A stretch of 64,000 nt of DNA from Fibrobacterota bacterium (GTDB taxonomy: Bacteria > Fibrobacterota > Fibrobacteria > UBA11236): NCBI GenBank assembly GCA_028287465.1, contig JAQBPO010000066.1, positions 1-64,000 of the forward strand, written 5' to 3'. Of this stretch, positions 1 to 64,000 are shown one piece after another (position 1 is the stretch's first letter; each line of letters opens with the position of its first letter). Position numbers and translations under genes: made by a program. The notes beneath the pieces were generated by a model that saw only the letters and a list, made by a program, of their open reading frames with translations, did no database searches and was not told where the DNA came from.

Positions 1-1006
1 GCAGATAATAGAGGGACGGAAGGATGAGCCCGGCTCCGACGAGCAGGGCCGCTCCCAGATGGAAAAGCGTGGCCGCGGGGGCATGGGCGTTGAAAAACGT
101 CAGGTCGCGGCCATGGCGCATCCGGACCAGGACCGGGAATTGGACCGCGAACCAGGCCGCCAGGATCAAGGCTATCTGGGTTCCGGCCAGGATGCGGGCG
201 AGCCAGCCCTGCTCCTTCGCCAAGGCGGACCATAGGCCGGGCATGATCAAGGTCGCGGCCACCACGCATGCTCCCGCCGCGGGAGAACCCAGGAACTTGG
301 CCGCCAAGGGGATCCCGTCCCGTTCCGCGGCCCAAAAGACCAGGCCGCCCGATGCCATCGCCGCCACGCTCGCCACCGCCGCGCGGCGCGCGAAGCGCCT
401 GCGGATGGTTCCGGCCGGGCTTTCCCCGATCAGGTAGACCGCGGCCAGGTAGGCGAACAGGCAGACGGTGAATCCCCCCAACGCCAGGGGAAAGGGACGA
501 AGCCAGGGCCATACGTACCCGTCGAGATACCCTTGCGGTTCCGCCGCCATGCCGCCCGGGACCAGGGCCCCGGTCACGACTCCCAGGCAGAAAGGCGTCC
601 AGACGCTGGAGTAGATGAAGAATAGGGTATAGGTCCTTTGGGACCGGCCTTTCCTGGCATCGTAATGGCGGAAGGTGAAGGCGCATCCGCGGGCGATGAT
701 GCCCAGCAACATGGCCGTGAGGGGCAGATGCAGGTTGGTGGACACCCGGCTGTAAACGGCCGGGAATCCCATGAAAAGGATTACCACCATCAGGATGAGC
801 CAGATATGGTTGGCTTCCCAGACCGGTCCCAGGGCCCGGTCGATGATTTCGCGTTGGGCGCGGCGGTTCTCCCGGCCCATGAAGATTTCCAGGATCCCGG
901 CCCCGAAATCCGCGCCCGCCATGAGGCAATAGAGGAGCAGGGAAAGCCCTAGGAACGGGATGACCACCCAGAGCATACGGGGTTCGCCAGCGGGGACCTC
1001 AGGCAT
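1..1006 (-). CDS. cydB: Cytochrome bd ubiquinol oxidase subunit II (partial, runs off the left edge)
   Basis: Subunit II of the quinol-oxidising bd-type terminal oxidase in the inner membrane. I read it by translating the minus strand from the ATG at 1006; the frame stays open to base 1, giving about 335 residues, so only the extreme C-terminus is missing (the family is usually 330-380 aa). The early segment with GADFGAG and the WEANHIWLI block are hallmark CydB sequences, and the chain is a series of hydrophobic helices. The ATG overlaps the cydA stop by 8 bases, so the two subunits are translationally coupled. A small CydX-like subunit, if present, would lie outside the window. The call is secure; only the end is unknown. 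Confidence 0.93.
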   Translation of the reverse strand, partial: MPEVPAGEPRMLWVVIPFLGLSLLLYCLMAGADFGAGILEIFMGRENRRAQREIIDRALGPVWEANHIWLILMVVILFMGFPAVYSRVSTNLHLPLTAMLLGIIARGCAFTFRHYDARKGRSQRTYTLFFIYSSVWTPFCLGVVTGALVPGGMAAEPQGYLDGYVWPWLRPFPLALGGFTVCLFAYLAAVYLIGESPAGTIRRRFARRAAVASVAAMASGGLVFWAAERDGIPLAAKFLGSPAAGACVVAATLIMPGLWSALAKEQGWLARILAGTQIALILAAWFAVQFPVLVRMRHGRDLTFFNAHAPAATLFHLGAALLVGAGLILPSLYYL

Positions 1007-2303
1007 GGATCTCCTCCACCGCCCGGATATGCCTCAGCAACAGCCAGGATACCACCACGGCCAGGAACAGGTAGACGGCGGAAAAGATCAGGAAGGGATA
1101 GACGAGTCCCGGCATGGGGGTCAGGGCGTCCCTGGTACGCATGATTCCGTAGATGATCCACGGTTGCCGGCCCACTTCCGTGACCGTCCATCCCGCCTCG
1201 AGGGCCACGAATCCGAGAGGCGTGGCCAGGGCGGCGGCCAGCAGGAACCGCTTGTCCGCCAGCAATGCGGGGCGTTTCCAGGACAGGAAGAGGAAGGCCA
1301 GGCCCAGGGCCGCCAGGGCGGAACCCGCTCCCACCATGACCTGGAAGGCGCCATGGACGATCATGAGGGGGGGCCAGTCGCCGACCGGGAACTCCTCCAA
1401 CCCTTTCACCTCCGCCTGGAAATCCCCATGCGCCAGGAAACTGAGAAGGTAGGGAAGGCGGATGGCGTAACGTACACGCTTCCCTTCCGCGTCCGGCACG
1501 CCGCCCAGGATCAGGGAGGCGCCGCGTTCCGTATGGAAATGCGCCTCCATGGCGGCCAGCTTTACCGGTTGCCGCACGGCCGTGCCCTTGGCGAGGCGAT
1601 CCCCGCTCAACGGCTGGACCAAGGCGGCGATGGACCCGATCAGGAGGGCGATTTTGAAGGCCTCCCGGTGGAACGCCGAGGAGGGGCGGCGCAACAAGAG
1701 GAGGGCATGAAGGCCTCCTACGGCGAAGCCCGTGGCCTCGAAGGCCGCCAAGGTCATATGCAGGGCCTGGGATTTCCAGGCCGGGTTGAACATGGCCCGG
1801 AAGGGATCGATGTCCACCGCCTGGCCGCCCACCCACGCGAATCCGGCGGGACTGTTCATCCAGGCGTTGGCGCAGACCACGAAAACGCCCGACAGGATCC
1901 CCGTGACTCCCACGGCCACGCCAACGCTCCAATGGATCCAGGGGGACAACCGGTTCCAACCGTACAGGAACAGTCCCAGGGCGATGGCTTCCAGGAAGAA
2001 CGCGGTGCCCTCCCATGAAAAAGGCATGCCGATGATGGGACCGGCATGTTCCATGAACCTGGGCCAGAGCAGGCCGAGTTCGAAGGACAGGGCGGTTCCG
2101 GAGACCGCGCCGGTGGCGAAGAAGATCGCGACGCCGCGGGACCAGGCCTTGGTGAGATCACGGTAGACCGGATTGCCGGTGCGGAGCCAACGGAAATGGG
2201 AGATGGCCATCAGGAAGGGCATGGCCATGCCGATGGATGCGAAGACGATATGGAAGCCAAGGGAGACCGCCATCTGCGATCGGGCGGCAAGGAGGTCTTC
2301 CAT
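999..2303 (-). CDS. cydA: Cytochrome bd ubiquinol oxidase subunit I, short Q-loop type
   Basis: Subunit I holds the haems and the quinol site of the bd oxidase, reducing oxygen to water without pumping protons. The 434-residue product has His18 in the first helix (expected haem ligand), a second conserved His near residue 180, and the signature GRQPW at residues 378-382. It is clearly shorter than the roughly 520 aa E. coli CydA, consistent with a short quinol-binding loop of the CIO-like/Gram-positive type. The ATG at 2303 follows a GGGGA ribosome site. It lies 75 bases downstream of the dienelactone-hydrolase-like gene on the same strand, so co-transcription is possible, and cydB follows with an 8-base overlap. 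Confidence 0.95.
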   Translation of the reverse strand: MEDLLAARSQMAVSLGFHIVFASIGMAMPFLMAISHFRWLRTGNPVYRDLTKAWSRGVAIFFATGAVSGTALSFELGLLWPRFMEHAGPIIGMPFSWEGTAFFLEAIALGLFLYGWNRLSPWIHWSVGVAVGVTGILSGVFVVCANAWMNSPAGFAWVGGQAVDIDPFRAMFNPAWKSQALHMTLAAFEATGFAVGGLHALLLLRRPSSAFHREAFKIALLIGSIAALVQPLSGDRLAKGTAVRQPVKLAAMEAHFHTERGASLILGGVPDAEGKRVRYAIRLPYLLSFLAHGDFQAEVKGLEEFPVGDWPPLMIVHGAFQVMVGAGSALAALGLAFLFLSWKRPALLADKRFLLAAALATPLGFVALEAGWTVTEVGRQPWIIYGIMRTRDALTPMPGLVYPFLIFSAVYLFLAVVVSWLLLRHIRAVEEIHA

Positions 2304-2378
2304 TCCCCGAAAGATAGCAAAGGCCGGGTCTGGATTGCCCGGGCCGGGGCGGAATCCCCGGCCATGGCGGGTGAGGGT

Positions 2379-3200
2379 TTACCTGGGCGTACCGGCGGAC
2401 TTCGCCGCGAAGACTTCCTGGTAGAAGTCCGCCATCTCCTGGAAGGAACGCTTGTCGGCCTTCGCGTTATAGGCCATGCCCTTGGAGTTGTCGCTGCCGG
2501 CCGAGGGATTGGTGAATGCATGGACCGCGCCGCCGAATTTGGTCAGGCGCCAATCCACCGCGGCCGACCGCATCTCCTCCGTAAAGGCCTTTACCTGATC
2601 CTCGGTCACGAATGGATCGTCCGCGCCGTGGAGGACGAGCACTTCACCCTTGATGTTCTTGGCCTGCTCGGGGTGGGGCGTATCCAGGTTGCCATGGATG
2701 GAAACCACGCCGTTGAGCGGGGCCCCGCTGCGGGCCAGTTCCAAGGCGACCCCGCCGCCGAAGCAATACCCCATGGCCGCGACCCGTCCCGCGTCCACGT
2801 TCGGGGATTTGATCAGCTGATCGTAGGCGGACCGGACGCGCGCCTGCATGAGATTCCGATCGTTCTTGTAGATGCCGGACACGGTGGCGGCCTCCTTCAT
2901 GTCCTTGGGACGGGTCGCCTTGCCGTAGATGTCGGCGACGAAGACGATGTAACCCAGCTTGGCGACCCTTTCGGCATAGGCCTTGGCCTGATCGGACATG
3001 CCCATCCAATCCGGGACCAGGACGATCCCGGGTTGCTTGCCTTTGAGGGAGGTTTCCCGGACCAGCATGCCTTCCAGGGAAGCCGTATCCTGCTTATACG
3101 CTATGGTCTGCGATTTAACGGCCGACCACGCGGTTTCCAAGGTCCCCGTTGCGAGAGTGGAAATGGCGATGGCGGTCGCGAGGTTGAGGAATCTGGACAT
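2379..3200 (-). CDS. Secreted dienelactone hydrolase family protein
   Basis: An alpha/beta hydrolase of the dienelactone hydrolase (DLH) family, 273 aa. The first roughly 27 residues form a signal peptide ending near WSA, so it is probably exported. The catalytic triad is visible: Cys146 in GYCFGGG, Asp195 in HGADDPF and His227 in AVHAF, with the family Glu near residue 43. The frame is open far upstream, but the start at 3200 is preferred because it has a GGGAG site and gives a clean signal peptide. Substrate is unknown; many DLH relatives act on lactones or small esters. It is divergent from the YkgJ-like gene, with a 93-base shared promoter gap. Confidence 0.88.
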   Translation of the reverse strand: MSRFLNLATAIAISTLATGTLETAWSAVKSQTIAYKQDTASLEGMLVRETSLKGKQPGIVLVPDWMGMSDQAKAYAERVAKLGYIVFVADIYGKATRPKDMKEAATVSGIYKNDRNLMQARVRSAYDQLIKSPNVDAGRVAAMGYCFGGGVALELARSGAPLNGVVSIHGNLDTPHPEQAKNIKGEVLVLHGADDPFVTEDQVKAFTEEMRSAAVDWRLTKFGGAVHAFTNPSAGSDNSKGMAYNAKADKRSFQEMADFYQEVFAAKSAGTPR

Positions 3201-3293
3201 GACGGTCTCCCTGGATTCGATGAATCCTGTCGATATAAAAGTTTCCCGGACCGGGTGCAACGGTTTTCCCCGGAAGGGAATTATTTTGACCCC

Positions 3294-4025
3294 ATGGCCG
3301 CGGCGGGAATCAAGGATGCGAACGGTGCCATAAGCACCTGGAGGGAGGGGCTGAAGGACATGGCAGGCCCGATGCGCCTCGCCGAACTCGCCGTCCATGC
3401 CATGCGCCTGTCGGAAGCCCTGCCCTCCGCGGATGGGAAGGTTTCCTGCGCGAAGGGGTGCGCTGCATGTTGCCGGCAAGTTGTTCCCGTTTCCCCTCCG
3501 GAAGCCTTCCTGCTTTCGGATTGCATCGGGGCGATGCGGGAAAAAGATCGGCGTGCGGTCCTGGACAGGTTTTCCCGGCTCGCCGATCGGTTGCGGCTGG
3601 AGGGCATGGATGGATTGCCCTTGTTCAACCATGCGCGCGAGTATTTCAGCCTGGGCATGCCCTGCCCCTTCCTGACGGACGAAGCCTGTTCCATCCATGT
3701 CGGCCGCCCCCTTGGATGCCGCGAGCACCTGGTCCTTTCCCCGGCCGAAGCGTGTTCCGGGTTCCCTGATGCGTTCATCCGGACCGCTCCGATTCCCCTG
3801 TCGGTCAGGGAAGCCTTGGCCGAAGTGAGCGCGGAATGCGCCGGTAACGTCGTGGAAATGATCCCCTTGGCGCGAGGCCTGGAATGGGCCGAAGCGCATT
3901 CCGAAATGCGGGACCGGACCTGGGAGGGGAAATGGCTCCTGGATCGGCTTGCAGCCCGGTGCCTGGCCAAATTGTCACCCCATTGGATCCCGATTGCGGA
4001 ACCTGCGGGGGATGTATTTTATTAA
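3294..4025 (+). CDS. YkgJ-like Cys-rich metal-binding family protein
   Basis: A 243-residue soluble protein with the Cys pattern of the YkgJ/UPF0153 putative zinc- or iron-chelating family: CAKGCAACCR near residue 53, then a CPF...CSIH...GCREH block around residues 125-148. The family is thought to bind a metal or an Fe-S cluster; its role is not settled. The start is uncertain: the ATG at 3294 has a GGAAGGGA stretch 14 bases upstream, while an in-frame ATG at 3360 has a better placed GGAGGGG. The next gene, a thioredoxin, begins 50 bases after the stop, so a redox or metal-handling pair is conceivable. Confidence 0.7.
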   Translation: MAAAGIKDANGAISTWREGLKDMAGPMRLAELAVHAMRLSEALPSADGKVSCAKGCAACCRQVVPVSPPEAFLLSDCIGAMREKDRRAVLDRFSRLADRLRLEGMDGLPLFNHAREYFSLGMPCPFLTDEACSIHVGRPLGCREHLVLSPAEACSGFPDAFIRTAPIPLSVREALAEVSAECAGNVVEMIPLARGLEWAEAHSEMRDRTWEGKWLLDRLAARCLAKLSPHWIPIAEPAGDVFY

Positions 4026-4075
4026 GGTGGCGACTCGGAACGGCCACCGGATAATCCACCCTAACGGACGGTATC

Positions 4076-4402
4076 ATGGAAACGGAACGACAAACCTCCC
4101 AGACCACGGATTTCGACGCCTTTCTCGCTTCCCAGGATCTTCCCGTCCTTTCGGATTTCTGGGCCGAATGGTGCGGGCCTTGCAAGATGATGCATCCCGT
4201 GCTCCAGGATCTGGCCAAGGATTGGAAGGGCCGGATAAAGGTCATCAAGGTCGATACCGATAAGAAGCCCCATCTCGCGAACCGGTTCAAGATTTCGGGA
4301 ATCCCGACCTTGATCCTGTTCAAGGGCGGACGGGAGGTGCATCGCGTCAGCGGCGCCATGCCCCTGGCCCAATTGAAACGGGAATTGGAATCCCGCCTGT
4401 AA
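4076..4402 (+). CDS. trxA: Thioredoxin
   Basis: A 108-residue single-domain thioredoxin of normal length with no signal peptide, hence cytoplasmic. The redox motif WCGPC spans residues 32-36 with the cysteines at 33 and 36; the cis-proline segment GIPTL and a C-terminal helix complete the fold. It acts as a general dithiol reductant fed by thioredoxin reductase, which is not in the window. The first 16 or so residues are slightly longer and more polar than in E. coli TrxA. The 3' side has a GC hairpin (4422-4437) without a T-run, directly next to the ribosome site of treZ. Confidence 0.93.
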   Translation: METERQTSQTTDFDAFLASQDLPVLSDFWAEWCGPCKMMHPVLQDLAKDWKGRIKVIKVDTDKKPHLANRFKISGIPTLILFKGGREVHRVSGAMPLAQLKRELESRL

Positions 4403-4452
4403 AAATCTTCTTTCCCCTTGACCCCGCCCAGGCGGGGAGAGGGGGTGATTCC

Positions 4453-6303
4453 ATGAGAATCGGAGCGCTATACCAAGGCCAAGGAACCTGCCTGTTCCGC
4501 GTCTATGCCCCGAACGCCGGGCGCGTCGCCCTGGAGTTCGCGGCCAGGGGCGGCGAGACGCGGGCCATGGAAAGACGTCCCCAAGGCTATTGGGAGGCCC
4601 GGGTGGAAGGCATCCGGCCCGGCGAGCTTTATAAGTTCCGCCTCGACGATAAGGCCTCGCATCCGGATCCAGCTTCCCATTACCAACCCGATGGCGTTCA
4701 TGGGCCGTCCCAGGTCTGGGACCATGCTGGCTTCAAATGGACCGATGAGGCCTGGCAGGGGATACCCCTGGACGAATGCATCATGTACGAAATCCACCCC
4801 GGGACCTTCACCCCCGAGGGCACCCTGGAGGCCGTAGCTTCCAAGATACCCCATCTGAAGGATCTGGGGATAAACGCGGTGGAGATAATGCCGGTCAACC
4901 AGTTTCCGGGGGTCCACAACTGGGGCTACGACGGGACCTACCTGTTCGCCGTGCAGAGTTCCTACGGCGGGCCGGACGGCTTCAAGCGCCTCGTGGATGC
5001 CTTCCACGCCGAAGGCATCGCCGTCATCCTGGACGTGGTATACAACCACCTGGGGCCGGAAGGGAATTACCTGAGCGAGTTCGGGCCCTATTTCACCTCC
5101 CATTACAAGACGCCTTGGGGCAGCGCCATCAATTTCGACGGGGCCGGCAGCGACCAGGTGCGCGATTTCTTCATCGAGAACGCATTGTACTGGATGCGCG
5201 AATTCCACGTGGACGGCCTGCGCCTGGACGCCACCCACCAGATGTACGACATGTCGGCGCGGCATTTCCTGTCCGAACTGGAGGAACGCATCACCGAATT
5301 CTCCGGCAGGCACGGCAGGCAGCGCCACCTGATCGCGGAAAGCGATCTCAACGATCCCGGGATCCTGACGGGCCGCGACGCGGGAGGCTACGGCATGCAG
5401 GCCCAATGGCTGGACGACTTCCAGCACTGCGTTGACTCCATGCTCCGGGGCGGGAAGTCAGGGTACCGCACGGATTACGGGAATTCGGATCAGTTCGTGA
5501 AGGTGAACCGCGAGGGATTCGTTTACGCCGGGGAATACTGCCCTTCGCGCGGACGCCGCTTCGGGGCTTCCTCGGCCCTCAGGCCGCCCGGGCAATTCAT
5601 CGTGTTCATCCAGAACCATGACCAGGTCGGGAACCGCCCATTGGGCGAGCGCTTCAACGAGATCGTGGACTTCGAAGCCTACAAGCTGGCCGCCGGGGCC
5701 ATGTTCGTTTCCCCGTACATCCCCCTCCTGTTCATGGGCGAGGAGTACGCGGAAACGAATCCCTTCCTTTTCTTCGCGGACTTCAGCGATCCTGCGATCG
5801 TAAAGGCCGTCCGGGACGGGCGGCGGGAGGAGTTCGCCTTCCTTCATGTCGGCGACGACGTGCCCGATCCCGCATCGCCGGAAACCTTCCAGCGTTCGAA
5901 GCTGGATTGGAACCGTAAGGAATCCGGCCGGCACCGGGTCATGCTGGATTTCTACCGTGAGCTGATCGCGTTGCGGAAGAGCCTGCCTTCCCTGAAGCGC
6001 CTGAACCGGGAAGGCATGGAAATGGACGGGGAAGGCCTGGCCTTCAAGCTCGTCAGGCGCAGTCAGGGAACGGGGGACGTGGAGACCGGGGAAATCCTGT
6101 GCCTGATGAATTTCGCCCCCGGAGCGGCTAGAATGGATTCGCATGTCCGGGAAGGGGAATGGGAACTGGTGCTCGATTCATCCGACAAGCGATGGGGCGG
6201 GCCCGGACCCGGGGCGCCGCGGCTCGTAAGGCCGGGAGCCGTGCTCGAAGTGCCGGGCCGATGCTTCTACCTGTACAAACGGTCCGACGTCAAACCAGGC
6301 TAA
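4453..6303 (+). CDS. treZ: Malto-oligosyltrehalose trehalohydrolase
   Basis: GH13 enzyme (616 aa) that cleaves trehalose from maltooligosyl-trehalose. An N-terminal Ig-like domain (about residues 1-95) precedes the TIM barrel. The GH13 residues are visible: nucleophile Asp259 in RLDATH, acid/base Glu296 in IAESD, and Asp390 in QNHDQVGNR, a motif characteristic of TreZ. The ATG follows a strong purine-rich ribosome site. Its usual partner TreY (maltooligosyl-trehalose synthase) is not in the window; the neighbouring debranching enzyme is convergent rather than co-transcribed. The stop overlaps the stop of that gene by four bases. Confidence 0.93.
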   Translation: MRIGALYQGQGTCLFRVYAPNAGRVALEFAARGGETRAMERRPQGYWEARVEGIRPGELYKFRLDDKASHPDPASHYQPDGVHGPSQVWDHAGFKWTDEAWQGIPLDECIMYEIHPGTFTPEGTLEAVASKIPHLKDLGINAVEIMPVNQFPGVHNWGYDGTYLFAVQSSYGGPDGFKRLVDAFHAEGIAVILDVVYNHLGPEGNYLSEFGPYFTSHYKTPWGSAINFDGAGSDQVRDFFIENALYWMREFHVDGLRLDATHQMYDMSARHFLSELEERITEFSGRHGRQRHLIAESDLNDPGILTGRDAGGYGMQAQWLDDFQHCVDSMLRGGKSGYRTDYGNSDQFVKVNREGFVYAGEYCPSRGRRFGASSALRPPGQFIVFIQNHDQVGNRPLGERFNEIVDFEAYKLAAGAMFVSPYIPLLFMGEEYAETNPFLFFADFSDPAIVKAVRDGRREEFAFLHVGDDVPDPASPETFQRSKLDWNRKESGRHRVMLDFYRELIALRKSLPSLKRLNREGMEMDGEGLAFKLVRRSQGTGDVETGEILCLMNFAPGAARMDSHVREGEWELVLDSSDKRWGGPGPGAPRLVRPGAVLEVPGRCFYLYKRSDVKPG

Positions 6304-8759
6304 ACCGTTTCTTGCAGGACCACTACGGATCGGGGATGCGCCCAATACCGATCCGAGATCGTTCCGGCCCTTTCGGCCGGCCAGAAATTCCCATCCGCTT
6401 CCGCCCAGGCCGCCGTATCGATGATGCGCAGCCAGCGTTTCCCGGCTTGCGCCGCGGGGATCGGGAATTCCGTTCCTTCCCCGTCCATGTTCACGCAGAG
6501 CAGGAAATCCGTGTCGCCGATCCCGCTCCCATCGATGCGCCAATGGATGCGCGAGTCCCCGTCCCGCACATCGGCATTCCCGTCCGCGGACTTGAACCAG
6601 TAGGTCACGTCGTTCCCCGAGTCCATCCGGAAATCCGCGAAGCGATCCAGCCGCAGGCAGGGGTGGGCATTCCTGAGGGCTATGAGGTTGCGGGTGAAAA
6701 GGAAAAAACCGTTCTTGCCGGTGCCGCCGCCATCCCGGCCGTAATTGTCGTGGTAGGAACCCGTGCCGCCCGTGGGCAGGGCGGTGGGAGCAGGGGTGGC
6801 GATCATGCCGTAGTTCTGCCAGATGCCGATGCTGTCCAGCTTATAGGGGTTGTTGTTCCCGTTCTGGGTGCGGGCGAACTCGTCCCCGCCGCAGGTCATG
6901 GGCACGCCGCGGGAGAAGAACTGGACGGCCAGGAAGTCCCGCAGGCGCTGGCGGCGTAGGCACGTATCGCCCGACGAATCCCAGGACAGGTTGTCGTCGG
7001 TGCCGCCGTCGCTGGGGCCGAATGGCCAGGTCCCGCCATTGTTCTTGCCGTTGTAGCTCACCAGGTCCATCAGGGTGAAACCGTCGTGGGCGGTCAGGAA
7101 ATTGACCGATTTGTGCGGACCGCCCTGGTCCTGGAAATGCCGGTAGTCGCCGTTCACGGCCTGGATGAAGGCCAGGGAATTCCCGTCCCCTTTCATGAAC
7201 TTCCTCACGGCGTCCCGATAGATGCCGTTCCATTCCGCCCAGCCCTTCGGGAAGTCGCCAACGTGGCATCCCGCAAGGTCCCAGGCCTCGGCGATGATCT
7301 CTATGTCCTCATGCTCCGCCATGGCCGCGAGATCCTTCAGCAGCCTGGAGCCCGACTCGAAATCGAAACCGGCTCCGCTCCGTCCGAGTATGGCGGCCAG
7401 GTCGAACCGGAAGCCGTCAATCCCCATCTCCTGGGACCAATGGCGGATGGAATCCTTGACCAGCCGCTGCACGGCGGCTTTGGAGGCATCCAGGTTGTTG
7501 CCGCATCCGGAACTGTCCCAATAGAAACGGTTGCCCCCCGTCAGGGCGTAATAGCCCGCATTGTCGAATCCGCGCAAGGTCAGGATCTCGGCGGTTTCGC
7601 CGGTACCGTCCCAAAGCCCGCCCTCCCCGGTATGGTTGTAGACCACGTCAAGGTACACCTCCATGCCATGGTCATGGAAGGCCTTGACCATGGCCTTGAA
7701 TTCGCGCGTGGGACCGCCGGGGGACTTGTCATGGGAGTAGCGGAGGTCCGGCGCGAAGAACCCATAGGTCATGTAACCCCAGTAATTGCCGTGGGGCGGT
7801 TCATCATGGCGGCGGTCCCAGCCCGGGAACTCCTCCGGATTGATATCGTTCGCGAACTCATGCACGGGCAGGAGCTCGATGGTGGTATAGCCCAGGGCCT
7901 TAAGGTACCCGGCCATGTATGCCGCGCCCGCATAGGTCCCCCGCAGGGAATCCGGCACGCCCGCCACGTCCTCGAAGCCCGGGATCCCCGTGAGGATTTC
8001 CTTGAGCCTGGCTGAGGAGGGATGGCGCGTCAGGCCTTTGACATGGGCCTCATAGATGATGGCGTCCTTCTGCGGTACCCGGGGTTTCCGGCCGGATCCG
8101 GACAGGTCATGCACCAGGATGGATTTGGGCGCCCAGGGGCCGGTATCGAATTCCCGTCGCGCGACCGGAGGATGGCGGTCCAGAGCGCCTGCGTAGATGC
8201 CGGGGCCGGAGCCGTACATGGTGGCGTTATGGCCGTGGATTTCCAGCATTTCAGGGGTCTCGCGGTCATGGGACACCTCGAGCGCATAGGGATCGAGCAG
8301 AAGTTTGTTGGGATTGAAGCGATTTCCGGAGGCATCCACGTCCGCCATGAATCCGGCGATGCTATTGCCCCGGGTCCACCCCTCGGCCGTGCCCCAATTC
8401 GGTCCCCAGCAACGATATCCATACAAGGTGCCGGCCGGGATACCGTTGATCCTGGCGCGCCAGACATCGTCGGATCCCTTTGCCATCCAGTAATCGTACC
8501 TGGCCGGCACGCCCAGAGCGCTTTCGTAGATCTCGAGGAGGACATGGCGGGCGCGCCCGGAATAGACTGCGAATTCGGCGACGCCCGTCGGCCGGGAACC
8601 GGAGTGGCCGGGTGCCGGATGCAATTTGGCCCCCAGGGCGAAGGTTTCGCTGGGCCAGTCCCTTTCGCCCAGGGGAGCGAAGGGAACGGGGTCGAGGCCG
8701 GGATTGGGGTGCATGGTTCCAACGGCAGGGATAAGGTCCTCGGCGGCGGTAACGGGCAA
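6300..8759 (-). CDS. glgX: Glycogen debranching enzyme, GlgX/isoamylase type
   Basis: GH13 alpha-1,6-glucosidase that removes branches from glycogen or limit dextrins. The 819-residue protein has an N-terminal CBM48-like domain (about 50-150), then the barrel with nucleophile Asp453 in GFRFDLA, acid/base Glu491 in IIAEAWD and a third acid in TAHDGF. At 819 aa it is nearer the isoamylase length than the roughly 660 aa E. coli GlgX, so isoamylase/TreX is an equally fair name. The start codon is TTG at 8759 with GGGGAGG just upstream; an ATG at 8714 is the alternative but lacks a ribosome site. With TreZ it suggests glycogen-to-trehalose conversion. Confidence 0.88.
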   Translation of the reverse strand: MPVTAAEDLIPAVGTMHPNPGLDPVPFAPLGERDWPSETFALGAKLHPAPGHSGSRPTGVAEFAVYSGRARHVLLEIYESALGVPARYDYWMAKGSDDVWRARINGIPAGTLYGYRCWGPNWGTAEGWTRGNSIAGFMADVDASGNRFNPNKLLLDPYALEVSHDRETPEMLEIHGHNATMYGSGPGIYAGALDRHPPVARREFDTGPWAPKSILVHDLSGSGRKPRVPQKDAIIYEAHVKGLTRHPSSARLKEILTGIPGFEDVAGVPDSLRGTYAGAAYMAGYLKALGYTTIELLPVHEFANDINPEEFPGWDRRHDEPPHGNYWGYMTYGFFAPDLRYSHDKSPGGPTREFKAMVKAFHDHGMEVYLDVVYNHTGEGGLWDGTGETAEILTLRGFDNAGYYALTGGNRFYWDSSGCGNNLDASKAAVQRLVKDSIRHWSQEMGIDGFRFDLAAILGRSGAGFDFESGSRLLKDLAAMAEHEDIEIIAEAWDLAGCHVGDFPKGWAEWNGIYRDAVRKFMKGDGNSLAFIQAVNGDYRHFQDQGGPHKSVNFLTAHDGFTLMDLVSYNGKNNGGTWPFGPSDGGTDDNLSWDSSGDTCLRRQRLRDFLAVQFFSRGVPMTCGGDEFARTQNGNNNPYKLDSIGIWQNYGMIATPAPTALPTGGTGSYHDNYGRDGGGTGKNGFFLFTRNLIALRNAHPCLRLDRFADFRMDSGNDVTYWFKSADGNADVRDGDSRIHWRIDGSGIGDTDFLLCVNMDGEGTEFPIPAAQAGKRWLRIIDTAAWAEADGNFWPAERAGTISDRYWAHPRSVVVLQETV

Positions 8760-8827
8760 GGAACCTCCCCGGGGCGGCGCTGCCCCGTCTCCGCTCTTCC
8801 AAGGGATCAGGAATGGGCGTGGGGGGA

Positions 8828-8833
8828 ATTATA
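8828..8833 (-). promoter_or_regulatory. Candidate -10 box upstream of the debranching enzyme gene
   Basis: The minus strand reads TATAAT here, preceded by TTGC, about 69 bases before the TTG start. No good -35 hexamer is evident, so this is only a candidate sigma-70-like promoter. Confidence 0.3.
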
Positions 8834-8892
8834 GCAACCGTTGGGTTCCGGTGCGCGTCGATCCCGACCGGGGATAACCCGGTACCAGGGCG

Positions 8893-9627
8893 TCAGGGAA
8901 GGTAGGCCAGGAGCCGGACCGTCCTTCGGGAGGCGCCTTCCAGATCGATGTCGGTCGGATAGGTTTCTTCCAGCAGGACCTTTACGCCCGTGCGCGGGCC
9001 GAACGGGCGGGAAGCGTCCGCGATGAATACCGCCGCGCCGTTCGAGCGCGCGCGGCCCAGCCACGCCAGCATGGCCTCCGATACGGATTTCTCATAGAAC
9101 ATGTCCGCGACGAGGACGACGTTCCAATCCGGATCCGGGGGAGTATCCAGCAGGTTCCGTTCCTCTATGGAAAGGCTTACGCCGTTCAAGAGGGCATTGC
9201 GTCCGGACAAGGCCAAGGCCGCGGGATCGATATCGTTGGCGGTGACCCTCGCCGCCCCGGCCTTCATGGCCGCGACCCCGGCGATGCCGCTGCCGCAACC
9301 GAAATCGAGCACGTTCTTCCCCGCGAAGAGGCCGGGATTCCCTGAGATGAACTTGGCCGTCATCAGGGCCGCGGGCCATACCGTGGCCCAGAAAGGGACA
9401 TCCTGTTTTTCGCCGGTTTCGTCTTCCCAGGCCTGCCATAATTCGAACACGTCACGGGCCTGGTGGGCGCGGAGATGCGGAAGCCCGGGAACGGGCGCGA
9501 TGGGCGCGAAGCGGGCCAGAAGGGATTCGGAAGGGAGGGAAAACGTTGATTGCAATTCGGCGTCCGGTTTCAGGGTAATGGCGTCACGAGCAAAATAGCA
9601 TGACCGGGCGGTTATTTCAGCCCGCAT
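8893..9627 (-). CDS. Class I SAM-dependent methyltransferase, ETFB/PrmA-like
   Basis: A 244-residue Rossmann-fold methyltransferase. Motif I is visible as VLDFGCGSGIAG about residue 107, followed by the acidic motif TANDID, and the upstream FWATVWPAA segment resembles the group that includes lysine methyltransferases of ETF-beta and ribosomal protein L11 (PF10294/PrmA-like). The target may therefore be a protein lysine, but I cannot say which. The first 25 residues are poorly conserved-looking and the ribosome site is weak, so the true start could be slightly downstream. It is divergent from the radical SAM gene. Confidence 0.7.
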   Translation of the reverse strand: MRAEITARSCYFARDAITLKPDAELQSTFSLPSESLLARFAPIAPVPGLPHLRAHQARDVFELWQAWEDETGEKQDVPFWATVWPAALMTAKFISGNPGLFAGKNVLDFGCGSGIAGVAAMKAGAARVTANDIDPAALALSGRNALLNGVSLSIEERNLLDTPPDPDWNVVLVADMFYEKSVSEAMLAWLGRARSNGAAVFIADASRPFGPRTGVKVLLEETYPTDIDLEGASRRTVRLLAYLP

Positions 9628-9750
9628 GCCTTTGGGGCCTATTTAGCTGGGCGCCCGCCTGCCCGGGACCCGTATCCGCCCGTGCTTGCTATATTGGCAG
9701 GCGACCGGGCCTACGGAATCGGGTCCTTTATCCAAGGAAATCAGGCATAT

Positions 9751-12354
9751 ATGGGGAACGATTCGCAGAACGGCTTCGCATCCTGGTACGAAACCCGGCA
9801 CCCCTACCTGAGCGGGCATGGCTTCTGGCTCCGGGGCGGGGAATGGAACACCCTGGCGCCTTCCCAATGGGAATCACGGCCCTTGCGTGTCCTGATCACG
9901 CGCCTCTCCACCTATGTGGACACTTCGGAATCCTTCACCCACCCGCTCCTGTACCAGGCGCTCGCCGATCTGCCCAGGGTATATCCGGACCTCGCTTACC
10001 TGCCGCCGCCCAAGGACGGGGACCTCATGACCGCGGACGGCGTGCCCTGGCTTTTGGGCACCCAGACCAAACGGGGCGCCAAGGAATTCGACGTCATCGC
10101 CCTGAGCAACGCCATCGTGCAGGAACTGGTAAACCTTCCCGCTTTGATGGAACGCAGCGGCCTGGCCATTCCGCCCAAGGAGCGTCTGGAACGCGCGGAC
10201 ATCCCGCTCATCCTCCTCGGCGGGGCGAATTCCCTGCATACCTCCCTGCTCGATCACGACGATTCCCCCGTGGACGGTATCTTCACGGGCGAGCAGATCG
10301 AGGACATCCAGGAGATCATGCTGATCTGCGCCGATGCCAAGCAGGCCGGAGTCTCCAAGGCGGCCCTGCTCGACAGGCTCCTGGAGGTGCCCGGGTTCGC
10401 CCGGCCCGGCCAGGACAAGCGCGCGCGCAAGAACAATAAGGAGACCCTGGATCTGCGCAAGGTGAACGCGGCGCGCCCGGTCATCTTCAAGGTGGAAGGA
10501 CTGGGCCAGGAGCCCGTGGCCATCAGCCGCGGTTGCCCGGCCTTCTGCTCCTTCTGCGCGGAAAGCTTCGATACCAAGCCCTATCGGGAGAACCCGGTGG
10601 ATGCCGTCGTCAAAAACGCCCTCAAGCTCAAGCGGGACATGGGCCTGGAGGGGATCGACCTCTTCAGCTTCAATTTCAACTTCTACCAGGATCTCTATCC
10701 CTTGCTCGAGGCGCTCGCGAAGAACTTCAGCGCCATCGGCCTCAAGAGCCAGCGGTTCGACATGATCGCGCGGGATCCGACCATCCTGGACTACCTCCGC
10801 GCGGTGGGGAAGGGGAGCCTCACCTTCGGCATGGAAGGGGTATCCCAACGGATACGCCGTTACCTGCAGAAGGGCCTGGACGAACCCGATTTGATGAAGG
10901 CCCTGGGAGCCGTGCTCCGCCGCCCCCTGCGCGAATTGAAGGTGTTCCTCATCATCACCGGCGTCGAGGAGGAGGAAGACCTGAAGGAATTCGAGACCTT
11001 CGTGCGACACCTTCCGGATATCATGCGATCCGCGACCCATCGCCCCCGCATCGTCTTCAGCGCCACGCCCCTGGTCCGCTTTCCCTGGACGCCCCTGGAA
11101 TTCGCGCCGGCGTATCCGCCCGAGGTCTATTCCAAGGTGGCGCGCCAGATAGGCCATATCGCCCGCAAGGCCGGTTTCGAATACCGCGGCGCCGCTGACG
11201 AGGCCGAGAACTATGTTTCCCAGGTGCTGGTGCGCGCCGACGGCCCCGGATTCTGGGCCGCCCTGAAGCAGGCGACGGCGGAGACCGGCTTCCTCTATTT
11301 CCGCGAGATGGCGGATACCTTCATGGACGCCTTGCGCGGCAAGCTCGCCGATCAAGGCATCGGGGACGATCGCTCCCTGGGCGGCTTCGACCTGGAAGCC
11401 AGCCGCAAGAAGCCCTGGAGCCGATGGGAGACCGGCGTGCGGCGGGAATGGCTGCATGTGCAATACAAGCGGGCCCGCCGTTTCGTGGATCCGGGCTACT
11501 GCCTGGGCACGGTGGAAGAAGAGGCTTCCTGCCTCGCCTGCACCGCCTGCGAGACCAAGGAGGAAATGGATTTCCTCACGGATATCCGGCGCAAGCACGA
11601 AGCGGACGCGGAGGGTTTCGATAGCCGCCGGAAGTTGATCCGGCAATCGGCCGGGACCATCGCTCTCGGGGTGCATTGGACTTCGAAGACCCTGAGCCTG
11701 CCGCGCAAATATCCCGCCCTGGTCCTCGCCAGTTGCCTGATGCGGGCCGATAAGGCCCTGACCCCGTTCTTCTGGCGCTTCCGGGAAGCCTGGGCCCCCG
11801 GCTCCAAGGAGCTTTGCTGGGTGGCCGGCGATGACGGCGTTCTCCTGGACTGGCTGCCGGAAGGCCTGGCGCTCCTCCGTGAACGCCTCGCGGATCCGGA
11901 TTTCCTGGCGGACGTGAACGGCGCCCTGGCCGAATGGGGCGAACTGAAGGGGGAAATCCCCCTGTCCCTTAAACCGGCCGAGGAAGGACGCGAATGGGCA
12001 TACCAGTTCAGATCTCCCTTCCGCCTCGATTTCGATTCCTATGCCAAGGCTAAGGGCCTGAAGTTCACCTTGAAGAAGGTGGACGGAGTCCGGGTCTATG
12101 AATTGAGCAAGGACAGCCTGAAGAAGCGCGTGCTGAGTACCCTCACCGCCGTGGAAGGCGATGGACCCAAGGGGAAGGAATGGGTCGTGTCCGCCCAAGG
12201 CGCGGGGAAATTCGTTCCCGAGGATTTCCTCCGCAATGCGTTCCTCCTCCCCTCCGGCGAGGAATGGATGCGGACCACGGCCTATGCGGCATGGCTCCCT
12301 CAAGAAGCTATAATCGCCGCCCGCGAGAGGGAGACGATCGAAAAAGAGGGATAA
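9751..12354 (+). CDS. Large B12-binding-like radical SAM protein with a second Cys cluster
   Basis: An 867-residue radical SAM enzyme. The cluster motif CxxxCxxC occupies Cys262, 266 and 269 in a GCPAFCSFC context. About 250 residues before it resemble a cobalamin-binding-like Rossmann region (LLGGANS, IFTGEQIED), as in B12-dependent radical SAM proteins, though a B12 His motif is not obvious. A second cluster, Cys584 then CxxCxxC at 594, 597 and 600, could hold an auxiliary Fe-S centre. The C-terminal 200 residues resemble nothing I know. The start at 9751 is chosen because AAGGAAA lies 11 bases upstream; the frame stays open to 9682. Substrate unknown. The gene stands alone, 96 bases before the lipid cluster. 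Confidence 0.72.
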   Translation: MGNDSQNGFASWYETRHPYLSGHGFWLRGGEWNTLAPSQWESRPLRVLITRLSTYVDTSESFTHPLLYQALADLPRVYPDLAYLPPPKDGDLMTADGVPWLLGTQTKRGAKEFDVIALSNAIVQELVNLPALMERSGLAIPPKERLERADIPLILLGGANSLHTSLLDHDDSPVDGIFTGEQIEDIQEIMLICADAKQAGVSKAALLDRLLEVPGFARPGQDKRARKNNKETLDLRKVNAARPVIFKVEGLGQEPVAISRGCPAFCSFCAESFDTKPYRENPVDAVVKNALKLKRDMGLEGIDLFSFNFNFYQDLYPLLEALAKNFSAIGLKSQRFDMIARDPTILDYLRAVGKGSLTFGMEGVSQRIRRYLQKGLDEPDLMKALGAVLRRPLRELKVFLIITGVEEEEDLKEFETFVRHLPDIMRSATHRPRIVFSATPLVRFPWTPLEFAPAYPPEVYSKVARQIGHIARKAGFEYRGAADEAENYVSQVLVRADGPGFWAALKQATAETGFLYFREMADTFMDALRGKLADQGIGDDRSLGGFDLEASRKKPWSRWETGVRREWLHVQYKRARRFVDPGYCLGTVEEEASCLACTACETKEEMDFLTDIRRKHEADAEGFDSRRKLIRQSAGTIALGVHWTSKTLSLPRKYPALVLASCLMRADKALTPFFWRFREAWAPGSKELCWVAGDDGVLLDWLPEGLALLRERLADPDFLADVNGALAEWGELKGEIPLSLKPAEEGREWAYQFRSPFRLDFDSYAKAKGLKFTLKKVDGVRVYELSKDSLKKRVLSTLTAVEGDGPKGKEWVVSAQGAGKFVPEDFLRNAFLLPSGEEWMRTTAYAAWLPQEAIIAARERETIEKEG

Positions 12355-12450
12355 CCATCCGGCGCCCTCCCGCGTCCAAGGGTTTGGAATCGCCGCCCGA
12401 TATGTACCTTTCCGTCGCGGCCGGTTCTGAGGGGAATCGGCCTTATCCGC

Positions 12451-13125
12451 ATGGACAAAGACATATTCATAATCCGGTTGAATCCGGTATGTTGCCTCAC
12501 CTTGGCGGGTCTCGCCATCGATATGGCGGCATTCCTGATCCTGCTCGACCTGCCCGCCATGGGCCGGGGCGCCAGTTTCACCTTGACCGGAGGTCCCGCC
12601 CCGCGATTCTTCCTGGCGGTCGGCCTGATGTACCTGGGCATGCTGACCGATGCCTTCGACGGAATCATCGCCAGGCGGTTCGGCTGGGATGGCGAATTCG
12701 GGCGCTATCTCGACGGGTTCGTCGATGTCTTCAATTACCTGGTTCTCCCCAATCTGCTCTTGTGGCGCCTGGGTTTCAGCGGGCCCGCCGCGGGAATGGT
12801 GATGACGGCCATGATCGCCGCCGGCGTCCTCAGGCTTTCGAAGTTCAACATGATCGGGAACATCAAGGTGGAAGGCGCAAGCAAATACCTCGGCCTTCCG
12901 GTATTCTGGTCGCAACTGTATTTCTTCCCCCTTTACCTGGTCTTCGCCCTGGTTCCCGGGCGCGCGTTCGCCATCGCCACCGGCGCGGTATGGCTCGCCA
13001 TGTCCTTCGCCTTCCTTTACAACCGGCCCTTCTTCAAACCCAAGAACACCTGGCTCATCGCGGGAGTCACCCTTTCCCTGAGCGGGGCCGGATTCGCCCT
13101 GTTCCTGCTGGGGTTGCATCCGTGA
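12451..13125 (+). CDS. CDP-alcohol phosphatidyltransferase family protein (PssA-like)
   Basis: An integral membrane enzyme of 224 aa that joins a CDP-activated lipid to an alcohol (or the reverse). The complete family signature is present: Asp70-Gly71, Ala74-Arg75, Gly84, Asp88 and Asp92, the Mg-binding and catalytic residues. Hydrophobic helices flank it. The overall layout is closest to phosphatidylserine synthase, but the alcohol cannot be read from sequence. It is the first of three phospholipid-type genes joined by overlaps: its TGA overlaps the GTG of the kinase-like gene. A TATAAT at 12309-12314, inside the end of the radical SAM gene, might serve as promoter. Confidence 0.85.
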   Translation: MDKDIFIIRLNPVCCLTLAGLAIDMAAFLILLDLPAMGRGASFTLTGGPAPRFFLAVGLMYLGMLTDAFDGIIARRFGWDGEFGRYLDGFVDVFNYLVLPNLLLWRLGFSGPAAGMVMTAMIAAGVLRLSKFNMIGNIKVEGASKYLGLPVFWSQLYFFPLYLVFALVPGRAFAIATGAVWLAMSFAFLYNRPFFKPKNTWLIAGVTLSLSGAGFALFLLGLHP

Positions 13126-14051
13126 ACACGCTTTGCCTTTTCAATCCCCGCGCCGGAAGGTTCGGGAGGCGGATGCTGGAACAGGCCTTCGCCGGGCGGA
13201 GCGCTTCCGGGCTCGATTTCTGGGGCCGGGTGGAATACCGATCCCTCGCGGAACCCGAAGGCCGCGCCTGGGCCGGGAGCCTGGACGGTTTCGGCCGCGT
13301 AGCCGTATTCGGCGGGGACGGAACGGTCCATCACGCCATACAGCCTCTCGCCTTCGGCGATCGGGAGCTGTGCGTATTCCCCGCCGGGACCGCCAATGAC
13401 CTGACCTGCGCCATCGGCCTGCCCCTGGATCTGGATCGGAACCTCGACCTGTTCGAGAAGGGCAAGACGGTCGCGTATGATACGATCTCCGTGAACGGAA
13501 GGCATGTCATCACCGGCGGCGGTTTCGGGCTCGGCTACCGGGCCGCGGCGACCGCGAATACCCTGCGTTCGGGTCCCCTGGGCGGATTCTTCCGCAAAGG
13601 CCTGCGCGCGAAAATCTACCTCGTGACCCTGGCCTGGCACGGCCTGGTCGCCCCGCCCCGCAAGGTGGGCTATACCATGACCTTGGACGGGACCGCCTCG
13701 GCGGGAGAGACCCAGTCGATCCTGTTCTGCAACCAGGCCTTGATGGGAAAGCGCGTCCTCATCGCCCCCGGAACCTCGGCCGTGGACGGACGCTTCCACC
13801 TTGTCCGCTTCCGCAACCGCAATGCGGCGGGCATCCTCCAAACCCTCGGGCATCTCAAGGCCGGGTCTCCCCGGGCGGAAACCATGCTGGATCGAGCGGA
13901 AGCGTCGTTGGCCGAAATCACCTTTTCCGAACCCGTTCCGGCCTACGGGGACGGGGAGGAATTCCCTCCTGAAACCAAATGGATCCTCCGCTGCAACCGC
14001 GGGGCAATCCGTCTCCGGGTCCCGGCGGATTTCGGGGGCGCCCATGCTTGA
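13122..14051 (+). CDS. Diacylglycerol kinase catalytic-domain protein
   Basis: A 309-residue lipid kinase of the DagK/YegS/sphingosine-kinase fold. The nucleotide loop GGDGT is at residues 64-68 and PAGTAND at 87-93; the C-terminal beta-sandwich follows. It would phosphorylate a lipid hydroxyl such as diacylglycerol, an isoprenoid glycerol or a long-chain base. The GTG at 13122 overlaps the previous stop and gives exactly the family N-terminus with its NPRAG motif, although the frame is open far upstream. The gene is wedged between a CDP-alcohol transferase and a CDP-lipid synthetase, so it probably makes the phospholipid intermediate that the next enzyme activates. Confidence 0.87.
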   Translation: MNTLCLFNPRAGRFGRRMLEQAFAGRSASGLDFWGRVEYRSLAEPEGRAWAGSLDGFGRVAVFGGDGTVHHAIQPLAFGDRELCVFPAGTANDLTCAIGLPLDLDRNLDLFEKGKTVAYDTISVNGRHVITGGGFGLGYRAAATANTLRSGPLGGFFRKGLRAKIYLVTLAWHGLVAPPRKVGYTMTLDGTASAGETQSILFCNQALMGKRVLIAPGTSAVDGRFHLVRFRNRNAAGILQTLGHLKAGSPRAETMLDRAEASLAEITFSEPVPAYGDGEEFPPETKWILRCNRGAIRLRVPADFGGAHA

Positions 14052-14892
14052 CAGGGCCCCCGTCGGCGCGGATTTCCTGTGGCTGATGGGTTTCTACGCG
14101 GTTTGCCTCGCGGCCGGTTTCGCCCTCAAGGCCGCGGCGCGGAGGCCGGGGCGGGCGGCATCTGCAACCGGCGCTTCCTTGGACGGGCGCGGCCCGGAAG
14201 GACTCCCGAAAGGTCCCGGCATCGCCCGGAAGTTCAAGGTCTTCTTCCTGTTCCAGACCGCGCTCCTGGCCTGCTCCTTCTGGTCCGTTCCCGTTCTTGC
14301 GCTCTTCTTCCTGGTCCTGTTCATCCTTTCCGCCTGGGAAATAGGGCTCCTTCACCGCCGCGTTACGTACCCTACGGGTTACCGGTTCCGCCCGCTCCAG
14401 GCTTACGGCCTGCTGGCCTTGTTCGGATTCTCCCTGGCCTGCTTCCTGCTTTCCGCGGCGCGGATCTCGGGGTGCGCCTTGCCCCCCGGGGGTACCCCAT
14501 TCCTCGCCTTCACCTTCCTGCTCATCGCGGTCGCGGACGGATACGCCCAGATCACGGGGCAAATCCTGGGCGGGCCCAGGATCGTGCCGCGCATCAGTCC
14601 CGGCAAGACCTGGAGCGGGTTCGTGGGAGGCATGGCCTTTTGCGCCCTGGCCGCCTGGCTCGGGAACCGGTTCCGTTTCGGGTTCATGGGGGACGGCGCG
14701 GCGGTCCTCTACGGCGCATCGGCGGGAGTCCTGGCCTTTCTCGGGGATATCACGGCGTCATGGGTCAAACGGCGCATGGGCATCAAGGACTTCTCCGATC
14801 TGCTGGGCCCGCAAGGCGGCGTCCTCGACCGGGGGGACAGTCTGATCTGGTTGGGACCGGCCTTGTGGCTGAGCATTCGGCTGGGCCTTTGA
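14044..14892 (+). CDS. Phosphatidate cytidylyltransferase-like protein (CdsA family)
   Basis: A polytopic membrane protein of 282 aa that would convert a phosphatidic acid-type lipid plus CTP to a CDP-lipid. The C-terminal signature is recognisable: SWVKRRMGIKDFSDLLG followed by QGGVLDRGDS. The residue normally His in the HGG part of the motif is Gln here, so activity or substrate may differ from housekeeping CdsA. The ATG overlaps the kinase stop by 8 bases. Together the three genes could form a lipid-OH, lipid-P, CDP-lipid, head-group series. A housekeeping cdsA would be expected elsewhere in the genome; it is not in this window. Confidence 0.8.
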   Translation: MLDRAPVGADFLWLMGFYAVCLAAGFALKAAARRPGRAASATGASLDGRGPEGLPKGPGIARKFKVFFLFQTALLACSFWSVPVLALFFLVLFILSAWEIGLLHRRVTYPTGYRFRPLQAYGLLALFGFSLACFLLSAARISGCALPPGGTPFLAFTFLLIAVADGYAQITGQILGGPRIVPRISPGKTWSGFVGGMAFCALAAWLGNRFRFGFMGDGAAVLYGASAGVLAFLGDITASWVKRRMGIKDFSDLLGPQGGVLDRGDSLIWLGPALWLSIRLGL

Positions 14893-14959
14893 CTATCGAG
14901 CGCATTTTCGTTTTTGGCCGAGGCCGCGGCGGCGCGGACCGGGAAATAGGAGGTTTGCC

Positions 14960-16270
14960 ATGTCGGTGAACAGCGGATTCTTCAAGCAACTCAGGGAACG
15001 GCTCCTCAAAGGCGCCACGGTGGAACAGTTGGCGGAGCGGATCAGGCCGCGCCTGCCCTCCGAGGCGCCCTTGGAGGCGACCCTGCCGTCCGCGAAGGAT
15101 ATCGCGCGCAACGGGGTCGGCATCGTGGCGGAATCCCTGCGCCAGCAGGGCAAGGAGATGCCCGTGGTGACGGGGCGCCAGGCCTTGGACCATGGTCCGG
15201 AAATCTACGAACGCAATATCGAGAATTACATCGGTCTCTGCGCCATTCCCGTGGGGGCCGCGGGGCCCCTGCGTATCAATGGCTTCCATGCCCATGGGGA
15301 TTTCCTGATCCCTTTGGCCACGACCGAGGCCGCCCTGGTGGCCTCTTTCCACCGCGGCTGCAAGGCGCTCACCCTTTCCGGAGGAGTGGCCGCCACCTGC
15401 CTGGTGGACAAGATGGGACGCGCTCCCATCTTCGTCTTCAAGGACATGTCGGACGCTTTGCGCTTCTGCGCCTGGCTGGGCACGGTGACGGAGGAGATCC
15501 AGAAGGTCGCCGAATCCACCAGCCGGTTCGCCAGGCTGGTGGACTACAACGTTTCCCTGAACGGCCAGGACGTGGTCCTCCACCTGGAGTTCACCACCGG
15601 GGACGCTGCGGGGCAGAACATGGTCACCTTGGCCGCGGACGCGGCCTGCCATTACATCCTGGCGGCCTGCCCGATTCCCGTGGTCCGCTGGTACATCGAG
15701 TCCAACATGTCCGGGGACAAGAAGGCCAATGCCATGGCCTTCATCCAGACGCGCGGGAAACGCGTCACGGCCGAAGCGCGCATTCCCGCGGAGATATGCC
15801 GGGACGTGCTCAAGGTCAAGCCGCAGGAAATCTTCGAGGCCTGGAAGATATCCATGGTCTCCAGCCTGAAATCCGGATCCATCGGAAGCCAGAGCCATTT
15901 CGCCAACGGGCTCACCGCCCTCTATATCGCCACCGGCCAGGACGTGGCCTGCATCGCCGAGGCGGCCGTGGGCATGACGACGTATTCCGTGGATGAGGAC
16001 GGCGCCCTATTGGTGAACGTCTGCCTGCCCAACCTCGTGGTGGGCACGGTCGGCGGGGGCACCGGCCTCCCGACCCAGAGGGAATGCCTGGAGTTGCTCG
16101 GATGCGCCGGACCGGGCGGCGCGCACAAGTTCGCCGAGATCGCCGGCGCGCTGACCATCGCAGGGGAGATTTCCATCACCGCCGCGATCGCCGCGGGCCA
16201 TTTCACCGAGGCCCACCGCAAGCTGGCCCGGGGTCCCGCCGCCGCGGGAACCGGGATGAAACCCGCCTGA
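14960..16270 (+). CDS. Hydroxymethylglutaryl-CoA reductase, class I type
   Basis: Reduces HMG-CoA to mevalonate with NADPH. The 436-residue soluble protein has the main conserved blocks: ENYIGLCAIPVG (CoA/HMG site), TTEAALVAS, SGDKKANAMA carrying the catalytic Asp-Lys pair, the NADPH loop GTVGGGTGL, and the C-terminal His at about 419 in HFTEAHRKL. It lacks membrane helices. The AGGAGG ribosome site is excellent. The stop overlaps the ATG of the GNAT-like gene by one base, tying it to the downstream cluster. Because the window also holds ispG of the MEP pathway, this reductase may serve a dedicated biosynthesis. No other mevalonate-pathway gene is in view. Confidence 0.93.
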   Translation: MSVNSGFFKQLRERLLKGATVEQLAERIRPRLPSEAPLEATLPSAKDIARNGVGIVAESLRQQGKEMPVVTGRQALDHGPEIYERNIENYIGLCAIPVGAAGPLRINGFHAHGDFLIPLATTEAALVASFHRGCKALTLSGGVAATCLVDKMGRAPIFVFKDMSDALRFCAWLGTVTEEIQKVAESTSRFARLVDYNVSLNGQDVVLHLEFTTGDAAGQNMVTLAADAACHYILAACPIPVVRWYIESNMSGDKKANAMAFIQTRGKRVTAEARIPAEICRDVLKVKPQEIFEAWKISMVSSLKSGSIGSQSHFANGLTALYIATGQDVACIAEAAVGMTTYSVDEDGALLVNVCLPNLVVGTVGGGTGLPTQRECLELLGCAGPGGAHKFAEIAGALTIAGEISITAAIAAGHFTEAHRKLARGPAAAGTGMKPA

Positions 16271-17280
16271 TGGAACCCCGCCTCGGAAGCCTGACCCAGA
16301 CCGAGTTCACCGTAGCCGGCCGCCTTCTGCTGGCGGAGCTATGGGATGCGGGCCAGGAAAAATACGAATCCTTCTGGCTGGGTCCGGCGGCGCCGCCCCG
16401 GGCCAAGGGCGAACTCCATCTTTTCGGCTGGATCACCGGATCGGGAATCCGGGCCCGCTTGGCCGTCTACAATCCCTCCGCGGGCGACTGCCTGTTCATG
16501 CTCTATGCCCGCGCCGCCGATGCGGCTCCCGCCGAGATCGCCGCATTCCTCCTGGCCGTGAAAGCGGATTGCAAGTCGCGCGGCATGGGTTCCCTGACGG
16601 GGCCGATGCAATTCTCGACCTGGCATCCCTATCGCTTCATCAGCAAGATGGGTCGATTGCCCTATTTTCCCGGGGAGCAACGGATCCCCACGGCTTATCA
16701 TGGGGATTTCCTCGCGGCGGGGTTCTCGGATCTGGCGGAGTACCAGAGCATCCACGTGCGCGGATACGTCAAGGCCTGGCTCATAGGCATGGCCCTCGGC
16801 GTTAAGCGCGGCCTGCAGGGCATGGAGGTGAAGACCTTCGGTTCCGAGGACATGCTGGCCATGTTGCCGGAACTCTACCGGCTTTCCTGCGATATCTTCA
16901 AGGACAATTTCCTTTACGAGCATATCGCCTACGGGGATTTCCTGGAGCTTTCCTCAGTGTCCGCGTCTTCCGAAGCGGTCCTGATCATGCTGCTCCGCAA
17001 CGGCACGCCGGCCGCGTTCGCCTACAGTTACGGAATCGGCCGTTATCCTACGGCGTCTTCCGGACGGACCGCGGTGCTGAAGACCCTGGGGGTGGCGCCG
17101 GCCTTCCGGGGGCGCGGCCTGGGGTATTCCGTGAGTTACCTGACCCACCTGCACTGGAAGGAACGCGGGGCCCGCAACGTCATCCACGCCTATATGAAGA
17201 GCGATAATCGCTCCCGGGCCATGTCCGGCCATTTCGGGAAGAGCATCCGATCCTATGTCCTCATGAAGGGGAGCCTCTAG
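16270..17280 (+). CDS. GNAT-like acyltransferase of unknown function
   Basis: A 336-residue protein whose C-terminal third carries the acetyl-CoA-binding motif of GNAT enzymes: LGVAPAFRGRGLGYS near residue 274, followed by a helix and a typical end strand. The N-terminal part (about 1-200) has segments such as GPMQFSTWHPYRF reminiscent of the tandem GNAT proteins found beside lipid genes. No membrane segment. The frame is open upstream, but the ATG at 16270 overlaps the HMG-CoA reductase stop and gives the shortest sensible protein. In this operon it could acylate the product or a carrier, which is inference. Confidence 0.68.
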   Translation: MEPRLGSLTQTEFTVAGRLLLAELWDAGQEKYESFWLGPAAPPRAKGELHLFGWITGSGIRARLAVYNPSAGDCLFMLYARAADAAPAEIAAFLLAVKADCKSRGMGSLTGPMQFSTWHPYRFISKMGRLPYFPGEQRIPTAYHGDFLAAGFSDLAEYQSIHVRGYVKAWLIGMALGVKRGLQGMEVKTFGSEDMLAMLPELYRLSCDIFKDNFLYEHIAYGDFLELSSVSASSEAVLIMLLRNGTPAAFAYSYGIGRYPTASSGRTAVLKTLGVAPAFRGRGLGYSVSYLTHLHWKERGARNVIHAYMKSDNRSRAMSGHFGKSIRSYVLMKGSL

Positions 17281-17282
17281 CC

Positions 17283-18989
17283 TTGGAAAAGACGGGGTCC
17301 GTGAATATCGCCTTGGAAGTGGACGCCCGCGTCCGCTCCCGGCCGGATTCCCCGGCCCTGGTCGAATGGGACGCCCGCGGCCGGGAACTGCGCCTTAGCT
17401 TCGGCGGATTCGGATCGCGCACGGCCGCCCTGGCCGCGGGACTCGCCAAAGAGGGCATTGCCAAAGGCGATCGGGTCCTTTTGCTGGTTCCCATGGGCAT
17501 CGATCTCTACGTCGCGATCCTCGCGGTCATCCGCCTGGGCGCGGTATGCGTCTTCGCGGATCCCTACATGGGTCCCAAGCGTTTCGATGCCTGCTGCGCG
17601 GCCGTCAGGCCCAAGGCCTTCATCGGCATCCCGAAGGGCCACCTGTTCCGCCTGATGTGCCCCAATCTGCGAAAGGTCCCGGTCCAGATCGCTACTCATG
17701 GCCTCCCGCGCTGGTTGGCCCTCGGCATGGGGCGCATGATCCGCGGTGCGGAGGGCGTTCATTCCGCGATCGCCGCCGTCGAGGCCGGGGACCCCGCCCT
17801 GATCAGTTTCACCACCGGCAGTTCCGGCGCGCCCAAGGGAAGCAATCGCACCCACGGGTTCCTGCGCCGCCAATTGGAGGCCCTGGACGATCCCCGCAAA
17901 ACCGCATGCGCATCGGACTTCCCGGGCTTTCCCATCCTTCCCCTCGAAAACCTTGCCCGGGGGCGCGTCTCCTTCATCCCGCGCCTCAAGCCGGGAAAGG
18001 TAGCCGAGGCGGGCGGGTCCATCGTACGGCAATTGCAGGCATGGAAACCGGAAATGATGTCCGGGTCCCCGGCCTATCTGGAATCGGTCGCCGATGCGGC
18101 CTTGGCCAAGGGAACGACCCTGGGTTCGGTGCGGATGCTCTTCACGGGCGGCGCTCCCATCACCGCCAAGGCCCTGGAAAAACTCACCCGCGTCTGGACC
18201 TCCGCCGAGATCGCGGTCGTATATGGATCCACGGAAGCGGAACCCGTCGCCAGCCTGGATGCGGCGGAGTTGCTGCGGGAGTGCCGTCCCTTATCCAGGC
18301 AAGGGCTGGGTTTCTGCGTCGGCTATCCGGTGGCGTCCTTGCGCGTGCTCATCCTTCCCCTCGATTTCACGGCCTCGGAGTGCCGGGACCTGGCAGCGGT
18401 CGGCATTCCTTCCGGGAGGATGGGGGAGATCGCCGTTTGCGGGCCCCATGTGAACACGGAATATTGGAACAATGCGGCGGGCGAGCGCGCCAACAAGATC
18501 AAGACCCCGGACGGCATCTGGCACCGCATGGGCGACGCGGGGTACTTCGACGTCAAGGGACGGTTGTGGGTGACGGGCCGGGCGCATGCCGCCATGGCAA
18601 ACCCTCATTACCGGCCGCTTCAGGCGGGGGCGGGCCTTTCACCTTCCGGTTGGGAATGGCTTTTCCCCTACCAGGCGGAGTGCGTGGTGGACGAAATGCC
18701 CAAGGTCAGGAAATCCGCCTATCTGGAAGCCATGGGGGCCCATTGGGTGGTGGTGGAAACCGCCAGCGGGGAAGTCCGGGATCCCGGCCTGGCTGCGGAA
18801 ATCCGATCCGCCCTGGCGGATTTCCCCGTCGCCGGCGTGCGCTTCATCGACCGCCTGCCCGTCGATCCCCGGCATAATTCGAAGGTGGAATACGCCAAGG
18901 TAAGGTCGCTCCTGGAAGCCCAGACGGCCCGTTCCGGCCGTTCCCGCGAAAACGGCCAGGAAGGCCTGGTCATGGAGATACGCGCATGA
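17283..18989 (+). CDS. AMP-dependent synthetase/ligase, OleC-like
   Basis: An ANL-superfamily adenylating enzyme of 568 aa. The phosphate-binding signature FTTGSSGAPKG starts about residue 176, a YGSTEAE motif lies near 320, and a GD motif follows in MGDAGYFD. The C-terminal lysine region reads LPVDPRHNSK, with Lys534; this PVDxRHNxK form is typical of OleC-type enzymes, which close beta-hydroxy acids to beta-lactones, rather than of the usual PxxxxGK ligases. It may therefore activate a long or branched beta-hydroxy acid. The start is TTG, three bases after the previous stop, with GGGGAG upstream. Its stop overlaps the UbiA start (ATGA). Confidence 0.82.
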   Translation: MEKTGSVNIALEVDARVRSRPDSPALVEWDARGRELRLSFGGFGSRTAALAAGLAKEGIAKGDRVLLLVPMGIDLYVAILAVIRLGAVCVFADPYMGPKRFDACCAAVRPKAFIGIPKGHLFRLMCPNLRKVPVQIATHGLPRWLALGMGRMIRGAEGVHSAIAAVEAGDPALISFTTGSSGAPKGSNRTHGFLRRQLEALDDPRKTACASDFPGFPILPLENLARGRVSFIPRLKPGKVAEAGGSIVRQLQAWKPEMMSGSPAYLESVADAALAKGTTLGSVRMLFTGGAPITAKALEKLTRVWTSAEIAVVYGSTEAEPVASLDAAELLRECRPLSRQGLGFCVGYPVASLRVLILPLDFTASECRDLAAVGIPSGRMGEIAVCGPHVNTEYWNNAAGERANKIKTPDGIWHRMGDAGYFDVKGRLWVTGRAHAAMANPHYRPLQAGAGLSPSGWEWLFPYQAECVVDEMPKVRKSAYLEAMGAHWVVVETASGEVRDPGLAAEIRSALADFPVAGVRFIDRLPVDPRHNSKVEYAKVRSLLEAQTARSGRSRENGQEGLVMEIRA

Positions 18990-19909
18990 AATCCTTTCCG
19001 GCCGCGGCTTTCGCCTCCGCTTACAGGGCCTACCTTGCTGAGAGGTTCCCGCCCGCCCTCAACGGACTGGCCATTTTCCTACTGTATTCCTGCACCCTGA
19101 CGGCCGCCCAGCGGATGCTTGGTCTCGGCCATGCCTCCTGGCCCGCGTACCTTTGCGGTTACCTGTGGGTCCTGGGCGTTTTCTACCACTTGCGCGTATT
19201 GGACGATCTCAAGGACCGTAACGACGACGTCAAGGCCTACCCCGGGCGCGTGCTTTCCCGCGGCCTCGTCACCTATACGCAATTGGCCTGGACCGGCCTG
19301 ATCGCCGTACTGGCCGAGACCGCCATCGCATCCGCCTTCGGTCCGAAGATCCTGGCCTTGCATCTGGGCACCCTCGCCTACTCCCTGCTCATGTACAAGG
19401 AATTCTTCGTAAGGGATTGGCTGAAGGCCCACCTGTTCCTGTACGGGGTGTCGCACATGCTCATCCTCGCCTTCGTCGATTTCACCATCCTGCAGATGGC
19501 GTCACCCTCCGGCGGCCTGGTGCGCATCCCGGGGTTCTTCCTGTTCGCCTTCCTGGGTTTCTCCATGACCTTCTCCCTGGAGGTCAGCCGCAAGATCCGC
19601 GTGGCCGCGGTCGAACGTCCGGAGGTGGATACCTATTCCAAGGTAATCGGCATCGGGCCATCCCTATTCCTGGTCCTGGCATTCCAGGCAGCCGTGATGA
19701 TACTCGCCTGGTTCCTGCGCGCGCATCTGGGACTTCCCCTGTGGTTCCATGGCGCCGCCTTGGGGACCTGGCTCTTCGTCGCTTCGGTCTATGCCGCCTG
19801 GGGCCGGCGGTTGACGGAGCCCCATAGCCGGAAGCTGGACAAGGTGGCCTCCCTGTTCTACCTGCAATTCTACCTTTGCCTGCTGGGGATCCTGTTATGG
19901 CGCAAATGA
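18986..19909 (+). CDS. UbiA-family prenyltransferase
   Basis: An intramembrane prenyltransferase of 307 aa with about eight hydrophobic helices. The first Asp-rich motif is clear: LDDLKDRNDD with Asp73/74, 77 and 80/81, followed by PGRVLSRGLVT. The second conserved loop is less canonical (LEVSRKIR around 210, then EVDTYSK). Relatives attach a polyprenyl chain to an aromatic ring, a quinone precursor or, in digeranylgeranylglyceryl phosphate synthases, to a glycerol phosphate. The acceptor cannot be read. It is coupled to both neighbours by overlapping stop and start codons. With HMG-CoA reductase upstream, a prenylated product is the natural inference. Confidence 0.83.
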   Translation: MKSFPAAAFASAYRAYLAERFPPALNGLAIFLLYSCTLTAAQRMLGLGHASWPAYLCGYLWVLGVFYHLRVLDDLKDRNDDVKAYPGRVLSRGLVTYTQLAWTGLIAVLAETAIASAFGPKILALHLGTLAYSLLMYKEFFVRDWLKAHLFLYGVSHMLILAFVDFTILQMASPSGGLVRIPGFFLFAFLGFSMTFSLEVSRKIRVAAVERPEVDTYSKVIGIGPSLFLVLAFQAAVMILAWFLRAHLGLPLWFHGAALGTWLFVASVYAAWGRRLTEPHSRKLDKVASLFYLQFYLCLLGILLWRK

Positions 19910-22596
19910 AGCATGCTGCGGAAATCGGAGGCAAGGCGGAGAACCTTTCGATCCTCTCCCGTCTCCCGCACGTTACCGTGCCGCCTTTCCGCGTCATCGA
20001 TGCCTCCTGGTTCCGGGAGGCCGTCGCGGAAGCGGCCGGGCGCGGGATCGAAGGCCTGAATCCCGGTCCCCGGTTCCTGTCCCATCTCGACGGGCTTTTG
20101 GAAGGATTGCGCGATGGCCGCCTCGCCTTCCTGTCGGTGCGGTCTTCCGCCGTAGGCGAGGATTCCGCCGAAGCCTCCTTCGCCGGGCAATTCGACACCG
20201 TTCTCAACGTGCCCATCCACGATCGCGAAGCCGTGGCCGCGGCCGTATTGCGATGCTGGTCCTCCGCGTTCGGCGAACGCGTCCAGGCCTACCGCCGGAA
20301 ATTCAACCTGCCGGCCCCGGCCATGGCCGTGGTATTGCAGACCATGATCCCGGCGGACGCCGCCGGCGTCTGCTTCACCTTGAATCCGGTCACCGGGGAC
20401 ACGGGGGAGATGGTCGTCTCGGCCTCCTGGGGGCTAGGGGAGGGAATCGTATCCGGGCGCTATGAGGGGGACCATTACGCGCTCTCCCGGGAAACGGGCC
20501 TCTATACCGAGCGCATCGCCTCCAAGCCGGAACGCATCGTGGCCATCCACGCCATCGCGGCTGATGCCCCGGTCGGCAACTCCGGAAAGGGGGGGACACG
20601 CGAGGAATCCGTTCCCGAGACCCTCAGGGAAATCCCTTGCCTGAAGCCCGCCCATCTCCAGGCCTTGAAACGCGGCGCGCTCGCCATCGAAGCCCGCTAT
20701 GGCCAGCCCTTGGACCTGGAATTCGCCTTCCTCGGCGACTCCCTGTATTTCCTTCAGGCCCGCCCCGTGACTTCCGCCTCTCCCGCCGTCCGCGCCGCAT
20801 GGGGGCGCAAGATCCTCTGGGACAATTCCAATATCGTCGAAAGCTATAACGGCCTGACCTCGCCCCTGACCTTCTCCTTCATCGCCTTCGCCTACCAGGA
20901 GGTATACGAACAGTTCGGCCGCATGCTGGGCATCCGCCGCCGCCTGCACGACGAGAACCAGATGGTGATGCGGAACTACCTGGGCCTGATCCGGGGACGG
21001 GTGTATTACAACCTCATGACGTGGTACACGTCCCTGGCCAACATGCCGTTCTTCCGCTTTACGGGAGAGGCGATGGAAGCCATGATGGGCGTGCGCCAGG
21101 GCTTGCCGATAAAGAACCTGGAAGTGCCCAAGGCAGGGCTTAAGGGGACTTACGATCGTTTCCGCCTCGCCACCCTGGCCCTGTGGAACGTATGGCGCGC
21201 TCCAGCGCGCGTACGGGAATTCCAGGCCCGCTTCGCGGAAAAGTTCGCCCTCTATGCGGCTACGCCCTGGGACCAGCTTTCCCCTCAAAGGCTTATCGCC
21301 CTATATGAAGAGATGACCCTGGTCTTCCTGAAACGCTGGCAGGCGCCCATCCTCGCGGACACCCTGGCCATGGTGTTCTACAAAGCCTTATCCTCCCTGT
21401 GCCTGAAATGGGTGGCCCCGGGGGATCCGGGTTTCCAGAATGACCTGCTGGCCAACCAGGGCCAGGTGGAAAGCACCGAACCCACGCGCCTCATCCTGGA
21501 ATGCTTCCGGGACATCCGCGGCGACTCCGTCCTAGCGGGCATCCTGCGGGATACCCCGGCCGATCGGACCCTCGCCGCGCTCAAGGCATCGGGCGCCGAG
21601 GGCGCGCGCGGTCTTCTGGCCTGGCTGGACGGATACCTCGAACTGTACGGCAGCCGGTCCATGAACGAGCTCAAGCTGGAAGTTCCGACCCTTGAGGAAG
21701 ATCCCTCCTTCATCTTCGGCACCTTGAAGAACTATTTCTCGGCTCCTGAGCTGGCCCTATCGGCCTTGGGGCATTCCGCCGCGGGCGGACGCGAGGCCGC
21801 CGAAGCAAAAGTGGACGCCGCCCTGAAGGGCCGCCCCCTGCGCAAATGGCTGTTCGCCTGGGTGCTCAAGAACGCGGTCCGCCACATCCGCAATCGCGAG
21901 GCCATGCGCCTGGCCCGGTCGCGCATCTACGGCCTCGTGCGCAAATTGGCGCTCGCCTATGGCCGCAACCTGGAAGCCGCCGGCATCCTGTCCCGCCGGG
22001 ACGATGTCTTCTTCCTTTCCATCCAGGAATTGCAAGCCTTCGCGGAAGGCCGCAGCCTGACCCTGGATTTGCGCGCCCTGGCCGACCTGCGGAAAGGGGA
22101 ATACGCCGCCTTCGCCCTGGAGGCGGAACCGGCGGAACGCTTCCATACCATCGGGCTCCCGTATTACCGTCAGGAGTACGCGGCTGAAGGAGCCACGGCA
22201 AACCTGGACGGGAATCTCCTCAAGGGCCAGTCCTGCTGCGCCGGCGTGCGTCGCGGGAAGGTCCGGGTCATCCGCGTGCCCGAGGACGATTTGCGCCTGT
22301 CCGGGGAGATCCTGGTCGCGCCCCGCACCGATCCGGGATGGATCCCGCTCTTCCCGTCCATCAGCGCGCTCCTGATTGAAAAAGGATCGATGCTTTCCCA
22401 CTCGGCCATCGTGGCCCGGGAAATGGGCATACCCACCATAGTCGGCATCGAGAACCTGACCCAGAGGCTCAAGGACGGCGATGAAGTGGAAGTGGACGCC
22501 GGAGCAGGCACGGTCCTGATCCTGTCGCAAGGGGGAGCCGGCGGCGCCTCCGCCGATGCCGTAACCGGTCCCCTCCGCGCGGAGTCAGCGGCATGA
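19897..22596 (+). CDS. PEP synthase/rifampicin phosphotransferase-like dikinase
   Basis: An 899-residue protein with a PPDK-type N-terminal ATP-grasp domain (about 1-310, including SSAVGEDSAEASFAGQ and a QARPVTS end motif), a long middle region of about 430 residues, and a C-terminal swivelling phosphohistidine domain with His835 in LSHSAIVARE. It has no pyruvate/PEP TIM barrel after the His domain. That order matches rifampicin phosphotransferases and related dikinases that phosphorylate a small molecule with the beta-phosphate of ATP. Start chosen at 19897 with GGGGA eight bases upstream, overlapping the UbiA stop; 19876 and 19906 are alternatives. It may phosphorylate an intermediate of the cluster product. 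Confidence 0.8.
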   Translation: MAQMKHAAEIGGKAENLSILSRLPHVTVPPFRVIDASWFREAVAEAAGRGIEGLNPGPRFLSHLDGLLEGLRDGRLAFLSVRSSAVGEDSAEASFAGQFDTVLNVPIHDREAVAAAVLRCWSSAFGERVQAYRRKFNLPAPAMAVVLQTMIPADAAGVCFTLNPVTGDTGEMVVSASWGLGEGIVSGRYEGDHYALSRETGLYTERIASKPERIVAIHAIAADAPVGNSGKGGTREESVPETLREIPCLKPAHLQALKRGALAIEARYGQPLDLEFAFLGDSLYFLQARPVTSASPAVRAAWGRKILWDNSNIVESYNGLTSPLTFSFIAFAYQEVYEQFGRMLGIRRRLHDENQMVMRNYLGLIRGRVYYNLMTWYTSLANMPFFRFTGEAMEAMMGVRQGLPIKNLEVPKAGLKGTYDRFRLATLALWNVWRAPARVREFQARFAEKFALYAATPWDQLSPQRLIALYEEMTLVFLKRWQAPILADTLAMVFYKALSSLCLKWVAPGDPGFQNDLLANQGQVESTEPTRLILECFRDIRGDSVLAGILRDTPADRTLAALKASGAEGARGLLAWLDGYLELYGSRSMNELKLEVPTLEEDPSFIFGTLKNYFSAPELALSALGHSAAGGREAAEAKVDAALKGRPLRKWLFAWVLKNAVRHIRNREAMRLARSRIYGLVRKLALAYGRNLEAAGILSRRDDVFFLSIQELQAFAEGRSLTLDLRALADLRKGEYAAFALEAEPAERFHTIGLPYYRQEYAAEGATANLDGNLLKGQSCCAGVRRGKVRVIRVPEDDLRLSGEILVAPRTDPGWIPLFPSISALLIEKGSMLSHSAIVAREMGIPTIVGIENLTQRLKDGDEVEVDAGAGTVLILSQGGAGGASADAVTGPLRAESAA

Positions 22597-23567
22597 AGCG
22601 GCGCGACATCGGCGCCCTGGACGTGCTGAACCGCAAAGCGGTCGAAAACGCGTACGACTTCGAAGACCTCGACTGGTCGCGTCCGGTCGATCGATCCAAG
22701 CCCTGGTCTCCCGAACATATCGCGCCTTTATTCTACCTGCCTTCCTACGCCAAATTCACGCCGGAGGAAAAGCGCCGTTACAACCAGCTGTTCTCCATGG
22801 GCGTTTGCGAGCAGTTCATCTGGCTGGAAGAGCACCTCCTGGTCAATACCTTGCGCAAGGTGGTCCAGCGATCCGACCCGCCCGCGCCCTTGAAAGAGGC
22901 CCTGGGTCATTTCATAGCGGAAGAGCTCAAGCATACCCGGATGTTCTGGCGCATGCTGGAGAAATCCGAGCCCGGTTGGTACCCCACCCGCAAATTCCGC
23001 TTGTACAACATTTCCGCCCTGCAACAGGCGGTGCTGGACCTGGTGCTCAAGTTGCCGAACGTGTTCCTGATCTGGATCTGGACGGCCGTCTTCTTCGAAG
23101 AGCGGACGGTGGATTATTGCCGGCATTACCTCGAAGCCCGCAAACGGGACCCCGAAGCCGTGGACGCGACCTATACCCAGGTGCATGAATACCATTTCAA
23201 GGATGAGCTTCGCCATTACCAGTTGGATCAGCATCTGCTCGCCTGGATGTACGATCCCCAGCCCCGGTGGAAAAAACGGCTCGCGGCGCGGATGTTCCGC
23301 TCCCTCATGCGGAGCTATGTCTTTCCGAACCGGACCAGCAGGCGCGTCCTGGAAGTCCTCGCCGGGGAATTCCCTCGCTTGCGCGCCGAGGTCCTGCCCG
23401 CCCTGCTGAAAGAACTCCCGGATATCGGCCGCTCCCGGGCCTTCCATCGCATGGCCTTCAGCAAGGACTCGGTCCCCAAGACCATGGCCCTCTTCGCGGA
23501 ATACCCTGAACTGGACGGCTTGTGGAACCTGTTCCTGGAGATCACCAAGGAAGAAGCATCCGGATGA
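22593..23567 (+). CDS. AurF-like ferritin-fold diiron oxygenase
   Basis: A 324-residue, mostly helical protein with the spacing of a carboxylate-bridged diiron centre: Glu79/80 on one helix, Glu111 and His114 in EELKH, Glu169/170 in FFEE, and His201, Glu205 and His208 in HFKDELRH. The repeated ExxH pairs plus an extra His suggest the AurF/CmlI family of N-oxygenases, or a related metalloenzyme. No signal peptide. Start and stop overlap: its ATG overlaps the dikinase TGA. It could oxidise an amine or a chain carbon of the cluster product. Function is inferred from ligands and fold only. Confidence 0.7.
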   Translation: MKRRDIGALDVLNRKAVENAYDFEDLDWSRPVDRSKPWSPEHIAPLFYLPSYAKFTPEEKRRYNQLFSMGVCEQFIWLEEHLLVNTLRKVVQRSDPPAPLKEALGHFIAEELKHTRMFWRMLEKSEPGWYPTRKFRLYNISALQQAVLDLVLKLPNVFLIWIWTAVFFEERTVDYCRHYLEARKRDPEAVDATYTQVHEYHFKDELRHYQLDQHLLAWMYDPQPRWKKRLAARMFRSLMRSYVFPNRTSRRVLEVLAGEFPRLRAEVLPALLKELPDIGRSRAFHRMAFSKDSVPKTMALFAEYPELDGLWNLFLEITKEEASG

Positions 23568-23598
23568 AAAGAAACCGCCGCATGAACGGGGAATCGGA

Positions 23599-24180
23599 AT
23601 GAGGAACGGATCCAAGGCCGCCCTGCTTACGGCGGGCGCGCTGGCGGCCGTAGCGGCGGCAATGATCGCCTTCAGCCCTTATAAACGGCAACCGGGCTTC
23701 GGCTACCGCGTGATGCTGCATACCGTGGATATCGCGGCGCCGGCGGATGCGGTCTTCCGCTTTCTGGGGAATTCGGGCAATGCAGGGAAGTGGTCCGTTT
23801 TCGTGGATCACATCACTCCGCTCAATGCGGACAGCATTCGCGATGGCCTGCCGGGTTCCCGCCGGCGCTGTTTCTGCAAACGCGATGAAACCGGCCGCCG
23901 GTGGGACGAAACCATCACCGAGGTCGTGCCCGGGAGGAAACGCCGGCTCGCCTTGTACGACTTCGTGGGATTCACCGCCGCTTCCGATTCCCTCGCCACG
24001 GAACAGATCTATGAAAGCACGGAAGGCGGGGGATGCCGGCTGACCTTCACCGTATTCTTCACGAAAGCCGAACCCGCTTGGACGGAAACCCTGGAGATGT
24101 ACCTGGCGGCCTATACCATCAAAAGCATCTTCGCCCGCAACATGGCCAACATCAAACGTCTCAACGAGACCGGAGGCTGA
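23599..24180 (+). CDS. Membrane-anchored SRPBCC (START-like) protein
   Basis: A 193-residue protein with one N-terminal hydrophobic helix (about 8-25) and then a SRPBCC/polyketide-cyclase-like domain: the VDIAAPADAVFRFL opening, a WSVFV turn, and the long C-terminal helix are characteristic. Members bind hydrophobic ligands, either as cyclases/aromatases or as lipid carriers. It has a GGGGAAT-type ribosome site and starts 31 bases after the diiron gene. Between an oxygenase and an MMPL exporter, a role in handling a lipid-like intermediate at the membrane is plausible. Confidence 0.68.
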   Translation: MRNGSKAALLTAGALAAVAAAMIAFSPYKRQPGFGYRVMLHTVDIAAPADAVFRFLGNSGNAGKWSVFVDHITPLNADSIRDGLPGSRRRCFCKRDETGRRWDETITEVVPGRKRRLALYDFVGFTAASDSLATEQIYESTEGGGCRLTFTVFFTKAEPAWTETLEMYLAAYTIKSIFARNMANIKRLNETGG

Positions 24181-24181
24181 G

Positions 24182-26479
24182 ATGGCCGCACGCCGCATTA
24201 GCAGGTTCGCCTTGCTGGGGATCCTCGCCGCGAGGCGCCCTTGGGTCTTCCTCGCGGCCTGGACCGTGATCGCCCTGTTCGGCGCGGGCGGCGCCAAGAA
24301 GGCTCCCGCCCTCCTGTTCAGCGGTTCCGGCGACATCCCCCGCAGTCCTTCCCTGCGCGCGGACAGCCTCCTGCGCGAGAACTTCGACAATCCCTATTCC
24401 CAATTGCTGGTGGTGGCCATCCGCGGGCTTCCGGAAGGGGAGGCCATGGACATGGGGGATCCGGACTCCGCCCGGACCGCCTTTCTCGGCCGGTTGGACG
24501 GGGCCCTATCGCACCTGCCGCAAGTGCGCGCGGTGATGACTCCGGCGAATGTCCTGGACAAGCGTCTCCTGCCCGCCCCAGGCGAGGGGATGCTGATCAT
24601 GATCGGCGTGAAGGCCGCTACCGTCCGGGACGCGGAACAGGCGATCCCCGTGGTCAGGAAGGCCGTCGACGGCGTGCTTTCCCTGGAGAAGCCGCGATAC
24701 CCGGATCTCCGCTGGGCCGTGACGGGACGATCCGCCCTGACCTACGATCTGAACCTGTTCAACGCCAAGGATACCGCGGAGGCGGAAGTGCGCGTCATCC
24801 CCTTGACCCTGATCATCCTCCTCTTCGCCTTCGGTTCCGTGGTGGCCGCGGGAGTTCCCGTGCTCCTGGGGATCCTGTCGACCACGGTGAGCCTCGGCGT
24901 GATCTTCCTGATGGCGCGGCACTGGGTCTTTTCGAACCTGATCCAGAACGTCTCCAGCATGATCGGCCTCGCCGTGGGCATCGATTACAGCCTCATCATC
25001 ATCCACCGTTATCGCGAGGCCCTGGCCGGATCGGCCAAGGCTTCCGGCGGGCCCGCCACCCGGGACCAGCGGGCTACCTCTTTGGCGGAAAGCATGGGGA
25101 CGGCGGGCAAGGCCGTATTCTTCAGCGGCCTGGCGGTCATGATCGGGTTGGGAGGCATGCTCTTCACGCCCTTGATGGAAACCCGATCCATCGGCTGGGG
25201 CGGTTGCATCGTCGTGCTCGTTTCCATGGCCGCCGCCCTGACCTTCCTGCCCGCGCTCCTGATAGTATTGGGACCGGCCCTGGAATGGCCTAGGGTCCTT
25301 TCCAGCCGCTTCGGCGGCGGAAAACGGGGGAGGCGCTGGGAAGCCTGGTCGGAATGGGTCATGCGGCACGCTCCTTTGTGCGCCCTCCTGGGCCTGGCCG
25401 CCATCGCCTTGCTTTCGTATCCGGGACGCTTTACCCGCTTCGGATTCCCGGAAGGGCCGTTCATCCCCAAGGAGCTCGAATTCTCCAAGGGATACCTGAT
25501 GCTCGATTCCATGGGCATGCAAGGCCTGGTGCGGCCCATCAATATCATCCTCACCTCCGAGGACGGCCCCGCCCTCACCGCCGGGAAAGTCGACTCCCTC
25601 TACGCCTTTTCCGCGCGCCTCCGCAAGGACCCGGCCGTGGCCCGCGTATTCGGTCCCGTGGATCTTTCGGATTCCTGGCCCGTGGAGAAGTATCGGGCCC
25701 TCTACGCGGACATGGACGATGCGATGGAGAAAGCGCCGTTCGTGAAGGAGTTCTTCCTGAGCCGGGACGGGCGTTCCCTCTTGCTGCAGGCCATGCTCAA
25801 GCCCGAGGTGACCCTGGAGCAGGAAAAGATCCTGGCGCGCGAGATCCCCGCCTGGCTCAACCTCCCCGGCACGCGCATGGACCTGGGAGGCCAGGCGGTC
25901 TACTACAATGATTTCGACAAGGCCATGATCGCCTCCTACCTGCCCTGCATCGTGTTCGTCTTGGCCGTTACCATGGCCGCCCTGCTGCTTTTCTTCCGGT
26001 CCCCGCTGGTTTCCTTGAAGGCGATCGTCATGAACGCCATGTCCGTCCTGGCCGGCTACGGCGCCGTTGTCTTCGTCTTCCAACTTGGCCATGGCCATGC
26101 CCTGTTCGGGACTCCCGGACCCGCCGAAGTCGTCCCCCTCACCATTCCCTTGATGCTGTTCTGCATCCTGTTCGGCCTGAGCATGGACTATGAGGTTTTC
26201 CTGCTCAGCCGCATCCGCGAAGGGTTCCTGGAATCCGGGGACAACGTGAAATCCGTTTCGGAAGGCCTTGCGGCCACGGGACCCATGATCACCAATGCCG
26301 CCTTGATCATGGCGGCGGTTTTCGGCGCTTTCGCTTTCGCCCGGGTGGTGGTGGTCCAGATGCTGGGTCTGGGCCTGGCCGTCGCGGTCCTGGCGGACGC
26401 GACCTTGATCCGCGTTCTCCTTGTCCCGGCGTTCATGAAGATGGCCGGCCGGTGGAATTGGTGGCCGACTAAGCGATAA
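24182..26479 (+). CDS. MMPL/RND-family lipid exporter
   Basis: A 765-residue inner-membrane transporter with the two-fold RND layout: one helix (about 20-40), a soluble domain of about 150 residues, five helices, then the same pattern again (helix about 390, second soluble domain, five final helices). It is the MMPL/hopanoid-transporter size rather than the 1000+ aa AcrB size. Conserved membrane segments such as GLAVGIDYSLIIIHRYREA and LSMDYEVFLLSRIREG contain the Asp residues of the proton relay. It follows the SRPBCC gene by one base and closes the operon. It probably exports the cluster's lipid-like product. Confidence 0.85.
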   Translation: MAARRISRFALLGILAARRPWVFLAAWTVIALFGAGGAKKAPALLFSGSGDIPRSPSLRADSLLRENFDNPYSQLLVVAIRGLPEGEAMDMGDPDSARTAFLGRLDGALSHLPQVRAVMTPANVLDKRLLPAPGEGMLIMIGVKAATVRDAEQAIPVVRKAVDGVLSLEKPRYPDLRWAVTGRSALTYDLNLFNAKDTAEAEVRVIPLTLIILLFAFGSVVAAGVPVLLGILSTTVSLGVIFLMARHWVFSNLIQNVSSMIGLAVGIDYSLIIIHRYREALAGSAKASGGPATRDQRATSLAESMGTAGKAVFFSGLAVMIGLGGMLFTPLMETRSIGWGGCIVVLVSMAAALTFLPALLIVLGPALEWPRVLSSRFGGGKRGRRWEAWSEWVMRHAPLCALLGLAAIALLSYPGRFTRFGFPEGPFIPKELEFSKGYLMLDSMGMQGLVRPINIILTSEDGPALTAGKVDSLYAFSARLRKDPAVARVFGPVDLSDSWPVEKYRALYADMDDAMEKAPFVKEFFLSRDGRSLLLQAMLKPEVTLEQEKILAREIPAWLNLPGTRMDLGGQAVYYNDFDKAMIASYLPCIVFVLAVTMAALLLFFRSPLVSLKAIVMNAMSVLAGYGAVVFVFQLGHGHALFGTPGPAEVVPLTIPLMLFCILFGLSMDYEVFLLSRIREGFLESGDNVKSVSEGLAATGPMITNAALIMAAVFGAFAFARVVVVQMLGLGLAVAVLADATLIRVLLVPAFMKMAGRWNWWPTKR

Positions 26480-26525
26480 TCCCCGGAGGTCCCTTTACCG
26501 TTCCCTGTATTGTATTTTTCAGGGC

Positions 26526-27077
26526 ATGAAATTGGGTCTCGCCCGGCATTTCCAGATACCGCATAACCGGATCCTCATGGTGGACGGATCCGGTTTCGAT
26601 GAATGGGCCAAGTGGTACGATACCACGGAAGTGGATTCCCGCGAGGTTCCCTTGGCCGGAAGGGCCGGGGAAACCTGGGATCATTGCTATTGCAGCGATT
26701 TGCCCCGGGCGATCTTCACCGCGAACCACCTCTTTAAGGGCCCCATCGTGCCGACTCCCCTGTTGCGCGAAGTCCCCTTCTCCGGATTCCTCCCCCGCAA
26801 GCTGAAGCTGCCACTCCTTTTCTGGCAGGCGACTAGCCGCATGGGCTGGTACCTGAACCACAAGACCCAAAGCGAGAACCGGACCCAGACCCTGGGCCGC
26901 ATCGCCGAGTTCGTCGACCTGATCCAATCCAGGCATGTCGGCGACCAGCGCATCCTGATCGTGAGCCATGGATTCTACATGCAATTCCTGGAGAAGGCCC
27001 TCGTGATCGCGGGTTTCCGCGGGCAGGTCCCGGTCCGGCCCCATGGGGGCATCATCTATCCCTTCGAACGGGTCTGA
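26526..27077 (+). CDS. Histidine phosphatase (phosphoglycerate-mutase-like) family protein
   Basis: A 183-residue protein of the histidine phosphatase clan: Arg7-His8 form the catalytic start, reading RHF rather than the usual RHG, then a second Arg in SDLPRA, an acidic Glu in REVPF and the second His in VSHG near residue 147. Substrate unknown; members hydrolyse sugar phosphates, nucleotides or phosphoproteins. A TATTTTTC stretch sits only five bases before the ATG and no real ribosome site is present. It is 46 bases past the MMPL gene and may be co-transcribed or separate. Confidence 0.72.
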   Translation: MKLGLARHFQIPHNRILMVDGSGFDEWAKWYDTTEVDSREVPLAGRAGETWDHCYCSDLPRAIFTANHLFKGPIVPTPLLREVPFSGFLPRKLKLPLLFWQATSRMGWYLNHKTQSENRTQTLGRIAEFVDLIQSRHVGDQRILIVSHGFYMQFLEKALVIAGFRGQVPVRPHGGIIYPFERV

Positions 27078-27127
27078 TCCATCGCCGGATTCCCTCCCCA
27101 CGGGGGAACCCGGCGAAGCCGGATCAG

Positions 27128-27145
27128 GGCCGGATAAATCCGGGC
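27128..27145. repeat. Small inverted repeat between convergent genes
   Basis: CCGGAT and ATCCGG face each other across AA, extended by GG/CC on the outside, in the 111-base gap between two convergent genes. It could fold as a bidirectional stop signal, but there is no T-run, so its role is uncertain. Confidence 0.3.
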
Positions 27146-27188
27146 CGGGTTAATCCGGACCGGAGTACGGTAGGACCAAGGACTCGCA

Positions 27189-29447
27189 TCAAGGACGGAT
27201 TCCGGCCACGGGCAGGGATCCCGTGATGGCGCTCCCGCTCCGGCCGCGGAAGGCATAGAGCCCGGCATTCCCGCCGGCGGAGTAAATCACCTTCCATGCC
27301 GAGCCGTCGTAGCGCAACTTGCGCGTTACCTTGCCGGCCAAATCGAACAGGGAAAGGTCGCCCGGTTCCAGGCGTCCGTCCGCCAAGGGTTCCCAAATCC
27401 CGTTCGCGCCCATGCCGAAACGCAGACCGCGATTGGGGGCCAGCACGCCTCGCGCGCCGCGTTTCCCGTCCCCGATGGCCACGGGCTGGAGTTCCGGGAT
27501 GGCCGGTTTGGTGGCCAATTCGGCCACGCCGGACTTGAGGAAGGCGAGCTTGGAGGCATCGTCCAGGTTGCGGAAGTCCACGAACATGGAAACGCCCGCG
27601 GCCTTGTTGGTGTTGTTGGCCAGGGCCATGAGGGCCTGGATGCGCACATGGGGATCCGTGTCATTGACGCGGCCCTGGTCCTTGATGGCCTGGGCGGAAG
27701 CGGCGGTAAGGGGCATGGCCCTGAGGACGTTCATGCGGGCGCCGGCGGCGGGATGCAGCAAGGCGTCCTTGAGCAGGGGATCCCATTTGGCCGGGGACGC
27801 TTCGAAGAGTCCCAGGTTCTGGGCGGTCCACAAGGCATGCACGAACAACGGATCGTTGTCGACCTCGTCCTTCTGGCGGTTCTTCACCGCGGCGATCAGC
27901 AAGGGCTCAAGGGCGGCCTTGGCCTCGGTCGTGACCGTATTCCGGAGCAGGATTTTCTGCGCGTTCAGGCGCCAGAGCATATTGGTATGGCGGAAGGTCG
28001 AGACCAGGACCTCGTTCGAGGCGCCGGTCAGGTTCGGGATCGGATCCAATTTTCCGCTCGCGGGCGCTACCCGGTAGATGCGGCAGGCCTTCTTGGTCCG
28101 CAGGTCGCTGATATAGGCATGGCCCACGCCTTCCGGGGACTCGCCGTTATGGAGGAAGAGGTAGTTGTACCAGTCGAGCACCCATACCGCGCCGTCCGGC
28201 CCGACCTTGGAAGCCACCGGGGCGGTCCAGGCATCCGTGCTGGCGAACAGGTTGGGGGCGGCGTCGATGCGGGTGGCCTCCCAGGTGCTTCCCTTGCGTT
28301 TCAGGAAATCCACGTTGACCAGGTGGCCCGTGCCTTCGCAGACGAAGGCGGCGCGGTTCCAATAGGCCTGGGGGAAGAGCCGGGCGGTGTAGATCTCATG
28401 GTTGGAGGCCGCGGTGAAATTGCCGAACCAATCCCCTTGGCAGACGTCCTTGGTCACCGGCTTGTACGATTGCCCATAGGCGGATATCCCCTGCATGGGA
28501 TCCGAGGCGCTGGGAACCGACAGGTGGAACGTGTGGTCATTGTTGGCCGTGGACGCGAAAACCTCGCCCTCCTCGCTGATGCCGATGCCCGCCGCGTTGT
28601 TGGTGAGCTTGCCGAGGAACTCGAACTTGGTCCCGTCCAGCTTGGCGCGCCAGGTCCCCTGGGAGAAGCCGATGCCCTTGACCACGCCGCCGTTATAACC
28701 GACCGATCCGTAGAGCCAGCCGTCCGGGGCGTACTTGATATGGCCGATGCCCCCATGGGTATCGCCGGGATCGTTCTTCTTGAACCCGGTATAGAGGATG
28801 GTGCCGGTGGGGGAATCCGCCTTGTCGTCCCCGTTCTTGTCCGTAAACAAAACCAGGTGCGGTGCCATGGCGACCACGATGCCGCCAGGCACGATCTCGA
28901 TACCTTGCGGGATGTTCAGGCCCGAAACGAAAACCGTCTGCTTGTCCATCACCCGGTCGCCGTCGGTATCCTCGAGGATGATGACCCGATCGCCGCCCGC
29001 GAAGGGGTCCTTGACCGTATTGGGATAATCGAAGGTCTCCACCGCCCAGACGCGGCCGCGTTCATCGAAGGTGAAATTCTGGACCGCCTTGATGTTGCCG
29101 ATGTCCTTTTCCGAGGCCCAGGTCTCGACCTTGAAATCCACGGGCGTCTGGGTGCAATTCACGGATTGTTCCGGGGGAAGATCCACCTGCATGGTATTGG
29201 GGAACTTCTTGATGGTGATGTCGTTCGGATTGTTCTGGAAGCGGGGCGGGGAAGGCATGGGCGCGCGCGTCAGTTCCGGGCAAGGTCCCGTTTTGGCCAG
29301 CGGGGTCTTGAGCGCGGCTTCGGCCCGTCCCGAAAGGACGGCCAGGCCGGCCAATCCGGCGAAGGCCAAGGCGGCCCGGGTCATCGCCAAGGAAGTCCGC
29401 AATCCGGTCGGTTTTCCGGATCGTCCGGTGCCGGTTCTGTTGATCAT
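27189..29447 (-). CDS. Secreted beta-propeller dehydrogenase-like protein with C-terminal sorting-type domain
   Basis: A 752-residue exported protein. The signal peptide ends near residue 45 (GRAEA). A beta-propeller of the PQQ/sorbosone dehydrogenase-like or DUF7133 type covers about 80-470, with calcium-type loops EDTDGDRVMD and TDKNGDDKAD. A helical HEAT-like region (about 500-640) follows, then a C-terminal beta domain with LSLFDLAGKV and a GLYAFRG-like turn that resembles Por/type IX sorting tails. No CxxCH haem motif is present, unlike many planctomycete relatives. Start at 29447 is preferred for the signal peptide; 29516 and 29384 are alternatives. It is the last gene of a sugar operon. 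Confidence 0.72.
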   Translation of the reverse strand: MINRTGTGRSGKPTGLRTSLAMTRAALAFAGLAGLAVLSGRAEAALKTPLAKTGPCPELTRAPMPSPPRFQNNPNDITIKKFPNTMQVDLPPEQSVNCTQTPVDFKVETWASEKDIGNIKAVQNFTFDERGRVWAVETFDYPNTVKDPFAGGDRVIILEDTDGDRVMDKQTVFVSGLNIPQGIEIVPGGIVVAMAPHLVLFTDKNGDDKADSPTGTILYTGFKKNDPGDTHGGIGHIKYAPDGWLYGSVGYNGGVVKGIGFSQGTWRAKLDGTKFEFLGKLTNNAAGIGISEEGEVFASTANNDHTFHLSVPSASDPMQGISAYGQSYKPVTKDVCQGDWFGNFTAASNHEIYTARLFPQAYWNRAAFVCEGTGHLVNVDFLKRKGSTWEATRIDAAPNLFASTDAWTAPVASKVGPDGAVWVLDWYNYLFLHNGESPEGVGHAYISDLRTKKACRIYRVAPASGKLDPIPNLTGASNEVLVSTFRHTNMLWRLNAQKILLRNTVTTEAKAALEPLLIAAVKNRQKDEVDNDPLFVHALWTAQNLGLFEASPAKWDPLLKDALLHPAAGARMNVLRAMPLTAASAQAIKDQGRVNDTDPHVRIQALMALANNTNKAAGVSMFVDFRNLDDASKLAFLKSGVAELATKPAIPELQPVAIGDGKRGARGVLAPNRGLRFGMGANGIWEPLADGRLEPGDLSLFDLAGKVTRKLRYDGSAWKVIYSAGGNAGLYAFRGRSGSAITGSLPVAGIRP

Positions 29448-29496
29448 TACGCCATTACGCAAACCATACCCCCTGAGCCATCCATAATCATGCCCC

Positions 29497-30366
29497 TTAA
29501 ACGTCGAGCAAGGCAACCGCCTCGATCAGGGACTGCATGGTATCCCGGACCGGGATGAATTCCAGGCCCACATACCCGTCATAACCGATATCCAGCAAAG
29601 CGCGCATCAAGGGCGGGAAATTGATTTCCTGATCGGCCCCGATCTCGCCGCGGCCGGGATTCCCCGCCACCTGCACATGGCCGATTTTCCCTTTCAAGGT
29701 CCCGATCCTCCGGATGAGATCCCCGTCCATGATCTGCACATGGTAGATGTCGAAAAGGAGTTTCAGCGCCGGGGAACCCACCTTGTCGATGACCTCCAGG
29801 CAGAAATCCAGATGGTCGCCCTGGTATCCCGGATGCCCCTTCATGTCCGCGCCGTCGCGGGTATTGAGCGGCTCCAGGCAGATGGTGACCTTCTTGCGCT
29901 CCGCGTGCCCGACGATCTTCTTGTACCCTTCGACGCAGTTGCGGATGCCTTCCTCGCGGGAAACCATGCTACCCGCCCTGGTTCCGGGTTCGGGCACGGT
30001 CGTGTCCGAGAAGCCGGTGAAGGTGACCACGTTGGGGAATCCCGCTTCGGCATTGGCGTCGATGGAGGATCCGATCTTGTTCAGGCATTCGTCCCAGTGC
30101 AGGGGATTGTTCATCCCGCGCACGAACATGTGGGACGTGGTCAGCGCCGAGACCAGGCCGAACTTCCTGAGCAGGGGGAATTCCTCCGGCGGCACGACTT
30201 CGATGGCGGGCACGCCCATTTCCACGGCCGTGCGGCAGATCTTCTCCATGGGCCATTTCTCGCCCAGGTCGTGGAGGCACCAGCGCGTCAGCGCCTGCTT
30301 GATCCGGCCTTTGCGGACGACGCGTCCGGCGGGGACCGCGGCCCCCTTCTGGAATTCCATCGACAT
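29497..30366 (-). CDS. TIM-barrel sugar isomerase/epimerase (hydroxypyruvate isomerase-like)
   Basis: A 289-residue xylose-isomerase-like TIM-barrel protein (AP endonuclease family 2). Metal ligands are in the expected strands: Glu in CLEPLN, Asp-His in FDIYHVQ, His in GHVQVAG and Glu in GLEFIP. Relatives are hydroxypyruvate isomerases or ketose 3-epimerases. Start at 30366 follows a strong GGGGAGG. It lies between the oxidoreductase gene (91 bases upstream) and the dehydrogenase gene (49 bases downstream), so the three probably form one operon for an oxidised or keto sugar. Confidence 0.82.
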   Translation of the reverse strand: MSMEFQKGAAVPAGRVVRKGRIKQALTRWCLHDLGEKWPMEKICRTAVEMGVPAIEVVPPEEFPLLRKFGLVSALTTSHMFVRGMNNPLHWDECLNKIGSSIDANAEAGFPNVVTFTGFSDTTVPEPGTRAGSMVSREEGIRNCVEGYKKIVGHAERKKVTICLEPLNTRDGADMKGHPGYQGDHLDFCLEVIDKVGSPALKLLFDIYHVQIMDGDLIRRIGTLKGKIGHVQVAGNPGRGEIGADQEINFPPLMRALLDIGYDGYVGLEFIPVRDTMQSLIEAVALLDV

Positions 30367-30457
30367 CAGCGAATCCTCCCCATTAATGGTACGCGCCGGA
30401 AGGGATTTCCGCACCCGGAACCGTTTCCGGGGCGGCTTTCCGCATCCCCCGGCGGCT

Positions 30458-31657
30458 TCACCCCGCCACGGCGGCGATTTTTGAGCCTGTCGCGGACTTG
30501 GCTTCAGCCGCCTCCTTGGCGGCTACCCGGCTCATCATCGGTTTGCCCTTGGAGAAGGTCCATTCGGGCAGGCGGATATGCTTGCCGCCTTCCATGGCGC
30601 TCTGATGGGACAGGATGCCTGAGCACGTGATGTTGGCGGCCTGGCGGGCGTTGGGATAGGGATCCCGGCCTTCGAGGATGGAGGAGACGAATTCGTGCAC
30701 CAGGTGGGGATGCGATCCGCCGTGGCCGCCGCCCTGGGTGAAGGAACGATGTTCGTTCTCGCCGATGTCGTACACGCCGCCGGTGGTGAAGACCTGGATC
30801 TCCTTGGGCAGGCGCGAGGCGAAGTCCGGGATCTTGATCCGTTCCGGCTTCTCGCCGGTGTGGATGATATGGTCCTCATGCTCGACCAGGGTCCACTCGA
30901 ACGTCTTCTTGGAGCCGTAGATGTCGAAATGCTCCCGGTACTGGCGGGCGGTATTGAACAGGGACCGGGTCACCTCGGCCACCACGTCGCTGTCCTTGAA
31001 CTTGATGTGGGTGGATTCGATGGCGAACGGGCAACCGTACTTCGGGATCATGAATTCCTGGACGCGGCCGGAACCGAAGCAGGAAACGTATTCCGCTTCC
31101 CAGCCGCCGATGGAAAGGCAGGGGGAGATGGCGTGGGTGGCGTTGTACATGGGCGGCATGCCGTGCCAGTAATCGGGCCAGCCCCACATCTCCTGCTGGT
31201 GCGAGGAGCGGATGAACTGGATCTTGCCGAGCTCGCCCTTCTCGTAGAGTTCCTTCACGTACAGGTATTCGCGGGCGTATACGACGGTTTCCATCATCAT
31301 GTAGGTCATGCCGGATTTCTCCGTGGCTTCGACGATGCGCTTGCAATCCTCCACCGAGGTGGCCATGGGGATGGTGCAGGCCACGTGCTTGCCTGCCTCC
31401 AGGCCCATCACCACCTGATCCGCGTGCATCTGCAAGGGGGTGTTGATGTGGACGATGTCGATGGCGGGATCCTTCAGGAGCTCGGCGTAGTCCTGGTAGC
31501 GGACGGCGATCCCGAACTGATCGCCGGTCTGGTTCAGCTTCTCCTCGTTACGCTGGCAGATGGCGTACATGTTGGTATTGGGGTAACGCTGGTAGATCGG
31601 GATGAATTCCTTGCCGAACTCCAGGCCGACGATTGCGACGTTCAATTTTCTTGCCAT
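30458..31657 (-). CDS. Gfo/Idh/MocA-family oxidoreductase
   Basis: A 399-residue NAD(P)-dependent sugar oxidoreductase: an N-terminal Rossmann fold (VAIVGLEFG about residues 8-16) and a C-terminal alpha/beta dimerisation domain. The lysine motif usually read as EKP is replaced: the segment is GKHVACTIPMATS, so the standard catalytic Lys is absent, as in some subfamilies. The ATG at 31657 has GAGGAAA upstream. It is the first gene of the minus-strand sugar operon and divergent from the AraC-type regulator, which is the likely controller. Confidence 0.85.
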   Translation of the reverse strand: MARKLNVAIVGLEFGKEFIPIYQRYPNTNMYAICQRNEEKLNQTGDQFGIAVRYQDYAELLKDPAIDIVHINTPLQMHADQVVMGLEAGKHVACTIPMATSVEDCKRIVEATEKSGMTYMMMETVVYAREYLYVKELYEKGELGKIQFIRSSHQQEMWGWPDYWHGMPPMYNATHAISPCLSIGGWEAEYVSCFGSGRVQEFMIPKYGCPFAIESTHIKFKDSDVVAEVTRSLFNTARQYREHFDIYGSKKTFEWTLVEHEDHIIHTGEKPERIKIPDFASRLPKEIQVFTTGGVYDIGENEHRSFTQGGGHGGSHPHLVHEFVSSILEGRDPYPNARQAANITCSGILSHQSAMEGGKHIRLPEWTFSKGKPMMSRVAAKEAAEAKSATGSKIAAVAG

Positions 31658-31863
31658 TACGGGTTTCCTCACGCTGAACCTAAGGTTTTTTGCGGCGCGG
31701 GTTTCCGGGGGAAAACCCATCGGGCGCGCTGATTCGGTACGCTATGAAAAGTAAGGCGCGAAAACCGGAAAATCTTGGCGATTTATGGCCTGGAAAATAT
31801 GAAAACCGACATTATATTAAAACCGTCCCGAGGTTAGAATCGGATCAGCACAGGGGAGTCGCG

Positions 31864-32619
31864 ATGTTGGTGAAAAAGCCGGAACCAAACGAAAAAAAGG
31901 TCCATTTCCTATCCCAGATCAGTTTCGAACAGCACTTCAACAAGCTCTTCGATTACCTTCCCGGCGTTCTCTTTTTTGTAAAAAACCGTAATGGGGAGAT
32001 TCTCTTCGCCAACGATGGATTGGTCCGTCTTTACGGCTACAGCAACGAATCCGATTTCATCGGCCGCACGGATTACGAGCTCGTACCGCGGCGCCTGGCG
32101 GAGAAATACCGCGCCGACGATCTGAAGATCCTGGAAACGGGAACCCCCATGCTGAACATCGTGGAATTGTTCCTGAACTTCCAGGGCATCCCTGAATGGT
32201 ACCTAACGCATAAGCTGCCGGTGCTTTCCAAGAGCGGCCATGTCATCGGCATCATGGGTACCATCCAGGAGTACAAGGGCCCGGACCCGCGCGGGGAAGG
32301 CCTTGCGGGCATCGGACCGGCGGTGGACTATCTCAAGAGCCGCTTCCGCGAGAACGTTCCCGTGCAGCGGCTCGCGGATCTGACCGATCTCTCCTTGCGG
32401 CAGTTCGAGCGCCGTTTCAAGTCCGCCTTCAATACCACGCCGCACCAATACATCATCAAGATGCGCGTTCACATGGCATGCGATCTGTTGCGCGACCGTC
32501 GCCTGTCCATCTCCGATATTGCGTCCGAACTCGGGTTCACGGACCAGAGCGCCTTCGCGACCCATTTCAAGAAGAACATGGGCTATACACCTCTTCAATA
32601 CCGCAAGCGCTACATCTAG
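31864..32619 (+). CDS. PAS-domain AraC-family transcriptional regulator
   Basis: A 251-residue regulator. Residues about 25-135 form a PAS domain (LPGVLFFVKNRNGEILFAN, a GRTDYELVP segment), the probable ligand sensor. Residues about 150-250 are the AraC double helix-turn-helix: QRLADLTDLSLRQFERRFK and SISDIASELGFTDQSAFATHFKK. An in-frame ATG at 31744 exists, but the one at 31864 has GGGGAG at a good distance. It is transcribed away from the sugar operon across a 206-base gap and probably activates it, and perhaps the ThuA-like gene downstream. Confidence 0.85.
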   Translation: MLVKKPEPNEKKVHFLSQISFEQHFNKLFDYLPGVLFFVKNRNGEILFANDGLVRLYGYSNESDFIGRTDYELVPRRLAEKYRADDLKILETGTPMLNIVELFLNFQGIPEWYLTHKLPVLSKSGHVIGIMGTIQEYKGPDPRGEGLAGIGPAVDYLKSRFRENVPVQRLADLTDLSLRQFERRFKSAFNTTPHQYIIKMRVHMACDLLRDRRLSISDIASELGFTDQSAFATHFKKNMGYTPLQYRKRYI

Positions 32620-32644
32620 CATCGCCTCCGGGCGAGGCCAATTC

Positions 32645-32674
32645 CACCCCAGGGAAATGCGGGTCCCTGGGGTG
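32645..32674. terminator. Perfect 11-bp hairpin after the AraC-type gene
   Basis: CACCCCAGGGA (32645-32655) pairs fully with TCCCTGGGGTG (32664-32674) across an 8-base loop, 26 bases past the stop. No strong T-run follows, so it may be a terminator or an RNA-stabilising stem. Confidence 0.45.
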
Positions 32675-32704
32675 AATCCCTCCTTTCCACGGTAATCTGA
32701 TCAC

Positions 32705-32762
32705 GGAAGGCCGCGCCTCGGGGTGGCGCGGCCGGCTTCCGTTCCGATCCTTTCCGTTTCCG
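32705..32762 (+). terminator. GC hairpin with T-rich tail before the ThuA-like gene
   Basis: GGCCGCGCC (32709-32717) pairs with GGCGCGGCC (32725-32733), with flanking GGAA/TTCC pairing as well. The tail to 32762 is T/C rich. It could end the AraC transcript or act as an attenuator for the gene starting at 32781. Confidence 0.5.
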
Positions 32763-32780
32763 TCAAAAAGGGGGATTACC

Positions 32781-33815
32781 ATGTTCCAAGCCCGATTCCG
32801 CATCCTTGCCGTCTCCTTGGCCGTATCGGCCTTGTCCTTGGTTCAAGCGCGGGCCCAAAACCCGGCCTTCCGGGTCCTGGTCTTTTCGGGCACCGGGGGA
32901 TTCGTTCATGATTGCATCCCGGCCGCCAACAAGTTCATGCAGGATCTGGGCGCGGCGAACAATTTCACCGTGGACGTTTCGAACGCTGCCTCGGTCTTCA
33001 CCGCGGCCAACCTGGCCAAGTACAAGGTGATCGTCTGGAACAATACCACCAAGCCGGGTTCCCTCCTGAACCTGGATCAACGCGCGGCCTTCCTCGCCTG
33101 GGCCAAGACCAACGGCTACTTCGGCCTCCATGCCGCCCTCGACACGGAAGGATCCTGGCCCGAGATCATCGACTGGGTGGGAGTGCAATTCAGTTCCCAC
33201 GGCACGGGCATGCCCACGGTGCGCCTGGATCCGGAAGGCAAGGGAAGCGAGGTCACCGCGGGCGTGGGGGACTCGGTGAAGATGGACGAGGAATGGTACA
33301 GTTTCAAATCCAATCCGCGCGGCATCCCGGGCCTCAAGGTGCTATACGCGGTCGATGAATCCACCTGCCCTTATTGCGTGAAGATGGGCGATCATCCCGT
33401 GGCCTGGATCCGCGAGCATCCCGCCACCGGCGGGCGCGTCTTCTACATGGCCATGGGCCATATGCCCTACGTGTACCAGAACCATGCCTTCTCCAAGAAG
33501 CTGATGCTTAACGCCATGCTATGGGTGGCCAAGGCCGGCACGCCATCCGTCGCCTTGCGTCCGGCCCGTCCCGCCGGAGCCGAGGGCGCCGCCAATGCGC
33601 GCGTCGAAACCGGGGTAGCCAGCCTCACCATCGCCTTCCCGGAGGAAGGGTCCCATTCGCTCTTGGTCTCGACCTTGCAGGGCAAGCGCATCGCCGCCAG
33701 GCAGGGCCATGGCCGCGCCAGCTATGCCATCGGCGGGCTCCAGTCCGGCATGGTCTATTCCGTGGCCTCGCATAGCTCCGCGGGCAGCGTATCGAAACTG
33801 GTTCTGATTCCCTGA
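32781..33815 (+). CDS. Secreted ThuA-like protein with C-terminal sorting-type domain
   Basis: A 344-residue exported protein. The signal peptide ends at about residue 25 (QARAQ). A ThuA-like domain (trehalose-utilisation fold, related to class I glutamine amidotransferases) spans about 30-250: RVLVFSGTGGFVHD, LHAALDTEGSW and VFYMAMGHMP are typical. The last 75 residues form a beta-rich tail (HSLLVSTLQGKR, then GGLQSGMVYSV) like Por secretion domains. ThuA relatives probably handle oxidised or 3-keto sugars. The ribosome site is GGGGG. It sits next to the Gfo/Idh and isomerase operon, consistent with a shared sugar pathway. Confidence 0.83.
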   Translation: MFQARFRILAVSLAVSALSLVQARAQNPAFRVLVFSGTGGFVHDCIPAANKFMQDLGAANNFTVDVSNAASVFTAANLAKYKVIVWNNTTKPGSLLNLDQRAAFLAWAKTNGYFGLHAALDTEGSWPEIIDWVGVQFSSHGTGMPTVRLDPEGKGSEVTAGVGDSVKMDEEWYSFKSNPRGIPGLKVLYAVDESTCPYCVKMGDHPVAWIREHPATGGRVFYMAMGHMPYVYQNHAFSKKLMLNAMLWVAKAGTPSVALRPARPAGAEGAANARVETGVASLTIAFPEEGSHSLLVSTLQGKRIAARQGHGRASYAIGGLQSGMVYSVASHSSAGSVSKLVLIP

Positions 33816-33841
33816 CCCTTTCGGATTAAGGATCAAAGGAA

Positions 33842-33876
33842 AAGCCCCGGGGTCCAAGACCCCGGGGCTTCGTATT
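33842..33876. terminator. Strong bidirectional terminator
   Basis: A perfect 13-bp stem, AAGCCCCGGGGTC with its complement, closes a 3-base loop (33842-33870) and is followed by TATTTT on the plus strand. It lies between the convergent ThuA-like and helicase genes and can serve both. Confidence 0.8.
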
Positions 33877-33936
33877 TTACCGGGCGCCTATCGGCGCGCC
33901 GGGGAATGGGTTGCGGCCACCTGGGCGGCCGTGGCC

Positions 33937-35511
33937 TCAACGGCCGTTGCTGTAGTATTCCCGGGTATATTCCTTGCCCTGGCCCTGGGAGTTGCGGCGC
34001 TTGGTAGGACCGCGGCCATGGGTGGGCTGCGCGCTCTGGCCATCTCCCGGACCATTTCCGTTACCGCGCATATGCGCAGGCCGAGTATCCTCGCGACGGG
34101 GGGCATGGGAGGGCTGGGAGCCCGCGGGTTCATGGGATACGCGCGCGGGCTGGCTGCCGTTGGAGTCGCCCTGGTAGGCGCGTCCGGCCGGATTGTGGCC
34201 CGCCGAAGGACGGCGGTGACCGCTATCGCGGCGGCCGTCCGTGCGCTGGCGTCCCTGGCCTTCGCTGCTGCGGCTGCCGCTGCGCTGGCCGCGGGGGTTC
34301 CTGCCTCCCGAACGGTTCTCGGAGCCGGCCAGATCATCGGAGGCGGAGCGCCCGACGATTTCCTGGGGCACCGGGGTCTTGAGCTCGGAGTCATGGGGAA
34401 TGGGCGTCACGCGGATGCGCTGGCGGATGAGGCGTTCGATGCCGACGAGGTTGCCGCGATCGTCCGGTCCGCAGAACGAGAACGAGATCCCGGAGTGCCC
34501 GGCGCGGGCCGTGCGGCCGATGCGATGCACGTAGGTCTCGGGCTCATGGGGCAGATCGTAGTTCACAACGTGGGTGATTTCGTCCACGTCGAGTCCGCGG
34601 GCGGCCAGATCCGTCGCCACGAGCACGCGGGTGGAGCCTTCCTTGAAGTTGCTCAGGGAGCGCACGCGCGCGTTCTGGGACTTGTTGCCGTGGATGGCTT
34701 CGGAAGGGATGCCGAACTGCTCCAGGTTCTTCTTGAGCCGGTCCGCGCCATGCTTGGTGCGGGTGAACACGAGTACGCGGCTGACCGTCTCATCCGCGAG
34801 GATGTGGCGGAGCAGGGCGGACTTGTTGTCCTTGGTCACCATATAGACGCTCTGTTCGATCTTCTCGGCGGTGGTGGCGACCGGGGTCACCTCCACCTTC
34901 ACGGGATTGCGCAGCAGTCCGTGGGCCAGCTTGCTGATTTCGCTGGGCATGGTTGCCGAGAACAGCAGGGTCTGGCGCTTGGCGGGCAGCAGCTGGCAGA
35001 CCTTGCGCACATCGTTGATGAAGCCCATGTCGAGCATGCGGTCGGCTTCGTCCAGGGTGAAGATCTCGATGTTCCCCAAGGTCAGCGAACGCTGCCCGAG
35101 CAGATCCATGAGCCGGCCCGGGGTGGCGATGAGGATGTCCACGCCGGCGCGCAGCTTGGCCTTCTGGGGGCCGTCGCCGACTCCGCCGAAGATCACGGCC
35201 ATGCGCAGGTCCAGGTTCTTGCCGTAAACGGCGAAGCTCTCGGCGATCTGCAGGGCGAGCTCACGGGTGGGGGTGAGGACCAGGGCCCGGATGGGACGTC
35301 CGTTGGCGGGACGCTGGGCGGAAAGGTTCTGCAGCATGGGGAGGGCGAAAGCCGCCGTCTTGCCGGTGCCGGTCTGGGCGCAGCCCAGCACGTCGCGGCC
35401 TTCGAGGATGGACGGGATGCAAGCGGCCTGGACCGGGGTGGGCTTGGTATAGCCTTCGGCTTCGACTGCGGATAAAATGGACGGAATGAGATTCAGATCT
35501 CTGAATAGCAA
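33937..35511 (-). CDS. rhlE: DEAD-box RNA helicase, RhlE-like
   Basis: A 524-residue ATP-dependent RNA helicase with all core motifs in order: the Q motif region, AQTGTGKT, the DEAD box in DEADRML, SAT, and [10 protein letters not shown]. It unwinds RNA in ribosome assembly or degradation, often under cold stress. After about residue 380 the chain becomes a low-complexity, Arg/Gly/Ser/Gln-rich tail of about 140 residues typical of RNA-binding extensions. The 5' side has a leader of about 160 bases from a candidate promoter, reminiscent of cold-shock helicase leaders. RhlE is favoured over DeaD because of its length and the basic tail without a DbpA domain. Confidence 0.9.
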
Positions 35512-35880
35512 AATAGAACTCCTAAGTTCTCAGAGCGGTGACGCTGGCTTTGCTCGGGTCCACGAGTAGTCCCCCTTGGACCGATGCCGCGTTTGGTGGG
35601 ACGAGGAAAACTCTGATGGTTCCTGGTCCGAGGAAGGCCGGCGAAATGAGGGGGAAACGTGCCGGTCTGCCTTCAATGATACAAATATTGCCGTTTTAAA
35701 CAAGCAGTATTTTCGGTACGTGCCCTTTGCAGGGTGCAAAAACCCAAATCGTTCGGGCACGGATGGCGGAACCCGTTCAAAAAGCCCCTCCGCAGCCGGA
35801 CCCGTCCGCTTCCGGCCGGGGGGTCACACCCATGTTTCACCCCGACCGGCATCCCGAGTCAAGCGGCGCACCGCATTCCC
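35512..35880. other. Long intergenic stretch, helicase leader
   Basis: No convincing coding region lies between the helicase start and the hairpin behind azoR. The part next to the helicase is probably its 5' untranslated leader. The distal part has a direct repeat GCGGCGCACC (35863-35872 and 35883-35892). Nothing else is recognisable. Confidence 0.5.
35676..35703 (-). promoter_or_regulatory. Candidate promoter of the RhlE-like helicase
   Basis: On the minus strand TTGTTT (35698-35703) and TATCAT (35676-35681) are 16 bases apart within the only AT-rich patch of the gap. This predicts a 5' leader of roughly 160 bases. Confidence 0.35.
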
Positions 35881-35917
35881 ATGCGGCGCACCCCGTTTCC
35901 CTTACGGGACGCCGCAT
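35881..35917. terminator. Interrupted hairpin directly after azoR
   Basis: ATGCGGCG pairs with CGCCGCAT (8 bp), with an inner CCCGT/ACGGG stem. It begins four bases past the azoR stop. There is no T-run on the minus strand, so termination is likely but not certain. Confidence 0.5.
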
Positions 35918-35920
35918 TTC

Positions 35921-36601
35921 CTAGGCAGCCAAGCCCGGCTCGCGGCCCAGGCCGAAACCTCCGGAACTGACCGCTTCCGAACGCCAGCGATCCGCGGTCG
36001 CGCGCAAGGCGGTTTTCACTTCCACCATGCGCTGGTTCTGGTCGCCGTGCACCTGGCTGTTGATCACCGGCAGATAGGTGATGTCTTCGATCCCCATCCA
36101 GCCGAAAACCCTGCGGAGGTACGGTTCGTGGAAGTCCCAGCCCTCGCGCGGACCGCCCTTGGCATAATCCCCGGCCCGCGTGGAAACGATGAGCATCTTC
36201 TTGCCCTTGACCAGGCCTTCCAATCCCTTCGCCCCGCGCGCCACCGTCCTGCCCATGCGCACCACCTGATCGATGTAGGTCTTGAAGGATCCGGGGATGG
36301 TGAAGTTGTACATGGGCACGCCGAATACGTAGGCATCCGCGGCCAGGAACTCCTCCACCAGGGCGTCGGAAACCTCCAAGGCCGCGCGCTTCTTCCCGGT
36401 CAACTCCGATCCGGCCGGGGCATAGATGGCCTCGAGCAGATCACTGGTGACGATGGGGGCGGGATTCAGGTTCAGGTCCCGGTAGACTATGGCGTCCCGG
36501 GGATTCTCCTTCAGCCAGTCCGCCGCGAAGCCGGCGGTAAGCTGGCGCGATACCGATCCCATGACGGTGGCGCTCGAGTCGATGTGTAACAGGGTGTTCA
36601 T
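35921..36601 (-). CDS. azoR: FMN-dependent NADH-azoreductase
   Basis: A 226-residue flavodoxin-fold NAD(P)H:quinone/azo reductase. The FMN phosphate loop DSSATVMGSVSRQL is at residues 8-21, the PMYNFTIPGSFKTYID block at about 96-111 is diagnostic of AzoR, and the STRAGDY segment follows. Such enzymes detoxify quinones and electrophiles by two-electron reduction. It is the last gene of a marR-doxX-azoR unit, 43 bases after doxX, a common arrangement for quinone or thiol stress under MarR control. Confidence 0.92.
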   Translation of the reverse strand: MNTLLHIDSSATVMGSVSRQLTAGFAADWLKENPRDAIVYRDLNLNPAPIVTSDLLEAIYAPAGSELTGKKRAALEVSDALVEEFLAADAYVFGVPMYNFTIPGSFKTYIDQVVRMGRTVARGAKGLEGLVKGKKMLIVSTRAGDYAKGGPREGWDFHEPYLRRVFGWMGIEDITYLPVINSQVHGDQNQRMVEVKTALRATADRWRSEAVSSGGFGLGREPGLAA

Positions 36602-36644
36602 GCGGTGACCTTTCTTTCCGATATCCCCGGGGATATCCTTGTTG

Positions 36645-37175
36645 TTAAAACCCGTTCCCGGAAAACCTGCGAGCGATGGAGCGATCCGCGGCCCAGCGGC
36701 CCCCGCCCTTGATCATGAGCACAACCGCGATGGCGATCACGGGGATGAAGTACTCGATCCCTTCCCCGGCCTGCTTGCCCATCCAGTTCAGGAAGAACCC
36801 GTTGGCCGCGTGCACCATCAGGGCCGCTCCCAGCATCACCAGGCTTATCCCGAACGCCGACCACCGCGTGAAGAAGCCGGCGACCAATGCGAAAGGCCCC
36901 AGGAACTCGGCGGCCATCACGGCCAAGGCCAGGGGGAGGGGCATGCCATTGCCCGTGAAGGCGGCCAAGGTGCCCTTGAATCCGAAACCGCCGAACCAGC
37001 CGAGGACCTTTTGCGCTCCGTGGGGGAACATGGCCAGGGCGAGGGTAAGGCGGAGAATCAGGGAACCGATATCGCCGTCGGTGGCGAAGAACCGATACAA
37101 GGCATTGCGGACCCGTTCAGGGCGTTGGGACGCATTGCGGACAGGGGTGGGACGGAGGGCGGTTTGGGTATTCAT
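36645..37175 (-). CDS. DoxX-family membrane protein
   Basis: A 176-residue inner-membrane protein with four hydrophobic helices and the DoxX features: LRLTLALAMFPHGAQKVLGWFGG near residue 40, and GFFTRWSAFG. DoxX proteins act with oxidoreductases in redox or thiol-stress responses, though the exact reaction is unclear. The ATG at 37175 has AAAGGA upstream. An operator-like palindrome matching the one upstream of marR lies 69-82 bases before the start, so MarR repression is likely. Confidence 0.85.
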   Translation of the reverse strand: MNTQTALRPTPVRNASQRPERVRNALYRFFATDGDIGSLILRLTLALAMFPHGAQKVLGWFGGFGFKGTLAAFTGNGMPLPLALAVMAAEFLGPFALVAGFFTRWSAFGISLVMLGAALMVHAANGFFLNWMGKQAGEGIEYFIPVIAIAVVLMIKGGGRWAADRSIARRFSGNGF

Positions 37176-37243
37176 CAGGAATCCTTTCGATAGATACGGT
37201 TTAGTGATTGATGGTTTCTGGATGGATTGTTAATAGCGGAATT

Positions 37244-37257
37244 GTTCATGTATAAAC
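37244..37257. promoter_or_regulatory. Operator-like site upstream of doxX
   Basis: This 14-base site matches the palindrome upstream of marR at 12 of 14 positions, including the shared block GTATAAAC. It sits in the AT-rich promoter gap between marR and doxX and is a probable MarR binding site. Confidence 0.55.
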
Positions 37258-37274
37258 TATATGGGTAAAAAAAA

Positions 37275-37724
37275 TCAGTCCTGGAGGGAGAGCCTTTTCA
37301 GCAGTCCTTTAAGGGTCTCGAGCTCTTCTTCCTGCAGACCGGACATCATGGTTTCCACGGCTCCGACTTGTTCTGGAAAGGCTTTACTCAGTATTTCCTT
37401 GCCTCCTTCGGTGATACGGACCTTATTCACCCGGCGATCACCCGGAACCTGCAACCGCTCCACCCACCCGCGCTCGGTCAGGCGGTCGATGAGGCCGACC
37501 AGGTTTCCCTTGGTCACCTGAAGCCGGGCGGCCAGTTCCTGCTGATTGGTGCAATCGGCCACGGCCAGGGTGGACAGGACTTCGAACTGGGGAACGGTAA
37601 GGTTATGCCGTTGCAGCAAGGTCGCGACCTGGGACTGCAGAAAATCATACGTACGGATCATCTGGAGCCAGCAATCGAGGCTTTTCTTCGATTTTTCGCC
37701 TTTGGGGCAACTGTTCTCATCCAT
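37275..37724 (-). CDS. MarR-family transcriptional regulator
   Basis: A 149-residue winged-helix regulator. The DNA-binding core is visible: LTVPQFEVLSTLA, then the recognition region QELAARLQVTKGNLVGLIDRL and the wing VQVPGDRR-like segment with DRRVNKVRIT. A Cys near residue 57 and another near the N-terminus could sense oxidants or quinones, but this is speculative. It precedes doxX and azoR on the same strand and probably represses all three. Its own promoter region has an AT-rich palindrome starting four bases before the ATG. Confidence 0.88.
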   Translation of the reverse strand: MDENSCPKGEKSKKSLDCWLQMIRTYDFLQSQVATLLQRHNLTVPQFEVLSTLAVADCTNQQELAARLQVTKGNLVGLIDRLTERGWVERLQVPGDRRVNKVRITEGGKEILSKAFPEQVGAVETMMSGLQEEELETLKGLLKRLSLQD

Positions 37725-37727
37725 ACA

Positions 37728-37741
37728 GTTTAAGTATAAAC
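37728..37741. promoter_or_regulatory. Palindromic operator upstream of marR
   Basis: GTTTA and TAAAC face each other across AGTA. The site starts four bases upstream of the marR ATG and repeats, with two changes, upstream of doxX. It is a likely autoregulatory MarR operator. Confidence 0.6.
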
Positions 37742-37786
37742 CATTTCTGACCAGAAGTCAATAGATGCGGAGAGAAATGTATGGAG

Positions 37787-38085
37787 GGGGCTGGTCCTGC
37801 CAGTATCAGCATCCCTTCCTTCACCGACATCTTTTTCGCCTTTCCCGCCTCCACCGATTGGCCCGGTTCCACGAGCACCATCCAGACGTTTCCGGAAAGG
37901 TGGGCGTCCGCGGGCGTGCCGGATTCGGCCGGTGCCCTGGTAACATCAGCGATACCCATGGCCCCGCCTTCCGGTTCCTGGGGATCGCGTGCTTCCGGAA
38001 GGCGGTATGCCCTTTCTCCCTGAAGGCGGGGGAGGGCCCCGGCTTTGTCCTTGAGGAAGAAGCTATAGTCCCGCAACCGGAACAC
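37787..38085 (-). pseudogene. Decayed remnant of a biotin-carboxylase-type protein (urea carboxylase C-terminus-like)
   Basis: The minus-strand reading has FRLRDYSFFL followed by a charged stretch, as near the end of urea carboxylase, and then GNVWMVLVEPGQSVEAG, which closely follows the opening of a biotinyl carrier domain. The expected lysine motif (EAMKM or ESMKM) is replaced by a shortened AKKMS, so the biotin site appears deleted. The reading continues as unrelated sequence into the marR operator and stops at 37717 inside marR. No preceding domains are present. It is therefore best seen as a relic rather than a working gene. The rest of the gap (37742-38147) holds no other gene. Confidence 0.42.
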
Positions 38086-38124
38086 TTTGGGTTCGGTCCA
38101 TAGGCCCTCTTTAAATACGGCCGA

Positions 38125-38142
38125 GGTAAGAGTAACCTTACC
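38125..38142. repeat. Dyad next to the TSUP permease start
   Basis: GGTAAG and CTTACC form a perfect 6-bp inverted repeat with a 6-base spacer, ending five bases before the permease ATG and just downstream of an AT-rich TTTAAAT patch. It could be an operator or a small hairpin covering the ribosome site. Confidence 0.4.
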
Positions 38143-38147
38143 AGACG

Positions 38148-38912
38148 ATGACGCTCCTGCAGGCCCTCGTCCTTTTCCTCGCGGGCATCCTGGCCGGCGG
38201 CCTGAACGCTTTGGCGGGCGGGGGCGGATTCATCACCCTGCCCGCCCTCATCTGGAGCGGCGCGGCTCCCATCCTGGCCAATATAGGCGGCACCATAGCG
38301 GTATGGCCTGGCCTCATCGCGGCCCTGTTCGCGTATCGCCGCAACCTGCAGGGACATAAGCATCCCCTCAAGGTCTACCTGACGATCGCCGTATGCGGCG
38401 GCGCTCTGGGGGCTTTCCTCCTCCTTTTCACCACCAATGCCTTTTTCATGGCCTTGTTGCCCTGGCTTCTCCTGTTCGCGACCACGCTTTTCATCTCCGG
38501 AAAAAGGATCACGGCCCGCCTGACCGCGGCCCGGGGCGAAGGCAAGGCCTTTCCGGCTCCCATCGTGCGCACCCTGCTGTTCCTGATCGCGGTCTACGGG
38601 GGCTACTTCGGCGGCGGGATGGGCATCATGACCCTGGCCGTGCTGACCTTGATCGGGATGCAGGATATCCACGAGATGAACGCCTTGAAATCCCTCCTGG
38701 TCGTGGTCATCAACGGCATCGGGGTGGCCATCTTCGTGGCGTCGGGCAAGGTGGAATGGTCCCGTTGCCTGGTGATGACCGTCGGATGCATCATCGGCGG
38801 CTACGGAGCGGGCAACCTGGTGCAGAGGGTGGACCCGGCCAAGGTACGGATACTCATCGCCCTCCTCGCCTCCGGAATGACCCTGTACTTTTTCATCCGC
38901 GCCTATGGCTGA
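38148..38912 (+). CDS. TSUP-family (TauE/SafE) anion permease
   Basis: A 254-residue membrane protein with two homologous halves, each beginning with a Gly-rich signature: LAGGLNALAGGGGF near residue 15 and GGYFGGGMGIMTL near 147. The TSUP family moves sulfur-containing or organic anions such as sulfite, sulfoacetate or carboxylates. No substrate can be assigned. No ribosome site is obvious; a dyad covers the expected position. The DinB-like gene follows by 51 bases. Confidence 0.85.
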   Translation: MTLLQALVLFLAGILAGGLNALAGGGGFITLPALIWSGAAPILANIGGTIAVWPGLIAALFAYRRNLQGHKHPLKVYLTIAVCGGALGAFLLLFTTNAFFMALLPWLLLFATTLFISGKRITARLTAARGEGKAFPAPIVRTLLFLIAVYGGYFGGGMGIMTLAVLTLIGMQDIHEMNALKSLLVVVINGIGVAIFVASGKVEWSRCLVMTVGCIIGGYGAGNLVQRVDPAKVRILIALLASGMTLYFFIRAYG

Positions 38913-38963
38913 GACCGTCGCCGGGACCGCCCGCATGCACCGGCGCAAGGAGGATTCCCCTTC

Positions 38964-39452
38964 ATGAACCCGGTTCCCGCCTGCACCCCTTTGGGAGTCC
39001 TGGAAGGCGTACGCAAGGATGTGCTTCGCCGGATCGAAGGCCTCGGGGAATCCGATGCGACCGCCGTTCCCCAGGGGTTCAGGAATTCCATCCATTGGAA
39101 CATCGGCCATCTCCTCCATGTGCAATGCGCCCATTGGTTCGTGCGCCGCGGATTGGACCTGCCGAACGACGTGGCCGACCTGGGCTTCCGCGCGTATTTC
39201 CGGGAAGGCAAATCCCCGGTCGATTACGACGGCCTGACGCCGTCCTTCACGCGTCTGTTGGACGCCTATCGGAAATACAGCCTGGATTTGCAGGCGAACT
39301 TCGGCGGCCTCCTGGCCGAGCCGCTCACCCAGCCTTTCGACTATCTGAATACGCGCTACGCGACCGTGGCGGATGACGCCCTTCTATTGGTGTTCCACGA
39401 AGGAGAGCATTTCCCCATGATCAACCGGTTGCTCAAGGCCCTTGGGAAATAG
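38964..39452 (+). CDS. DinB-like metalloprotein
   Basis: A 162-residue four-helix-bundle protein of the DinB/YfiT clan. The likely metal-binding histidines are in WNIGHLLH (about residues 45-52) and FHEGEHF (about 144-150). Members include metal-dependent thiol transferases such as bacillithiol transferases and enzymes of unknown function. A clear AGGAGG site supports the start. The product may act in stress or thiol chemistry, but no partner is evident. Confidence 0.72.
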   Translation: MNPVPACTPLGVLEGVRKDVLRRIEGLGESDATAVPQGFRNSIHWNIGHLLHVQCAHWFVRRGLDLPNDVADLGFRAYFREGKSPVDYDGLTPSFTRLLDAYRKYSLDLQANFGGLLAEPLTQPFDYLNTRYATVADDALLLVFHEGEHFPMINRLLKALGK

Positions 39453-39498
39453 ATCCGGGGAAAAGCGCCGCCGGCCTATAGGGACGGAATGAAAACAT

Positions 39499-39514
39499 CC
39501 CTGGGCGGCCAGGG
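39499..39514 (-). terminator. Probable terminator of the tRNA-Asn transcript
   Basis: CCCTGG and CCAGGG form a 6-bp stem with a 4-base loop, and on the minus strand a TTTT run follows. It lies 72 bases beyond the 3' end of the tRNA. Confidence 0.5.
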
Positions 39515-39586
39515 GCGATCGATTCGGATCCTTATGTTTTGCTTGGGAGCCTTACCTGAACCAAGGGTCAGGGGAGGCGGGAAAGT

Positions 39587-39661
39587 TGGCTGGTCAGGTA
39601 GGGGTCGAACCTACGACAACTCGGTTAACAGCCGAGGGCTCTACCACTGAGCTACTGACCA
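39587..39661 (-). tRNA. tRNA-Asn (anticodon GTT), CCA encoded
   Basis: Read on the minus strand, the acceptor TGGTCAG pairs with CTGACCA. The D arm is GCTCAGTGGTAGAGC, the anticodon stem CTCGG/CCGAG encloses a loop with GTT, and the T arm carries GGTTCGACC. The discriminator G is followed by a genomically encoded CCA (39587-39589). The tRNA stands alone in an otherwise empty gap, 39453-39763. No attachment-site duplication or integrase is seen nearby. Confidence 0.96.
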
Positions 39662-39763
39662 ATGCGGGTTTTAAGTTAATAAACTTCAAAATCGGCGTCT
39701 ATGCCGTCCGGTGGGAAATTTCCCTCCCCAAGCCCCAAATTTCTGATTGATTAACTTTAACAT

Positions 39764-40393
39764 ATGGCATTTACCCAGATTTTCACCCTGCTCCTGCTTC
39801 CCATCCTCCTTGCCGGCCTTCATGGCTGGTTCACCAATTGGCTCGCCATCAAATTGCTCCTTAAGCCGGTGCACCCCGTCAATATCCTGGGTTTCAAGAT
39901 CCAGGGCCTGCTGCCCCGGCGCCAGGCCGATCTGGCGGATCGGATCTCCGAGGCGATTTCGAGGGAGTTCCTCAAGGAGGAGGACATCATGGTCTTCCTC
40001 AAGAAAATCGAGCCCGCCAAGGCCATGCGCCAGTTGATCCTGGACAAGTGGGAAGAGAAGGTGGGGGAATTCCTCGGCACCATGCCGTTCATCAGCATGT
40101 TCGTGTCCTCGGACAAGCTCATCCGGATCCGGGACAAGGTCGCGGAAATCTTTTCCACCGAGGCGGAGAAATATACGGAACTCCTGGTCCAGAGCCTGGA
40201 AACCAAGATCGATTTGCGCGATACCATCAAGCGCAACATCCTGGCCTTCGATGTACAGAGGTTGAACAAGATCATCGAGGAAATCGGGTACAAGGAGTTC
40301 AATGAAATCGCCTTCATCGGCCTCGTGCTCGGCGTATTCATCGGTGTCGTCCAGGCCTTGGTGAATTTCTTCATATTCCGTGGCGGAACCTGA
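39764..40393 (+). CDS. DUF445-family membrane protein
   Basis: A 209-residue protein with hydrophobic helices at both ends and a charged helical centre. The N-terminal LHGWFTNWLAIKLLLKP with a following GLLPRRQADLADRI is the DUF445 (YheB/YjiN) signature. Function is unknown in the family. No ribosome site is visible; the AT-rich sequence before the ATG is unusual for this window. The 180 bases after it contain nothing recognisable. Confidence 0.78.
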   Translation: MAFTQIFTLLLLPILLAGLHGWFTNWLAIKLLLKPVHPVNILGFKIQGLLPRRQADLADRISEAISREFLKEEDIMVFLKKIEPAKAMRQLILDKWEEKVGEFLGTMPFISMFVSSDKLIRIRDKVAEIFSTEAEKYTELLVQSLETKIDLRDTIKRNILAFDVQRLNKIIEEIGYKEFNEIAFIGLVLGVFIGVVQALVNFFIFRGGT

Positions 40394-40573
40394 AGCGTAG
40401 GCTGATCGTTCCATACCTCCGTTCCCGATACCGGATATCGTCCTTTCCATCCCTAAAAACCTGAATTCAGGTTCGGAAATGCCTATCCCGCCTTACATTA
40501 GGGTGTAGGTTGGCCTGAGGTGGGCCAAGCTCGTTCAAGGTCTTGTCGGGGCCTTGCGAGTGTCTGGGGGGGG

Positions 40574-43105
40574 ATGAAACGCGTGGATGCGTCGCCTGGG
40601 GCCATGGGCCCGGTGGTGGCAATTTTATTGTGGGTCGCATGCGCCGGAACCCTGGACGCGGCACCTAACGCTCCCGTAAACCCCCGGGTGGACCTACCCT
40701 TCCTGCAAACCTCTCCCTATCCGATCCCCAACGGCGGCCTGACCGCGGGAAACCGGATTCCTGAAGCATTCTCGATTCCGGGGATCAAACATTTCAAGCG
40801 GGTCGATGTCGATCCCGTCGGGATGCTCAAGCGGGTCGAGGGTCTTGAGTCCGGCTTCCTGCCGCTGGATCTTGGATTCGGGCTGCATTGGGATCTGGAG
40901 CTGGAACGGATCAGCATAAGGGCTCCCGGTTACCGGGTCCGGTTGCTCACCGCCAACGGACTGGTGGACATGGCGCCGGGCCAGGAACGCTCCTACCGGG
41001 GCCGCATCCGGGGAAATCCCGGGAGCAAGGTCCGGCTCTCCTTCGCCGACGGGCGCATCACCGGTTTCATCGATGCCGGGAACGGGGATAGGACCTTCGT
41101 GGAACCCCTGGCCATGATCGATTCCAGGATGTCGCGCGAAGCCCATGCCGTATACAAGCAGGCGGACATGAAAATGCCGGTAGCCGCCGCCTGCGGCTGG
41201 GCTCCCACGGGCGTGGCGCCCGATCCGGTACGGCTTCCGGTTCCCGGGATGAACGCCATCCCGGTCCCGCCCCTGGGGAAATATTCGGGACTCCCGGCTT
41301 CGGCCCAAACCGTCACCGGCGCCGAGCCTTGCGCCCTGGTGGAAATCGGCGTCGCGGCGGAGTATTCCATGGTCAAGGGATGGGGCACTCCGGCCGCCGT
41401 GGAGAAACGCATCAACGATATCTTCTCCATGGTCGAAGGGCTTTACGAGGATCCGCGGATCGATATCCATATCAAGCTCACGGAAATGATCATCGAGTCC
41501 GGGCCCAACCTGACTTGGGGTCCCATGAACATCAATACCTACCTGACCAACCTCAGCGTCTGGGCGAGGGGCGCCGGCGGTTTCAAGAACGCGTACGATG
41601 TGGCGGACCTATGGTATTTCGATCCGCTGGTCGCCACCAGCACGACCGGTCTGGCGAACGTGGGCACGGTCTGCAACAAGACCTCGGGCGGCCATGTCAT
41701 CCGGGATTTCACCAGGACGGCCTCCTTCCTGATGATCAACCAGGCCCATGAGCTCGGGCACAGTTTCGGCGCCAACCATGTCGACAATCCCAAGGCCCTC
41801 CTCAATCCCATGATCCTCGGGGATAATACGGCCTGGGACGATACCACCATCGCGGCCATCCTGAACCATAAGCATTCCCGTACCTGCCTGTCCTCCTGCA
41901 ACCAGGGTCCCACGGCGGAATTCCTGGTCACGGCCAAATCCCCCTGCTCGGACACGCGGCAGTTCGCGGACGCGTCCAAAGGCGCCCCCGTTTCCTGGGC
42001 CTGGAATTTCGGGGACGGTCAGACCTCGAATCTCCAGAACCCATCCCATACCTACGCGGCGGCGGGAGTGTTCACGGCCCAACTTACCGCCACCAACGAG
42101 GTGGGTTCCAATGCCGTCTCCAAGGCCGGTATCCTGGTCAAGCCCTTCAAGGCACCGGCGGTGACCGGGGCGCGGAGCTGCAAGCCTGGTCCTCTGGCGC
42201 TCAAGGCTTCCGTGGCCGCGGGGACCCTGAAGTGGTATGACCTTGCCCAAGGGGGCAACAAGGTAGGGGAGGGGACAAGCTTCCTGACCCCGGCCCTGGC
42301 AGAGAGCCGGATCTACTTCGTGGAGGCCGGCGATCCGGATTACCCCGTGGAAAAGCTGGGACCGGCCGGCAATACCATCGGGGCAGGGCAATACTTCGTC
42401 GCGAATCCGGACCGGCGCCTGTACTTCGATGTCCATCGCCCCATGCTCCTCAAGACGGCCAAGGTCTATGCCACCGGAGCGGGTCCCCGCACCATCGAGA
42501 TCCTGGACCAAGGGGACGTGCGCGTGGCCTCCAGGACCGTCCAGGTGCCGGCGGGCGAAAGCCGGGTGGCCTTGAACATCGATCTGGAACCCGGAGATGA
42601 CTACGCGATCAAATATTCCGGAAGTCCCGATTCCCTGAACCTCTTCCGGAACAGCGCCGGCGCCACCTTTCCGTACCGATCCAAGGACAGCCTGGCGACC
42701 ATCACCCATTCGGATGCTACGCCTTCGGACAGCACCGCCCAATCCGGGTACTATTACTTCTTCTACGATTGGGAGATCCAGGAACGCGCCTGCGGCAGCG
42801 TCCGGGTCCCCGTGGCCGCGGAAATCTCCTGCGTGCCGGTCGCCTCTTCCGGCCGGACGGGTCCCGCCGTTTTAAGCGCAAAGGGGGCGGGCAGGTACCG
42901 CTTGGCCGGTATCGCCAAGTCCGCCCAGGACGTGGAGTTCCGGATACTGTATCTGGACGGGCGCGAAGCCCGCCGGAAAGTGGAGGCGGTTGCCGCGGGC
43001 CCTTTCGCGGTGGATTTGGACCTGGTCGGCCTGCCGGCGAACCTCTATTTTGTTGAGGTACGCTTGGGCGGTTCCAGGACTCTGGAAATGCGGGTGGGAT
43101 TCTGA
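40574..43105 (+). CDS. Secreted reprolysin-like zinc metalloprotease with PKD domain and C-terminal sorting-type tail
   Basis: An 843-residue exported protease. A signal peptide ends at about residue 31 (LDAA). A prodomain-like region runs to about 245; the M12-type catalytic domain (about 250-440) has the extended zinc motif HELGHSFGANH at residues 392-402. A PKD domain with WNFGDGQTS follows (about 450-530), then an Ig-like domain and a jelly-roll-like segment (about 590-740). The last 75 residues (VEFRILYLDGREA, then LPANLYFVEV) resemble Por/type IX tails. The start at 40574 follows a G-run. It probably degrades extracellular protein. Monocistronic as far as I can see. Confidence 0.85.
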   Translation: MKRVDASPGAMGPVVAILLWVACAGTLDAAPNAPVNPRVDLPFLQTSPYPIPNGGLTAGNRIPEAFSIPGIKHFKRVDVDPVGMLKRVEGLESGFLPLDLGFGLHWDLELERISIRAPGYRVRLLTANGLVDMAPGQERSYRGRIRGNPGSKVRLSFADGRITGFIDAGNGDRTFVEPLAMIDSRMSREAHAVYKQADMKMPVAAACGWAPTGVAPDPVRLPVPGMNAIPVPPLGKYSGLPASAQTVTGAEPCALVEIGVAAEYSMVKGWGTPAAVEKRINDIFSMVEGLYEDPRIDIHIKLTEMIIESGPNLTWGPMNINTYLTNLSVWARGAGGFKNAYDVADLWYFDPLVATSTTGLANVGTVCNKTSGGHVIRDFTRTASFLMINQAHELGHSFGANHVDNPKALLNPMILGDNTAWDDTTIAAILNHKHSRTCLSSCNQGPTAEFLVTAKSPCSDTRQFADASKGAPVSWAWNFGDGQTSNLQNPSHTYAAAGVFTAQLTATNEVGSNAVSKAGILVKPFKAPAVTGARSCKPGPLALKASVAAGTLKWYDLAQGGNKVGEGTSFLTPALAESRIYFVEAGDPDYPVEKLGPAGNTIGAGQYFVANPDRRLYFDVHRPMLLKTAKVYATGAGPRTIEILDQGDVRVASRTVQVPAGESRVALNIDLEPGDDYAIKYSGSPDSLNLFRNSAGATFPYRSKDSLATITHSDATPSDSTAQSGYYYFFYDWEIQERACGSVRVPVAAEISCVPVASSGRTGPAVLSAKGAGRYRLAGIAKSAQDVEFRILYLDGREARRKVEAVAAGPFAVDLDLVGLPANLYFVEVRLGGSRTLEMRVGF

Positions 43106-43211
43106 CCCACCGTTGCGCGGCAGCCGATCCGCCGATGGATTCGCACCGGGCAGTCGTCCGGCCGGACCCGGTGGTACAATCAACCTGGCCAAGGCTCGAT
43201 GGGGGGTGGGT

Positions 43212-44162
43212 GTGAAGGTTCTGGCGGCGGATAAATTGGACGCTTCGGCTCTCAAGGGCCTTGAGGCGGCGGGGTTCTTGGTATCGCAATGCAAAGCCCT
43301 GGCACCGGGCAACCTGCCCGCGGACGCGGCGGCCTCGGAAATCCTCATCGTGCGATCCACCCTCGTCCCCAAGGAACTCCTCCCGGGCCTGCCGGTCCTC
43401 AAATTGATCATCCGGGCCGGCGCGGGCACGGATACCATCGACGTCAAGGCGGCCGCCGTCCGCGGCATCCAGGTGAGCAATACCCCGGGCAGGAACGCGG
43501 ATGCCGTGGCGGAAATGGCCTTGGGGCTCATGCTCGCCGCGGACCGGAGAATCCCGGAAGCCACCTTCGCCTTGCGTTCAGGCAAATGGGCCAAGGGGGC
43601 GCTGGGCCAGGGGTTAGGCCTGAAGGGAAGGACCTTGGGTATCGTAGGATTGGGGGCCGTGGGCCGGGCCATGGCGCGCAAGGCCCAGGGTCTGGAGATG
43701 CGCGTAATCGCCTGGTCCAGGAGCCTGACCCGGGAAGCCGCCGATTGGGCGGGAGTGGAGTTCGCCGAGACCCTGCTGGACCTGGCCAAAACCTCGGACG
43801 CGGTAAGCCTCCATGTCGCCTCGACCGGGGATACCCGGAACCTGATTGCCGGCCCTTTCTTCACGGCGCTCCGGCCCGGAGCCTTGTTCGTGAATACCTC
43901 CCGCGGCGAGGTCGTCGATCGCGCCTCCTTGCTGGAAGCGATCCGCACCAAGGGTCTCAGGGTGGGTCTTGATGTCTTCGCCGGGGAGCCGAAAGTGCCC
44001 GAAGCGGATTTCGCGGACAAGGAATTGGCCTCCTTCGCCGTATGCGCGCCGCACCTGGGCGCCTCCACCGATCAGGCCGCGGAAGCCGTGGCCGAGGAGG
44101 TGGTCCGCATAGCCGTGGAGTTCCGGAGCACCGGAATCGCACCCAATTCGGTTCGGATCTAG
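43212..44162 (+). CDS. serA: D-3-phosphoglycerate dehydrogenase-like 2-hydroxyacid dehydrogenase
   Basis: A 316-residue NAD-dependent D-isomer 2-hydroxyacid dehydrogenase. The catalytic trio is present: Arg in IRAGAGTD, Glu in FAGEP and His in CAPHLGAST. The dinucleotide fold is at GIVGLGAVGRAMA (about residue 140). The short form lacks the ACT regulatory domain, as in many bacterial SerA proteins. The start is GTG at 43212 with a G-rich ribosome site; GTG at 43206 is two codons earlier. A TACAAT at 43175-43180 may be its -10. It would start serine synthesis, but another 2-hydroxyacid cannot be excluded. Confidence 0.82.
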   Translation: MKVLAADKLDASALKGLEAAGFLVSQCKALAPGNLPADAAASEILIVRSTLVPKELLPGLPVLKLIIRAGAGTDTIDVKAAAVRGIQVSNTPGRNADAVAEMALGLMLAADRRIPEATFALRSGKWAKGALGQGLGLKGRTLGIVGLGAVGRAMARKAQGLEMRVIAWSRSLTREAADWAGVEFAETLLDLAKTSDAVSLHVASTGDTRNLIAGPFFTALRPGALFVNTSRGEVVDRASLLEAIRTKGLRVGLDVFAGEPKVPEADFADKELASFAVCAPHLGASTDQAAEAVAEEVVRIAVEFRSTGIAPNSVRI

Positions 44163-44374
44163 CGCGGGTGCGCATGACTCTCCCTACCCTTCGGTATTTT
44201 CTCCTGCAGGTCTGGAATGCCGGACCCGGTAAGCCCTTGGTAAGGCTTCCGCAACCAACGGCCGATTGATAACTTATGCGAATCCATGAAAGCGCCATGC
44301 CAATGACGAATTGCCGCAATATGACCGCAAGTTTCCTTGACGGATTTTCACTTCCGGCCGTACCCTTTCTGGGT

Positions 44375-45625
44375 ATGAAACGAAGACTTCCCGCTATCCC
44401 CGGACTCCTCTTCCTGCTGGTCCATGGTCTCGCCCCTGCGGGCGATTTCGGCACCCAAAGGGTGATGCTCGATCATCGCGTTTACGATGTCCGGGATCCC
44501 GCCAAGGCGGATTTCCTGGACTGCCCCGATGGACGCGGCGCCTGCCAGGCGGTCGGAATCCCCCGGGTGATGGCGGACGAGAAGATCATCCTGCCGCGCA
44601 ATAAGCCGCTGGAATCCCTGCGGTTCCTTTCCCTCAAGGGAATCCGGGTCCAAGGCGGGGATCCCCTCCTGACCTTGGCCCTGTTCGGTGCGCCGTCCGG
44701 GGATTCGGTCTTTATGGACATGAACAATGACGAAGACCTGGGAAACGATGGCCCGGCCCGGTTCTGGCCGAAAGGGGATTCGTGCGTGTCCCTGGAACGG
44801 GTGGGTGGAGGGGCTCCGCCCGTAGCCCTATGCCGCTCAGGAGCCAAAGCCAAGGCCTGGCAGAACCGATGCGAAGCCATGAAATCCTCGGTGACCTGGG
44901 CGCTTTGCAATGAAGCCCCCTACCAGGTCCGCATCCTGGACCTGTCGACCGGCACCCTCAGCCATGGAGGCGTCAACCGTCGCATCGCCCTTTGCGACGC
45001 GGATGGGGACGGCCGCATCCGCCTGGATGCCGGCGACCGCCTGGTCATCGACTGGGACGGGGACGGGACTTTGGAGAAATCCTTGGAAGCGGACGGCTTG
45101 ACGGCTCCTCCCGGGGGCGCTCCCTTCCGGTTCTCCTTGGACTCCACCAGTTATGAGGTCGCCTCCGTGGACGACCGGGGCGGATGGATCGACTTGCGCC
45201 GCCTTTACGCATTCGACCCTGGTGCGGCCGCCTTCAAGGCGGTTGAGGGCCGCAAGGCCCCGGACCTCCGCTTCATCAACCTGGACGGGGACACCGTACG
45301 CCTGTCGGACTTCAAGGGCAAAAAGGTCCTGGTCCACTTCTGGTCCACCCTGTGCAAACCCTGCCTGGAGGACATGTCCGGGATCCGGGAATTCCATAAG
45401 GTTTTCGGCGCCAAGAACTGGCAAATCATAAGCCTCACGACCGATACCGACCTGGGCGAGGTCCAGCAGGCGGCCCTCAAGTACCATATGGATTGGATGG
45501 TGGGAATGGCCGGGCCGGACGCCCGCCGGTACTATTCCACCCGTCCGCTCCCGGTCAGCGTCAAGATCAACGAACAGGGCATCCTGGAAAAGAAGGATCT
45601 GGTCCTGGGCAAGCGCGCCTTCTAG
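44375..45625 (+). CDS. Exported TlpA-like thiol-disulfide protein
   Basis: A 416-residue protein: signal peptide to about residue 22, a beta-rich N-terminal region of about 270 residues with two Asp-rich calcium-type loops (DADGDGRIRLDAGD, DWDGDG), then a thioredoxin-like domain (about 290-410) with the active site WSTLCKPC. It resembles TlpA/ResA-type reductants or alkyl hydroperoxide reductase-like redoxins acting outside the cytoplasm. The frame extends upstream to 44276, but the start at 44375 gives the signal peptide. No cytochrome-maturation gene is nearby, so its partner is unknown. Confidence 0.77.
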   Translation: MKRRLPAIPGLLFLLVHGLAPAGDFGTQRVMLDHRVYDVRDPAKADFLDCPDGRGACQAVGIPRVMADEKIILPRNKPLESLRFLSLKGIRVQGGDPLLTLALFGAPSGDSVFMDMNNDEDLGNDGPARFWPKGDSCVSLERVGGGAPPVALCRSGAKAKAWQNRCEAMKSSVTWALCNEAPYQVRILDLSTGTLSHGGVNRRIALCDADGDGRIRLDAGDRLVIDWDGDGTLEKSLEADGLTAPPGGAPFRFSLDSTSYEVASVDDRGGWIDLRRLYAFDPGAAAFKAVEGRKAPDLRFINLDGDTVRLSDFKGKKVLVHFWSTLCKPCLEDMSGIREFHKVFGAKNWQIISLTTDTDLGEVQQAALKYHMDWMVGMAGPDARRYYSTRPLPVSVKINEQGILEKKDLVLGKRAF

Positions 45626-45813
45626 TCCCGCCCGGGGTCCTCCGGGAGGCGTTTTCCCGGGAGGCGGCTCTGTACAGAATGTGCGCGGCCGAATTCCATT
45701 TTCCCCTCGTAATACTTTACCCTATGCGGGTTCCCATCCCTACAATCGTAATGGACCGGGTTTTAGGGTTTCCCGGGTAATCGTGTTTTCAACGTTTTAG
45801 GGGTTTGATTTCC

Positions 45814-46026
45814 ATGTACAAGAGCCAGAATCGGAAAAAGCATATGCGGACCTTGGCGGTGGGCGCGGCCCTGGCCAACGGGTATTGGACCTCTTTGACC
45901 CAGACCCATTTGGGAAATGGAGGGGCTCATGGAGGGGGTTGGTCGCCCGTATTGCTTGCGATGGCCTCGGTGATGGCCTGCTATTTCAGCGTGGCGTGGC
46001 TGGTCCAGGGGATGCGCGCGAAGTAG
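45814..46026 (+). CDS. Small membrane protein of unknown function
   Basis: A 70-residue product with a basic start (KSQNRKKH), a Gly-rich centre and one clear transmembrane segment (about 47-64). AGGGG lies about ten bases before the ATG, and TACAAT at 45741-45746 might be its -10. A TTG three codons earlier is an alternative start. I do not recognise a family. The 188-base gap before it holds a direct repeat CCGGGAGGCG (45642-45651 and 45657-45666) and nothing else. It stands alone, convergent with the GAF gene. Confidence 0.5.
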   Translation: MYKSQNRKKHMRTLAVGAALANGYWTSLTQTHLGNGGAHGGGWSPVLLAMASVMACYFSVAWLVQGMRAK

Positions 46027-46092
46027 TTCCCGATCAGGGGATCAGGGGACCAGGGCCGAGGCCGCCTACGCGGCATCGGCGATCGCCAGGGA

Positions 46093-46581
46093 CTATTTGA
46101 CGAAGGAGGCGATCAAGGCGCCGGCGTCCATCAAAGCCCCGCTCTCCTCGTCCGAGAATTCATAAGGCACCGGCTTGGCTACGCCCAGGGTGCCGTAGAG
46201 TTTCCCGCTCAACAGCATCGGCGCGGAAATGGAACCTTCCATCTTCGTATCGCGCGCGCCCGGCTTGGCCACTCCGGAATTATCCGTCTGGAGGTTGCAG
46301 ACCTGAACGGCCTGTTTACGCTCGGCGGCGATTCCGGCCATGCCTTTGCCGATGGGGATCATGCGCACCTTGTCCAGGATGCTATCGGGAATGCCCCGGC
46401 GGGCCCTGATCTTGAGCATGCCCGTGGAAGAATCCACCGTGTGGATGGTGCCCACGGGACACTGGAACGCCTCAAGCAGTTTGCCCAGGACCAGGTCCAT
46501 CGCGGGGTCGGCATTGCCGCCCTTCTCGAGGATGGAACGGATGTCGCCCAGAAGGGTTTCCCTGGAAATGGTATTCGGCAT
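46093..46581 (-). CDS. GAF-domain protein
   Basis: A 162-residue single GAF domain: VGTIHTVDSSTGMLKIRA, the IGKGMAGIAAE turn and SISAPMLLSGKLYGTLGVA are typical. It could bind a small ligand or nucleotide, or act as a stand-alone sensor. It lacks the three-Cys pattern of free-methionine sulfoxide reductase. The start at 46581 follows GGGAGGA; the ATG at 46617 lacks one. No output domain or partner is adjacent. Confidence 0.75.
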   Translation of the reverse strand: MPNTISRETLLGDIRSILEKGGNADPAMDLVLGKLLEAFQCPVGTIHTVDSSTGMLKIRARRGIPDSILDKVRMIPIGKGMAGIAAERKQAVQVCNLQTDNSGVAKPGARDTKMEGSISAPMLLSGKLYGTLGVAKPVPYEFSDEESGALMDAGALIASFVK

Positions 46582-46791
46582 GTTACGGTCCTCCCAACCT
46601 GACGGGGTCCGCCCCATGTCAGGCGGCGTCCCCGACCCATAATATAACCTTTCCCTCTACGGCTGACAGGCGCGGATGGGGTCCGGAATGGCCGTTCCAT
46701 ACCCCTTATTAGTGTATTTTACCCGGACCGGACCCCGTCGCGCGGGCCACCCCGGCCTACGAACCGGGTGAATGCGGCGCGTCCGAAGGAT

Positions 46792-46797
46792 TATAAT
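46792..46797 (+). promoter_or_regulatory. Candidate -10 box of pckG
   Basis: TATAAT lies 20 bases before the pckG ATG, predicting a very short leader that still includes the GGAGGAG ribosome site. No clear -35 is visible. Confidence 0.4.
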
Positions 46798-46817
46798 CGG
46801 TCAGGACTGGAGGAGCC

Positions 46818-48599
46818 ATGGGAGCTAACCCGAAATTGGATGCTTGGGTCAGGGAGATCTCGGACCTTTGCGGGCCTGCCGCGGTGGAATGGTGCGACGG
46901 TTCCCAGGAGGAATTCGACCGGCTCTGCGACCTCCTGGTGAAGGGCGGGACCTTCACCCGCCTGGACCCGGAAAAGCGGCCGCGCAGTTTCTATGCCCGT
47001 TCGCATCCGGAGGACGTGGCCCGCTCCGAGGAGCGCACCTTCATCAGCTCCTTGCGGCGCGAGGACGCCGGCCCGACGAACAACTGGCGCGCACCGACCG
47101 AGATGAAAGGCAAGCTCACCGGCCTTTTCCGCGGGTGCATGCGCGGCCGCACCCTCTACGTGATCCCCTTCAGCATGGGCCCCCTGGGATCGGACATCGC
47201 GCGCATCGGCGTGCAGCTCACGGATTCGGCCTACGTGGCCGTAAGCATGCGCATCATGACCCGCATGGGCGCCGCGGCCCTGAAGGTGCTGGGCGACGGC
47301 GATTTCGTCAAATGCCTGCATTCGGTGGGAGCCCCATTGGCGCCGGGCGAAAAGGACGTGGCCTGGCCGTGCAATCCCCCCGAGAAATACATCGCCCATT
47401 TCCCCGAGGAGCGTTCCATCTGGTCCTTCGGCAGCGGGTACGGGGGAAACGCCCTGCTGGGCAAGAAGTGCTTCGCCTTGCGCATCGCTTCCGCCATGGG
47501 CCGGGACGAAGGCTGGCTGGCCGAGCACATGCTCATCCTGGGCGTGACCTCGCCCCAAGGGGACAAGACCTACGTGGCCGCGGCCTTCCCCAGCCAATGC
47601 GGCAAGACGAACTTCGCCATGCTGGTGCCGCCCCCGTCCATGAAAGGTTGGAAGACCTCCACCGTGGGGGATGACATCGCCTGGATCAAGCCCGGTCCGG
47701 ACGGGCGCCTGCGGGCGATAAATCCCGAAGCGGGTTTCTTCGGCGTGGCTCCCGGCACCTCCTGGGAATCCAATCCCAACGCCATGCACAGCCTTTCCCG
47801 GGATACCATCTTCACCAACGTGGCCCTCACCGCGGACGGCGACGTCTGGTGGGAAGGCATGGGTCCGGTCCCCAAGGGACCCATCACCGATTGGCGCGGG
47901 AACCCGTGGAGGCCGGAAAGCAAAACGCCTGCCGCGCATCCCAATTCCCGGTTCACTTCGCCCGCCGCGAATTGCCCTTCCATCGATCCTTCGTGGGAGG
48001 ATCCGGCGGGCGTTCCCATCAGCGCCATCATTTTCGGAGGCCGGCGCGCGACCAATGTGCCCCTGCTGTTCCAGGCCTTCAATTGGATCCACGGGGTGTT
48101 CCTGGGGGCGACCATGGGTTCGGAGACCACCGCGGCCGCCGAAGGCAAGGTCGGCATGGTCCGCCGCGATCCCATGGCCATGCTGCCCTTCTGCGGGTAC
48201 AACATGGGCGATTATTTCGCCCATTGGATCAAGATGCGCAAGCTCATCAAACGGCCGCCGCTGGTGTTCCACGTCAACTGGTTCCGCCGGGACGGGGCCG
48301 GCAAATTCATGTGGCCGGGTTTCGGCGAGAACATGCGCGTGCTTTCATGGATCGTCGAGCGTTGCAAGGGCCGCCGCGCGGCCGCGGAATCGCCTTTGGG
48401 ATGGATGCCCCTCACCGAGGACTTCGATCTCAACGGGTTGGAAGGCGTCGATCGCAAGGGCTTCGAGGATCTGCAGGCCATCGATATCGAAGCCTGGAAA
48501 CGCGAGGTCATCTCGCAGGATGAGTTGTTCATCTCCATGTACGATCACCTGCCGAAGGAGTTGATCTTCCAGCGGGAGCTTTTGATATCGAGGTTGTGA
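46818..48599 (+). CDS. pckG: Phosphoenolpyruvate carboxykinase (GTP)
   Basis: A 593-residue GTP-type PEPCK, catalysing oxaloacetate plus GTP to PEP, CO2 and GDP, at the expected family length. The kinase-1 loop FPSQCGKTN is at residues 257-265 with the hyper-reactive Cys261 and Lys263; the usual Ala before Cys is Gln260. The RRDPMAM-like segment, [11 protein letters not shown] and FHVNWFRRD near the C-terminus are diagnostic. It has a good ribosome site and its own candidate promoter. It supplies PEP for gluconeogenesis from amino or organic acids. Confidence 0.95.
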
Positions 48600-48602
48600 G
48601 GC

Positions 48603-48618
48603 GGGCGGATTGCCGCCC
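48603..48618. terminator. Hairpin at the pckG 3' end
   Basis: GGGCGG and CCGCCC pair with a 4-base loop three bases after the pckG stop, between convergent genes. No T-run is present, so this is a weak call. Confidence 0.35.
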
Positions 48619-48655
48619 AATCGGAACGGCGCGCGTGCTTCGAGGGTAGCCCGGC

Positions 48656-49066
48656 TTAAGCCCGCGCCACGACCGACCAGGCCTGGCCGTTCCAGATCTT
48701 ACCGGTCTTCTTGAGCATCAGCACCGCGAGGGTGCATTCTTCCCAGCTTTTGAATTTCTCGAAATAACCTTCGGGGGCTCCGGCGGCGGTATTTCCCAGC
48801 ACCTTGCGGAAGGCTTCCAGGGACGCGGTGAAATCCCCGAACATGTCCATCAACTGGCGCAACTGCGGAAGCCAGACCTTGGCATTGTCCTGAGGGATGT
48901 TGTGGGAATGCTCGTCGATCATCGAAACCATGCCCGCCGGGGTGAAGGCGGATTCGAAGATGACGAAGTCGCCGGACTGGAAGAGCATGCCGGCGAGCCG
49001 GACAACCTGGACTTCCTGGGCCGCGGCGGCCATCTTGATGTATTCCCCTGTGAAAGGGTGCTTCAT
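48656..49066 (-). CDS. Hypothetical protein
   Basis: A 136-residue, soluble-looking protein without signal peptide or membrane segment. It has a predicted helical middle (QLRQLMDMFGDFTASLEAFRKVL) and a short C-terminal Trp-containing end. GGGAGAAG precedes the ATG. I recognise no family. It is followed on the same strand, in upstream order, by two further small unknown genes, but the 95-base gap to the next one argues only weakly for an operon. Confidence 0.6.
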   Translation of the reverse strand: MKHPFTGEYIKMAAAAQEVQVVRLAGMLFQSGDFVIFESAFTPAGMVSMIDEHSHNIPQDNAKVWLPQLRQLMDMFGDFTASLEAFRKVLGNTAAGAPEGYFEKFKSWEECTLAVLMLKKTGKIWNGQAWSVVARA

Positions 49067-49161
49067 GCGCTTCTCCCAGTGTATTCCATTTTACCATGGG
49101 TCCGGACCGAATTCAAAGCGGGATTTGGGGCTTCGGGAGCCTCCAGAAGCTTAGCCCATGG

Positions 49162-49623
49162 TCAGGACCCGGGTTCGCCGGAACGTTCCGGCTGCCCGGG
49201 TGCGGTTTCCGCATCGGCTGGAGCGGCATAAATGCCGTTGGCCAAGGCGCGGATCAGGATGGACGCCTTTTCCAGTTCCTCGGTCAGGTAGCTCTTCCTA
49301 TCCGAAGCCCGGTATTCCAGGTAGATTTTCTCCTTGTCGCTGGCTTCGCCCAAGGCCAGGGCCAACCGGTCGGTTTCCGTCGGACCCAGTTCCTCTTCCG
49401 CGCATTCCTTGAGCTTGGTGGAAAAGAAGATGAGTTCGCGGCAGGCCTCATGGGGCAACTGGTCCCGGCTCAAGTCCGCGATCAGGACCTGGATGCTCTG
49501 GGAAATCTGCGAGAACAGGGTGGACGCGTTCCGTTTGCGTTCGACCGCGGCCTGCGAGAAGCGCTGCTCGAATTGGATCAGACGCCTGGCCACGAAGGAA
49601 AGGGTTTCCGCCGGTCCGGCCAT
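49162..49623 (-). CDS. Hypothetical helical protein
   Basis: A 153-residue hydrophilic protein that is mostly alpha-helical and perhaps coiled (residues about 10-130), rich in Glu, Arg, Ala and Ser, with no signal peptide. The last 20 residues are Ala/Pro/Glu-rich and disordered-looking. The ribosome site is distant. No family recognised. It starts 35 bases after the end of the secreted hypothetical gene on the same strand. Confidence 0.58.
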   Translation of the reverse strand: MAGPAETLSFVARRLIQFEQRFSQAAVERKRNASTLFSQISQSIQVLIADLSRDQLPHEACRELIFFSTKLKECAEEELGPTETDRLALALGEASDKEKIYLEYRASDRKSYLTEELEKASILIRALANGIYAAPADAETAPGQPERSGEPGS

Positions 49624-49658
49624 GGCTAGGTCCGCTCCCCTGGATGGATGCGCATGGC

Positions 49659-50249
49659 CTACTCGTCGTCCTTTTTCCCGCCCTTATGGGGCGTGATTTT
49701 CGGTTCGATGCGGACGAATGGGATGCAGCGCGAGGGCTTTCCCTCCGGTGCCGGGGAAAGGGGCGGCGCCGAGGTTTCCAACAAGCCTTCCTTCGGAGCG
49801 GATTTGGCCGAGTCGGCTGGCGCGGATGCGTCTTCCTTCTTCATTCCCTTTTTGCCCGGTTTCTTGTCCCCATCCCGGACGGTCCCATCCTTGGCGGGCT
49901 CCTTCGCCGGGTCTTTGGAAACGGGGGGGGTGGCGTTCTTGGGCACGTCCATCCAATAGAAGCAGCCTTCCTTGTCGAAAACCGTCTTCCCGGCGAGCGG
50001 CGTCACGATCTTCTGATAATCGCTCTCCTTGATCTGGACCTCGAAGTCCCGCACGTCGATCGGATCGTGGATGATCAGGTTCACCGCGCCGGGATCGCAA
50101 CCCACGCATTTGATGACCCTGATGGTGCCCAGCAGCGGATCCTCCGCCCGGACCGGCAGGGACGGCAAGGCGATGGCCAGGAATAACGCGGCGAAGGCCG
50201 CGGTTCCGGTCGTTTTCGGGCGTAAGCGGGTTTCTGGTTCGGAATTCAT
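49659..50249 (-). CDS. Secreted hypothetical protein with low-complexity tail
   Basis: A 196-residue protein with an N-terminal signal peptide ending about residue 35 (PVRAE). A small domain follows (about 38-105) with a KCVGCDPGAVN segment whose CxxC pair might bind metal or form a disulfide. A Lys/Pro/Asp-rich linker (about 106-170) leads to a short C-terminal strand. The start at 50249 has GGGGAG; the frame extends to 50291. No family recognised. The DUF1080 gene lies 38 bases upstream on the same strand. Confidence 0.6.
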   Translation of the reverse strand: MNSEPETRLRPKTTGTAAFAALFLAIALPSLPVRAEDPLLGTIRVIKCVGCDPGAVNLIIHDPIDVRDFEVQIKESDYQKIVTPLAGKTVFDKEGCFYWMDVPKNATPPVSKDPAKEPAKDGTVRDGDKKPGKKGMKKEDASAPADSAKSAPKEGLLETSAPPLSPAPEGKPSRCIPFVRIEPKITPHKGGKKDDE

Positions 50250-50287
50250 TTTCTGCTCCCCTTGAATGCAATGGCCCGCATGGTCCC

Positions 50288-51487
50288 TCATGGCTCCCGT
50301 TCTCCGGTCCGGGAAGGACCGTGGAACAGGTGGGACCCGTATGCCGGGCGTGTTTCGATCCTGCCGTTCGCCCGCACGGGCCGTCCGGCATCTCCGGATG
50401 CGGCGCGGCTCCGCTTTCCAGTGCGCGGGATAACGGAGGAAACGCCCTCCGTGACCCAGATGTTACGGTAATAGACGGAATCCCCATAGGCCTGGAAGCG
50501 CAAGGGGCCGGGTTCCGGGCTTTGCGGATCCCCCAGAAGGGTCGAGTTGGCCAAAGGGCTTTTTTCCTGCACGACCACCCCGTTCCAGCGGACGGTGGCA
50601 AAGGCCGGGGACACCTTGGTCTTGCCCGCGGCATCGTATTTCGCGGCGATGAATTCGATATCATACGTCTGCCATGAAAGCGGGGGATAGGCCATGTTGA
50701 GCGAGGGGCGGAAATATTCGAAGAAGGCTCCGCACTCCCGCTTGGCGGCCATGGTATCGCTTCCTTTGTCCAGGGCGTTGCCGAAGGAGTCCAGTACCTG
50801 CAATTCATCCCGTCCCTGCAGGTAGATCCCGCTGTTGCCCCGGCGCTGGCCGCGGGCCGCGGGCATGAAAGGCTCCATGAATTCCAGATGCAGGGTGAAG
50901 CTTCCGAAGCTTTGCCGGGTAACCGCCCCGGAAGCGGCGGAAGAGCCTTCCGGCTTGAACAGGTTCCGTTGGTCCATGCTGGCGGTCCCGTCCTTCCAGG
51001 CGGAGACGCCCTTGCCGTCGAACAGCACGACGGCGCCGGCGGGAGGCGGTGCGTTAAGGGTAGGGCTGCGGCGTTCGACCCTGGCCAGGGTGAAAGAATC
51101 CCCCTTGTCGGTCCTGCCTATCAAGGTCACTCCGTCCGTGTCGATCGAGGCGGTAAAGCCTTGTCCGGAAAATTCCGCCTTGCCGTTCGTGATGGCTCCT
51201 GGGGCTTCTATCCGATCCTTGCCGTTCCACCCTTGTCCGGGAAGTCCTCCCGGGAGGAACACGGCCTGGAAGGTCCTCGCCCCCAGGGCGATGACCTGGG
51301 CCGCTACCGGCGCCGGGTTTCCGGCCTTGGCGGCATACTCGCCTTGGACTGCGAATTCCGTTCCGCCTTGAAACGGGTCGAGGAGGGTCTGGGCCCGAGC
51401 GACCCATACGAACGCCAGGATCGCTAGACCCGCGCGGCATAGGCCGGAGGGCGCGATAGGGCGGGCCGGAAGGGCGCGGGGGGACAT
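50288..51487 (-). CDS. Exported DUF1080 (3-keto-disaccharide hydrolase-like) protein
   Basis: A 399-residue exported protein with a signal peptide to about residue 32. Its core (about 145-345) is a DUF1080 concanavalin-like domain: VVLFDGKGVSAWKDG near the start, RGNSGIYLQGRDELQVLDSFGN, and PLSWQTYDIEF are family hallmarks. DUF1080 proteins include 3-keto-glucoside hydrolases. The start has GAGGAG upstream. It may act in the same keto-sugar pathway as the ThuA-like, Gfo/Idh and isomerase genes 17-20 kb away; that link is inference. A 30-residue Arg-rich C-terminal end is unusual. Confidence 0.85.
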   Translation of the reverse strand: MSPRALPARPIAPSGLCRAGLAILAFVWVARAQTLLDPFQGGTEFAVQGEYAAKAGNPAPVAAQVIALGARTFQAVFLPGGLPGQGWNGKDRIEAPGAITNGKAEFSGQGFTASIDTDGVTLIGRTDKGDSFTLARVERRSPTLNAPPPAGAVVLFDGKGVSAWKDGTASMDQRNLFKPEGSSAASGAVTRQSFGSFTLHLEFMEPFMPAARGQRRGNSGIYLQGRDELQVLDSFGNALDKGSDTMAAKRECGAFFEYFRPSLNMAYPPLSWQTYDIEFIAAKYDAAGKTKVSPAFATVRWNGVVVQEKSPLANSTLLGDPQSPEPGPLRFQAYGDSVYYRNIWVTEGVSSVIPRTGKRSRAASGDAGRPVRANGRIETRPAYGSHLFHGPSRTGEREP

Positions 51488-51715
51488 GGGTAACTCCTCG
51501 GTGACGAACGGCCCTCCGGGGCCGGAATATCCAATTTAACCAATTTTCCGCCGGCGGACCCGGTCCGTTGGCCGGACTGCTTGCGTTTTTTTTAGTGGCT
51601 TGGGAGTGGGCCATCTATTATTTTCGGCCTGAAAGACGTTCCAGGCGTGGTTTGCCCCGCACGATGCCCGCCTTCGGGCCAGGTTTCCCGCGAAGCGGGA
51701 GAGGAGGTTGATAGC

Positions 51716-52474
51716 ATGCTCCATCGTATCCCCAAGGTCCTGATCGTCGATGATGAACCTTCCGTGTTGAATCTGATCACGGACGTGCTCAGGATGAATG
51801 GATATCCGGCCCTTACGGCCCGGAACGGAAAGGAGGCCCTGGAGCTCTGCGAAGGCGAGGCGGGACTGCCGGATTTGCTGGTCACGGACGTCGTGATGCC
51901 TCCGTATTTCAACGGGGTGGAACTGGTCAAGCTGCTGCGCGCGCACAAGCCCGATTTGAGGGTGCTCTACGTATCCGCCTATGCGGGCGATCCTGTGCTG
52001 GCCGAAGTGTTCAACGACGTCCTGGCGGATTTCCTGCCCAAGCCCCTGAGCCCTATCGTGCTGGCCCAAAGGGTGGAGCGCATCCTGGATGATACCCCTC
52101 ACGCCCGGGACCGGGATGCCTTGCGCCAACGCGGGACCATCCTGCTTTGCGTGGCCGAACCCAACCGCCGGCACTGGATCCGGGAAAACCTGCGGAGCAG
52201 CGGTTTCTGGGTTTTGGATGCGGCCCATACCGCCGAGGCCCAATTCCTGGGCCAATGGCACGACGGCCCCATCCACCTCCTTCTCTGCGATCCTCCCGCC
52301 GCTTCGGGACGGGGATCCTGGCATAAGCATCTCGAGGAGTTCCGGCCCGGGATGGAGGTGATCTTCATCGACGAAGACGCGGATCAGGTCAGGTTGACTC
52401 CGGACATCCATCGGGACAAGATTCCGGAGTTATGGGAAAACGTGCGCCGATCCTTGGGCCGTTCTTTCGTTTGA
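51716..52474 (+). CDS. Response regulator with a second, degenerate receiver-like domain
   Basis: A 252-residue protein. Residues 1-125 form a receiver domain with the phosphoacceptor Asp58 in LLVTDVVMP, the acidic pair in LIVDDEP and Lys near 104 in FLPKPLS. Residues about 135-250 look like a second receiver in which the acidic pocket is lost (LLCVAEPNRR) and the phospho-site region reads LLLCDPPAA. There is no DNA-binding output, so it may act by protein contact, like CheY- or Spo0F-type relays. GAGAGGAGG precedes the ATG. The hybrid kinase begins 69 bases downstream and is the probable partner. Confidence 0.8.
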   Translation: MLHRIPKVLIVDDEPSVLNLITDVLRMNGYPALTARNGKEALELCEGEAGLPDLLVTDVVMPPYFNGVELVKLLRAHKPDLRVLYVSAYAGDPVLAEVFNDVLADFLPKPLSPIVLAQRVERILDDTPHARDRDALRQRGTILLCVAEPNRRHWIRENLRSSGFWVLDAAHTAEAQFLGQWHDGPIHLLLCDPPAASGRGSWHKHLEEFRPGMEVIFIDEDADQVRLTPDIHRDKIPELWENVRRSLGRSFV

Positions 52475-52543
52475 GGGACCCCGGTTGGGTGTGATTATCA
52501 TTTGAGGGGATTTACGCAAGTCCCCTGAAACGGAGGACTTGGA

Positions 52544-54124
52544 TTGGAATCCCTTCCCCTCGGAAACAAGGTCTCGACCCTCCCGGTCGATTTCCCCAGG
52601 CGATTGCTGGAAGGCCTCGATGAAGGCGTACTGGCCGTGGATCCCGAGGGGACAATCCTGTTCTGCAACCCCCGGTTCGCCGCCATGCTCTCCTCCTTGC
52701 CGGAGGATTTGCTGGGCTTGGGGCTGATACGGTTCCTGGGCCCCCCGGATCAGAAAGCCTTCGCGTCCCTGTTGCGGGATCCTGGGGAAGGAACCTTCAG
52801 GCGGGAGGTCCGGATGGTTCGCAAGGATGGGTCGGAAGTACCGGCCTTTCTATCGGCCAAGCCGGCCCGACTGGGAGGCCAAAAGGCGTATTGCCTGGCG
52901 GCCGTGGATCTGTCGGAAATGCGCAGGGCGGAAAGCGTCTCCCGAATCACCGAGGAACAATCCCGCCAAAGCCAGAAAATGGAGGCCATCGGGAGGCTGG
53001 CGAGCGGCGTCGCCCATGACTTCAACAATTTCCTCACGGCCATCAATGGGTTCAGCGCCTTCCTGCTGGACATGGTTGAAGAGGAAAGCCCATTGCGGCC
53101 AGGGCTCCTGGAAATCAGCCGCGCCGGGGACCGCGCGGCCTCCCTGACCAAGCAACTCCTCGCTTTCGGCCGCAAGCGCGCGCTGGCGCCGCAGCCGGTG
53201 GACGTTAACGGCGTGGTTTCAGAGATGCACAGGATGCTGCGCAGCCTGATCGGGGAGGATGTGGAACTGGTCCTGGGCCTGGATCCTTCGGCGGGTTCGG
53301 TCCTTTTCAATCCAGGGCAGATGGAGCAGATCATCCTGAACCTTTCCCTCAACGCCCGGGACGCCATGCCCAAGGGAGGACGATTGGCGGTGGAAACGCT
53401 GAACGTCGCGCTCGACCCGGCTTTCCGGGAGGTCCCGCCCCCCGAGGAGGCGGGAGCCCCCTTCGTCCGCATCCGGTTCGCGGACAACGGCATGGGGATG
53501 GACGCGGAAGTGCGGGATCGGCTGTTCGAGCCTTTTTTCACCACCAAGAAAAGCGGCCGCGGCACCGGCCTGGGACTCTCCACGGTCTACTCGATCGTCA
53601 AACAATGCGGGGGCCATATCACGGTGGAGAGCGAACCCGGGTCCGGAACGGCCTTCCAGGTCTACCTGCCGCGCACCCGGACCCGAACGAAGGGAAAGCG
53701 ACCGCTCCAGGCCGACCACCAGCCCCCGCAGTACCGCGGGGCGGAAACCATCCTGGTGGCGGAGGACGAATACTCCGTGCGCAAATTGATCCGGAACCTG
53801 CTTTCCGGGAACGGCTACCTGGTTCTGGAGGCATCGGACGGGCTCGAGGCGTTGGCCGTGATCCGGGAATACCAGGGACCGATCCATATGCTCCTGACCG
53901 ATGTCGTGATGCCGAACCTGAACGGACGTCTCCTGGCGGAAGAGGTCGGCCGCCTGCGCCCGGACATCCGCGTCCTCTACATGTCCGGCTATTCGGGGGA
54001 TTCGGTGGTGCGATGCGGTATCATGGAAGGGGAGAATCCCTTCCTGGCGAAGCCGTTCACGCCCCAGGCGCTGGCCAAAAAGGTGCGGGAACGCTTGGAG
54101 ATGCCGGCCGTCAAGCAAGCCTGA
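52544..54124 (+). CDS. Hybrid sensor histidine kinase (PAS-HisKA-HATPase-REC)
   Basis: A 526-residue cytoplasmic hybrid kinase. A PAS domain (about 15-125) is followed by the dimerisation helix with His158 in SGVAHDFNNFL, the ATPase domain with its N box (NLSLNARDAM), G1 (FADNGMGMD) and G2 (GRGTGLGLST) boxes, and a C-terminal receiver with Asp453 in LLTDVVMP. No membrane segment, so it senses an internal signal. The start is TTG at 52544 with GGAGG seven bases upstream. It probably phosphorylates the response regulator immediately before it. Convergent with the MlaD-like gene across 19 bases. Confidence 0.9.
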   Translation: MESLPLGNKVSTLPVDFPRRLLEGLDEGVLAVDPEGTILFCNPRFAAMLSSLPEDLLGLGLIRFLGPPDQKAFASLLRDPGEGTFRREVRMVRKDGSEVPAFLSAKPARLGGQKAYCLAAVDLSEMRRAESVSRITEEQSRQSQKMEAIGRLASGVAHDFNNFLTAINGFSAFLLDMVEEESPLRPGLLEISRAGDRAASLTKQLLAFGRKRALAPQPVDVNGVVSEMHRMLRSLIGEDVELVLGLDPSAGSVLFNPGQMEQIILNLSLNARDAMPKGGRLAVETLNVALDPAFREVPPPEEAGAPFVRIRFADNGMGMDAEVRDRLFEPFFTTKKSGRGTGLGLSTVYSIVKQCGGHITVESEPGSGTAFQVYLPRTRTRTKGKRPLQADHQPPQYRGAETILVAEDEYSVRKLIRNLLSGNGYLVLEASDGLEALAVIREYQGPIHMLLTDVVMPNLNGRLLAEEVGRLRPDIRVLYMSGYSGDSVVRCGIMEGENPFLAKPFTPQALAKKVRERLEMPAVKQA

Positions 54125-54143
54125 AAGCGCGTTGCCGGTCGCC

Positions 54144-55076
54144 TTACCTGGGCCGGCCCCAGTTGATATGGACGTTCCGCCAGAAGTGGATGGCGTCGGT
54201 CAGGCCGTCCTTCTTCGCGACCTTGAGGAGATCCTGCAAGGCATGGGTCATGCTCAGGGCATGGTCGTAAATCTCCCTCTGCACCAGGAACCGGCTCGCG
54301 CCCTTGGACGTATCCTGGCAAGCGACCACGATTTCCTCCAGGCCCTTCAGGACGGCCGTGGATTGGACCGTCAGGCTGGCGAGCTGGGCCAGGGTCCTGT
54401 TCGCGCGTAATATCAGGGTATCGCTGTTCGCGGCCATGTCGCGTCCGAACCGGTCCACGTTCAGGCTGGCGGCGGTCAATTGATCGAGCTGCCGCCCGGC
54501 CTCGTTCTGGAGGGTCTCCATATCATGGGTCATGGCGCCGAATTCCTCCAGCACCGGGTAGACCTTGGTGGTCAGGAACATCTGCAGGGATAAGGAGGTA
54601 TCGCTCCCCCGCTCCAGCCGCGAACTCAGCTTCTTGTATTCCATCACCGTGACCAGGAGATCCTCCACCCGGTGGATGGTCTCGGCGACTCCCGTGCTGA
54701 AATCCCCGGCTTGTACCTGATCGGGGTCGATGCGTTCCTTGGATTCCCCGGGAACCAGGATCACCATGCGCGCGCCGAAGAGGCTGTAATTGAAGTTGAT
54801 GAAGCGGGAGCCCTTGGTGACGGGGGTGCGGTGGAAAAACTCCAAGGTGGCGATGGATACGCCATCGACCGCGTCGATGCTGGCGATCCGGCCCACCTGG
54901 ACTCCCTGCATCTTGACCGGATCGTCCTCCATCAAGGTGCCGATGGCGGGGAAGCTCACCTTGACCCGGTTGTGCGGGAACAGGACGCCTTCACGCAGCA
55001 TGGATACGATAAACAACAACCCGGCCAGGAGGGCCAGGGCCACGGAGTATCCAGCGAAGCGAGCGTATTTTTCCAT
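54144..55076 (-). CDS. MlaD-like MCE-domain protein
   Basis: A 310-residue protein anchored by one N-terminal helix (about 8-28) with an MCE domain (about 35-115: VKVSFPAIGTLMEDDPVKMQGVQVG) and a long helical C-terminal part. MCE proteins are periplasmic lipid shuttles of Mla-type ABC transporters. No MlaE permease or MlaF ATPase gene is adjacent, so its partners must lie elsewhere. The start has only a weak ribosome site. Convergent with the kinase gene. Confidence 0.83.
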   Translation of the reverse strand: MEKYARFAGYSVALALLAGLLFIVSMLREGVLFPHNRVKVSFPAIGTLMEDDPVKMQGVQVGRIASIDAVDGVSIATLEFFHRTPVTKGSRFINFNYSLFGARMVILVPGESKERIDPDQVQAGDFSTGVAETIHRVEDLLVTVMEYKKLSSRLERGSDTSLSLQMFLTTKVYPVLEEFGAMTHDMETLQNEAGRQLDQLTAASLNVDRFGRDMAANSDTLILRANRTLAQLASLTVQSTAVLKGLEEIVVACQDTSKGASRFLVQREIYDHALSMTHALQDLLKVAKKDGLTDAIHFWRNVHINWGRPR

Positions 55077-55227
55077 TGAGGCGTAAACTGTTTCCAGATG
55101 GCTGAAGCCGAGTGGATGAATTTAGGTGATAAGCGACCCCGCTCCAAGCGAACGGCCCTGGCCGGATTACCATCATACCAAATTTGACCATGCGATTACT
55201 ACGGGGCCAAGTTTGTACCTTTGAGCC

Positions 55228-56349
55228 ATGACGCGGTCGGCGAAGGCCTTTCTCCCGAAGTCCCTGGTCTTGGCGGTCCCGATGGGTGCCATCCTGATCG
55301 GAGTCGGCCTGGTCCTGGGAGGCTGCGATGGGCGCCGCGCCCTGCGGGAGACGCCGCTGCCCCCCTCCCAGGAGAAGGTCGCCTTGGAGCGGTTCCAACC
55401 TCCCGAAGCCCTTGAACAGATCGGCGACTGGTACCCCCACGATTGGCGGCTGCACCTTTTCCGCGCCCTCATGGATACCTCCTGGTCCGGCAAGGTGGAG
55501 AGCCTGCGCCGGGCGGACAGCCTCCATCCCGGCGAACCCCTGATCGCATACGAATTGTGCCTGGCCTTCCTGGATCGGGAGGAACCGGAGGTGGAACGCC
55601 AGGCCCGCCCCTGGCTGGACAAGGCCCTGGCCGCCGATCCCGGCAACGGAGTACTGCGCGTCATGGAAGCTTATGTGCTGCTGAAGGAGGGTCGTCTGCC
55701 CCAAGCGCGCGCCCTGTTCATGGACGCCCGGCGGATTCCCGGAGGGGATTTCTACTATCCGCGGCTCGAGGAGGCCCTGGTCGGGCTTTTCAGCGATAGC
55801 CGCCATCTCAATCCCTATACCCTCACGGAAGCCGTGGAGCTCTACCGGCGCGTTCCATTTCCGCCCTTCGAGAAGTTCATCGACATCCTCTACTCCGTTT
55901 TCCTGTCCCCCTTGCCGGAGCATCCCTACGACATCCGCATCCGCGGCAGGGATGCGGCCAAGGGACTGTTCCACCTGGGAAGCAGGCTGCGCGTGCAATC
56001 CTATTCCGGCCCCAAGGCCCTGTCGGGCGGATATGAGCAACGATCCCTGGGCTTCATGTTCCAGCTCAAATCCTCGGAATTCCTGACGCTGTTCTACCGT
56101 ACCTTCGAGGATACCGCCGGGGCCAGCGCCGCCTACGGGGACCTGGTCGACGTGCAGAAGGAATACGAGGCCTTCATGGCCTCCCAGCCCTGGCAGGACA
56201 CGACGGTGACCGCGTATCTGGACAACTGGAGCGGACTGATCAAGGGCCACCCGTCCATGACCCTGACCGAAGCCGAGGGCGAGGCCCGCAAATGGACCTT
56301 GTGGAAAAGGGTGATGGCGATGAGGGTGCCTGAGAAGGACAGCCCTTAG
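55228..56349 (+). CDS. Lipoprotein with TPR-like region, unknown function
   Basis: A 373-residue protein with a lipoprotein signal ending in LVLGGC (Cys at about residue 33). Residues about 60-190 look like tetratricopeptide-type helical repeats (WLDKALAADPGNGVLRVMEAYVL is TPR-like in part); the rest is unclassified. It likely sits in the outer or inner membrane facing the periplasm. TACCTTTG lies four bases before the ATG, and no ribosome site is present, so the mRNA may be nearly leaderless. Convergent with the ABC permease genes across 15 bases. Confidence 0.65.
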   Translation: MTRSAKAFLPKSLVLAVPMGAILIGVGLVLGGCDGRRALRETPLPPSQEKVALERFQPPEALEQIGDWYPHDWRLHLFRALMDTSWSGKVESLRRADSLHPGEPLIAYELCLAFLDREEPEVERQARPWLDKALAADPGNGVLRVMEAYVLLKEGRLPQARALFMDARRIPGGDFYYPRLEEALVGLFSDSRHLNPYTLTEAVELYRRVPFPPFEKFIDILYSVFLSPLPEHPYDIRIRGRDAAKGLFHLGSRLRVQSYSGPKALSGGYEQRSLGFMFQLKSSEFLTLFYRTFEDTAGASAAYGDLVDVQKEYEAFMASQPWQDTTVTAYLDNWSGLIKGHPSMTLTEAEGEARKWTLWKRVMAMRVPEKDSP

Positions 56350-56364
56350 GAAGCCCTTCTCTCC

Positions 56365-57576
56365 TTATCCCGCTTTTCTATTGAACTTCAGGACCGAAAA
56401 CGTGAAGACGGTGAAGCCGATCCCCAACATCGCCAGGCCTTCCCGCCAGAGTTCCGCGAAACCGGAGCCCTTCAGGAACATCTCCCGCAGCACGTACATG
56501 AACCACCGGACCGGGTTCACCAGGGTGACGACCTGGACCCAATGGGGCATGTTCTCGACAGGCAGGAAAAATCCCGAGAGGAGCATGAAGAACAGCAGGA
56601 AGAACCAGATGATGAACAGGGCCTGCTGCTGGGTGCGGGCCACGGTGGAGGTGAAGATGCCGATGCCCAGGGAAGAGAGCATATAGCAGGCGCAAAAGGC
56701 GATCAAGGTCAGGTAGTTGCCGCGGAACGGGACATGGAACCATAATTGCGCGATGGTCAGGGCCACCATCAGCTCGACGATCCCGATGAGGAAGAACGGT
56801 ACGGCCTTGCCCACCACAACGTGGATGGGTTTAAGGGGGGTGACCATCAATTGCTCCAGGGTGCCGGCCTCCTTTTCGCGGACGATCGAAAATCCCGTGA
56901 GAAGGGCGGTGACCATGGTGACCAGGATGACCGCGATCCCCGGGATCATGTACCAGGTGGATTTCAGGAGGGGATTGAAAAGGACGTTGGTATCCGTAGA
57001 CAGGGGAATGAGCTGGTCGAGGCGGATGCCCGCGGCTTCCAGGCGGGCTCCTAGGCGGTGCATGGCCCACTGGTTGAGCACGGCGGACAGGTACCCGCGC
57101 GCCACGCCCGCGGAATTCGCGTCCTGGCCGTCCACGAGCAGTTGCAGTTGCGCCCCGCCTCCTTTGGGACCCAAGCCGAGGGTGGCCGGGCCCTGGCCGC
57201 CTTGTCCGAACCGGGTGGCGCTTTCCAATTGCCGCGAGAATCCCTGGGGAATGATCAGGCCGAGCTTAACGGTACCGCGATCCAGCATTTCCCGGAGGTC
57301 CGCCTCGGAAGCGGCATTCCCCCGGAAGCGGAACAGGGGGTTGTTGGACACCGCCCGGATCATGGAACGGCTCTCCGGTCCGCCGTCATGATCCACCACG
57401 GCCACGGGCGTATGCTTGACTTCCGTGGTCAGGGCGTATCCGAGCAGCAGCATCTGCATCATGGGCACCATGATCATCAGGCGCAGGCTGGTCTTGTCCC
57501 TCCTTAGCTGCGCGAATTCCTTGCCGATGATGACGCGGAACAGGTTGGACGATCGGGAAGGTTCGGACGGTCTCAT
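56365..57576 (-). CDS. ABC-2 type permease, YbhR-like
   Basis: A 403-residue inner-membrane subunit of an ABC exporter. One N-terminal helix (about 30-50), a large extracytoplasmic domain (about 55-200), then five helices in the ABC-2 pattern, with GFSIVREKEAGTLEQLMVTP in the cytoplasmic coupling loop. It pairs with the preceding permease, to which it is coupled by an ATGA overlap. The pair corresponds to YbhS/YbhR-type heterodimers, which export drugs or other small compounds. Last gene of the efflux operon. Confidence 0.9.
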   Translation of the reverse strand: MRPSEPSRSSNLFRVIIGKEFAQLRRDKTSLRLMIMVPMMQMLLLGYALTTEVKHTPVAVVDHDGGPESRSMIRAVSNNPLFRFRGNAASEADLREMLDRGTVKLGLIIPQGFSRQLESATRFGQGGQGPATLGLGPKGGGAQLQLLVDGQDANSAGVARGYLSAVLNQWAMHRLGARLEAAGIRLDQLIPLSTDTNVLFNPLLKSTWYMIPGIAVILVTMVTALLTGFSIVREKEAGTLEQLMVTPLKPIHVVVGKAVPFFLIGIVELMVALTIAQLWFHVPFRGNYLTLIAFCACYMLSSLGIGIFTSTVARTQQQALFIIWFFLLFFMLLSGFFLPVENMPHWVQVVTLVNPVRWFMYVLREMFLKGSGFAELWREGLAMLGIGFTVFTFSVLKFNRKAG

Positions 57577-58682
57577 AGCTTCACCTTGAATTTCCTGATC
57601 GCGATCCCCATCAGGAGCAGGCCCTCTCCCATCAGGACGATAAGCGGGGTCCAGAGCTCCTTGAGTCCCACGCCCTTGAGGATGATGCCCCGGACGATTT
57701 CCAGGAAATAGGTGGCGGGGATGATATGGGAGAGGATGCGCAGGGGAAGGGGCATGCTGGCCACGGGGAAGATGAATCCGGAAAGGAGCACGGTCGGCAT
57801 CATGGTGGCGCCCAGGGCCATGAACATGGCATGCTGCTGGCGCTTGGCGAGGGTGCTGATCAGCAATCCGATGCTCAGGGCGGTGAAGATGTACGCCAGG
57901 CTGCAGGCCCCCAGGAACCAGGGATTGCCCGCGATCCGCACCCCGAAGGCGACCCGGCCCACGGCCAGGATCAGGAAACCGTCCACCGCCGCAAGGAACA
58001 GGTAGGGGATGATCTTGCCCACGATGATTTCCAGCGGGCGCAGGGGCGATACGAGGAGCTGGCCCATGGTGCCCAGCTCCTTTTCCCTGGCGATGGCCAC
58101 GGAGGTCAGCAGGGCGGAAATCATCAGGAGGATGACCGCCATCAATCCGGGCACGAAGAAGAGCGCGCTGCGCTGTTCAGGGTTGTAGAGGATGAGGGTG
58201 CGCAGGTCCAGCACCTTGGGCTGTTCCACGCCCAGGACTTCCAGGGTCGCGCCCAAAAGCATGGGTTCGGCGGCGTTGCGGATGATGGTGCCGAGGTTGG
58301 GATCGGATCCGTCCACGAGCACCTGGACGCGGGCGCCTCCCGGCCGCCGCACGTCCCGGGCGAACCCGGACGGAAAACGGAAAAGCGCCTTGATGCCGTG
58401 GAGGCGGAACAGCTCACGGGGATCGGAGGCGGTCGGAACCGTGCCCCGGACCGAGAAAAGGCTGCTGGCGTCGATTTTATCGGCCACCTGGCGGGTTTCC
58501 GGGGCGGGGGAGGGCATCTCGATCATCACCGGGATTTCCTTGGCGTCCGCGTTCAGGGCATACCCGTACAGGAACATCATCATCACCGGCATGACGAGGA
58601 CGACCACCAGGGTCTGCCAATCCCGGAAGATATGGCGGACTTCCTTGCGGGCGATGGTGGCCAGGCGCGATCCGGACATCAT
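57573..58682 (-). CDS. ABC-2 type permease, YbhS-like
   Basis: A 369-residue inner-membrane permease of the same build as its neighbour: an N-terminal helix with FRDWQTLVVVLVMPV, an extracytoplasmic loop (about 50-170), and five further helices with REKELGTMGQLLVSP as coupling loop. It overlaps the ATPase stop and the next permease start. Two in-frame ATG codons begin it (58682 and 58679). It would form a heterodimeric channel with the product of the next gene, driven by the two ATPase genes upstream. Confidence 0.9.
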   Translation of the reverse strand: MMSGSRLATIARKEVRHIFRDWQTLVVVLVMPVMMMFLYGYALNADAKEIPVMIEMPSPAPETRQVADKIDASSLFSVRGTVPTASDPRELFRLHGIKALFRFPSGFARDVRRPGGARVQVLVDGSDPNLGTIIRNAAEPMLLGATLEVLGVEQPKVLDLRTLILYNPEQRSALFFVPGLMAVILLMISALLTSVAIAREKELGTMGQLLVSPLRPLEIIVGKIIPYLFLAAVDGFLILAVGRVAFGVRIAGNPWFLGACSLAYIFTALSIGLLISTLAKRQQHAMFMALGATMMPTVLLSGFIFPVASMPLPLRILSHIIPATYFLEIVRGIILKGVGLKELWTPLIVLMGEGLLLMGIAIRKFKVKL

Positions 58683-59422
58683 GCGGGACTCCCGTCGGAC
58701 TTGCGTTCCATCAAACGGAGGAACAGATCATGGATGGTGGCGCAGCCGTGCTCGCGCTTGAGATCGCGCGGCGATCCTATCGCGGCGATCCGCCCTTCGA
58801 TCATGATGGACAGGCGATGGCAGTATTCCACCTCGTCCATGTAATGCGAGGTGATGAAGATGGTGGTGCCCTGGGCCGAGAGCCGGTGGATCAGGTCCCA
58901 GAAATTACGGCGGCTGACGGGATCCACCGAACCGGTCGGCTCGTCCAGGAACAGGATCTCGGGACGGTGCAGGTTGGCGCAGGCCAGGCTTAGGCGTTGC
59001 TGCCATCCCCAGGGAAGGGATCCGGTGATGCGCGGAAGCAGGTCGCCCAGGCCCAGGAAACCGGCCATCTCCTTGATCCGGTCCTTCAATTCCCCGCCCC
59101 CCAGGCCGTAAAGCCCGCCGTAGAGGCGCAGGTTCTCGGCCACGCTGAGGTCCGGGTACAGGGAGAATTTCTGGGACATGTATCCGATGCGCGTGCGTAT
59201 CTTGGCGGTTTCCGCGATGATGTCGAAGCCGGCCACGGTGCCCCGGCCGGAAGTGGGGGCCAGCAGGCCGCACAACATGCGGATGGCCGTGGTCTTGCCG
59301 GCGCCGTTCGCGCCCAGGAACCCGAAGACCTCGCCCTTCTCGACAGCCACGTCGATATGATCGACCGCGGTGAAGGCTCCGAAGCTCTTGGTGAGATGTT
59401 CCGTCCGGATCGAGTATTCCAT
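58679..59422 (-). CDS. ABC transporter ATPase, YbhF C-terminal half-like
   Basis: A 247-residue nucleotide-binding subunit. Walker A reads GANGAGKT, and Walker B is ILFLDEPTGSVDP. The signature normally read LSGGQ is degenerate: it is LPWGWQQRLSLA, as in the second half of E. coli YbhF. The ATG at 59422 overlaps the stop of the other ATPase gene (ATGA), so the two halves that are fused in YbhF are separate but coupled here. Energises the permease pair downstream. Confidence 0.9.
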   Translation of the reverse strand: MEYSIRTEHLTKSFGAFTAVDHIDVAVEKGEVFGFLGANGAGKTTAIRMLCGLLAPTSGRGTVAGFDIIAETAKIRTRIGYMSQKFSLYPDLSVAENLRLYGGLYGLGGGELKDRIKEMAGFLGLGDLLPRITGSLPWGWQQRLSLACANLHRPEILFLDEPTGSVDPVSRRNFWDLIHRLSAQGTTIFITSHYMDEVEYCHRLSIMIEGRIAAIGSPRDLKREHGCATIHDLFLRLMERKSDGSPA

Positions 59423-60375
59423 CAGGCCCCTCCCGCCGCGTTCGCCGTTTTCCCGGACAGAAGGGCGAAAAAGCAATCCTCGAGGGCCGGTTCCAGCATG
59501 GTCGCGCTGGCCGCTTCTGGAACGGCGAGACGGAGGCGGCCGAGGGGATCGCCGGCCTGGCCGGGCTTTTCGGCGGCGTGGAGGGATCCCCCGGAAGGAT
59601 AGATCAGTTCGAACCCGGGAGGCGGAGGTTTATCCCCGGGATAGTTCAAGGTGGAGATGCGCGCATCCGGCGCGGCTTCCACGCGGTAGAGCCGATAGGG
59701 ATAGGCGGCCAGCATTTCCGCCGGGGAACCTCCCGCTATCACCGCGCCCTGGTGGAGCAGGGCCAGGGAATCGCACAGGGCAGCCTCATCCATATACGGC
59801 GTGGAGACGATAAGGCTGATGCCTTGGGCCCGCAGGGATTTCAGCATGGTCCAGAAGTCCCGCCTCGCCACCGGGTCCACCCCGACGGTCGGTTCGTCCA
59901 GCAGAAGCAGTTTGGGATGATGGATCAGGGTGCAGGCCAAGGCCAGCTTCTGCTTCATGCCTCCGGACAGCAAACCGGCCCGCCGGCCCTTGAAGGGGGC
60001 GAGTCCGGCGAATTCCAGGAGGTGGTCCATGCGTTCCGCCTTCGCCTTGCCCCGGATTCCGAAGATGTCGGCGAAGAAATCCAGGTTCTCGAGCACGGAG
60101 AGATCCTGGTAGAGCGAGAAACGCTGAGGCATGTAGCCGATATCGTCCCGGATGCGCGGGAAACCTTTCCTCAAATCCAGGCCGAGCATGCGGACCTCTC
60201 CCGAATCCGGATCGGAAAGGGTGGCCAGGATGTTCATCAGGGTCGACTTCCCCGCGCCGTCCGCGCCGATAAGGCCGAAGAGGCAGGGGTCCGGCACCTC
60301 CAGGGAGATGCCCCTGAGGGCCTTCTCCCCGGCATGATCCTTCGCAAGCGACCGGATGGAGACTATGGATTCCAT
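59422..60375 (-). CDS. ABC transporter ATPase, YbhF N-terminal half-like
   Basis: A 317-residue nucleotide-binding subunit with canonical motifs: Walker A GADGAGKST, signature LLSGGMKQKLAL, Walker B LLLLDEPTVGVDP, and a C-terminal extension of about 90 residues. The ATG at 60375 lies seven bases beyond the membrane-fusion gene. With the degenerate second ATPase it would make one canonical and one non-canonical ATP site in the heterodimer. Confidence 0.9.
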   Translation of the reverse strand: MESIVSIRSLAKDHAGEKALRGISLEVPDPCLFGLIGADGAGKSTLMNILATLSDPDSGEVRMLGLDLRKGFPRIRDDIGYMPQRFSLYQDLSVLENLDFFADIFGIRGKAKAERMDHLLEFAGLAPFKGRRAGLLSGGMKQKLALACTLIHHPKLLLLDEPTVGVDPVARRDFWTMLKSLRAQGISLIVSTPYMDEAALCDSLALLHQGAVIAGGSPAEMLAAYPYRLYRVEAAPDARISTLNYPGDKPPPPGFELIYPSGGSLHAAEKPGQAGDPLGRLRLAVPEAASATMLEPALEDCFFALLSGKTANAAGGA

Positions 60376-60382
60376 CGCAGGG

Positions 60383-61312
60383 CTACTTCCAGACTTCCAC
60401 CGGAAGGCCCCGCTTGAGAAGCCCGTCCTGGTTGGGCGCCAGGGCCCGGACGCGGAACACCAGCTCATTGCGGCTTTCCCGGGTCTGGATGTTCTTCGGG
60501 GAGAATTCCGCTTCGTGGCCTATCCAGCTCACCGCCGCCGGAAGGAAACGCGCCCCGTCCTTTTCCCCGTCCGGCGGGTCCAGGCGCAGGCGGACGGTTT
60601 GGCCGTACTTGATTCCCGCCAGCATGGTTTCCGGCACGAAGAAATCGACCTGGAGGGTGTCCTCCTTGCCGATTTCATAGACGGGCTGCCCGGGAGCGGC
60701 GATTTCCTCCGGGTTCTTGTAACGCGTCAGGATCCGGCCCGAGGCGGGGGCCCATAGGTAACACCGGCGCAACTGCTCGCGGATCTGGGCCTGTTTCGCT
60801 TCCAGGCCCTGGCGTTTGCCTCCCAGGCTGGCCACCATGTCCTTGGCCGCGGAAAGCTTGAGCCGAGCCGCGTCCAAGGCGGAAGCGAGTTTATCGCCTT
60901 GCTGGGCAGGAAGGGAGCCTTCCTTGACCAGCGGTTCGATGCGGGCATAGTCCCGTTCCAGGCCCCGGATCTCGGCCTGGGCCGCCTTGATCTCGTTTTC
61001 CCTGGATCGCGTCCCCGCGATCAACTCGGTCATTCCGGCTTCCGCCTCCTGCAATTGAAGGGTAAAGGGGATGCTGTCCACCACGGCCAGCAATTCCCCC
61101 GCGGAGGCGGTCTGGCCTTCCTGCTTGTAGAGGCCGACGATCTTGCCCTGCACCAGGGCCGCAACCTGATAGGTCTGCGCCTCGACGATCGCCGATCCGA
61201 TGAAATCCGGATCCGTCCGTCCCGTGCATCCCGCCATGGCAAGCAGGGCCGCCGTCGTTGCCCATGCCGTCTTCGCCCAATCCATCTTAATGAGGTCCAT
61301 CTTGAGCTCCAT
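60383..61312 (-). CDS. HlyD-family periplasmic adaptor lipoprotein, YbhG-like
   Basis: A 309-residue membrane-fusion protein. The N-terminal lipoprotein signal has LLAMAGC with Cys about residue 28. A first lipoyl half (about 45-75), a coiled-coil hairpin (about 85-170, rich in Glu/Ala/Lys) and the second lipoyl half and beta-barrel domain follow (LWAPASGRILTRY, then FFVPETML). It bridges the ABC permeases to the TolC-like channel. The ATG at 61312 overlaps the TolC-like stop (ATGA); internal ATG codons at 61300 and 61285 are alternatives. Confidence 0.88.
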   Translation of the reverse strand: MELKMDLIKMDWAKTAWATTAALLAMAGCTGRTDPDFIGSAIVEAQTYQVAALVQGKIVGLYKQEGQTASAGELLAVVDSIPFTLQLQEAEAGMTELIAGTRSRENEIKAAQAEIRGLERDYARIEPLVKEGSLPAQQGDKLASALDAARLKLSAAKDMVASLGGKRQGLEAKQAQIREQLRRCYLWAPASGRILTRYKNPEEIAAPGQPVYEIGKEDTLQVDFFVPETMLAGIKYGQTVRLRLDPPDGEKDGARFLPAAVSWIGHEAEFSPKNIQTRESRNELVFRVRALAPNQDGLLKRGLPVEVWK

Positions 61313-62676
61313 CAGTATCGCAACTCCCTTCCCGCGGCATAATCCCATTGCAAAAGCGCGAGCCTTTGCATGGTCCTCGCCTGTTCCATCATCATTTCCG
61401 CGCGCGCCTGGTTGTTGCGCGCCTCGAGCCATTCGAGCCCCGTGGCCACGCCCACCTCGAATTGCCGCTTCAGGTCAGCGGCCGCGGCCTGGGCCGCATC
61501 GCGGGATGCCTGGGCGGCCGCGAATTGCGCGGCCCACCTGGCGTATTGCAGGCGCGCCGTGGCCATGCCCTTGCGCCATTCATGTTCCAGCTTGCGCTTC
61601 TGCTCGCCCAAGACGCGGGACTGTACGTCCAGCTGCCTGCGCTGCGCGCTGTTGCGGGCGCCGTCGAAAAGGTTCCATTTCAATTGCACGCCCAGCAGCC
61701 CGTACGGCATGAACTCATCCCCGGCCAAGTCGAGCCCGGGATTGGCGTATCGCACCCCCGCCAACCCGTAGACTTGAGGGAGCCTTTGCCCTGAGAGGGC
61801 CTTGGCCCCGTAACGCGCCTGTTCCACCCCCAGGTCCAGGGCCTTCGCCTCGGGCCGATCCATGCGCGGGCCGATGGGTCCACCCGCGTCGCCCATTCCG
61901 GCAGCGCTCTCCGGGACATCCCAGGCCGGCGGGGAAGGCGCGGCCGTATCCATGGCCAGATCGGCCGGTGAACCCAGTCCCGCCGGGTCCTTTCCCCCCA
62001 GGAAATCCAGGACTTCCATGGCCAGGGAATCCCTGGTATTCTGGGCGGACAGGAGCTCCACCTCCGATGCCTTTGACCTGGCCTCCGCGCCCAGGGCGCG
62101 GCTCCGGACGGCGGTCCCGGCGCGCACGAAATCCTGCAACTGCTTTTGGAGATCCTTCGAGTACCCGACCACCTTTTCCTGGTAGGAGGCCTGGGCGGCC
62201 GCCAGTTGCCAGGCGTAGTACATGGCGGCAAGACGCAGGGACATCTGGTTCCTGGCCCCGTCCCATTGGGCTTCCCGGGCCCGGATGCCCGCGCGCTTGG
62301 CGTCCAGGTTGTACCCGCGCGCGAATCCGGTGAACAGGGGATAGGTCGCATCCACCCCGAGTTCCACCTTGTCGTGATCGCCCAGGGCGCGGTCGAGGTG
62401 AGTGCCCCCGGGCGGGGGAAGGGGCAGATCCAATTTGAGACGAGGCGTTTCGGTGGTATAGGAGTAGCTGCCGATGGCGTCCACGGAGGGGAACCAGGCG
62501 GCCTTGGACTCCTGGGCCTGGGCCTCCGCCCGTTCCACCTCGAGCCTGAGGACGGCCAGGTCGGCATTGTCGCGGAACAGGATTTCCTGGGCCTCATGGA
62601 GGGAGAGCGCCGCCGACGGCGCGGCCGAGGCCGCGCAGAAGGCGAAGGTCGCGAGGAAGGCGCGAAGGGGATGCAT
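61312..62676 (-). CDS. TolC-family outer-membrane efflux protein
   Basis: A 454-residue outer-membrane channel subunit with a signal peptide ending about residue 24 (SAALS). The TolC repeat pattern is visible: two long helical coiled-coil regions and beta segments in each half, with FTGFARGYNLDAKRAG in the first half and NLFDGARNSAQRR in the second. A GTG at 62682 overlaps the TetR stop, but the ATG at 62676 has GAGG at a better distance. Together with the adaptor and ABC subunits it forms a tripartite exporter. Confidence 0.9.
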   Translation of the reverse strand: MHPLRAFLATFAFCAASAAPSAALSLHEAQEILFRDNADLAVLRLEVERAEAQAQESKAAWFPSVDAIGSYSYTTETPRLKLDLPLPPPGGTHLDRALGDHDKVELGVDATYPLFTGFARGYNLDAKRAGIRAREAQWDGARNQMSLRLAAMYYAWQLAAAQASYQEKVVGYSKDLQKQLQDFVRAGTAVRSRALGAEARSKASEVELLSAQNTRDSLAMEVLDFLGGKDPAGLGSPADLAMDTAAPSPPAWDVPESAAGMGDAGGPIGPRMDRPEAKALDLGVEQARYGAKALSGQRLPQVYGLAGVRYANPGLDLAGDEFMPYGLLGVQLKWNLFDGARNSAQRRQLDVQSRVLGEQKRKLEHEWRKGMATARLQYARWAAQFAAAQASRDAAQAAAADLKRQFEVGVATGLEWLEARNNQARAEMMMEQARTMQRLALLQWDYAAGRELRY

Positions 62677-62678
62677 GT

Positions 62679-63398
62679 TCACCTCTTGGTCCGGATGCCG
62701 TTGAGAAGGGTATCGGTGATGGACGCGATGCGTTCTTCCAGGAACGCATCGTTGAATTCGATCTTGAGGCCCACCGCCGGGCCCAGGCGTTGCAGCATGG
62801 GCATGGCCAGGAAGGTGGTCACGGTCATCCCCATCAGGTTCATGATGAAGTGCAGGGGGTGGACGGGCTTGATCAGGCCGGCCTTGGCCTCGTCCTGGAG
62901 CGTTTTTACCAGGGTGGCGGGGACGTCCCGGAAATTCCTGAGCAGTTCCTGGAGGACGAACGGGAAGGAGCCGCCGCCTCCGGCGATTTCGCGGAATACG
63001 AAAAGGGGGAAGTCCGGATTGGCCGCCAGGGTGCGGATATAGGTGGAGACGATGGTCCTTACGATTCCTTCGACGCCGGCCGTTTGGGGCTGGGCCCGGA
63101 ATTCGGCCTGGAGCTTGCCCCAGACGGTGGAGATGGTGTCTTCAAGGACCTTCTGGTAGAGCTTGTCCTTGCTGCGGAAGTAATAGTGCAACAGGGCCTT
63201 GTTGACGCCGGCTTCGGTGGCGACGGCCTGCATGCGCGCGCCTTCGAGGCCTTTGGCGATGAATTCCTTGCGGGCGGCGGCGAGTATCCGTTTTTCGGTA
63301 TCTCCTGAACCCGGATCCCCTCCGGTTTCCAGGGCAGGCGCGGGTTTGACGGCGGCCCGCTTTCTTGGTTTTTTAGATAAACTATTTGGTTTAACCAT
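62679..63398 (-). CDS. TetR-family regulator of the efflux operon (CecR-like)
   Basis: A 239-residue regulator with a Lys/Arg/Pro-rich N-terminal extension (about 1-33), then the TetR helix-turn-helix (about 35-80: AARKEFIAKGLEGARMQAVATEAGVNKALLHYYF; recognition helix VNKALLHYYF) and a ligand domain. CecR in E. coli controls the homologous ybhGFSR genes. Its stop overlaps the TolC-like start region. The operator is probably the near-perfect 16-base palindrome over its own start codon. Confidence 0.9.
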   Translation of the reverse strand: MVKPNSLSKKPRKRAAVKPAPALETGGDPGSGDTEKRILAAARKEFIAKGLEGARMQAVATEAGVNKALLHYYFRSKDKLYQKVLEDTISTVWGKLQAEFRAQPQTAGVEGIVRTIVSTYIRTLAANPDFPLFVFREIAGGGGSFPFVLQELLRNFRDVPATLVKTLQDEAKAGLIKPVHPLHFIMNLMGMTVTTFLAMPMLQRLGPAVGLKIEFNDAFLEERIASITDTLLNGIRTKR

Positions 63399-63406
63399 AT
63401 GGGTAA
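63391..63406. promoter_or_regulatory. Palindrome over the TetR gene start
   Basis: TTAACCATATGGGTAA is palindromic at seven of eight paired positions. It includes the start codon of the regulator, so repressor binding here could block transcription near the start. No second copy was spotted. Confidence 0.4.
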
Positions 63407-63478
63407 GATTAATTCATGGCCGCTCTTCCGGCAATCGAAATCGGTCCTGGCCGAGGAATTGTGTATTTTTAATGGCCC

Positions 63479-64000
63479 ATGACCCAATCCACCAAAGTTC
63501 CGACCGAATCCCAGGCGCCCCTGACCTATACCTCCGACCGTTTCTCCCCCCGGCGGCGCAAGACCTTGAAGGTCCGCGTCGGAAACCGCTGGATCGGCGG
63601 GGACGAACCCATCCTGGTCCAGTCCATGACCACGACCAATACCAAGGACATCGACGCCACGGTTTTCCAGACCCTGGAACTGGCCAAGGCCGGATGCGAA
63701 CTGGTCCGCATCACCACGCCCACCCAGAAGGACTCGGAGTGCCTCAAGGAGATCATGGAAAAGGTGCGCGCCGCGGGATGCGACGTGCCGGTCTCGGCGG
63801 ACATCCACTTCCAGCCCCGGGCGGCGATGGAAGCGGTCAAATGGGTCGAGAAGGTCCGCATCAATCCCGGCAATTTCGTGGACTCGAAATCGGCCACTCC
63901 CCGGGACTATGATGATGCGAGCTTCGCGGCCGGCGTGCAGAAGGTCTACGATGCCTTCGTGCCCCTGGTGCGCGCCGCCAAGGACCGCGGCGTCTGCCTT
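63479..64000 (+). CDS. ispG: 4-hydroxy-3-methylbut-2-en-1-yl diphosphate synthase (partial, runs off the right edge)
   Basis: IspG/GcpE of the MEP isoprenoid pathway, seen for its first 174 residues. The VQSMTTTNTKDIDATV block, LVRITTPT, and SADIHFQPRAAMEAV plus the RINPGNFVD segment are diagnostic. The continuation, with SFAAGVQKVYDAFVPLVRAAKDRGVCL-like spacing, matches the long form with a central insertion found in Bacteroidota, Chlamydiae and plants rather than the short E. coli type. The Fe-S cysteines lie beyond the edge. TATTTTTA precedes the ATG by eight bases and no ribosome site is visible. Divergent from the TetR gene across 80 bases. Confidence 0.93.
   Translation, partial: MTQSTKVPTESQAPLTYTSDRFSPRRRKTLKVRVGNRWIGGDEPILVQSMTTTNTKDIDATVFQTLELAKAGCELVRITTPTQKDSECLKEIMEKVRAAGCDVPVSADIHFQPRAAMEAVKWVEKVRINPGNFVDSKSATPRDYDDASFAAGVQKVYDAFVPLVRAAKDRGVCL

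Follow-up and report, generated by a model that had tools for sequence, protein, structure and literature searches.

Eleven tightly packed genes, at positions 12,451 to 26,479 of the window (the whole 64,000-nucleotide stretch of a Fibrobacterota contig analyzed here), encode lipid-type enzymes that include a class-I HMG-CoA reductase (HMGR) homologue. Do they form a single biosynthetic unit, and what kind of lipid, prenyl or alkyl, would that unit make?

Organization and extent of the cluster

An ORF check of the window identified 11 co-directional ORFs (g1 to g11) on the plus strand (Table 1). As the earlier note had described, the genes are closely packed; 6 pairs overlap, by 1 to 13 bases. 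Intergenic spacing (in bases, minus denoting overlap) was -4 for g1/g2, -8 for g2/g3, +67 for g3/g4, -1 for g4/g5, +2 for g5/g6, -4 for g6/g7, -13 for g7/g8, -4 for g8/g9, +31 for g9/g10, and +1 for g10/g11; the start codon of g2 is GTG. Pfam backed the family names first given to these genes in every case except that of g7 (UbiA).

Table 1. Coordinates in the window, strand, and profile matches of the genes in the cluster
Gene	Predicted product	Coordinates	Strand	Profile matches
g1	CDP-alcohol phosphatidyltransferase (PS/archaetidylserine-synthase-like)	12451..13125	+	PF01066 2e-12
g2	Diacylglycerol/lipid kinase (YegS type)	13122..14051	+	PF00781 3e-13, PF19279 1e-9
g3	CdsA-like CTP:phosphatidate cytidylyltransferase	14044..14892	+	PF01148 1e-33
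g4	FcrA-type fatty acyl-CoA reductase (annotated class-I HMG-CoA reductase)	14960..16270	+	PF00368 1.6e-110
g5	Tandem GNAT-fold acyltransferase	16270..17280	+	PF00583 5e-5
g6	AMP-forming acyl ligase (PRK09274/OleC-like)	17283..18989	+	PF00501 9e-40
g7	UbiA-superfamily transferase	18986..19909	+	PRK13592 4e-11
g8	PEP-synthase/rifampicin-phosphotransferase-like	19897..22596	+	PF01326 1e-59, PF00391 1e-24
g9	AurF-like diiron oxygenase	22593..23567	+	PF11583 2e-20
g10	SRPBCC lipid-binding protein, N-terminal hydrophobic segment	23599..24180	+	PF10604 3e-12
g11	MMPL/RND lipid exporter	24182..26479	+	PF03176 1e-72

All 11 genes were kept in identical order in 2 congeneric genomes, G003 and G005, with 44-85% protein identity, so the cluster is more than a chance arrangement and its neighbours in relatives are not random. 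The g3/g4 gap was only 14 bases in G005, where the radical-SAM and phosphatase genes bordering the cluster in the window and in G003 were both missing from its vicinity. The short gap and the different flanks indicate that the unit includes g1 to g3 and ends at g11, which settles the earlier doubt over the first three genes. AurF and the HMGR homologue were both absent from 3 of the 5 other genomes of the genus, and the cluster is thus accessory rather than housekeeping; the possibility that FcrA and AurF were sole housekeeping copies was not borne out. No description of this gene combination was found in the papers searched, in line with the earlier view that the cluster is not a described one, and we regard it as a lipid pathway undescribed in those papers.

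Identity of the HMG-CoA reductase homologue

The class-I HMGR catalytic residues E559, K691, D767, and H866 were retained in g4 and in all cluster homologues, the L120 homologue having one ambiguous residue, at position 692. The HMG-binding pocket differed. In an alignment of 16 cluster FcrA/HMGR homologues, glutamate occupied the position of human S684 and phenylalanine that of human L862 in 16 of 16, and K735 was lost (S or A in 15, F in 1), with the alignment at 735 permitting a one-residue shift to a nearby K or R in some homologues. Human and archaeal HMGR carry S, K, and L at these three positions, and the pocket residues Ser684 and Lys735 are not present in g4. HMG-CoA synthase, the mevalonate-pathway enzyme searched for, was absent from all 16 carriers tested, and the MEP enzyme IspH was identified in 4 of the 4 carriers tested for it.

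Published FcrA, a class-I HMGR family member, is a reductase of long-chain fatty acyl-CoA that is insensitive to statins and unable to reduce HMG-CoA (Grossi et al. 2025, PMC11948995). In FcrA, Glu takes the place of Ser684, a small residue that of the HMG-binding Lys, and a bulky one that of Leu862. It resembles g4 in these pocket changes, in its catalytic residues, and in the lack of HMG-CoA synthase from the genome, and differs in that it was described for wax esters and that a UbiA/PEP-synthase/head-group cluster is not mentioned there. Assignment of g4 as FcrA-type, and with it the acyl-CoA reduction step, is strongly supported by these sequence features. Together, the FcrA signature, the lack of HMG-CoA synthase, and the presence of IspH make a fatty-alcohol-derived (alkyl) lipid likelier than a mevalonate-fed prenyl lipid.

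FcrA homologues with 55-60% identity also stand alone in Vibrio and Photobacterium, and a Vibrio fluvialis plasmid carries an FcrA-type gene labelled HMG-CoA reductase in its database record; such labels imply that mevalonate capacity may be over-called. A search of g4 against a phage collection gave no match.

Features of the other proteins

The g1 protein carries a DxxDGxxAR(x8)GxxxDxxxD motif and fell below equivalog cut-offs (59.9 bits against TIGR00473 pssA, cut-off 107). For g5, the AF2 model (pLDDT 80) matched tandem GNATs in Foldseek, and since only tandem GNATs in general were returned, we rejected a substrate assignment from the fold. The g6 protein scored 366 bits against PRK09274 and 229 bits against OleC, with ligase motifs invariant in 10 loci.

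The identification of g7 comes only from the NCBIfam model and from UbiA structures that Foldseek matched to its AlphaFold model; the Pfam UbiA model missed it and did match relatives. Its first Asp-rich motif was invariant in 13 loci, and the AF2 model (pLDDT 91) had DGGGP synthases 7bpu/6m31 as best folds, at 12% identity. On the motif and the predicted fold, g7 is placed in the UbiA superfamily. The Foldseek match does not discriminate between substrates, and we rejected substrate assignment from it; DGGGPS equivalog models matched a relative far below cut-off. The enzyme may still take a prenyl donor.

The catalytic-type His835 of g8 was invariant in 12 loci, and the closest PDB entries were the 5fbs/5hv1-5hv2 group. 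On the PEP-synthase-like (PEPS) proteins, the PigC and RedH models scored 310-365 bits and were outscored by the PRK06241 PEPS models. We infer that g8 is an alcohol (di)kinase. In g9, residues E80, E111, H114, E170, H201, E205, and H208 form a seven-ligand diiron site with AurF-type spacing; no distant AurF homologue in Gammaproteobacteria was found in such a cluster. Like the MmpL3/HpnN-type exporters, g11 belongs to the MMPL family, but its scores do not approach the equivalog cut-offs of MmpL3 (196 bits, cut-off 1400) or HpnN.

Homologous clusters and exchange of head-group modules

We also identified FcrA, UbiA, and PEPS genes together, usually with an acyl ligase and a GNAT, in Gammaproteobacteria, including the cultured Sulfurifustis variabilis skN76, on an alphaproteobacterial plasmid of the cultured Roseinatronobacter sp. 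S2, and in other Fibrobacterota. This core gene set occurs in at least 3 bacterial classes and 2 phyla, with UbiA directly beside PEPS in every locus examined containing both. The head-group module differed among loci, being DAG kinase/CdsA/CDP-alcohol transferase in the window, a BtaA-like DUF3419 protein (PF11899, 2e-68) in others, and PS synthase/PS decarboxylase/CarS in another cluster. Such swapping around a constant core is the strongest support for a phospholipid-type head group on the lipid, and it bears out the original proposal of a real cluster for such a lipid with an MMPL pump.

The DUF3419 proteins of the homologous clusters are 24-30% identical to rhizobial DUF3419 proteins, a likeness to BtaA/BtaB betaine lipid synthesis; however, BtaB was not recognized in the clusters, and DUF3419 is absent from the window cluster. 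A membrane protein of about 440 aa between DUF3419 and GNAT was considered as a phytol/dolichol kinase from a motif and rejected, neither Pfam nor a CdsA profile comparison backing it. The MMPL/RND pump was present in the window type of cluster, in G061, and partly in G067; MMPL, SRPBCC, and AurF were missing from most homologous clusters. In G237, the neighbours of an FcrA gene encode a CDP-alcohol transferase, CdsA, and a fusion of an acyltransferase with an AGPS-like FAD oxidase.

Proposed pathway

Taking gene order, its conservation, family membership, the FcrA pocket signature, and the absence of HMG-CoA synthase as observations, we consider it probable that the product made and exported by the cluster is a polar lipid built from a fatty alcohol. 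Its head group would be exchangeable, and an alkyl-ether glycerolipid or something closely analogous is the likeliest structure. All substrates are predicted. A fatty acid would be activated by g6 (step 1) and the acyl-CoA reduced by g4 to a fatty alcohol (step 2). The steps from g8 onward, and the product itself, are predictions from enzyme type. The g8 enzyme would phosphorylate an alcohol, probably the fatty alcohol from g4, in a reaction of the rifampicin-phosphotransferase/PEP-synthase type (step 3), and g7 would attach the activated chain to an acceptor of the glycerol type, or else prenylate that acceptor (step 4). Oxidation of a chain by g9 may follow (step 5). The lipid alcohol would then be phosphorylated by g2 and converted to a CDP-lipid by g3, to which g1 would add a head group derived from serine or another alcohol, roles presumably taken elsewhere by the BtaA-like DUF3419 enzyme or by PS synthase/PS decarboxylase/CarS (step 6). 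A head-group amine or a hydroxyl may be acylated by g5 (step 7), and g10 and g11 would extract and export the lipid (step 8).

The adjacency of UbiA and PEPS suggests that PEPS makes the UbiA substrate. The alkyl-ether reading is supported by the AGPS-like fusion beside FcrA in G237, by the ether-lipid role that the FcrA authors also propose, via PlsC-like and AGPS genes (PMC11948995), and by the ether-bond-forming DGGGP synthases being the nearest match to the g7 model. Several points count against it. Among the cluster enzymes, this chemistry appears to have been assayed for the FcrA family only. The usual donors of UbiA enzymes are allylic prenyl diphosphates, and it would be unusual for a saturated alkyl phosphate to serve; the prodigiosin-type ligases PigC and RedH are PEPS-like proteins too; and OleC-like ligases can yield beta-lactones rather than acyl-CoA. 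The stand-alone FcrA homologues and the scarcity of MMPL, SRPBCC, and AurF in homologous clusters would likewise weigh against the proposed alkyl-ether pathway. Only tentatively do we suggest its most specific form, a new ether-lipid route in which FcrA-derived fatty alcohol is phosphorylated by the PEPS-like enzyme and made into an alkyl ether by UbiA, with interchangeable phospho-, homoserine/betaine-, or ethanolamine-type head groups.

Bacterial alkyl-ether lipid routes via AGPS or ElbD, at least as cited in PMC11948995, are alike in proceeding from fatty acid activation and reduction to a fatty alcohol to a polar glycerolipid. The cluster differs in having UbiA and a PEPS-like enzyme in their place: neither AGPS nor ElbD was found among the window cluster genes (Pfam search of all), and an AGPS-like fusion occurs only in G237.

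Alternative explanations

A hybrid polar lipid with prenyl chains beside alkyl or acyl ones, for which FcrA would make the fatty alcohol and UbiA would use a normal prenyl diphosphate, is rather unlikely; it overlaps with the alkyl-ether pathway, in which UbiA may likewise take a prenyl donor. The conserved Asp-rich donor motif, the MEP pathway, the DGGGP synthase fold, and PcrB (GGGP synthase) in Fibrobacterota carriers are consistent with it; however, the clusters had no recognizable prenyl synthase, PcrB, or geranylgeranyl reductase, gammaproteobacterial carriers had no full PcrB, and the constant UbiA-PEPS pairing points to PEPS as substrate maker.

We consider it improbable that the genes make a non-membrane small-molecule natural product through a PigC/RedH-type ligase, an OleC-like ligase, AurF, and GNAT, with MMPL export. 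The PigC and RedH scores, the membership of AurF in an N-oxygenase family, and the export of specialized lipids by MMPL pumps fit this idea, but the PRK06241 models fit better, the nearest solved structures are the 5fbs/5hv1 group, AurF is missing from most clusters, and a soluble product would not readily account for 3 alternative polar-lipid head-group modules.

The earlier note had read g4 as an HMG-CoA reductase supplying mevalonate, with UbiA attaching the isoprenoid. PF00368 membership, intact catalytic residues, a UbiA enzyme, and MEP-derived prenyl donors in the 4 carriers tested for IspH would accord with such a lipid. We rejected the mevalonate reading of g4 on its pocket residues (S684E, K735 loss, and L862F in all cluster members) and on genome content; FcrA cannot reduce HMG-CoA (PMC11948995), and a MEP-derived donor, possible for UbiA, would not need HMGR. 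A mevalonate-fed prenyl lipid is thus very improbable.

An archaeal-type G1P diether pathway, for which FCB bacteria have the potential (Villanueva et al. 2020, PMC7852524), shares with the cluster a UbiA-fold enzyme, CDP activation, and a CDP-alcohol transferase, and CarS-like and archaetidylserine-synthase-like genes were identified in the L062 cluster. Of its enzymes (GGGPS, DGGGPS, CarS, and archaetidylserine synthase), however, GGGPS is absent from the cluster. Full PcrB was found only in 5 of the 6 Fibrobacterota carriers, including the window genome; G061, G458, G233, G438, G407, and G082 gave no match, 5 further carriers gave short partial matches only, and none was full-length in the gammaproteobacterial carriers tested. 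PcrB not being common to all carriers, and the core including a fatty acyl-CoA reductase, we rejected this pathway as highly implausible. Equally hard to credit is wax-ester or free fatty-alcohol metabolism beside unrelated lipid genes, since FcrA serves wax esters in Halobacteriales (PMC11948995) but the cluster genes include no wax synthase, overlap tightly, and keep their synteny with head-group genes.

Significance

If the alkyl-ether proposal is true, at least 3 classes in 2 phyla share a lipid pathway of which the papers searched contain no description, and 2 cultured carriers, S. variabilis skN76 and Roseinatronobacter sp. S2, make its product testable. FcrA, known since 2025, would gain a second role, probably different from wax esters, and the orphan UbiA and PEP-synthase-like pair would obtain a likely role. 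The exchange of head-group modules around one core would help explain how bacterial membrane lipids diversify.

Conservation and limits of the eleven-gene unit

The coordinates and overlaps of the 11 co-directional genes reported in the earlier note (g1-g11: CDP-alcohol transferase, DAG kinase, CdsA-like, HMG-CoA reductase [HMGR] homologue, GNAT, acyl ligase, UbiA, PEP-synthase-like [PEPS-like], AurF-like, SRPBCC, and MMPL exporter) were reproduced, and the gene families were backed by Pfam and NCBIfam. All 11 were present in identical order in 2 congeneric genomes, G003 and G005. Radical-SAM and phosphatase flanking genes are common to the window and G003; because G005 has neither, and its g3/g4 spacing is 14 bases, the unit was delimited as g1-g11, which settles the doubt previously raised over the first 3 genes. 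AurF and the HMGR homologue were not found in three further genomes of the genus (G001, G002, and G004), and window-type AurF was identified in 3 of 168 genomes of the phylum. PF00368 proteins were encoded in 7 of the 168, 6 within a cluster of this kind and 1 (G099) as a distant HMGR. The source genome is 5.8 Mb and 98% complete; judging by the kinship table, in which its class also includes a large genus with 3-4 Mb genomes, its phylum is probably Fibrobacterota.

Identity of the reductase homologue

The earlier note read g4 as HMG-CoA reductase, and we correct this assignment. In the alignment, E684 and F862 were found in 16 of 16 cluster proteins and Lys at column 735 in none, the latter being weaker evidence as this column may slip one residue in some members. 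All three positions agree with the pocket signature published for the fatty acyl-CoA reductase FcrA (Grossi et al. 2025, PMC11948995; the Lys is given there as 795, taken here as K735), and the changes at 684 and 735 were spotted in g4 before comparison with that paper. HMG-CoA synthase was not found in 16 carriers, with positive search controls, and the MEP enzyme IspH was present in the window's genome (G000), G003, G005, and G061. Together, these observations make g4 most likely a fatty-alcohol-forming enzyme.

Gammaproteobacterial class-I HMGR homologues outside such clusters (L103-L108, L110) keep S684, with W862 and no K735, and are possibly another reductase subgroup. Solitary FcrA-like genes on Vibrio and Photobacterium replicons share ~60% identity with cluster FcrA.

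Core gene set and head-group modules

A single run in the Candidatus Muproteobacteria MAG QKEI01000062 encodes AurF, FcrA, UbiA, PEPS-like, RND/MMPL, DUF3419, membrane protein, GNAT, and acyl ligase. HMGR-seeded searches identified FcrA-UbiA-PEPS-DUF3419-membrane protein-GNAT-ligase in G479 (very probably Sulfurifustis variabilis skN76), G565, G458, G252, G233, and G438 (ligase position past the contig end), and the DUF3419-type set in Fibrobacterota G067 and G093, the latter rearranged with GNAT unrecognised. Partial copies in G376 and G082 were limited by contig ends. In Roseinatronobacter sp. S2, an alphaproteobacterium, the same genes lie on a plasmid of 137 kb, where FcrA spans the record start. 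These counts are lower bounds, since inspection covered only about half of the 73 genomes in the sampled class that encode a PF00368 protein.

DUF3419 (BtaA family) was the commonest head-group type; in the window type, the module consists of DAG kinase, CdsA, and CDP-alcohol transferase. G560 combines CDP-alcohol transferase and PS decarboxylase with a CarS-like protein, and its FcrA carries a fused kinase-like domain, as does that of G407, which also has a CDP-alcohol transferase/CarS fusion. In the PF00368 tree, the window type (n = 3) formed its own well-supported branch and DUF3419-type Fibrobacterota sequences nested within proteobacterial ones, which fits horizontal transfer; deeper branching had only moderate support.

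Coordinates of the cluster and related features
Locus	Position	Feature
Window	12451-26479	g1-g11
G000:C100	116197-116880	Full-length PcrB/GGGP-synthase homologue; counterparts in Fibrobacterota carriers G003, G005, G067, G093
L062	7581-10355 (-)	FcrA, C-terminal kinase-like domain (EcKL/APH); extra N-terminal extension, possibly the long-chain alkyl carrier domain known from the literature
L111	9216-11738 (+)	FcrA, C-terminal kinase-like domain
L063 (G557)	1-1197 (-)	FcrA fragment joined to MurD at contig end; probably assembly chimera
L120 (G233)	5118-8672 (-)	PEPS-like and DUF3419 in one 1184-aa frame, 43 ambiguous bases in locus; apparent natural fusion linking both steps
L126 (G237)	283-2751 (-)	Acyltransferase/AGPS-like FAD oxidase fusion near FcrA, CDP-alcohol transferase, CdsA; candidate alkyl-ether lipid locus of different design
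L139 (Vibrio fluvialis plasmid NZ_AP028132.1)	9968-11230	Solitary FcrA-like gene labelled HMG-CoA reductase

Proposed pathway and product

The acyl ligase and FcrA would yield a fatty alcohol, and phosphorylation of an alcohol is the simplest guess for the PEPS-like protein, which retains the phosphohistidine-type His and has as nearest solved structures the PEP-synthase entries 5fbs and 5hv1-5hv2, known as rifampicin phosphotransferases. UbiA, whose structure model has DGGGP synthases as top fold matches, would act next as condensing enzyme; its donor may be either a fatty alcohol in activated form or a standard prenyl diphosphate. The main ground for calling the product a polar lipid is that the head-group enzymes of all module types take a diacylglycerol-type alcohol, or the phosphate of one, as substrate.

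An ether-lipid role for FcrA was suggested by its discoverers (PMC11948995), and G237, where FcrA adjoins a fusion of acyltransferase and AGPS-like oxidase, independently ties the family to ether lipids. In the open-access literature searched, no description of the gene combination was found, and it may be undescribed. We file the cluster under bacterial polar/ether lipid synthesis, as a new combination of known enzyme families.
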